From Candidatus Heimdallarchaeota archaeon LC_2 (GTDB taxonomy: Archaea; Asgardarchaeota; Heimdallarchaeia; Heimdallarchaeales; Kariarchaeaceae), in NCBI GenBank assembly GCA_001940725.1, contig MDVR01000031.1:1-29561 (forward strand): a DNA stretch of 29,561 nt, written 5' to 3'. Under the pieces are notes generated by a model. That model had not been told where the DNA came from, ran no database searches, and saw nothing but the letters and a program-made list of their open reading frames with translations. A program made the translations under genes and the position numbers. Shown here piece after piece: positions 1 to 29,561 of the stretch; within the stretch, counting starts at the first letter, position 1, and every line of letters starts with the position of its first letter.

Positions 1-349
1 CAAAGATGCGTGACAATATCTGTGAAGGAAGCCTACTTGATTTTGGACCCGGTTTTCTGGGGACAATCCCATCCAGCCCAAATTCTTTGTAGTTCTTCGA
101 TTTTCTGAAATAGGTTGATCTTGCAACTCCGAATTGCTCAAGAATCTGATCCACTGTTTTATCATGATGTTTTGATCGAGGATCTGATCGTTCCTCAATG
201 GTCTGAACAAGAGAGATAAATGCTCTCACTTTCTCTTTCTTTACTAGGACTTGTTTTAGTTTGAACATTAGCAATTCAATTTCAGCAGGTCCTACTTCTT
301 CATTATGTAATATCTGTGTGACATGTCTAGCTATTGACATGTGTCTCAT
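1..349 (-). CDS. Transposase-like helix-turn-helix protein, 5' part only
   Basis: The reading frame opens at ATG (349-347) two codons after an in-frame stop and stays open to the left edge, giving at least 116 residues with the C-terminus outside the window. The middle holds a helix-turn-helix (around DQILEQFGVARSTYFRK), followed by a basic GLDGIVPRKPGPK linker. This arrangement is seen in the N-terminal DNA-binding part of IS3/IS481-type transposases, which have an rve/DDE catalytic domain after it; that domain would be to the left. The family is inferred from this pattern only. A second ATG at 340 is possible. It could instead be a phage-type or other HTH regulator. Confidence 0.6.
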   Translation of the reverse strand, partial: MRHMSIARHVTQILHNEEVGPAEIELLMFKLKQVLVKKEKVRAFISLVQTIEERSDPRSKHHDKTVDQILEQFGVARSTYFRKSKNYKEFGLDGIVPRKPGPKSSRLPSQILSRIF

Positions 350-521
350 TAATTGTTACAGTTGATAATCGATCGATCGCCCCGATAGAATTTGAATTAT
401 TTTTTACTTTTTCTCCTATGAGATTTGACTGGAACTGTTTTCCTTTTTCCACCAGGTTTTTTTCTCTTGTAACTGCTAATTTTTTTTCTCGTTGGACCTT
501 TCTTTTTAGCCATATAATCAC
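327..521 (-). CDS. Small lysine-rich hypothetical protein (doubtful)
   Basis: A 64-codon frame lies 4 bp downstream of the tail-anchored membrane protein gene and overlaps the start of the transposase-like gene by 23 bp. The product is very basic (many Lys, Arg and Glu in the first 30 residues) with no motif I recognise. The spacing would suit a short operon, but the composition could equally arise by chance in AT-rich DNA. Confidence 0.25.
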   Translation of the reverse strand: MIIWLKRKVQREKKLAVTREKNLVEKGKQFQSNLIGEKVKNNSNSIGAIDRLSTVTINETHVNS

Positions 522-525
522 ATCC

Positions 526-1041
526 TCATTTTATAATGCTTATAAAGCTCATAATAATAGCAATAATACTGACGAAAAGGATTGGTGCTCCTATTATTAT
601 TCCCTGTTTCAAAGTTATATAATTTTGCTTTTTATGGCTATGTTTTTCTGCTTTTAGTTCAAGTCGCCATTCTTCAAAATTTGTTATGAATGATTTATAT
701 TCAGAATAAAGAATATCATAATTACTTCGTTCTTTCTCATATATTTGATTAATTTCTTTTTTTAATTTTTCTCCTTTTAAATATAATTCAGTTGCTATTG
801 TATCTTCAATAATATTTTCAATTGCCAATGTACATGCTGTAGAACAGAATTCATTTACTGCCTCAAGAAATTCATCCATCAATTGTATAGAATCTTTTCC
901 TTCATATTCTAATTGTAAAGCTCTGAACAAAATATCATTATACGTACTCCAGTTATCATATTTTTCATCACTTATATCAGGTCCTAACTCATCAAAAATA
1001 TCCATATCAAGATACCATTTGAGTATATCTCCCTTTACCAT
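526..1041 (-). CDS. Tail-anchored membrane protein, unknown
   Basis: This 171-residue protein has an acidic, helical soluble part (about 1-145, Glu/Asp/Lys-rich, with Cys86 and Cys90 in a CSTAC stretch). It ends in one hydrophobic segment (about 148-169, rich in Ile) with only a Lys after it. No signal peptide is visible, so a C-terminal tail anchor facing the cytoplasm is the simplest topology. I recognise no family. It starts at the edge of the long non-coding stretch to its right, and its promoter should lie there. Confidence 0.6.
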   Translation of the reverse strand: MVKGDILKWYLDMDIFDELGPDISDEKYDNWSTYNDILFRALQLEYEGKDSIQLMDEFLEAVNEFCSTACTLAIENIIEDTIATELYLKGEKLKKEINQIYEKERSNYDILYSEYKSFITNFEEWRLELKAEKHSHKKQNYITLKQGIIIGAPILFVSIIAIIMSFISIIK

Positions 1042-1701
1042 AAATTAATATAAAATTTAAATTTTAAAAATTTTATGGGAGATCATAAAAAATTAAGCAT
1101 TGATTTTTTTTTTATATGGATTGCATCAAAAAAACATTAACAAAAATTAAGTAATAATTTTCAAATTATTGATCGATAGTAATGAAAATCATATAATATC
1201 AGTTTACTACTTAGTAGTAAAATACTACTTTTTTTTGAAAAGTGATAATAATGATCGGGATAGGAAAAACGATTTTTGATATTATAAGCTGTATTGATGT
1301 ATTCTAGTCAAGAATAAATGATAATTTCTTTGATTGAAAAAATAATATGAATTATCTTTCTAGAAACTCTGACAATTAAAAAAATTAAAGATAACGGTTT
1401 TCTATAACTTAAAAAATGCTGATTCTTTCTCTGGGCGTTTCGGTCACCCACTTCACCCCCTCTTTTTGTGTTTCATGATTGGATAAACTTGAAATTGGTT
1501 AATAATTTTCTTTCTCAATCTGTGTTTCTATATAATTATTAGTTGTAAGCAAAGTCAATACCTGGAATTTAGAAAAATATTATTTTCTCTCGAGGAGATG
1601 GGGGTGACCGGTGGGCTTTGATGATTACAAGAATCGTTTTTTCAACTTATTTCCAGTGTTATTTGTTTTTGTAATTTCATTTAAGTTAATACCCCTGAAA
1701 A

Positions 1702-1726
1702 AATACTACCCATGATGGGTAGTATT
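1702..1726. promoter_or_regulatory. 25-bp palindrome, possible operator
   Basis: Two perfect 12-bp arms, aatactacccat and atgggtagtatt, flank a single G. Such a compact dyad usually binds a dimeric regulator or, less likely, is an IS end. The right arm contains the ATG of a short ORF at 1715, so it would overlap the translation start. The role is inferred. Confidence 0.45.
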
Positions 1727-1861
1727 CATTCTCGAATTAATTTAGGCCAAAAAATTAGAAATGAAAAAGATATTAAAATCCAAGAGATGGTATTAGAAAT
1801 TTACAAGCAAATTGGGAGCCCAACACGAACTAGATCAATGACTAGATCTTCTATCCATTGA
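1715..1861 (+). pseudogene. Short decayed ORF, HTH-like remnant
   Basis: A 48-codon frame starting inside the palindrome encodes a hydrophilic peptide (GQKIRNEKDIKIQEMVLEIY, then KQIGSPTRTRS). Its look is like the start of a transposase or HTH protein ('EMVLEIYKQIGSPT'). After the TGA the coding look continues in another frame (LSIDLTNIDNRIKLLLYK) to a TAA near 1939, suggesting a frameshift. It may be a degraded transposase N-terminus; family membership is a guess. Confidence 0.25.
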
Positions 1862-2055
1862 TCTGACAAACATCGACAACCGAATTAAACTTCTTTTGTA
1901 TAAAACTCGTTTCTCATGTTTCCTATTGAGTATTTTCGATTAAGATTACAAAATTTTTGGATTAACGAATCGTTAATATTCTGGTTCATCTTTGGGCAGA
2001 ACCATTCAAACTAGATAATAATTCCCAATTTGAGGATTAAATTTGATTCTAAAAT

Positions 2056-2076
2056 GATAATCTGTAACAGATTATC
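2056..2076. repeat. Short hairpin (9-bp arms)
   Basis: gataatctg and cagattatc are separated by TAA. It could form a stem-loop in RNA or be an operator dyad; it lies about 190 bp before the surface-protein operon. Confidence 0.35.
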
Positions 2077-2192
2077 TTATACTTGAATTACTTACATTCA
2101 TCTAGAGACTCCATAGATCGAAAATAAATCAAAAGTGCATTACTTCACCCCCCAGATATAATTTGCAAAGTTAAGATAAAACTTTATTTTAT

Positions 2193-2211
2193 GTATTGCG
2201 AATAGCAATAC
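2193..2211. promoter_or_regulatory. Hairpin upstream of surface-protein operon
   Basis: gtattgc and gcaatac are separated by 5 nt, ending 54 bp before the TTG start at 2266. The position is right for an operator or a 5' leader hairpin controlling the two-gene operon; no regulator is identified. Confidence 0.3.
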
Positions 2212-2265
2212 GATTAGAATCTATTGGTTATTTTGAAATAGGTTCTGGTTGGAGAAAATAAAAAC

Positions 2266-3573
2266 TTGAAATTTAGATTTAAATTCATTTCATTAATATT
2301 GGTATTTATCTTCGTAGTCAGTATGATGTCTTCGGGGAATAGTATCATTTTAGCTGAATCAGCAAAAGATTATTCTGCTGGAACTATTTCTGGTGCAACA
2401 ATGGCCGATTTAGCTAACATAACATACACGGATACTTCAATTTCTACATTGATGTTATCTGATGTAGTACATCGAGGATCGATGGGGTTCATAGATCGGA
2501 TAGGAATTCGATCAGCATTCTCTATTCGGTCCGCAGTCATTCTAATGGATCAATATGATTCAAGATGGCAAGAAGAACATGATCTTGAAGTATTTACAGG
2601 AGTACCCGGTTCTGAATTTACAACAGCTACCGCACTTAATCCAGAATACTTTAATTATTTTGATTCATCGACAGATGATGGAATTAGCATTCACCTTGGT
2701 CAATCAACAATAAATGATACTGATGGTGATATTGGCGGAAACAAGACTTTATCCGAGGATTCATACCGTGCTAATATAGATTATAAAAATTTCCAAACCT
2801 CGGATTATAAGGCTATTAATCAATCTGAGATTGAAAATCTGAATACTGCATATGCAGATTTAACAGATGATTTATTAGATACACCTGAAGAAGAAAACGA
2901 ATGGGACTATTCAGCAAATGATATTGTAGTCGCTGGGCACAATAATCCAGAAGCAGCAACACTTGATGTTTTGAGAAAACGTGTTGCACTTATCTTAAAC
3001 GTACTTCCAAGCCATATTAGAATTGATAACTATACTATAACGGACTTTTGGTTTGAAAGCATACTTGCAGAAGGACTGGCAGGTGATATTCGTGATGCCT
3101 ATAGCGATGCTAAGAGTGCTGGATTTATATCCCGGTTCGAGGTAACAACACCCTTGAAAGTTAGTCGTCTAGGAATGGATCAACCTATGTCTACATTCAA
3201 AAGTGATTACGCCCCAATTCCAGTAGGAGTAATTAGTCACTCAGACGTCAGACCATTTGCTGTAACAAGAGGTAATACCGCTGTAACTAACTCGATGGCA
3301 TTCAAAGATACAGTTGTCAAAGACACCTACAGTGACCACACTGGACTTAAAGAAAAGGCATATACTAACTTTTTCAAAATTGGTGCCTGGTTAGCTTCAA
3401 AGACAGGAACACAAAAAATTTATCAAAAAGCATTTATGTGGTTTGCCGGTTTAGATACTAAATACCAAAATCTGATTGTTTATGGTTTCTGGATTGTTGT
3501 GGGTCTTCTGACTGTTTTATTAGTTTGGTGGGTCCTGAAGAGAGTTAAAGGCAATCGAAGAATGAGGGGTTAA
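2266..3573 (+). CDS. Secreted C-terminally anchored protein, paralogue 1
   Basis: This 435-residue protein has a signal peptide (basic MKFRFK, hydrophobic core about 8-22, likely cleavage near residue 30). A large extracellular region follows, then one membrane segment (about 403-424) and a short basic tail, KRVKGNRRMRG. It would be held in the cytoplasmic membrane with the main part outside. Landmarks shared with the next gene are SAGTISGATMADLANI (about 37-52), IRSAFSIR, LEVFTGVPG, DGISIHLG, NDTDGDIGGNKTLSEDSYRA and a final AKSAGF. The acidic DTDGD loop resembles a calcium-binding loop, which is only suggestive. The start is TTG, supported by GGAG 11 nt upstream. I recognise no family. Confidence 0.85.
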   Translation: MKFRFKFISLILVFIFVVSMMSSGNSIILAESAKDYSAGTISGATMADLANITYTDTSISTLMLSDVVHRGSMGFIDRIGIRSAFSIRSAVILMDQYDSRWQEEHDLEVFTGVPGSEFTTATALNPEYFNYFDSSTDDGISIHLGQSTINDTDGDIGGNKTLSEDSYRANIDYKNFQTSDYKAINQSEIENLNTAYADLTDDLLDTPEEENEWDYSANDIVVAGHNNPEAATLDVLRKRVALILNVLPSHIRIDNYTITDFWFESILAEGLAGDIRDAYSDAKSAGFISRFEVTTPLKVSRLGMDQPMSTFKSDYAPIPVGVISHSDVRPFAVTRGNTAVTNSMAFKDTVVKDTYSDHTGLKEKAYTNFFKIGAWLASKTGTQKIYQKAFMWFAGLDTKYQNLIVYGFWIVVGLLTVLLVWWVLKRVKGNRRMRG

Positions 3574-3575
3574 CC

Positions 3576-4898
3576 ATGTTAAAATTAATAAAGCGTCCAA
3601 AAACATTTTTCTTACTAGTAATTCTAGTTGCTTTATTTTTTAACGCCCCATCTGTCCACATTGCAGAATCTTCGTTTAGTTATTCCGCCGGAACAATAAC
3701 CGGTGCAACCATGGCTGATTTAGCAAATATTTCATATACAAATATGGGTATTGAAGGATTAGGACTATCAGAAAATTCACGACCAAATTCATTCGGATTT
3801 ATACGCCGCGTTGCAATCAGATCAGCATTTTCTATCAGGGCAGCAGTTATTTTGATGGATGCTCATGATTCTATGTGGGAAGACAAACTCGGTCTTGAAG
3901 TATTTACAGGTGTACCAGGAACTGATTTTAGTTCTGCAACTGTCTTTACTGAAAAATATCATAATTATTTTGATTCTAAGACAGAAGATGGAATTAGTAT
4001 TCATCTTGGAGCAACAACATTAAATGATACAGACGGAGATATTTCAGGAAATAAAACTTTATCCGAGGATTCTTATCGTGCCAATGTAAATTATAAAAAT
4101 TTCAAAACAGATGATTATGGATCGTTAAATTCTTCTGAATTAGAAAACTTAGATTCTACATACACCGATTTAACAGATTTACTACTTGAGACGCCAGAAG
4201 TTCAAGCTGATTGGAAAGAAAAAGGCAATCAGATCGTAGCTGCTGGGCATTCAGATCTGGAAGATGCAACGCTTCAAGTCTTGAAAAAGAGAATTGAACA
4301 GATAGAAAACATTCCTTCAAATCAGATTAGGGTTGATAATTATACTCTCAGCGAAATTTATCTAGAACAAGTTGTTAGTGAGGAATTATCCGATGATGTT
4401 AAAGAATCCTACAACACTGCGAAGAGTGCTGGATTTTTGCCAAGCTTTAAAATAGAATCTCCTATTAAAGTTGTAACCTCAATTGTTGGAGCAACAACAG
4501 ATGCCTACAAAGGTTCTATAATAGACCAAGGAATTGGTTTTGTTAAAGATGCACCGGCAATGACTTGGGACACAATTCGAGGTTCTACTGCGGTTCAAAA
4601 TGCAATTGCTCTAAAAGATACTGTAGTTACGGGTGTTACGACGACATGGACTGGAATTAAAGATGCACCACAAACTGCTTGGAATACAATTACAGATGGA
4701 GCAAGTGCACTTAAAAGTGGAACCGAAAAACTAGTTAAAAAGGGATTTAGTTTATTTTCCTCTCTTTCTACCAAATTTAAGAATATACTCAAATGGGGTC
4801 TAGTAATCGGTGGTATACTCCTTGTGGTAGGAGTCGTTCTATATTTAAAATATCAAATGAATATTGCAAGAATGGCTACCGCACAAAGACCTGCATAA
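3576..4898 (+). CDS. Secreted C-terminally anchored protein, paralogue 2
   Basis: This 440-residue paralogue of the preceding gene begins 2 bp after its stop, with a GAGGGG ribosome-binding site inside the upstream gene, so the two are almost certainly co-transcribed and arose by tandem duplication. Topology is the same: signal peptide (core about 10-23), extracellular region and one membrane segment (about 408-426). The tail is longer here (KYQMNIARMATAQRPA). The first 290 residues keep the shared blocks, while the stretch before the membrane differs. It has two copies of a KDAPxTxWxTI motif (about 323 and 363) that paralogue 1 lacks. The function is unknown; a surface complex of both proteins is an inference from co-transcription. 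Confidence 0.85.
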   Translation: MLKLIKRPKTFFLLVILVALFFNAPSVHIAESSFSYSAGTITGATMADLANISYTNMGIEGLGLSENSRPNSFGFIRRVAIRSAFSIRAAVILMDAHDSMWEDKLGLEVFTGVPGTDFSSATVFTEKYHNYFDSKTEDGISIHLGATTLNDTDGDISGNKTLSEDSYRANVNYKNFKTDDYGSLNSSELENLDSTYTDLTDLLLETPEVQADWKEKGNQIVAAGHSDLEDATLQVLKKRIEQIENIPSNQIRVDNYTLSEIYLEQVVSEELSDDVKESYNTAKSAGFLPSFKIESPIKVVTSIVGATTDAYKGSIIDQGIGFVKDAPAMTWDTIRGSTAVQNAIALKDTVVTGVTTTWTGIKDAPQTAWNTITDGASALKSGTEKLVKKGFSLFSSLSTKFKNILKWGLVIGGILLVVGVVLYLKYQMNIARMATAQRPA

Positions 4899-4989
4899 AT
4901 TTCAAAAATCAACAATTGAATAAAAATTAAAAACGTGTATAAATTGATCACATTCACAGTACAGGCGATTTAGCCAATTCGTTACAAAA

Positions 4990-5016
4990 ATATTTAAGTA
5001 GCTTTTCAGTTTTATT
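4990..5016 (+). promoter_or_regulatory. TATA box of a leaderless small gene
   Basis: The TATA-like tatttaagta (4991-5000) lies about 22-26 nt before ATG 5017, the usual archaeal distance from TATA box to transcription start. The mRNA would therefore begin at or very near the start codon. Confidence 0.45.
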
Positions 5017-5148
5017 ATGATTATGGATACAATAGATTCTCTAGATCGTGAGTTAAAAAAAGAAACTATCAAAGAATTAAAAACCCTTACAAATGCTATA
5101 AAAGCTTTAACTGAGGCCATAAATAATGCAAAGAAAGAAATTAATTAA
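5017..5148 (+). CDS. Small helical protein, 43 residues
   Basis: This short ORF encodes a Lys/Glu/Leu-rich peptide (LDRELKKETIKELKTLTNAI, then KALTEAINNAKKEIN) with a heptad-like pattern. It is predicted to be one long amphipathic helix or coiled coil with no membrane segment. The TATA-like box at the proper distance and the regular pattern support a real gene despite its size. The function is unknown; it may act by pairing with another helical protein. An alternative start is the ATG at 5023. Confidence 0.5.
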   Translation: MIMDTIDSLDRELKKETIKELKTLTNAIKALTEAINNAKKEIN

Positions 5149-5162
5149 TGGGCCAGGTATAT

Positions 5163-5936
5163 TTAGTATCTTCGTTCCAATTTAATCTCTTTCAGTTTAA
5201 ACACGAGATCATTTATATCTTGAATGAAGAAATTTTCGGGGAATAGCCCTCTTACACCAACTTTCAAATCATGTGTACCAATTAGAAATTCAGAAATTTT
5301 ACTCTTGTAATGATCATCTAATTCCTGTAAATAAAAAATAGTGTAAATCATCAGTTGTTGGCACATCATCATCAAATTAAGCTTAAGATGATTGCTTACC
5401 CAAGTTTTGTCGTATTTGATTAATATTGGTAAAGATCTCCAATGCTTATGCATTTGTTCACTAAGTAATTTATACATCCCGTATAGATTATCAGAATTGT
5501 TTTTATTGTTTCCATAGATTTTATTACATAATTCTTTGATATTTTCTCTGGCATCTGGTTTAGTCAGTATTTTTTTCAAATAAGCCTTCTTTTCATTTGA
5601 ATTTAAAACCAGATAATACAACATACGAGTAATGACTTCATGAGATGATCGTAATAATACAAATGATGCTTGAAGCTTATAACCTAGAGTACTTTTAATG
5701 GACATTTCGATATTTCCAATACCTGAGAGAAAGAAAGTGTGCATTGCAGTGTATTGACTTAGGGGGTCCCTATTTTTATCATCTTCAAATAATTTGGAAC
5801 CTATCTGTCGAGATAGATTCAACATTAAACAAATCCCATTTTTTATCTCATGATATAAAATAAAGTTATTGTTTATTGCCCAATCCTGAAATTTGGTTTG
5901 TTCTCTTTCTAGAAATTCCCAAGTAAATTCTTCCAT
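5163..5936 (-). CDS. Helical hypothetical protein, 257 residues
   Basis: The predicted protein is soluble and mostly helical. The central part, with a Leu-rich stretch followed by SSHEVITRMLYYLVLN (about 100-115) and LSEQMHKHW (about 160-168), resembles the helical core of DUF5677-type/HEPN-like proteins. That resemblance is weak and I do not see a HEPN RNase RxxxxH motif. No neighbours suggest a pathway. It stands alone, convergent with the 43-residue gene (14-bp gap). Confidence 0.65.
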   Translation of the reverse strand: MEEFTWEFLEREQTKFQDWAINNNFILYHEIKNGICLMLNLSRQIGSKLFEDDKNRDPLSQYTAMHTFFLSGIGNIEMSIKSTLGYKLQASFVLLRSSHEVITRMLYYLVLNSNEKKAYLKKILTKPDARENIKELCNKIYGNNKNNSDNLYGMYKLLSEQMHKHWRSLPILIKYDKTWVSNHLKLNLMMMCQQLMIYTIFYLQELDDHYKSKISEFLIGTHDLKVGVRGLFPENFFIQDINDLVFKLKEIKLERRY

Positions 5937-6016
5937 TCAGTTTTAATATTCAATTTTCTCTGATATATAGATAATGTTGATCGATATTATTTTTCGATGT
6001 AAATCATGTTGATACT

Positions 6017-6499
6017 TTAATCTGCTTTAATCTGGTTCAAAATATAGACAAGGATTTTTTCAGCTTCAATCTGATCGTTATTTACTAGATCAATCCAATC
6101 AAACATTTTTTCTATTAAATCATGAGGACCTAAAAATGTGTATAATATACTTAAATCAGCTCGGTTTCCCATCATTGAACAATCAAAAGAGTAGCCACTT
6201 TCCTTTCTTATCTCTATTTCAAGTTCTTTTAAAGACTGATCTTGTTCCTGAGGGAATTGAATATCATGTAAATTTGATAATAATTCCATAGTTACATCTT
6301 TAGATTCCAGTGCTTCTTTCAAAGGTGGTAATAATTTATTTTCTATCAAATAAACAGTTTCTTCTCTAACATTGTTAAGGTCCGAACCTTCCACTTCTTT
6401 TAAATTATTTTTAGTAGATTCATAATCTTGGATATTCAATCGAATTGCTTCGAACCCTATGTTCATAGTTTCTTTTAATTTCTTAATTTGTTGTTTCAT
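6017..6499 (-). CDS. Hypothetical soluble protein, 160 residues
   Basis: An acidic helical protein beginning with a coiled-coil-like basic stretch (MKQQIKKLKETM). It has a middle PPLKEALESKD segment and a C-terminal FLGPHDLIEKMFDWIDLVNN region. No signal peptide, membrane segment or known motif. It follows the operator-controlled gene to its right on the same strand after a 96-bp gap, so it could be read from the same promoter. I do not recognise it. Confidence 0.6.
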   Translation of the reverse strand: MKQQIKKLKETMNIGFEAIRLNIQDYESTKNNLKEVEGSDLNNVREETVYLIENKLLPPLKEALESKDVTMELLSNLHDIQFPQEQDQSLKELEIEIRKESGYSFDCSMMGNRADLSILYTFLGPHDLIEKMFDWIDLVNNDQIEAEKILVYILNQIKAD

Positions 6500-6595
6500 A
6501 ATTTATTTTCACTTCCATATTTTTTGTTATAAAATTCCTCCACCACCGTTAAACCAATCAAATGATCAAGTTAAACAGTTCAGAGGTTTCAAAGA

Positions 6596-6901
6596 TTAAT
6601 CGTAATAACCATTATCAATTTTGGCTATTTCTTTACCGTATAGGCTGACTAATTCTTTATTATATTTTTCAACCAATTTTTCAAGAGCAAAAGCAATAGC
6701 AATATCTTCTTTAGAATTAGTTCTTTTTGAATCATCATTAACAATTAATTCAGCAACTTTATCATTAATATCGCCAAAACCTTTTGATTCATCAAATACT
6801 CTAATTCCGTAACTTGCTTGGTCATAGTCTTTTACATCGATTGAAATGTTTTCTGTGTTTGTCATTTTTGTTATCTCAGTTGAAGAATTGTACTTCTTCA
6901 T
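6596..6901 (-). CDS. Small acidic hypothetical protein under operator control
   Basis: The frame is open from 6982, but the extra N-terminal codons would translate two operator copies (each gives NSAEL), so I place the start at ATG 6901 (101 residues) or ATG 6865 (89 residues). A minus-strand TATA box (tttatata, 6929-6922) is centred about 25 nt before 6901, fitting a leaderless start there. The product is acidic and helical, with a C-terminal LEKLVEKYNKELVSLYGKEI segment. Divergent from the AbrB-like gene at 7015 across three shared motif copies. The function is unknown. Confidence 0.55.
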   Translation of the reverse strand: MKKYNSSTEITKMTNTENISIDVKDYDQASYGIRVFDESKGFGDINDKVAELIVNDDSKRTNSKEDIAIAFALEKLVEKYNKELVSLYGKEIAKIDNGYYD

Positions 6902-6903
6902 AT

Positions 6904-6975
6904 CCAATTCGGCGGAATTAATATATAAATTTATCCCCAATTCGGCGGAATTGGGCTCGCATAAATCCGCCGAAT
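6904..6975. promoter_or_regulatory. Triple operator-like motif in a divergent promoter
   Basis: The GC-rich core TTCGGCGGA occurs at 6908-6916 and 6941-6949, and inverted at 6966-6974. The first two copies lie in the identical 16-mer ccaattcggcggaatt, 33 bp apart (about three helical turns), on both sides of the minus-strand TATA box. The second copy extends to 8-bp arms (cccaattc/gaattggg, 6936-6955). The third sits just before the TATA-like aaagatattt of the 7015 gene. Binding here would control both divergent genes. The most likely binder is the AbrB-like protein encoded at 7015, acting on its own promoter; this is inference. Confidence 0.65.
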
Positions 6976-7014
6976 AGTACAAAGATATTTATTCTAAAAT
7001 ATTATTATCTACTT

Positions 7015-7200
7015 ATGGGAAGACAAAATACGAAACCACCTTATTATTCTAGTTTGATTATTGAGAAGAAGCAATATTCTACAAACATTCCCAAGCCGGT
7101 TGGTGACAAGATGAAGGAAAAATCTAATTCAACTTGGAAAGTAGTTTTCAAATTCGAAGATGGGAAAATTAAGCTTTATTGGGAACCATTAAAATCTTAA
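7015..7200 (+). CDS. AbrB/SpoVT-like small DNA-binding protein
   Basis: A 61-residue protein. Its C-terminal 45 residues follow the swapped-hairpin AbrB pattern: strand (KKQYSTNIPKPV), helix (GDKMKEKSN), then strands (WKVVFKFEDGKIKLYWEP). Such proteins dimerise to bind palindromic DNA, as transition-state regulators or antitoxins. The ATG is about 27 nt after a TATA-like gatatttatt, suggesting a leaderless mRNA. The three GC-rich motif copies directly upstream suggest autoregulation. No obvious toxin partner is adjacent in the same direction. The family call is from pattern alone. Confidence 0.55.
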   Translation: MGRQNTKPPYYSSLIIEKKQYSTNIPKPVGDKMKEKSNSTWKVVFKFEDGKIKLYWEPLKS

Positions 7201-7346
7201 TAATCGATTTGTAATATTTCGTGTTAGTATTGACTATCTGTAATTTTAAAATTCATCAGTCTAGGGAGTTAATCGAAAATATGATTTGTGATAATTCGAT
7301 AAAAGTTTTGTTATACTTTATTTACTAATACTGGAGATCATTTCCT

Positions 7347-7799
7347 ATGGACCCTATAATTATTGTAGGATTATTTTCATTACTTGGGACTTTTAGCGGA
7401 ACAACTATTACATATTTTTTGACTGTTAGACCAAACCAAGTTAGACAAAGTAAGGAGAAAAAAGAAAAATTATTTGATCTACTTTCAGATAGTGTTGAAA
7501 TTATATTGGATTTGGATGAAAATATAGTTATCGAGAAACAAGAGCTTAATGCTCAATTATTAGAATATCAAGCAATTAAACTAGGTAATTATTTAGAATT
7601 ATATCTTGGGAATAAAAACGAAAAACTATTTCGATATGTTAAAGCATTAATGATTGCTAATAGGGAATTGGCTGAAAATGTAAATGCATATAAACTTGAT
7701 AATATAGATTACAATTCATTAAAGTTAAAATATTCTGCACTAAAAATAACTGCACAAAGATTGTATGTTGATATTTCTGGATTTATAATTGATAATTAA
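7347..7799 (+). CDS. N-terminally anchored membrane protein, 150 residues
   Basis: One hydrophobic segment at the N-terminus (about 3-25, PIIIVGLFSLLGTF) is followed by a charged helical region (KEKKEKLFDLLSD and on) with coiled-coil character. The basic residues after the segment suggest the helical domain is cytoplasmic. GGAG about 12 nt before ATG may serve as ribosome-binding site. It has the same plan (short anchor plus helical domain) as the next gene on the opposite strand, but no clear sequence similarity. Unknown family. Confidence 0.6.
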   Translation: MDPIIIVGLFSLLGTFSGTTITYFLTVRPNQVRQSKEKKEKLFDLLSDSVEIILDLDENIVIEKQELNAQLLEYQAIKLGNYLELYLGNKNEKLFRYVKALMIANRELAENVNAYKLDNIDYNSLKLKYSALKITAQRLYVDISGFIIDN

Positions 7800-7903
7800 A
7801 TTAGTAACTATTAATCCTAAAATGCAAAGACAATACAATTCTGAACTCGGTCATCACATTTAGACCTAATTATAAGCAATATTGAAGATCAAATTTATGA
7901 ATG

Positions 7904-8263
7904 TCATCTTAAATCCTTGTGTCTTAGGTTGAGTACTGATGCGGATAAAGAAGCAATGAAATCAGACAAAGTACCTTTCTCCCCAAATTCGTCAACAGCC
8001 TTATCGTATTGCTCATACGGAAAACTTGACTCTTTTAACAAGGCATTAAATGTACCAACTATCAAAAATAGTACGTGGTCGTAATTACTGTCTGTCGATA
8101 CTGTTTTTTGAAACCTAGATATTGTTTCAAGTAAAAGAATGCGAACTTCTCGCAACTCTTTTTTCATTTCATATCTGTATACTAAATATGCGATTGTCAA
8201 CCCAATTATCGGTATTGATAAGTTAGCAACAATGTTCCAATCAATAGAATTTGTGTCTACCAT
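7904..8263 (-). CDS. N-terminally anchored membrane protein, 119 residues
   Basis: A hydrophobic segment at about 12-30 (VANLSIPIIGLTIAYLVY) precedes a basic stretch (RYEMKKELREVR), so the C-terminal helical domain should be in the cytoplasm. The C-terminus is Ser/Leu-rich (FIASLSASVLNLRHKDLR). I do not recognise the family. Its start is 37 bp from the divergent gene remnant at 8301. Confidence 0.6.
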   Translation of the reverse strand: MVDTNSIDWNIVANLSIPIIGLTIAYLVYRYEMKKELREVRILLLETISRFQKTVSTDSNYDHVLFLIVGTFNALLKESSFPYEQYDKAVDEFGEKGTLSDFIASLSASVLNLRHKDLR

Positions 8264-8300
8264 TGTTTAAGGTTCACGTTCCTTGCTTATAAAATTATAA

Positions 8301-8630
8301 ATGCGCCATGGGTGTTTCGAGGAAATTTTTTCCCCATTAAAGCCCGTCGGAAAATTAATTTTCAATTTTTCCCCTCCCGTTACAAACAATGCAGTATCAC
8401 CACTTCAGAAACAACGCCTTAATTCGTGGAAGCTCGTTAATGGTCATGACTTAACAAAATTGTTACATATCGGACTTAAATACATTTTTAGGGTGGACGA
8501 TCAAGATCTAACTCATGAGTGTACTGAAACTGCGTTAAGAAAAAGCTTTGAAATTGAAGATCTTAAATCAGCTTCCTTGTACACTTTCATGTCAAATTGG
8601 GGAAAATACTCTAAATATGTTATATTTTAA
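8301..8630 (+). pseudogene. DUF4435-like gene remnant (3' part)
   Basis: A 109-codon frame. Its last 65 residues (SWKLVNGHDLTKLLHIGL to SLYTFMSNWGKYS) match my memory of the C-terminal part of DUF4435 proteins: a VNGHDL-type motif, then 'T.LY..i..W'. Those proteins are about 250-300 residues, have a TOPRIM-like fold and often sit beside ATPases in defence loci. The N-terminal 40 residues show no such similarity, so this is most likely the tail of a broken gene joined to unrelated upstream sequence. The family call is tentative. Confidence 0.4.
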
Positions 8631-9207
8631 TTATTTCATGTATATAATATTTATAGACTTTTATTAAGAGAGCGATAGCTATACGCAACATATTCAGAGT
8701 ACAAATTTGACTAATTGGAGTATATATTGTAAATTGCCCTACAGCTGTCCAAGTTTGAAATATTGATGATCATATTGACATTTGATTTTTATACTTTATG
8801 AATAAAAAATTAATATGAGATTTCAGGATGTAAAACCACGTATTGGAAAACTTGCTGGAGTATTTTATATTTTAACATTAATTTTTATTACACCTATACT
8901 TATTCTACTCGATCCTGAGTTTGATATTAATTTCAATGATTTCGATCCTCTAAGTCAACTTGGTGTTTCTTCTGAGACAATACTGTATTACAATCTTGTT
9001 ATGCTTATAGATGGAATATTTCTTTATCTCTACTTTGATTGGTACTTAAATCAATCTCGGCCCAAATATAAATATCTAAGGGGTTGGGGGGTTTCAGTTC
9101 AAGCTGGTAAGATTGCTGGATTGGGCCAAATTGGATTGGCACTCTTCTTCAACATCGATATATTGCACAGTCTGCATATAATATCCGGAATTCTATTTTT
9201 TGGAGGT
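8440..9207 (+). repeat. 768-bp tandem duplication, copy 1
   Basis: Positions 8440-9207 recur base for base at 9208-9975. The junctions share only AT (8440-8441, 9208-9209 and 9976-9977). The unit holds the 3' end of the DUF4435-like remnant, the promoter of the membrane-protein gene and the first 131 codons of that gene. Confidence 0.95.
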
Positions 9208-9222
9208 ATGGTCATGACTTAA
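8815..9222 (+). pseudogene. DUF998-like membrane protein, truncated copy
   Basis: The first 131 residues are identical to the full-length gene at 9583. At the duplication junction the frame switches to a MVMT tail and stops, giving 135 codons instead of 288. It keeps the TATA-like box (ttttatactttatg) about 25 nt upstream, so it could be transcribed. The protein would have only about half of the membrane segments and is unlikely to work. Confidence 0.8.
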
Positions 9223-9975
9223 CAAAATTGTTACATATCGGACTTAAATACATTTTTAGGGTGGACGATCAAGATCTAACTCATGAGTGTACTGAAACTG
9301 CGTTAAGAAAAAGCTTTGAAATTGAAGATCTTAAATCAGCTTCCTTGTACACTTTCATGTCAAATTGGGGAAAATACTCTAAATATGTTATATTTTAATT
9401 ATTTCATGTATATAATATTTATAGACTTTTATTAAGAGAGCGATAGCTATACGCAACATATTCAGAGTACAAATTTGACTAATTGGAGTATATATTGTAA
9501 ATTGCCCTACAGCTGTCCAAGTTTGAAATATTGATGATCATATTGACATTTGATTTTTATACTTTATGAATAAAAAATTAATATGAGATTTCAGGATGTA
9601 AAACCACGTATTGGAAAACTTGCTGGAGTATTTTATATTTTAACATTAATTTTTATTACACCTATACTTATTCTACTCGATCCTGAGTTTGATATTAATT
9701 TCAATGATTTCGATCCTCTAAGTCAACTTGGTGTTTCTTCTGAGACAATACTGTATTACAATCTTGTTATGCTTATAGATGGAATATTTCTTTATCTCTA
9801 CTTTGATTGGTACTTAAATCAATCTCGGCCCAAATATAAATATCTAAGGGGTTGGGGGGTTTCAGTTCAAGCTGGTAAGATTGCTGGATTGGGCCAAATT
9901 GGATTGGCACTCTTCTTCAACATCGATATATTGCACAGTCTGCATATAATATCCGGAATTCTATTTTTTGGAGGT
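9208..9975 (+). repeat. 768-bp tandem duplication, copy 2
   Basis: A perfect second copy of 8440-9207. Its first part (to 9398) repeats the 3' end of the DUF4435-like remnant without a start codon, which explains why 9223-9582 holds no intact gene. The rest leads into the complete membrane-protein gene. Confidence 0.95.
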
Positions 9976-10449
9976 ATAGCCATATCACTTTTGATTATAA
10001 GTTTGGATCTTCAACACCTTTCAAATTATGAGTCTCGTATCCAACTTTTGATCCGATTAACTCTTTTTATTTGTCTATGGGGTATTTCCTATCCCTTTTC
10101 ATTCCGGTTTACTGATCATATTGGGCTTTGGCAATTTGTAATATTAATTTCGATGTGTACTTGGTTTTACATAGAAAATTCCTCTTATAAGAGAATTTCA
10201 TCTGTATTTGGAAAATCTGAACTTACTCATTATACCTATCCAATAAATTTCATATCCAAATTGGGATTAACCTTTGGTATATTACTCATTATTCTCGGAT
10301 TTGGTTTGTATATTTTCCCAGAACTTGATCCGACTCCATGTGGGGATATAACCGATCGCAAAAATTGTCATCCTATGGACAATGTGATTACAGCTGTTGC
10401 AGGGATTATTTTGGTATATATATCAAAATATATCAAACACTTTGAATAG
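9583..10449 (+). CDS. DUF998-like multi-pass membrane protein
   Basis: 288 residues with about six to eight hydrophobic segments (for example about 14-32, 60-75, 100-118, 123-145, 157-172, 182-196, 225-248 and 268-282). Landmarks such as 'DPLSQLG' followed by 'YYNLVMLIDGIFLYLYF', and the even spacing of helices, fit the DUF998 group of archaeal and bacterial membrane proteins of unknown function. Two Cys (CGDITDRKNC, near 253-262) in the last loop may form a disulphide outside the cell. A TATA-like box lies about 25 nt before the ATG (leaderless). This is the intact copy; the one at 8815 is cut off by the tandem duplication. Confidence 0.7.
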   Translation: MRFQDVKPRIGKLAGVFYILTLIFITPILILLDPEFDINFNDFDPLSQLGVSSETILYYNLVMLIDGIFLYLYFDWYLNQSRPKYKYLRGWGVSVQAGKIAGLGQIGLALFFNIDILHSLHIISGILFFGGIAISLLIISLDLQHLSNYESRIQLLIRLTLFICLWGISYPFSFRFTDHIGLWQFVILISMCTWFYIENSSYKRISSVFGKSELTHYTYPINFISKLGLTFGILLIILGFGLYIFPELDPTPCGDITDRKNCHPMDNVITAVAGIILVYISKYIKHFE

Positions 10450-10567
10450 AATTTTCATGATAAAATGTATAAATTTGAAAACTGATTTGGAGTTATTGTA
10501 GGTAATTTCTCAAGCATTATTTTATAAAATATTATTTATATTATGGATAGATGTGTTGGTGATACAA

Positions 10568-11809
10568 TCAGAAGATGTCCTGAATTTTGATTTTTATCAT
10601 CTTTTCGATTGTTAAATCGTCAATATTCATTTCTTGCAATTTCATAATATATTCCTTATTCAAGTCATGAATTTGCATTGTGATTAATTGCTCGGGTGTT
10701 ACATTTGAATAACCCAATTTTTTTACATCCTCAATAAACTCAGGTTCAACATCATGTATCTTAAATTTCTTCAAAATATTTAATTCAATATCGGGAAATC
10801 CGAGGTTTTGGATGTCTTCAATAAATTTAGGATCAACATTATGAATCATCATTTGAACTAAGCTTCTTTTACTAACATCCTCATATCCCAATATTTTCAA
10901 TCTCGAAATAAAATTGGGTGTAACATCGTGAATTTGAAATTCAATCAAATTATTTATGGTAACATCTTGAAGTCCTGTCGCTTTAATGTTCGTTACAAAC
11001 TCTGGTGTTACATCATGAATTGCTGCTTTTCTTATTTGGTTTTGGGTTAAACCTTCAAGGCCAGCCCCAACTAAACCTTCAATAAATTCTTCATTGACAT
11101 TATGAATTTTGAATTCTTTTGCCGATTTTAGAGAAAATTCCTCGATATTCAAATTTTCATTAGATAAGATATTTTCGATAAATTCTGGATTTACATCATG
11201 AATTTTCATACTTACCAACAGCTTTAGTGAAAATGTGTCATCACCAAGTTTTTTTGCAATCTCTTGCATTTCAGCTGTGTATTCAAGAGAAACAGAATGG
11301 ATCTTCATGTTCACAAGTTGATTATACCCAATATCTGTAAAACCTAATTTGTTCAATCCTTCAATATATTCCGGATTTACATTATGTATTGTCATTTTAA
11401 TAATATTTGGTAACTGGAGATTTGTATATCCCAAATTGTGTAATTGAGAAATATACTCAATAGAGACCGTATGGAGCACCAACTTGACTTGGGTCGTAGA
11501 ATCAATATCTTCATATCCTAGTTTATTCAACTCTTTAAGATATTTCGGATCTACATTTTCCATGATCAACCGTTTCAATTCTTCATGTGTTATTTCCTCT
11601 CGTTGGCTTAGATCTTGATGTAACATATCCGTGATAAAAGGTTTAATCCTCTCCACTGTTGATGTCAACATATTGCCAGATAAGAACCCAGAATTCACAT
11701 TTACATATCTGAAATCTCTCTCTAGTTCTTTGAGTTGTTCATTTGCCATTTCAGGTGTAATTTCATTACTTACTAACTTTTCAAGTATTTCTTTACGTCT
11801 ACTTTCCAT
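10568..11809 (-). CDS. Protein of ~11 'IHxVxPEFI' repeats
   Basis: 413 residues. The first 30 (RRKEILEKLVSNEITPEMANEQLKEL) look like the short SHOCT-like helical hairpin ('iLekl..gkIt.eeA..lL..L') seen in cell-envelope stress proteins. From about residue 80 to the end there are about eleven repeats, mostly 29 residues, of the form IH-x-V-x-P-E-F/Y-I-xx-L-xx-LGY-x-D-h-x-x-x-x-L-h-x-h-K, with a half repeat at the C-terminus. Similar VTPEFVRxLRxxGY repeats follow DUF4097 or BlaR1/M56 domains in bacteria. Here nothing but the hairpin precedes them, and there is no signal peptide or membrane segment, so it is likely a cytoplasmic helical solenoid for protein binding. Repeats 4 and 5 are longer (about 32-33 residues). 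Confidence 0.75.
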   Translation of the reverse strand: MESRRKEILEKLVSNEITPEMANEQLKELERDFRYVNVNSGFLSGNMLTSTVERIKPFITDMLHQDLSQREEITHEELKRLIMENVDPKYLKELNKLGYEDIDSTTQVKLVLHTVSIEYISQLHNLGYTNLQLPNIIKMTIHNVNPEYIEGLNKLGFTDIGYNQLVNMKIHSVSLEYTAEMQEIAKKLGDDTFSLKLLVSMKIHDVNPEFIENILSNENLNIEEFSLKSAKEFKIHNVNEEFIEGLVGAGLEGLTQNQIRKAAIHDVTPEFVTNIKATGLQDVTINNLIEFQIHDVTPNFISRLKILGYEDVSKRSLVQMMIHNVDPKFIEDIQNLGFPDIELNILKKFKIHDVEPEFIEDVKKLGYSNVTPEQLITMQIHDLNKEYIMKLQEMNIDDLTIEKMIKIKIQDIF

Positions 11810-12058
11810 TTTTGTAATACCTCATTTAACAACCGTTTGATGAAAGATGCTATCTTTCTTTTGACTATTAATTTCAATTCTTCGAGGTATAAAGATTTCA
11901 TACCAATAATCGAAAACGGTTATTTGGGATTGAGTTTGATAATTAATATAGTTTTCTTAAAAGGAAAATTGAAGATTTAAAATTGTTGAAGTTGTATAAT
12001 CATTAATTCCGAATAGAAATTATTAATATCAAAAAGATAATAGATATTATTAAATTTA

Positions 12059-12351
12059 ATGACGGATTACAATCGTTTAATTTACATTATTTCCTTTATT
12101 TTCCTTAATTTATATTTGAGCCGTGTTACAGTATCCAAATACGAAGAATTCCATATAATTGGAAAATCTAAATCTATTGGTTTCCGTTATTGCTTCGTTT
12201 TACTATAATATTGGACGCTATATTTTCAACAAATTTTATATTTGAAAGTGACAGTATTCTCATAACGCTATTATATATTGGCTACTTATTATCATTATCT
12301 GAGTTAGTGGTTAAATATAGAGATAGAAATGAAAAATCAAATTTATATTAA
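12059..12351 (+). pseudogene. Frameshifted small membrane protein
   Basis: ATG 12059 opens a 49-codon frame (MTDYNRLIYIISFIFLNLYL and on) that ends at TAA 12206-12208. From about 12170 the adjacent frame carries the continuation (WFPLLLRFTIILDAIFSTNF, then a second membrane segment, then a charged tail ending at 12351). Joined, they give roughly 97 residues with three hydrophobic segments. The shift lies between 12170 and 12205. This is either a true pseudogene or a one-base sequence error. The pattern 'LDAIFST...E' recalls DUF5658-type small membrane proteins, weakly. Confidence 0.5.
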
Positions 12352-12409
12352 TTGAATGTTACAAACTAAGATTGATTGATGGCTATGGCTCTATTCAATG
12401 ATTAAAAAT

Positions 12410-12835
12410 CTATTTTTTATCCCTTATGACCATACAAGTACTCTGAGCTACTGCAATCAATTCATCATTTGAATCTTTCAAATTACATTCTACATAACCA
12501 ATATTAGTGCCTCTTTTTATTACTACCCCTTCTGCAATTAATTCTGCTTCCTTTATTCCTCTTAAATAATTGATCTGAAGGTTAATTGTCGTGAAATTTT
12601 CATTTTTATTTAGTGTAGTAATCATTGCTATTCCCATTGCTGCATCAGTAATATCACATAATATACCCCCGTGTACTGAACCCATTGGATTATGATGTCT
12701 TTCATCCACTTTCATTTTAAAAATAGCCTTTCCTTCTCCATATTCAACCAATTTGAAACCAATTAAATTGGCAGCTGGAGTTTTCCATTTTCCTTTTATC
12801 ATGGTATCAAGAACTAATTGTACACTATCGTCCAC
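12410..12835 (-). CDS. PaaI-type hot-dog thioesterase
   Basis: 141 residues, the usual length for a single hot-dog domain. The conserved HNPMGSVHGGILCDITDAAMG block (about 48-68) holds the features of the PaaI/YbgC-like 4HBT family: Asn49, the HGG turn (55-57) that forms the oxyanion hole, and the acidic residue (Asp61 or Asp64) that serves as base or nucleophile partner. It should hydrolyse acyl- or aryl-CoA thioesters in the cytoplasm as a dimer or tetramer. The exact substrate cannot be told; no phenylacetate genes are nearby. It stands alone. Confidence 0.88.
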   Translation of the reverse strand: MDDSVQLVLDTMIKGKWKTPAANLIGFKLVEYGEGKAIFKMKVDERHHNPMGSVHGGILCDITDAAMGIAMITTLNKNENFTTINLQINYLRGIKEAELIAEGVVIKRGTNIGYVECNLKDSNDELIAVAQSTCMVIRDKK

Positions 12836-12912
12836 AGAAAGACAATTTTTTAATAAAATTAATTGTTTTTGGTTTCCGTATTTCTAAATCTTCATTCTAC
12901 GAGATCAAAATA

Positions 12913-13581
12913 TTAACTTCTCAAGAAAACCAAACAATAACTATGATCATATCCGTAGCCATAATTCCCATTTTCTTTAGTTTCACTTTCCCAATTAATA
13001 ATGACTTCTCCCTTGAACAAAAATATTTTCGAAAGCACATTTCCTATATCCCAAGCTAATGTGGTAACTATTCCGTTATACTTTAGATTTGATACTTCAA
13101 TGACTAAATATGAATTTGGTTTCATTTTTTGCTTAATGCCTTCGAAGATGCCTTTGATGTTGTTTAGATAGGCTCTATAATCTCCTTCTTCTGTATAATC
13201 AGAAAAAGGGTTCAGTTTCTCACCAATCGACATATAAGGAGGAGAAGTCATAAGGAAATCAAAATTTGGACATTCAGATTTATTCACGAAATCTTGAACA
13301 TCGTCTAGAAATATCTCTTTATTTAGTTCAAATTCCTCAGAGAGAAAATTTATTTTATTTTGATCAATCTCAGTTCCTATAGCATTTCGATTGAATCTTT
13401 TTGCAACAGATAAAGTTGTTCCATAGCCTACAAAGGGATCAAATACAAGATCTCCTGGTGAAGAATATTTCAAAAGAAAGTACTCAACCAGTTTTTCAGA
13501 ATATCTAACATCATCCTTCGCAAATATTTCAGGAAGAGGCTTCGTATTTCCAAAAGGTATCGTTAGATTTGTAGGAAACAT
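12913..13581 (-). CDS. Orphan DNA methyltransferase (SPPY type)
   Basis: 222 residues. AdoMet-binding motif I is FDPFVGYGTT (47-56) and catalytic motif IV is SPPY (113-116), in the order I then IV. SPPY is typical of N4-cytosine methyltransferases of the N6_N4_Mtase superfamily, although some N6-adenine and RNA methylases have similar tetrads. At 222 residues it is short, leaving little room for a target-recognition domain between IV and the C-terminus. No restriction endonuclease lies beside it, so it is an orphan, either regulatory or protective. The start (MFPTNLTIPF) is the only good ATG. Confidence 0.8.
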   Translation of the reverse strand: MFPTNLTIPFGNTKPLPEIFAKDDVRYSEKLVEYFLLKYSSPGDLVFDPFVGYGTTLSVAKRFNRNAIGTEIDQNKINFLSEEFELNKEIFLDDVQDFVNKSECPNFDFLMTSPPYMSIGEKLNPFSDYTEEGDYRAYLNNIKGIFEGIKQKMKPNSYLVIEVSNLKYNGIVTTLAWDIGNVLSKIFLFKGEVIINWESETKENGNYGYGYDHSYCLVFLRS

Positions 13582-13681
13582 TAATTTGGTATTTCTTAAT
13601 TCAATTTAAATCTAAATAATTAAATGCGATGAAATAACAAAAAGAATGGTTATTAAGTAATTTAAATTTTATTTCGCTTTA

Positions 13682-14032
13682 TTAAATGGCCTCTTTGGAA
13701 ATTAAACGGAATCTATTTCCAAAGCAATCTTTAAAGAGAACTCCCAATTTATCTCCCATCTTGTGCACATCTTTTATTATTTCGCCTTCTTTCGACTTGA
13801 TCTCCTCAACAGTTTTCTCAATATCATTTACTTCAAAAATCATGTTTATACCTGGCTGCGGAATAATATCTGCTTTGAAAAAACCTAAACTTATTGTGTC
13901 CTCCCATTTTACCAAAGCATAATTAGGGAAAGTTTCTATATCCACTTCCCATCCGAATACATTTTCATAAAATTCTTTTGCTTTTACATAATCTAATACT
14001 GGGATTGCAATTTGTATAATTTTACCATTCAC
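13682..14032 (-). CDS. Glyoxalase/VOC-fold protein
   Basis: 116 residues, one vicinal-oxygen-chelate (VOC) unit of two beta-alpha-beta-beta-beta modules. The signature pattern IAIPVLDYVKAKEFYENVFGWEV (about 8-30) and the matching MIFEVNDIEKTVEEI (about 64-78) are clear. The first-strand metal ligand usually found in glyoxalase I (His) is Gln7 here and no clear set of His/Glu ligands is seen. It may therefore bind or process a small molecule without the classical metal site, like antibiotic-binding VOC proteins. The substrate is unknown. Confidence 0.8.
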   Translation of the reverse strand: MNGKIIQIAIPVLDYVKAKEFYENVFGWEVDIETFPNYALVKWEDTISLGFFKADIIPQPGINMIFEVNDIEKTVEEIKSKEGEIIKDVHKMGDKLGVLFKDCFGNRFRLISKEAI

Positions 14033-14136
14033 AAAATTGGTATATAAAGATCTGTTTTAACTTATTTCAGTCTTACTTTGCAAATTGAATAAATTTCAAT
14101 ATTTCTTATATCGAAACTTTAGCCAAACTTATCTCT

Positions 14137-14163
14137 TTAAATCTTAAATATCTATCATAATTT
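14137..14163 (+). promoter_or_regulatory. TATA box of leaderless acetyltransferase gene
   Basis: The TATA-like tttaaatcttaaata (14137-14151) lies just over 20 nt before ATG 14164, matching the archaeal TATA-to-start distance, so the mRNA should begin at or near the ATG. Confidence 0.4.
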
Positions 14164-15366
14164 ATGCACAAAGTAGAACTTGGAAACCCTGAAGATTACA
14201 AAAAAGTAGATAAAATTCTTTGGAGGGCCTTTGAAATCGAAAATAAGTTCGATGAAGATAAAAGAGAACCAGGGGATTGGTGGAGTAAGGAAGGCTTTTC
14301 AAGATCCTATATTATCAAAGATAGGGATTCTATTGTTGCAAATTTGACTGTGGAATTATATCCAGCAACTATTAGAGGGTCTGAAATAATAATTGCAGGT
14401 ATTGGTGCTGTTGCTACTGAACCAACTCATCGTAGAAATAAGATGATCAATAGTTTATTTGAAACGGCATTTCAAACCATGAAAGACAATGGTGAAATAT
14501 TTTCTATGTTAGATCCATTCAAGATAGAATATTACAGGAAATTTGGTTACGCAAATGCGGAAACTATTATTCAATATAGGTTTGCACCTTCTAATATTAT
14601 CACATTAAAAATCCCAAACTCTATTATTATTAGAGAAGCGGTGAAGGGTGATGAACAAATCCTAATGGACCTTCAAAGAAGCTCAATACAAATTGGATCT
14701 CGACTCTATCAAACAGAGGACAGTATTGCTAAACGTATTAAATCTCTTAATTGCTATATTGTCGAAGAAAAAAATAAACCTGCAGGTTGGTTTAAATTAT
14801 ACTTCAATAGAGATAAAACAGAAATTGAATGGAATGATCAAAAATTAACAATGATTGTTTCCCTGTCTCTTTTTTATGATAATTATAATGTGTTGAATGG
14901 AATATTCGATTTTTTAAGTAAATTTGAGGATCAAGTCGATGAAATCCGCATGAATTGTCCATCTGAAGTCCCAGTTCAAAACTATGTTATAAATCGACAT
15001 AAATTGGATATTGACATGATGGGTAGTATGATGGTTCGCGTTATCGATTTCAAAAAATACATTGAGAGTATTCAAATTCCAAAATCCGCAACAGATTCAG
15101 TTGTTTTAACTCTGGAGGATAAACATTGCACGTGGAATTCAGGAACCTATGTTTTAGTTCCGTCTAATGGAAAAATCAATTTGAGAGAAGAAGTTTTAGA
15201 ACCTGATATTGTTGTAAATGAGCAGCAATTTTCTCGAATTGCCGGCGGCTTAAATTCAATAACTACTTTGCATTTATTAGGAATAATAGACTGTTCTTTA
15301 GAAGTTGCTCAGAAGCTAGAAGCGATATTCCCAAAAGATGCTGTTATGTCATATCAAAGATTTTGA
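14164..15366 (+). CDS. Eis-like GNAT N-acetyltransferase with SCP2-type C-domain
   Basis: 400 residues, matching the Eis family (about 400). The first GNAT domain has the acetyl-CoA loop GAVATEPTHRRNKM (81-94) and the YYRKFGY segment (123-129), in which Tyr124 aligns with the catalytic Tyr of Eis. A second degenerate GNAT domain follows (about 150-295), then a sterol-carrier-like domain. The protein ends in Phe, as in mycobacterial Eis where the terminal carboxylate acts as base. Eis enzymes acetylate amines of aminoglycosides or protein lysines; the natural substrate here is unknown. The gene stands 57 bp before rocD on the same strand. Confidence 0.85.
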   Translation: MHKVELGNPEDYKKVDKILWRAFEIENKFDEDKREPGDWWSKEGFSRSYIIKDRDSIVANLTVELYPATIRGSEIIIAGIGAVATEPTHRRNKMINSLFETAFQTMKDNGEIFSMLDPFKIEYYRKFGYANAETIIQYRFAPSNIITLKIPNSIIIREAVKGDEQILMDLQRSSIQIGSRLYQTEDSIAKRIKSLNCYIVEEKNKPAGWFKLYFNRDKTEIEWNDQKLTMIVSLSLFYDNYNVLNGIFDFLSKFEDQVDEIRMNCPSEVPVQNYVINRHKLDIDMMGSMMVRVIDFKKYIESIQIPKSATDSVVLTLEDKHCTWNSGTYVLVPSNGKINLREEVLEPDIVVNEQQFSRIAGGLNSITTLHLLGIIDCSLEVAQKLEAIFPKDAVMSYQRF

Positions 15367-15423
15367 TCAAACATATTTGTTCCCAAGAAATAATTTCTTA
15401 ATACTCATCCCTCCAATAATTTT

Positions 15424-16662
15424 ATGGTACAAATGAGCTATGATTCTAAATCAGAAGAATTAATGGCAAAGGAGAATAAAGTTGTATCTCCTAATTATAC
15501 TCCAATCCCGGTAGTGTTATCACATGGGGACGGTATCTATGTAACCGATGTAGATGGTAAAAAATACATTGATTGTTTATCTGCTTATTCTGCAGTAAAT
15601 CAAGGTCATCTCCATCCAAAAATTATTTCAGCAGCTGAAGAGCAAATGAAAAGAATAACATTGACTTCAAGAGCTTTCTATAATGATCAATTAGGTGATT
15701 TCATTGAGAAATTATGCAATTATTCTGGTATGGAAATGGCTTGTCCAATGAATACCGGTGCTGAAGCAGTAGAAACAGGGATTAAAGTGGCACGAAGATG
15801 GGGGTACAGGAATAAAAAAGTCGAAGCAAACAAAGCAGAAATTATTGTTTGTGATGATAATTTTCACGGGAGAACAACAACAATAGTTGGATTTAGTTCT
15901 GATCCTGATAGTTATGAAGACTTCGGCCCATATCCCGAGGGGTTTAAGAGTATCCCATTTGGAGATTTAGCTGCACTAGAGACAGCTATTACATCCAATA
16001 CCGTCGCGTTTCTTGTTGAGCCAATTCAAGGAGAAGCAGGAGTGATTGTACCTCCAGAAGGTTATCTCAAAGGAGCTTATGATATTTGCAAAAAGAATAA
16101 TGTACTCTTAATTGCTGATGAGATACAAACTGGATTTGCTCGTACCGGGAAAAATTTCTGTTTCGAATTCGATGAGATTAAACCAGATTTGTTATTAGTT
16201 GGAAAGGCACTTGGTGGGGGTTTAATGCCAATTTCTGCAACACTTGGGACCAAAGAAATTATGTCTGTTCTCACAAGTGGAAGTCATGGATCTACTTTCG
16301 GAGGAAATCCACTAGCGTGCGCAATAGGCTCGGCTGCAATTGATGTTTTAGTTGAAGAAGATCTTGCAAATAAATCAATGGAATTAGGAAAATATTTTCT
16401 TGATAAACTAAAAGACTTACCATCTGAAATTGTAAAGGATGCAAGGGGTCGTGGATTGCTTGTTGCAATAGAATTCAAAGAAAGAGGAGGTAAGGCAAAG
16501 AAATATGTTATGGAAATGAAATCTAAAGGATTACTTGCTAAACAAACTCATGATACCATAATTCGGTTCGCTCCGCCATTAGTAATTACAAAAGATCAAG
16601 TCGACGATGTTGTTCAGATAATTCAATCTTCTATTGCATCAGTAGCTTCTAAAATTGAATAA
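15424..16662 (+). CDS. rocD: Ornithine aminotransferase
   Basis: 412 residues, class-III PLP-dependent aminotransferase. It contains the class pattern with Asp232 in IADEIQTG (binds the PLP ring nitrogen) and Lys261 in VGKALGGG (Schiff base). The YSAVNQGHLHP, NTGAEAVETGIKVARRW and GSHGSTFGGNPLA segments are typical of ornithine aminotransferase, which converts ornithine plus 2-oxoglutarate to glutamate semialdehyde plus glutamate. It could act in arginine breakdown or proline supply. Acetylornithine or lysine aminotransferase is a less likely reading. Its last 19 codons recur in altered form at 22258-22314. ATG 15433 (residue 4) is an alternative start. Confidence 0.92.
   Translation: MVQMSYDSKSEELMAKENKVVSPNYTPIPVVLSHGDGIYVTDVDGKKYIDCLSAYSAVNQGHLHPKIISAAEEQMKRITLTSRAFYNDQLGDFIEKLCNYSGMEMACPMNTGAEAVETGIKVARRWGYRNKKVEANKAEIIVCDDNFHGRTTTIVGFSSDPDSYEDFGPYPEGFKSIPFGDLAALETAITSNTVAFLVEPIQGEAGVIVPPEGYLKGAYDICKKNNVLLIADEIQTGFARTGKNFCFEFDEIKPDLLLVGKALGGGLMPISATLGTKEIMSVLTSGSHGSTFGGNPLACAIGSAAIDVLVEEDLANKSMELGKYFLDKLKDLPSEIVKDARGRGLLVAIEFKERGGKAKKYVMEMKSKGLLAKQTHDTIIRFAPPLVITKDQVDDVVQIIQSSIASVASKIE
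16606..16662 (+). repeat. Direct repeat at rocD 3' end, left copy (att-like)
   Basis: The last 18 codons and stop of rocD. A second copy at 22258-22314 is identical at 45 of 57 positions, including a run of 15 (tctattgcatcagta, 16630-16644). Both copies end in TAA at the same place. This is the layout left when an element integrates in the 3' end of a protein gene and supplies a replacement end. Confidence 0.75.
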
Positions 16663-16986
16663 AACCTAATATATTGATAAATTTTTTCATTTTATTTACA
16701 GTATTTCAATTTATTATATAAATTATAATCAATTAAACAACAATTGTCTACTTTCTTTCATAAATATAGGATAGAATAATTGAATTAAAGGACTAAAATA
16801 GATATTTGAACTACATCTCAAGTAACCAGATACTATCATTTATTCAATAATTATCGATTGTCGAAAGAAGAAAGGTTCATAATAGTAAGAATTATTACTT
16901 TTGCTGAAATAAAGTTAATATCCAACATGAGCTTTGATAATTTACAATTAACTTTTTAACAACAAAAGACTAGAAATGATATTAGG
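16663..16986. other. AT-rich gap after rocD
   Basis: No ORF of note. A T-rich run (16682-16687, then ttttattt) 20 bp after the rocD stop is a plausible archaeal oligo-T terminator. TATA-like stretches (tatataaattataat near 16715) occur but lie too far from the next start to assign. From about 16790 the plus strand becomes A-rich, as in the following 5.5 kb. Confidence 0.4.
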
Positions 16987-17595
16987 TTGAGTGATAATAA
17001 TGAGCCACCAAATATAGTAGTATGGACATTATCAGTTGCCACTTCAGGATTAATTTTAAAGATATTATTTGGAGGAGTGAAGTTGAATGGTATATTATTA
17101 ATAAGATACACAGATTTAACCAACGTAAATTTAGTATTAAATATATTATTTCTATTATTAGTTGGTATATTTATTGTATCGATTTTAGGAGCCATATATG
17201 AAATAAAGGAGATTAGGATGAATGGGTCAATTGGTCGGGACGTTAAGGAAGAAAGAATAAATCAAAAACAATTAGATAATCGGATTATAACATATGAGCA
17301 AGAAAGGACAACCGGTGTATACAAAATGGATATCTTGACATGTTGTTATCAATCAACAAGATTTGAATTAGATCAATGTATATGCGGAGAAAGACTGGAT
17401 TACATATTAGAAATAAATGGAGTTATACAAACAGATAATATCAGGTATTCTAAAATACTTGAGACAAAAGTGTTAGATTGTTGTTATTTGACAGCAGAGT
17501 TACAGGAAACATATTGTGTATTTGGTAGAGGACTGTCATATCCCAAACTAAAGAAATTCAAGATATTATCAATGTTATCTGATAGATGGCAGTAG
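16987..17595 (+). CDS. Membrane protein with duplicated Cys motif
   Basis: 202 residues from a TTG start (no upstream ATG in frame). Two hydrophobic segments (about 10-32 and 46-70) anchor it, and the C-terminal 120 residues should face the cytoplasm. That part holds two related Cys motifs, CCYQSTRFELDQCICG (about 117-132) and CCYLTAELQETYCVFG (about 161-176), probably an internal duplication that could bind zinc. The second copy has lost one Cys of the C-x-C pair. First gene of the segment between the rocD repeats; A-rich, with Ile mostly ATA. I do not recognise the family. Confidence 0.6.
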   Translation: MSDNNEPPNIVVWTLSVATSGLILKILFGGVKLNGILLIRYTDLTNVNLVLNILFLLLVGIFIVSILGAIYEIKEIRMNGSIGRDVKEERINQKQLDNRIITYEQERTTGVYKMDILTCCYQSTRFELDQCICGERLDYILEINGVIQTDNIRYSKILETKVLDCCYLTAELQETYCVFGRGLSYPKLKKFKILSMLSDRWQ

Positions 17596-17740
17596 ATTAA
17601 TAGATCATCTAAAATTGATTGAAAATAAATTCTAGATAATAATTAAATACAGAAATCGATGATGATCTAAATATGATCAGAATCAATAACTAATATTGCG
17701 GTTTATTCTTTTCACTTATTGTAAAAATTGTTAAAGTTAA

Positions 17741-18043
17741 AACAATATCAAAGTTCTGGGAACTGTAAATGAAACTATCATTGGTTTCATCCGAACAATC
17801 GGTGAAAATGTATTATCTGCAGAAATAAACGATCTGATTAAACGGATGTTACGTTCTACAATAAATAGTTTTTATGAGGTTTATGGTAAATAAATTAAGA
17901 GAAATAAATTTGCGTTATTTACTCATGAGTTGAATAACAAATTGGGGAGTGAAGTAAATTTCCCTTATTATAAATTTGGAATAGAAAGTCACAGAGATAA
18001 ACTTAATAGACAAATTGAGAACGGTAGAATGGTGGAGAAATAA
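17741..18043 (+). pseudogene. Decayed ORF with internal stop
   Basis: The frame 17741-18043 is coding-like on both sides of one internal TAA (17891-17893): VNETIIGFIRTIGENVLSAE and on, ending in EVYGK before the stop; then RNKFALFTHELNNKLGSEVN after it. There is no start codon before the internal stop except Met in KRMLRS. It looks like the tail of a gene of about 100 codons or more that has been inactivated. The product is soluble and helical; family unknown. Confidence 0.4.
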
Positions 18044-18078
18044 CCAAAAAATAAATTATCCTATGAGTTGAATTTTTG

Positions 18079-18699
18079 ATGACACGAAGTATAATTAATA
18101 TGATTTACTCAATGACGAACGACGGAGATTATCAAGTTAGGGGGTTGAGATGTGTTTCTGATCATGTTGTAGTCAAATTGGACCAAGAGAATATTACAGT
18201 GCCGATGTTATCAGTAAAAATTACATGTAACGTATGTGGGTGGGAAAGAAAGGGGCTTTCAGAAAAATATAGTATAAGATATAATAGAACCGATCAAACA
18301 TTTTCTCTGTTTGCACTAATAATCGCCACAGGCTGGATGACAGTAAACTATATGAAAAATTTAGCTTGGTTTTGGTGGACTTGGCCGATTTTAATAATGA
18401 TAGGGTCATTTAGTGTTATTGTATTGTCAGCAATTAGATTCGAATTCAACAATAATTCTTTTAAAATCATTCAAGGAGGATCCGAAGTAATTGATGAGGT
18501 GAGGAGTAATATAATTGGATGTGTGTTACAGGATGAAAAGGGAGGAATCATATCTCCCCGGGATCTTTCTCTCGCAAGAAAATTAATAATATTTTCAGTA
18601 GATAATACATACGAGATGAAATTGAAGAAAGAAAGAATTACGTTGGAATTATTTGCTGTAGTGCAAAAAATGCATGACGCAATGATATTTATTTACTAA
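18079..18699 (+). CDS. Membrane protein with Cys (zinc-ribbon-like) motif
   Basis: 206 residues from ATG 18079 (a TTG directly before it is an alternative). The N-terminal part has CNVCGW (about 51-56) preceded by RC at 25, a half zinc ribbon. Two close hydrophobic segments follow (about 78-95 and 98-120, rich in Trp), then a C-terminal soluble domain. Plan and Cys content recall the 202-residue protein at 16987 with domain order reversed, so they may act together. After its stop another frame stays coding-like to 18832 (KFDKKRITINRNDIKES), hinting at a frameshifted longer C-terminus. Unknown family. Confidence 0.6.
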   Translation: MTRSIINMIYSMTNDGDYQVRGLRCVSDHVVVKLDQENITVPMLSVKITCNVCGWERKGLSEKYSIRYNRTDQTFSLFALIIATGWMTVNYMKNLAWFWWTWPILIMIGSFSVIVLSAIRFEFNNNSFKIIQGGSEVIDEVRSNIIGCVLQDEKGGIISPRDLSLARKLIIFSVDNTYEMKLKKERITLELFAVVQKMHDAMIFIY

Positions 18700-18877
18700 T
18701 ATTTACTCGATTGATTATGATGTGAATAAAATCAAGTTTGATAAAAAAAGAATAACCATAAATCGAAATGACATAAAAGAAAGTCCAGCTTATTCATCTA
18801 TCGGCACGTTTTTTGGTTGTAAATTCGAGTAATATTTTAAACTAATATAAACCATTTACTGATCATTTCTTATCACT

Positions 18878-19789
18878 CTATAAGGCTAATGAAGGGCTGC
18901 GGGTACGAATAATTAAAGCCAAGATTAAGAGAAATGGTCCAAAAAAGGAAAGTCGAAAGAACGAAACCTCAATGCGGGGGCCATTGGAATCAGTATTTGA
19001 AGTAAGTGTGTTATTAGTTGCTGGATCATAAGACGTAGGAATCTGTGTGCCAGATTGAACAGGGTCATTTAGATCAAGAATTGTTAGGGAAAAATTCCCA
19101 CCGGTTAATAGACCAAATTGCCATATAAAAATAATATAATGTCCATTCGCATTATGGTACTCAAAATAATTGTTATCGTAACCAGAATTATTCATAGCTT
19201 TGAGGCTAGAATCCTTTAATACGAATAAGAAATCTACATCATCTGAGTGGGAAAGATTAAATGAAAAATCGCCTTCAAGATTGACACCCAGAAAAATTCC
19301 ATCAAACTTAGCATTAGGTCCTGGTAATGATCCGTGAGTAGTCCCAACCTCAATTTCGAGAGGATAATAGGGGTCGTCTCCCCGAATTATTCCACCAATT
19401 TTGGATATGGTGAGATTAAAATTATCAATGTTTGAGGAGCTAAATATGGAAAGGAAATATTTACCATCCATTCCCAACCTCGTGTGAATAGTATGAAAAT
19501 CGACCCTCATCAATTGGATAAATTGGAGATATTCGTCATATAAAGTGAGATTAAATTCCTTATTTTGTGTGTCAGAAATAGTGAATTCATAACTTCCATT
19601 TAGAATAATTGTATACCATATAGCACCATCATCTGCAGGTCCCGGTAATGATCCAGGTGTCGTTCCTTCAGATATACTAATTGGATTATCAGGGCTATCA
19701 CCAATCTCTCCAGATGTTTGTAATGGTGAGAATACTAAGAACTGAAAACAGATTAGTATTATTACTAATAATCGGTAAATGTCTTTCAT
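18878..19789 (-). CDS. Secreted, C-terminally anchored PPC-like protein
   Basis: 303 residues from ATG 19789. The frame is open further up, but that would overlap the divergent gene and place residues before a clear signal peptide (KDIYRLLVIILICFQFLVF). Two related beta-rich domains follow. Each opens with 'I.GTTPGSLPGP' (about 46 and 144) and continues with 'Y.F.I...' strands, as in archaeal pre-peptidase (PPC) domains. A Thr/Asn/Ser-rich linker leads to one membrane segment near the C-terminus (FFGPFLLILALII). It should be displayed on the cell surface. It is the only minus-strand gene in the rocD-flanked segment. Confidence 0.75.
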   Translation of the reverse strand: MKDIYRLLVIILICFQFLVFSPLQTSGEIGDSPDNPISISEGTTPGSLPGPADDGAIWYTIILNGSYEFTISDTQNKEFNLTLYDEYLQFIQLMRVDFHTIHTRLGMDGKYFLSIFSSSNIDNFNLTISKIGGIIRGDDPYYPLEIEVGTTHGSLPGPNAKFDGIFLGVNLEGDFSFNLSHSDDVDFLFVLKDSSLKAMNNSGYDNNYFEYHNANGHYIIFIWQFGLLTGGNFSLTILDLNDPVQSGTQIPTSYDPATNNTLTSNTDSNGPRIEVSFFRLSFFGPFLLILALIIRTRSPSLAL

Positions 19790-19920
19790 CTGAAATAATA
19801 TGAGCGTCATTATTCGATAAAACAAAATATATTTATGAAGATGCAATATTAATATACAGTGCATTTGGAAGACATTATACACTAGATCCCAATAATAGAG
19901 AATCATTTGATGACAGATCA

Positions 19921-21117
19921 ATGTTAGAAAGGACAAAGGATTATATAACGAGAACAAGTCATGGAGGATTTGTTGCATTGTCCGCACAAACAGCATCAGA
20001 TATGGCATCCTGGCATGATCTAAACAGAAATGAGTATCCCGAACTGGATGGATTGAGTGGAAGACAAATAATAGAAGCAGTTGCAGAAGGAAGATCTAAT
20101 TTGGTTATATACATATCGAATCAAATAAAGGGATTGCCATTCTTTAATAAAGATACATTGAATGAACTTGTTTCATCTCCAAGTCTAATCTTGAAGGAAG
20201 ACGGAAAATACAGAGTGGAATCCACAATAAAAAGACTATGGATAGAATATGAATATCTAAGGTTCTTATTTGACATGGAAATCCAACATTATATGACCAG
20301 TATAATTTCATATAGAGATATAGGATTTGGTTCACAAGTGTCATCTAACTCAGGTACAAATACAGATGTGGATGGAATGTATAGTAGTAATAATGAGGTG
20401 TCTGTTTCAATAAGGGAAGATGTAAAGGCAAGAGAAGCTTATGGGTCTTACTTTAAGTTGACGGAAAATCAACATCTATTGGAGGCGGAAATTGATGGAA
20501 AAGTGGTAGGTGATATGACAATAACGGAATTGTGGGATTATATGCTGTATGTATATGATACAATAGGCGGAGAAATGAAAGCCATGAGATTAGGCGACAT
20601 GGTGACTGTTGGGGGCATAACCGTAGATCGGCACCATTATAATACTATCACGCAATATTATGCAGATAACTTTCTATTCCCAGTTTCAGCATTAAATAAT
20701 CTGGTCGATTATACAGAATATCCAGTGCAGAAAATGGTTGATATAAACGTGGCATTACCAGAGGAATATGTGGATAACAGTGTACCACACTTTATTCCGA
20801 TGAGTACATCATACATAGATGATGAATTCTACATAAATGGACTTTTACCGCCACCAGAATTTAATGAGATGGCCACAGATGATGAAAATGTGCTAATTAT
20901 GTTGTTCGATACTTATAGTGCAAAAATAGCCCGAATAACAATGAATGGTATGATAACCGCATATGCCACCGCAGGTGGACTAAAAGGATGGCTATTCTCA
21001 GCGGCACAAGTGCCAATTATTACCGGAGCATGGCAATGGTCAGAGTCATATTTACCCGCCTGGGGTCACATAAAAGAGAAATATAGGGAACGAGGAGAGG
21101 CACGTTGGGGCTGGTAA
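19921..21117 (+). CDS. Unknown 398-residue protein, possibly 5'-truncated
   Basis: No signal peptide; mostly soluble and acidic, with a small hydrophobic stretch near the end (GMITAYATAGGLKGWLFSAA, about 341-360) and an aromatic C-terminus (EARWGW). The frame is coding-like upstream of ATG 19921 as far as the TGA at 19801, reading SLFDKTKYIYEDAILIYSAF and on, with no usual start codon. Either an unusual start is used, or the gene lost its 5' end when the inverted PPC-like gene came to lie beside it. ATA-rich codon use like its plus-strand neighbours. I recognise no family; a toxin or effector role is only a possibility. Confidence 0.6.
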   Translation: MLERTKDYITRTSHGGFVALSAQTASDMASWHDLNRNEYPELDGLSGRQIIEAVAEGRSNLVIYISNQIKGLPFFNKDTLNELVSSPSLILKEDGKYRVESTIKRLWIEYEYLRFLFDMEIQHYMTSIISYRDIGFGSQVSSNSGTNTDVDGMYSSNNEVSVSIREDVKAREAYGSYFKLTENQHLLEAEIDGKVVGDMTITELWDYMLYVYDTIGGEMKAMRLGDMVTVGGITVDRHHYNTITQYYADNFLFPVSALNNLVDYTEYPVQKMVDINVALPEEYVDNSVPHFIPMSTSYIDDEFYINGLLPPPEFNEMATDDENVLIMLFDTYSAKIARITMNGMITAYATAGGLKGWLFSAAQVPIITGAWQWSESYLPAWGHIKEKYRERGEARWGW

Positions 21118-21234
21118 TAAAAAAACGATAATAAACAAGTCATTACTAAGCCATCAATAACATTAATCAATAAGGAATACCAAATATAATAAGTTTATAA
21201 ATCAAAATGGCAATAATTATTTGTAAGAGATCTA

Positions 21235-22251
21235 ATGAAAGAATTAGTGGAATTAATGAGGAAACCGAAAAATGAGTATGATGAGACATATGGAAAAGAG
21301 TTATATCTAAATTCAATAAATAATACAGCAATACTGCCGTACAAAGAAGTAATAGAAACATATCCAGAGATCACTAATATCTACTTATCGCCTATGTGGA
21401 AGGAGGTAAATATACAAAAATTATCAGATGAATTAGACATACCAAGGTACCATTCTCCAGGAGAAACAGAGTATATTGGAGTGGAAAATGAAGTAGCAGT
21501 AATTATGGATAATACATGTGGGGTAGTAATGAGATATCTGGGAGAATTTAAAGAGTTAGAAAAGCTAATTATAGTTAGAAATAAAGTGTTCGATAATATA
21601 ATGGAAGAGACCGGTAAGTTAATTAAACTAAAAAAATTTTTGTATATGAATAATCAAGTAGTGAAAATCAGACAATATAGTGAAGATGCTGAGGAGATTC
21701 GTAGAGAAAATGGAGACGACGTGGAATCAAAAGAATTAGGAATTAGAGCGATAGGAAATCTATTATATCTAGAAGAATTAGAATTAGTAAATATTGGAAT
21801 AAAAGAAATACCTGAAGAGTTAAGTCATCTTCAAGAATTAAGAACAATTAATTTATCATTAAATGAGGGAATAGATCTAACAAATGTGAGAGGTTATAAA
21901 AATTTACAACATGTAAAAATGAGTAATATAGACGTAGAAGAAATACCAAATTTCGTGATTGAATCCAAAAGAACATTAAAGACATTAGACATCAGTAATA
22001 ATCATTCAATAGATATAGAGTATGTTACATGTTTAACAAAATTAGAATCAATTAATCTTCGAGGAATAAAGAGAATAAATAATTTACATGATATAATGGA
22101 TATGTCGAATATAAAACGAATATATATCAATAGTGACAAGATGAAAGGAATAAATCATAAGAAAATCGAAAGTGGGGAACTGATTATGCAGGAAGGGAAA
22201 ACATGGGCCGAGCATGTGTGGTTAGAAGAAGAATATGAAGAAGAAAAATGA
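21235..22251 (+). CDS. Leucine-rich-repeat protein
   Basis: 338 residues, no signal peptide. The N-terminal 90 residues are acidic and mixed. From about 95 to 310 there are irregular leucine-rich repeats of 22-24 residues; the clearest are ELELVNIGIKEIPEELSHLQ, ELRTINLSLNEGIDLTNVRG, TLKTLDISNNHSIDIEYVT and KLESINLRGIKRINNLHDI. The C-terminus is Glu-rich (EEEYEEEK). LRR arcs bind proteins; the partner is unknown. A TATA-like box (gtttataaatc, near 21190) precedes the start. The in-frame codons directly after its TGA are the right-hand copy of the rocD end, so its 3' end lies exactly at the segment border. Confidence 0.8.
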   Translation: MKELVELMRKPKNEYDETYGKELYLNSINNTAILPYKEVIETYPEITNIYLSPMWKEVNIQKLSDELDIPRYHSPGETEYIGVENEVAVIMDNTCGVVMRYLGEFKELEKLIIVRNKVFDNIMEETGKLIKLKKFLYMNNQVVKIRQYSEDAEEIRRENGDDVESKELGIRAIGNLLYLEELELVNIGIKEIPEELSHLQELRTINLSLNEGIDLTNVRGYKNLQHVKMSNIDVEEIPNFVIESKRTLKTLDISNNHSIDIEYVTCLTKLESINLRGIKRINNLHDIMDMSNIKRIYINSDKMKGINHKKIESGELIMQEGKTWAEHVWLEEEYEEEK

Positions 22252-22257
22252 AGTATT

Positions 22258-22314
22258 GAAGTTGCTGAGATAATTAAATCGTCTATTGCATCAGTAATTA
22301 CAATAAATCAATAA
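22258..22314 (+). repeat. Direct repeat of rocD 3' end, right copy (att-like)
   Basis: Reads EVAEIIKSSIASVITINQ-stop, against DVVQIIQSSIASVASKIE-stop at the end of rocD. Differences include a synonymous change (TCG/TCT for Ser), so this descends from a coding copy. The longest identical run is 22282-22296. No other part of an aminotransferase gene precedes it, so it is a detached gene end. Confidence 0.75.
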
Positions 22315-22473
22315 AGTTCAACTTTATTATTTAATTACTGGATTTCTATTCATGAAAACAATTTAATACATAAAATATAATTAAATTATATTCATTTGTC
22401 TATTTTTACACATAATTATAGGATTTTTTCACTATATTATTATGTTTGATTGCAATGTTATGTATTGAGCCAC

Positions 22474-23067
22474 ATGGAATTCTCCCCTGTTTTTAAAATT
22501 GACAAGTTAGATTTCAAGATACTTCGTGAGCTAAAAGTTAATTCCAAAAGATCAATAAGACAATTAGCTTCTAGAATAAATGAAAGTCATTCCACAGTTT
22601 ATAATAGAATTATTCGTTTAGAATCATCAGGAATAATTAAAAAGTGGACTGTAGCGATTGATTACTCTTTATTGAATTTGGATATTATTTTTTATGTCTC
22701 TATAAACATTGAATATGAGGGTTATGGAGATTCACCTTTGAAATTTAATTGTTTTAATATATGCCAAGAAATTATGCAATTGAAAGGTGTGTGCGAGTTA
22801 TCAATGATTAATGGGGAATTCGACATATTGGCCAAAGTCAGAACGAACTCACTTCAAACTACTGCTGAAATAATAATTGATCAAATCAGAATCATACCTG
22901 GAGTGTCTAAGGTTGTAAGTAATCATTGTTACCAAACTATACTAGAAGAATGTAATATTGACAAATTTGATTTCCATGAGGTTTTTTTAGATATTAAAGA
23001 GAATGAAATCAATAACGAGAAACTTGCAAAAGCTAAATTTGCTGAATTATTTGGCGATATGCACTAA
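22474..23067 (+). CDS. Lrp/AsnC-family transcription regulator
   Basis: 197 residues from ATG 22474 (a TTG eight codons earlier is in frame). The N-terminal winged helix is typical: KLDFKILRELKVNSKRSIRQ, then LASRINESHSTVYNRIIRLE and SGIIKKW. The C-terminal RAM-type alpha-beta domain follows, with GVCELSMINGEFDILAKVRT. Such proteins form dimers or octamers and often sense amino acids. The C-terminus is extended by about 35 residues beyond the usual 150-160, rich in Lys and Glu. No operon partner; its target may be its own promoter or nearby genes. Confidence 0.9.
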   Translation: MEFSPVFKIDKLDFKILRELKVNSKRSIRQLASRINESHSTVYNRIIRLESSGIIKKWTVAIDYSLLNLDIIFYVSINIEYEGYGDSPLKFNCFNICQEIMQLKGVCELSMINGEFDILAKVRTNSLQTTAEIIIDQIRIIPGVSKVVSNHCYQTILEECNIDKFDFHEVFLDIKENEINNEKLAKAKFAELFGDMH

Positions 23068-23138
23068 TGATATTTTTTGGATAAAAAATTTAATTAAAAC
23101 CATTACAAATAATTGAATTTCAAAGACATTTATATTGC

Positions 23139-23348
23139 TTATCTGGTTAATAAATCAAAATAAAATAGTAAATAATATACAAGAACAATTGAGACAAATG
23201 AAAACATTGCCAATATTATTGCACAAGAACCTAAGAAGCAAAAACTATCTTTGACCTTTTCTGTATTGCATAACTTATTTTTTATTTTTGAAAAAAAAGT
23301 TATTGGATTGCTTATATTTTTTCCACATTCAGAACAGACTGTACTCAT
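23139..23348 (-). CDS. Small zinc-ribbon membrane protein
   Basis: 69 residues. The N-terminus has CSECGK (Cys5, Cys8), half of a zinc ribbon, with two more Cys further on (about 27 and 37). One long hydrophobic segment follows (about 39-65) up to a short LLTR end. Many archaea have such zinc-ribbon plus membrane-helix proteins of unknown role. A TATA-like aataaataag lies about 20-28 nt before ATG on the minus strand, in keeping with a leaderless start. Confidence 0.5.
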   Translation of the reverse strand: MSTVCSECGKNISNPITFFSKIKNKLCNTEKVKDSFCFLGSCAIILAMFSFVSIVLVYYLLFYFDLLTR

Positions 23349-23477
23349 TTTAATTCTTACTTATTTATTGATAAAAATAAATAAAAATCTTTTTCTGATA
23401 ATTAAGGCTGTAGCACTAAAATTTTATAATTTCAGATAAACTCGAAAATATTGAACGCTCATCCCTTTTTTCATTAC

Positions 23478-23486
23478 AAAAAAAAA
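23478..23486 (-). terminator. Oligo-T terminator after hypD
   Basis: On the minus strand this is a run of nine T, 53 bp after the hypD stop, typical of archaeal termination. No strong hairpin precedes it. Confidence 0.45.
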
Positions 23487-23538
23487 TAGAAGATTATTAT
23501 TTCTTAAAAATTCAAAACTATTGATTTATCACAATCTA

Positions 23539-24666
23539 TTATGAAGTTGTCATTTGAAAATTCATGTAAGTTGCCCGAATTCTACATGTGCCTTCATCAC
23601 TTACCATACATGGACCAATTGCAGTTTCTGGAGTACATTGTCTTAAGAAATGTGGACAATCTTCAGGTTCAACCTTTCCAAGTATCACCCCCCCACACTT
23701 ACATCCCTTCGGTAAATCATTTGTAACAATAATTGGTTCATCTAGTAGATTTCTTGCATTGTGATTAGAAAACTCAGCATTTAATTCATAACCTGATTTT
23801 GGAATTATCCCAATTCCTCTCCATTTAGCATCTACTATATCAAATACATTTTTCATAGATTCAATAGCAGAACGGTTTCCTTCTTTTTTGACAACTTTTG
23901 GATAAGCATTATATACATGAGCATCACTCTCGAGTATTTGTTCAAGAGTTTTGTCTAAGGCTATTAGGAACTCAATACTGTTAAATCCTCCAATCACACA
24001 TGGAATTAGATATTTCTTTGGAAAAATTTCATATGGATTTGTACCTATAATTGTTGAAACGTGCCCTGGTAATACATATCCATCGATATCAAATTCAGGG
24101 TCATTACATAGTAGATGCATTGCCGGAGGTACTAATCTGAAATCGGTAAGTACAAAGAAATTTTCAGGAAGTTTTTCCTTTTCAAGTACAAATGATGTCA
24201 TAGGGGCAGTTGTTTCAAAACCTATTCCTAACCAAATAAATTTCTTATTTGGATTTTCCTTTGCATATTGCACAGCATCCGAGACTGAATAAACAACCCG
24301 AATGTCATTCCCCATTGCTTTAGATTGATTTAAAGTCATTAAAGAATGGTCCGGGACCTTCAACATATCGCCGAATGTTGTAATAATATTCCCTTCATCG
24401 GCCAATTTAATTGCTGTCGTAACATGTTCTGAAGGACAAACACAAACAGGGCATCCTGGTCCTGAAATTATTCTAAGATCATTCGGTAAAAGTGACCTGA
24501 TACCAGAACGTGATACCGTGGCTTCATGGGTTCCACAAATATGCATTATTTTTAACGGACGATTAATTTGTTCAAATTTTGTAAGTATTGATTTGATGAC
24601 GGCTTTTGCCTTGTGTTTTAAATTACTTGTTGGCATTGAATAATCAATAAATTTGGAACTACTCAT
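23539..24666 (-). CDS. hypD: [NiFe] hydrogenase maturation protein HypD
   Basis: 375 residues, the family's usual size. HypD is the scaffold on which, with HypC, the Fe(CN)2CO group is put together. All three signature regions are seen: CGTHE (44-48), GPGCPVCVCP (69-78, with the redox-active Cys pair), and the C-terminal Cys set that binds a [4Fe-4S] cluster (CKCGG ... DCPHFLRQC ... GPCMVSDEGTC). It lies 8 bp downstream of hypC and both are read from the promoter between hypC and hypF. No hydrogenase structural genes are in view. Confidence 0.97.
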   Translation of the reverse strand: MSSSKFIDYSMPTSNLKHKAKAVIKSILTKFEQINRPLKIMHICGTHEATVSRSGIRSLLPNDLRIISGPGCPVCVCPSEHVTTAIKLADEGNIITTFGDMLKVPDHSLMTLNQSKAMGNDIRVVYSVSDAVQYAKENPNKKFIWLGIGFETTAPMTSFVLEKEKLPENFFVLTDFRLVPPAMHLLCNDPEFDIDGYVLPGHVSTIIGTNPYEIFPKKYLIPCVIGGFNSIEFLIALDKTLEQILESDAHVYNAYPKVVKKEGNRSAIESMKNVFDIVDAKWRGIGIIPKSGYELNAEFSNHNARNLLDEPIIVTNDLPKGCKCGGVILGKVEPEDCPHFLRQCTPETAIGPCMVSDEGTCRIRATYMNFQMTTS

Positions 24667-24674
24667 ATAATCAC

Positions 24675-24905
24675 TTACATCTCAATGTTATCTACAGTTA
24701 ATTCATATGCTGCTAATATTTCCTGTGCTCTTTGCTCATCAATTTTCGCAATCGCAAATCCTGTGTGAACTAAAACCCAGTCTCCAATTATCAAATCATC
24801 TGACAATAAACCAAGTTTGATAGTTTTCCGAACATTTCCGAGTACAACTGTTGCTTTTCCGTCCCCATGCAATTTTTCTATCTTAGCTACAACACTTAGG
24901 CACAT
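24675..24905 (-). CDS. hypC: [NiFe] hydrogenase maturation chaperone HypC
   Basis: 76 residues, as expected. It starts with MCLS: after removal of Met, Cys2 is the residue that holds the iron group and later contacts the hydrogenase large-subunit precursor. The rest fits the OB-like HypC/HupF fold (GNVRKTIKLGLL, then IGDWVLVHTGFAIAKIDE). Co-transcribed with hypD. Its start is 41 bp from the GTG of the divergent hypF. Confidence 0.97.
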   Translation of the reverse strand: MCLSVVAKIEKLHGDGKATVVLGNVRKTIKLGLLSDDLIIGDWVLVHTGFAIAKIDEQRAQEILAAYELTVDNIEM

Positions 24906-24958
24906 ATGTATAGAAAGTATACTAAATAATAAAATTCTTTTATAATGTGAAACAAATT
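24906..24958. promoter_or_regulatory. Divergent promoter region hypCD / hypFE
   Basis: The 41-53-bp gap holds TATA-like boxes for both directions: ttataaaag on the minus strand (about 40 nt before the hypC ATG, giving a short leader) and ctaaataataaaa on the plus strand (about 26 nt before ATG 24959 of hypF). They overlap, so the two operons are probably regulated together. Confidence 0.45.
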
Positions 24959-27280
24959 ATGGTTAAATCGTCTAGAAAAATTTGGCAAATTCATATAAAT
25001 GGAGTTGTTCAGAGTGTTGGATTTCGCCCATTTATTAAAAATCTAGGGGATAATCGTTTATTAAGAGGATATGTGCGAAATTTGGGTGGTGCAGGTGTTG
25101 AAGTAGTCATAGAAACTAACGAATCTAAAAAAGATGAATTTATTTCATCGATCCAAAATCAACTTCCTGAATTAGCAATTATTACTAACATTGATGTTAA
25201 ATCAATAGAAACTGACATTGAATTTCTTGATAAATTTGAAATCAAAAAAAGTGATGTAAAAAACGTGAATGGTTCCAGTTTTTCTGCTATACCACCTGAT
25301 ATCTCTATATGTTCTAATTGTACGAATGATATTTTCCATCAAGATAGAAGGATTGATTATTCATTCACATCCTGTACAGACTGTGGACCAAGATATGCAA
25401 CAATCTTTGGGTTGCCTTATGATCGTCCAGTAACTTCATTCAATGATTTCCCTTTGTGTAAAGATTGTATAAATGAATATACTGAACCATCTAATCGACG
25501 TTTTCATGCTCAAACAACTTGTTGTGTGAACTGTGGCCCTAAGTATGCAATGTATCGATGGACCGAGAGCTGGAATGAAGAAGAGTTTAATTGGAATTCG
25601 ATCATATCTGGTTTGAAAGGTGGAAAGATCATTTCAATCATGGGTTTATCAGGAACTCATTTTGCACTTGATGCATTAAATTCATTGAAAGTAAAAGAGT
25701 TTAGGAAGTTAAGAAGGAAACATAGTGATAAGCCATTTGCTGTAATGATGAAGGACCTATCTGAGATTGAGAAATATTGTTTTGTTAGTGAAATTGATGT
25801 TCAAATACTTACATCTGCAAGAAAACCAATTGTCATCCTTCCAGTCAAGGACTTAAATAAATGGGATGATATTAGTCCCGGATTGAGTTCAATTGGGGTG
25901 ATGTTACCTTATAGTGGGTTTCATCACATATTATTCAAAAAAGGAGCTCCTTCGGTATTAATTATGACTTCAGCTAATCGTCCAGGAGTCCCTATGCCAA
26001 TAACACCAGAAAAAGTAATGGAATCCTCCGTATCTATTTCTGATCTAGTTATCGTACATAATCGTAAAATTATACAACGTACAGATGATTCAGTAATTAG
26101 ATCACATGGAAACAATCTTCTGTTGATCAGAAGAGCACGGGGATACACCCCCCAACCTTTTTTCGTAGAACAACTTATGAATACAAATGAAATGATAGCC
26201 TTCGGAAGTGAAGAAAATAATACGATTTCTTTTAGTAAGTCGGGATGGGTCCTACCAAGTCAACACCTTGGTCATATTGCAAATCTTGAGAGTCAAGAAT
26301 TTCAAAATTCAACTGTAGAACATTTATCTAATTTATTTTATTTCAATCCAAAAACTATCATCACTGATCTTCACCCCGATTTTACATCTACTAAATCTGC
26401 TCATGATTACGCCATAAAGAAAGATATCCCTTTTTACTCTGTACAACATCATGTGGCTCATGCATCTTCTTTAGCATTGGATAATAATCTCGGATATGAA
26501 GATTCCATTTTAGCATGGGTATGTGACGGGTTTGGATATGGATCTGATGGACAAGCTTGGGGAGGGGAATTAATTGAAATTGATAACGGCTCATGGAAAA
26601 GAGCAGCAAGCTTAATCCCGATAGATTATGATGGTGCTGATCAAAATGCAAAATTCCCAGCAAGAATGCTGATAAATTATTTGAAAAAAATTGGTTTACC
26701 TTTGGAATTCTTTAATGATAACTTAAACCTCTATTTTCCTCAAGGGAAACGAGAATTTGAATATCTAGTTAATAAAAAAGAAGATTCAAAATTAACTACA
26801 ACATCACTAGGTCGATTACTAGATAGTTTTTCAGTTCTATTGGAATCAGCAAATCAACGATCATATGACGGAGAACCCGCAATAAAATTTGAAGGACTGG
26901 CAACAATTGGCAAACCGATTATTGATTATAAACCAGCAATTTCACGTCATGGTAATATGGAAGTAATTGATAATCTTGAAATAATGAGACAAGGGATCGA
27001 GATGATGAAATCATATAAGCGACAGGACATTGCTTTATGGGTTCATAATACAATAGGTGTCACTTTGGGGGAGATCGCGACTAATGTTTCAAATGAAACT
27101 GGGATAAGGAATATTGGATTTTCCGGTGGTATTGCATATAATAAATTGATTACCCAGAAATTTAGAGCAGAACTTCAAATCAATAATTTGAATCTGCTAA
27201 CACATATTAATCTTCCACCTGGAGATGGTGGAATCAGTACAGGTCAAATTTATTATCATGGAGTGTTAAAAAATGAATAA
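24947..27280 (+). CDS. hypF: Carbamoyltransferase HypF, [NiFe] hydrogenase maturation
   Basis: 777 residues from GTG 24947, or 773 from ATG 24959, which has the better-placed TATA box. It makes and hands on the carbamoyl group that becomes CN on the hydrogenase iron. Domains in order: acylphosphatase (about 12-100; VQSVGFRPF with Arg27, and Asn45); two zinc fingers with Cys 122/125/143/146 and 171/174/193/196; a YrdC-like carbamoyl-adenylate domain (about 205-400); and a Kae1-like carbamoyltransferase domain with HPDF and the metal-binding VQHHVAHASS. All parts are complete. It overlaps hypE by 8 bp. Confidence 0.97.
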   Translation: MKQIMVKSSRKIWQIHINGVVQSVGFRPFIKNLGDNRLLRGYVRNLGGAGVEVVIETNESKKDEFISSIQNQLPELAIITNIDVKSIETDIEFLDKFEIKKSDVKNVNGSSFSAIPPDISICSNCTNDIFHQDRRIDYSFTSCTDCGPRYATIFGLPYDRPVTSFNDFPLCKDCINEYTEPSNRRFHAQTTCCVNCGPKYAMYRWTESWNEEEFNWNSIISGLKGGKIISIMGLSGTHFALDALNSLKVKEFRKLRRKHSDKPFAVMMKDLSEIEKYCFVSEIDVQILTSARKPIVILPVKDLNKWDDISPGLSSIGVMLPYSGFHHILFKKGAPSVLIMTSANRPGVPMPITPEKVMESSVSISDLVIVHNRKIIQRTDDSVIRSHGNNLLLIRRARGYTPQPFFVEQLMNTNEMIAFGSEENNTISFSKSGWVLPSQHLGHIANLESQEFQNSTVEHLSNLFYFNPKTIITDLHPDFTSTKSAHDYAIKKDIPFYSVQHHVAHASSLALDNNLGYEDSILAWVCDGFGYGSDGQAWGGELIEIDNGSWKRAASLIPIDYDGADQNAKFPARMLINYLKKIGLPLEFFNDNLNLYFPQGKREFEYLVNKKEDSKLTTTSLGRLLDSFSVLLESANQRSYDGEPAIKFEGLATIGKPIIDYKPAISRHGNMEVIDNLEIMRQGIEMMKSYKRQDIALWVHNTIGVTLGEIATNVSNETGIRNIGFSGGIAYNKLITQKFRAELQINNLNLLTHINLPPGDGGISTGQIYYHGVLKNE

Positions 27281-28307
27281 TGAAATCGGAGAAATAATAG
27301 AAATAAGTCATGGTGGAGGTGGCAAACGTATGGATCTTCTGATTAAGTTTCTCACATCAAATATTGGGTTAGAAACTTTTAATCAAGATATTGTGGGTCC
27401 AAACGCATCTGATGATAGTGCTGTCTTACCGTATAATGCCAATAATATTGTCATCACCACAGATTCCCACACTGTCGATCCAATTTTCTTCAGAGGAGGT
27501 AATATTTCGGATTTATCAATATGTGGGACTGTTAATGATTTAACTGTTATGGGGGCAGTACCCAAGTATTTGACTTTTGGTTTAATAATCGAAGAAGGAT
27601 ACAAGATTGAGAAATTACAACAATTGGCTAGAACACTTGGTGATCGATGTCGAGAAGCAAATGTACGAATTGTTGCTGGAGATACAAAAGTAATGCCGCG
27701 TGGTATGATTTCTGAAATTGTAATGAATACCGCAGGTGTTGGTACTTTGGTCCGTGAAGCTCCAATTCAAGATGCTGCAGCTAAGTCTGGTGATTCTATT
27801 ATTATAACTGCTCCTATTGGCGTCCATGGGACAAGTTTGATGTCACTTCGAGAGGGAATAGAATTTGATACTGATTTAGCTTCAGATGTGGCGTCATTTT
27901 GGCCTAGTTTTGAAAATGTCATCAAAAATTCAGGGGTTCATGCCATGAAAGATTTGACAAGGGGTGGAATGGCATCAGGTCTAAGCGAAATTGCATTAAA
28001 ATCAAATGTTTGTTTAGAAATTTACGAGGATCGCGTTCCAATAAAAGAAGAATCGCAGGCGATTTGTGATATTTTGGGATTAGAGATCTTTGAAATTTCA
28101 GGAGAAGGTTGTGCAGTTATCATCGTTGATAATGATAATACCGATGAAATATTAAACGAATTAAAAACAAAGAATATTAGCAAATACGCAGTCAAAGTTG
28201 GTACGGTAAAAGAATCACCAAAAGGCAAAGTTCATGTGATTACTGAAATCGGTGGGACCCGAATTTTGGATAAACCCTACGGTGAACCCATTCCCAGAGT
28301 ATGTTGA
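27273..28307 (+). CDS. hypE: HypE, thiocarbamate dehydratase of hydrogenase maturation
   Basis: 344 residues, AIR-synthase (PurM-like) fold. HypE receives the carbamoyl group from HypF on its C-terminal Cys and dehydrates it to thiocyanate with ATP. The ending PIPRVC has that Cys344 exactly at the C-terminus. The ATP-binding N-terminal HGGGGKRM (14-21), DDSAVLPY, DLTRGGMASGL and GEGCAVI segments are all present. Translation is probably coupled to hypF through the 8-bp overlap. Confidence 0.97.
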   Translation: MNNEIGEIIEISHGGGGKRMDLLIKFLTSNIGLETFNQDIVGPNASDDSAVLPYNANNIVITTDSHTVDPIFFRGGNISDLSICGTVNDLTVMGAVPKYLTFGLIIEEGYKIEKLQQLARTLGDRCREANVRIVAGDTKVMPRGMISEIVMNTAGVGTLVREAPIQDAAAKSGDSIIITAPIGVHGTSLMSLREGIEFDTDLASDVASFWPSFENVIKNSGVHAMKDLTRGGMASGLSEIALKSNVCLEIYEDRVPIKEESQAICDILGLEIFEISGEGCAVIIVDNDNTDEILNELKTKNISKYAVKVGTVKESPKGKVHVITEIGGTRILDKPYGEPIPRVC

Positions 28308-28394
28308 AAATTAAATTTCTACAGTTATCTTTATTGATATTTTACTCTGTGAAACAAATTAGAATTTATTATATTTAGCTTACTTAATCGTAAA

Positions 28395-28974
28395 TCCACA
28401 TAATGTGTACAAATAATGTGGAACATGATAATAAATACAAATTGTGTATGAGTATTCGAGACTTCAATGGATATTGCTATAATTAATTCAATTCTTCTTA
28501 CCTTCGAAAATAAAAATCTTGGAATTATAGATAATGGTGGATTGGGAATCAACGAAAACAAGATTTCCTATGTTGGACCAATGAAGAAATTTGATTATTC
28601 AAACGCCGATGTAGTCATTGATGGTAAAGGCATGATTACAATGCCTGGATTGATAAATGTACATTTCCATTCAGGGCTAACCCTATTAAGGGGCGCAGCG
28701 CAAGATTTGCCTGAAATAGAATGGATGAACAAAGGTATCGCCCCATTTTCTTCCCATCTCAGAGACACAGATCGTATCTTGGGATCTAAGTTAGGTGTGC
28801 TAGAAGGGGTACAAACTGGAACAACATAGGAAATCTTGTTTTCGTTGATTCCCAATCCACCATTATCTATAATTCCAAGATTTTTATTTTCGAAGGTAAG
28901 AAGAATTGAATTAATTATAGCAATATCCATTGAAGTCTCGAATACTCATACACAATTTGTATTTATTATCATGT
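28395..28974 (+). repeat. 580-bp tandem unit with internal fold-back, copy 1
   Basis: This unit is followed at once by a second identical copy (28975 on). Inside it, 28416-28575 and 28822-28981 are perfect inverted copies (160 bp) around a 246-nt centre. Short shared sequences mark both joins (caac at the fold, tccacat between units). Confidence 0.95.
28467..28829 (+). CDS. Amidohydrolase (MTA/SAH deaminase type), N-terminal part only
   Basis: The first 120 residues of a metal-dependent amidohydrolase. After the N-terminal beta-sandwich (about 1-60) comes the metal-binding HFH in GLINVHFHSGLTLLRGAAQD (about 64-83), then LPEIEWMNKGI. This sequence is typical of 5'-methylthioadenosine/S-adenosylhomocysteine or related deaminases (TrzA/AtzA group, about 420-440 residues). 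The frame stops at a TAG created by the fold-back join, so the rest of the gene is missing from this sequence and the stop is not the native one. Confidence 0.85.
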   Translation: MDIAIINSILLTFENKNLGIIDNGGLGINENKISYVGPMKKFDYSNADVVIDGKGMITMPGLINVHFHSGLTLLRGAAQDLPEIEWMNKGIAPFSSHLRDTDRILGSKLGVLEGVQTGTT

Positions 28975-29561
28975 TCCACATAATGTGTACAAATAATGTG
29001 GAACATGATAATAAATACAAATTGTGTATGAGTATTCGAGACTTCAATGGATATTGCTATAATTAATTCAATTCTTCTTACCTTCGAAAATAAAAATCTT
29101 GGAATTATAGATAATGGTGGATTGGGAATCAACGAAAACAAGATTTCCTATGTTGGACCAATGAAGAAATTTGATTATTCAAACGCCGATGTAGTCATTG
29201 ATGGTAAAGGCATGATTACAATGCCTGGATTGATAAATGTACATTTCCATTCAGGGCTAACCCTATTAAGGGGCGCAGCGCAAGATTTGCCTGAAATAGA
29301 ATGGATGAACAAAGGTATCGCCCCATTTTCTTCCCATCTCAGAGACACAGATCGTATCTTGGGATCTAAGTTAGGTGTGCTAGAAGGGGTACAAACTGGA
29401 ACAACATAGGAAATCTTGTTTTCGTTGATTCCCAATCCACCATTATCTATAATTCCAAGATTTTTATTTTCGAAGGTAAGAAGAATTGAATTAATTATAG
29501 CAATATCCATTGAAGTCTCGAATACTCATACACAATTTGTATTTATTATCATGTTCCACAT
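28975..29561 (+). repeat. 580-bp tandem unit, copy 2, to the end of the window
   Basis: Repeats 28395-28981 exactly, so it again holds the amidohydrolase start (29047-29409) and the inverted arms (28996-29155 and 29402-29561). The window ends at the very base where the first inverted arm ends (28981 plus 580), so this looks like a contig end inside a loop rather than a natural gene boundary. Confidence 0.95.
29047..29409 (+). pseudogene. Second copy of the truncated amidohydrolase start
   Basis: Identical to 28467-28829, part of the second tandem unit. It has the same artificial TAG end, with no independent evidence that it is a real second gene. Confidence 0.8.

Follow-up and report, generated by a model that had tools for sequence, protein, structure and literature searches.

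Background

The e14 element of Escherichia coli lies in icd, where a 165-bp gene end is duplicated with 12 nucleotide exchanges (PMC11148124, PMC6379469). Among thaumarchaeal integrated elements, 14 of 68 occupy the 3′-distal regions of protein genes, and their direct repeats have a median length of 17 bp, with repeats of 29–69 bp reported for crenarchaea (PMC6563490). The Heimdall group comprises close archaeal kin of eukaryotes, and few of its mobile elements have been described (PMC8813620). HeimM2 of Ca. Heimdallarchaeum is an 8-kb element with a leucine-rich repeat (LRR) gene and a homing endonuclease, situated between a 16S rRNA gene and a tRNA-Arg gene, and HeimM2-like elements or aloposons are characterized by a tRNA or rRNA target and by a homing endonuclease or giant tandem genes (PMC8813620).

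The present study examined a window of 29,561 nt, the whole of the analysed stretch of contig MDVR01000031.1 from Candidatus Heimdallarchaeota archaeon LC_2, in which an earlier reading of the sequence (hereafter the original prediction) had proposed that a segment behind the ornithine aminotransferase gene rocD is bounded by duplicated rocD 3′ ends. We conclude that a small mobile element, of a general kind that is common, probably left this segment behind.

Methods

Repeats in the window were ranked by diagonal, using the best 57-bp pair per diagonal at an offset of at least 200 bp and leaving out identical pairs. Segment borders were placed by a change-point scan of the purine share of the + strand at third-codon and intergenic sites, in which the repeats were not used. 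Scans of G, A, and A+T content are given with the gene at 27273 marked; without this marking, the G and A+T scans were dominated by that gene. The class search returned 58 genomes, and the rocD loci of 20 of these were examined up to 18 kb downstream.

Results

The recurrence of the last 19 rocD codons behind the LRR gene was recovered as predicted, with 45 of 57 bases equal between 16606–16662 and 22258–22314, a shared reading phase, and an identical run of 15 bases; the runner-up place for this 57-mer on either strand of the window reached 31/57, and a separate repeat search also returned the pair. Five diagonals in the window reached 40/57: the tandem paralogues 2266/3576 came first (50/57), the rocD-end pair second (45/57), and three diagonals within the repeat gene at 10568–11809 last (40/57 each). 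None of three first-order Markov shuffles of the window reached 40/57. Other duplications in the window comprise an exact tandem duplication (spacing 768 from 8440) and, at the contig end (28395–29561), exact duplications and inverted copies.

The supposed restriction of the repeat to 19 codons did not hold: the similarity continues ungapped and on one diagonal past the rocD stop codon, about 110 bp into intergenic DNA, and the best repeat segment (Table 1) has 113 of 167 positions equal and 54 different. The intergenic stretch had 68/113 bases equal, compared with 57/113 at the runner-up among 29,047 offsets, and when the noncoding parts were aligned locally on their own, their score was reached by 7/1000 and 2/1000 shuffles. 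The left repeat edge is sharp and lies inside rocD, and the absence of further aminotransferase sequence before the second copy was upheld, with 982 and 997 of 1000 shuffles scoring as high as the comparison of 16400–16605 with 22050–22257 under two scoring schemes. Mismatches within the 57 bp were distributed over the codon positions as 5, 4, and 3, with no third-position excess. An intact rocD, with a profile score above cut-off, stands on one side and a detached end on the other, as had been proposed. The two copies diverge less over their coding stretch (12/57) than over the noncoding one (45/113), which is the outcome to be expected had change been free in the distal coding copy alone. 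The 15-base identical run was discarded as a crossover core, given its chance probability of P = 0.20. Since the repeat ends at 16772, the inserted unit would span approximately 16773–22257 (5.5 kb).

Table 1 Features of the rocD locus and of the putative inserted segment
Feature	Coordinates	Strand	Basis or remarks
rocD, ornithine aminotransferase, 412 aa, intact, proposed target gene	15424..16662	+	TIGR01885, 544 bits (cut-off 378)
Left direct repeat	16606..16772	+	Last 19 rocD codons including stop, and ~110 bp downstream
Segment of different strand composition (probable inserted unit)	16768..22278		Purine change-points
ORF, 202 aa	16987..17595	+	Hydrophobic N-terminal stretch, Cys-rich C-terminal part (by eye)
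Decayed ORF, ~94 codons, one in-frame stop	17759..18043	+	Translation
ORF, 199 aa, CxxC and hydrophobic stretches (by eye)	18100..18699	+	Database relatives
Repeat-domain protein, 303 aa from internal ATG, signal-peptide-like start (by eye)	18878..19789	-	
ORF, 398 aa, orphan, longest insert ORF	19921..21117	+	Open frame upstream to at least 19816
Leucine-rich repeat protein, 338 aa	21235..22251	+	Pfam LRR_4, 31.2 bits (cut-off 27)
Right direct repeat	22258..22424	+	Detached rocD end and downstream DNA, leading to Lrp-type gene
Lrp/AsnC-type regulator, right flank	22450..23067	+	Pfam HTH_AsnC-type and AsnC_trans_reg above cut-off

The purine share of the + strand was 0.601 inside the segment and 0.480 outside it, and both borders lie at the repeats (2-nat support 16718–16968 and 22239–22328). 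Their support of 61.5 nats was reached in 0/200 block permutations (permutation maximum 19.6), and without the gene at 27273 marked it was 55.6 nats (permutation maximum 21.1). Third-position purine on the + strand was 0.59–0.67 in all five intact insert genes and 0.39–0.54 in the flanking genes (n = 18; nineteenth 0.47), while intergenic purine was 0.555 in the insert and 0.484 and 0.490 in the flanks; the noncoding parts of the repeats were host-like (left 0.46 over 117 bases, right 0.44). Transcript bias does not explain the pattern, since the minus-strand insert gene (0.62) has the same + strand purine excess. In coding-strand codon usage this gene clusters with the flanking genes, apart from the other insert genes, which fits a strand bias and also fits a host origin of that gene. 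Both borders were placed sharply by purine only: the G scan gave 17755–22288, the A scan 16287–24508, which does not delimit the segment, and the A+T scan nothing above permutations. Purine-rich coding-strand runs were also seen in ordinary genes of a relative (L003), and such a run behind rocD in genome G003, considered as a second example, was dropped as it consists of ordinary genes (ABC ATPase and seryl-tRNA synthetase by reading). The discrete segment of the original prediction is borne out, as its edges, placed independently of the repeats, coincide with them; the DNA between is probably a unit with an origin of its own, the difference being directly visible in the composition and the origin inferred from it.

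Two insert ORFs were without relatives in the searches made. The 202-aa ORF matched no family in Pfam, NCBIfam, PHROGs, or PADLOC, none of 227 phylum genomes, and no viral contig, and the 398-aa ORF retrieved itself alone among 2797 candidates (from 5.8 billion proteins) and nothing in the 227 phylum genomes; its AlphaFold model was unusable (pLDDT 33.6). The 199-aa ORF begins at TTG 18076 in the ORF list and at ATG 18100 in both of its database relatives, which are proteins of 199 aa with 100% and 86% identity, the latter from an ENA record; weak matches were found in 2/227 phylum genomes. The decayed ORF had no Pfam match, weak PHROGs matches only (best E 0.037), two candidates in a homologue search of which neither was homologous, and no match in the fetched relative loci. 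The claim that the genes are unlike their surroundings holds only in part. Sequence searches of Pfam, NCBIfam, and PDB gave no match for the minus-strand gene; its relatives, at 23–40% identity, occur in 5/227 phylum genomes, of which three rank with the nearest by RocD. For the LRR gene, 139/227 contain generic LRR matches.

In agreement with the reported lack of an integrase, the profile searches that had been suggested (Pfam, NCBIfam, PHROGs, and PADLOC) found no recombinase among the five intact insert ORFs; one may be hidden among the two orphan ORFs. No relative of the four intact + strand insert ORFs was found in viral contigs, tblastn against phages found no relative of two insert ORFs, DNA searches of phages and plasmids gave no match, and a search for the att-like pattern returned no viral contig. 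An assignment to HeimM2-like elements or aloposons was rejected, the window having no tRNA genes and no Rfam matches, and the longest insert ORF being 398 aa. Casposons carry Cas1 and PolB genes and terminal inverted repeats; a casposon was likewise rejected, with no Cas1 or PolB family in the ORFs and no inverted-repeat pair of at least 24 nt joining the borders.

A contig scan with RocD returned 15 loci, four of them archaeal, which shared 0/14 other window proteins at E 1e-3; a RocD relative of 80% identity lies in locus L013. No second rocD end was detected in the 20 relatives (best 32/57), and the search for the 57-bp repeat elsewhere, which the original prediction had recommended, brought up no reuse of the site in these 20. 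The sequence downstream of rocD is shorter than 6 kb in seven of them and shorter than the 5.6-kb spacing in six, and four of these six belong to the eight nearest. In six distant Heimdall genomes with an Lrp-type match within 260 bp of rocD by coordinates, the match is upstream and never downstream. The rocD genes of the nearest relatives have other neighbours, and the order rocD–Lrp is therefore inferred only.

Discussion

We favour, with somewhat better than even confidence, the reading of the segment as a remnant of a small element that integrated at the rocD 3′ end by a Campbell-type single crossover. The segment would be a once extrachromosomal element, either whole at about 5.5 kb or the remnant of a larger one, that recombined, probably site-specifically, with a Heimdall-group chromosome through the last 19 rocD codons and the ~110 bp behind them. 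One copy would then complete rocD and the other would lie detached ahead of the Lrp-type gene, presumably formerly ~135–160 bp downstream of rocD; the detached end would have decayed since, and the recombinase may have been lost, may have acted in trans, or may be among the unrecognised ORFs. In support of the integration originally proposed stand the repeat, the composition edges, the intact rocD, and the detached end; the 15-base run is no evidence of a crossover core, and the repeat is not confined to the gene. Against integration are the lack of a recognised recombinase, of an empty site in relatives, and of a second rocD end in 20 relatives (six too short), the A-only and A+T scans that do not mark the segment, the purine-rich runs in ordinary L003 genes, and the presence of one insert gene family in relatives. 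Both noncoding repeat copies are also host-like; had an att-type crossover taken place close to the left edge, part of the left copy would derive from the element.

That last feature suits a tandem duplication of a block containing rocD and its downstream DNA, the second copy having been mostly lost and the intervening genes acquired separately, with no integration at the rocD end. We consider this unlikely, even though the repeat continues past rocD into the intergenic DNA and the window has an exact tandem duplication at another place: several independent steps would be required, both composition borders coincide with repeat edges, behind the left copy no Lrp remnant is found (a score as high came from 158 to 598 of 1000 shuffles), and no further rocD remnant precedes the right one. 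Rather improbable, in our judgement, is a repair-made target duplication, in which a staggered break behind rocD would have been filled in on both sides and foreign DNA captured between. It would need no recombinase, would leave both copies host-like, and fits the lower coding than noncoding divergence if the copies were identical at birth; about 167 bp is, however, long for staggered ends, and the mechanism is conjectural. We regard it as very unlikely that the segment is host DNA of ordinary vertical descent whose genes evolve fast, and that the repeat is a small old duplication unrelated to it: the relatives of the minus-strand gene, the LRR matches, and the ENA protein with 86% identity to the 199-aa one point that way, but repeat edges and composition borders fall together and the strand skew extends to the minus-strand gene. 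Chance similarity or an assembly artefact is scarcely credible in spite of the duplicated and inverted copies at the contig end, as the repeat diagonal stands out in the window and copies that differ at 54 of 167 positions are no assembly duplicate.

Returning to integration, a bolder version, which we hold to be improbable, is that the segment represents an undescribed class of small Asgard elements that carry the target-gene end together with its 3′ flank, whose recombinase would either be one of the orphan ORFs and unrelated to known ones or act in trans, and whose purine-rich strand would record asymmetric extrachromosomal replication. The locus offers a defined target in the rocD 3′ end and defined borders, and remnants can be spotted without recourse to an integrase, by a change-point in strand composition at the site of a direct repeat. 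Intact relatives, if they exist, would tell whether Asgard cells host small elements with no known recombinase.

With HeimM2 the segment shares small size, a Heimdall-group host, and an LRR gene, and it lacks the 16S rRNA/tRNA-Arg location and the homing endonuclease. The cryptic integrated elements described for Thaumarchaeota are likewise archaeal, with cryptic genes, direct repeats, and in some cases a position at the 3′-distal region of a protein gene; theirs are short direct repeats, whereas here the repeat is 167 bp long and diverged, and no recombinase was recognised. As in a cryptic element, the repeats hold a gene 3′ end, the presumed target gene is complete, and the DNA between is distinct and probably of other origin, but no integrase is recognisable with Pfam, NCBIfam, or PHROGs. 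The segment differs from e14, for which a putative integrase gene (intE) is described and whose copies differ by 12 nt in 165 bp within the gene, compared with 54 of 167 here and an extension beyond the stop codon; it resembles e14 in its target, a metabolic gene hit in its 3′ part, the duplication of an end of ~165 bp, and the intact frame on one side with a pseudo-end on the other.

The repeated end of rocD

The original prediction that the end of rocD, the ornithine aminotransferase gene, recurs downstream is borne out, with 45 of 57 bases equal between 16606-16662 and 22258-22314, and the same pair was recovered by a separate repeat search of the window. In an ungapped alignment on the stop codon, similarity extends about 110 bp beyond the stop into the DNA 3' of the gene (68/113; the best other among 29,047 offsets gave 57/113). 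The top-scoring stretch on this diagonal pairs 16606-16772 with 22258-22424 (113/167), the similarity breaking off at 16606 on the left and fading ahead of the Lrp-type gene on the right; a coding trace of the latter gene was looked for after the left copy and none was found. Within 22249-22314, the detached rocD end lies in frame with the LRR gene, two codons past the TGA stop of that gene, a shared frame that may be a coincidence (1 in 3).

Divergence between the copies, in small counts, is 21% in the coding part and 40% in the noncoding part, the pattern expected of copies that began as identical, with rocD under constraint and all else drifting. The 12 differences of the 57-bp part are spread 5/4/3 over codon positions 1/2/3, without the excess at position 3 that a pair of coding copies would show. 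These small numbers suggest that the event is old and that the gene end arose by duplication, not by import of an end that had diverged beforehand. The 15-base identical run was rejected as a crossover point because its chance probability is 0.20 given 12 mismatches.

Strand composition

Segment borders were located by a change-point scan of the purine share of the + strand at third-codon and intergenic positions, which did not use the repeat as input, depends on our gene table, and excludes an exact duplicate of 768 bp along with the final 1.2 kb. The best stretch was 16768-22278 (0.601 inside vs. 0.480 outside; 61.5 nats; 2-nat limits 16718-16968 and 22239-22328), compared with a maximum of 19.6 nats in 200 block permutations, whose grid was coarser than that of the data save in 40 of the 200 in the final scan. 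With the gene at 27273 unmarked, the borders were identical (55.6 nats; permutation maximum 21.1), and omitting the decayed ORF shifted them by at most 3 bp. G alone and A alone marked the region less sharply than purine, and an A+T scan did not mark the segment.

Third-position purine on the + strand is 0.59-0.67 in the five intact insert genes and 0.39-0.54 in 18 genes outside (0.47 in a nineteenth). The minus-strand insert gene, 18878-19789, also shows 0.62, so that its own coding strand is pyrimidine-rich and its codon usage stands apart from that of the other insert genes; transcript bias, which would be expected to give the opposite sign in this gene, was rejected as the cause. Among 209 genes from 22 loci of relatives, some counted twice through overlaps of L003 with L099 and L013 with L092, coding-strand purine was ≤0.40 in 0.5% and ≥0.59 in 6.2%. 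Given this rarity of low values and the sign in the single minus-strand gene, the skew is thus a property of the DNA strand, the signal expected from DNA that carried a constant strand asymmetry in another setting. The repeat and the composition are two lines of evidence independent of each other, and their borders coincide.

Genes of the segment and its surroundings

No recombinase was recognized among the ORFs of the segment, in keeping with the earlier failure to see an integrase, and likewise no replication or capsid protein.

Features of the segment and of the rest of the contig
Feature	Position	Strand	Observations
Paralogous genes in tandem	2266-3573, 3576-4898		by eye, a signal peptide and a membrane segment at the C-terminus; Pfam gives no match above cut-off
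Exact tandem duplication	8440-9977		770 bp match, spacing 768; a recent duplication or an assembly artefact
Truncated 5' copy	8815-9222		from the duplication at 8440-9977; copy of gene 9583-10449 (weak DUF998 match)
Degenerate tandem repeat protein	10568-11809	-	DNA repeat spacings near multiples of 87-96 bp; weak Pfam matches only
ORF	16987-17595		relatives in 0/227 phylum genomes, an empty answer that says little without a positive control
Decayed ORF	17759-18043		between the first two intact ORFs
ORF	18100-18699		two database proteins of equal length, 100% and 86% identical
Repeat protein	18878-19789	-	signal-like start; relatives in 5/227 genomes
ORF	19921-21117		itself only among 5.8 billion proteins at the sensitivity of that search; relatives in 0/227 phylum genomes, which says little without a positive control
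LRR protein	21235-22251		generic matches in at least 139/227 genomes, a fraction of the candidates being scored in many genomes
Lrp-type regulator	22450-23067	+	right of segment
hypD, hypC, hypF			right of segment; hydrogenase maturation, names by our own reading
Contig end	28395-29561		exact direct copies and inverted arms, 165-186 nt, 97-99% complementary, from the 5' region of a gene read by eye as amidohydrolase-like; looks like amplification or an assembly chimera

rocD loci of relatives

RocD of the window shares 80% identity with its counterpart in an archaeal MAG (locus L013) and 76%, 72%, and 68% with its counterparts in Heimdall/Kariarchaeota MAGs (L001, L002, and L003); on this basis the window is assumed to come from an Asgard archaeon of the Heimdall group. 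In these nearest relatives rocD lies in a different neighbourhood; L013 and L003 both have it close to ITPase-like, aminotransferase-V-like, and S3ae-like genes and to genes for an ABC ATPase and seryl-tRNA synthetase (names by our reading), and none of 14 other window proteins was found in four archaeal rocD loci. Lrp-type matches were the sole window-protein matches in further rocD loci. In six distant genomes, an Lrp/AsnC-type match lies upstream of rocD and on its strand, at a distance of at most 260 bp (measured between matched stretches), regulator and aminotransferase again being neighbours in the order opposite to that of the window. The anticipated empty site, rocD followed directly by the Lrp-type gene, was therefore not found in relatives, since the nearest differ in neighbourhood and the distant ones in order. 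Nor was the repeat seen again: rocD loci were compared for 20 of 58 genomes, and in the sequence available none had a second rocD end (best 32/57); in six of the 20, the stretch behind rocD was shorter than the 5.6-kb spacing.

Discussion

The most economical account, which we hold with slightly more belief than doubt, is an integrated element, or the remnant of one, behind rocD. Both repeat copies are host-like in composition, which speaks for a tandem duplication followed by a later acquisition, a history we consider unlikely, and also for a duplication born of repair, which seems to us more doubtful still. For the integrated element, membership in any integrase-defined family fails for now. 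It would work like the E. coli prophage e14 in icd, with the gene end duplicated in both; PMC11148124 describes 165 bp of duplicated gene end for e14. Its resemblance to thaumarchaeal integrated elements lies in its seat at the 3' region of a protein gene, a location described for 14 of 68 such elements (3'-distal regions) in PMC6563490.
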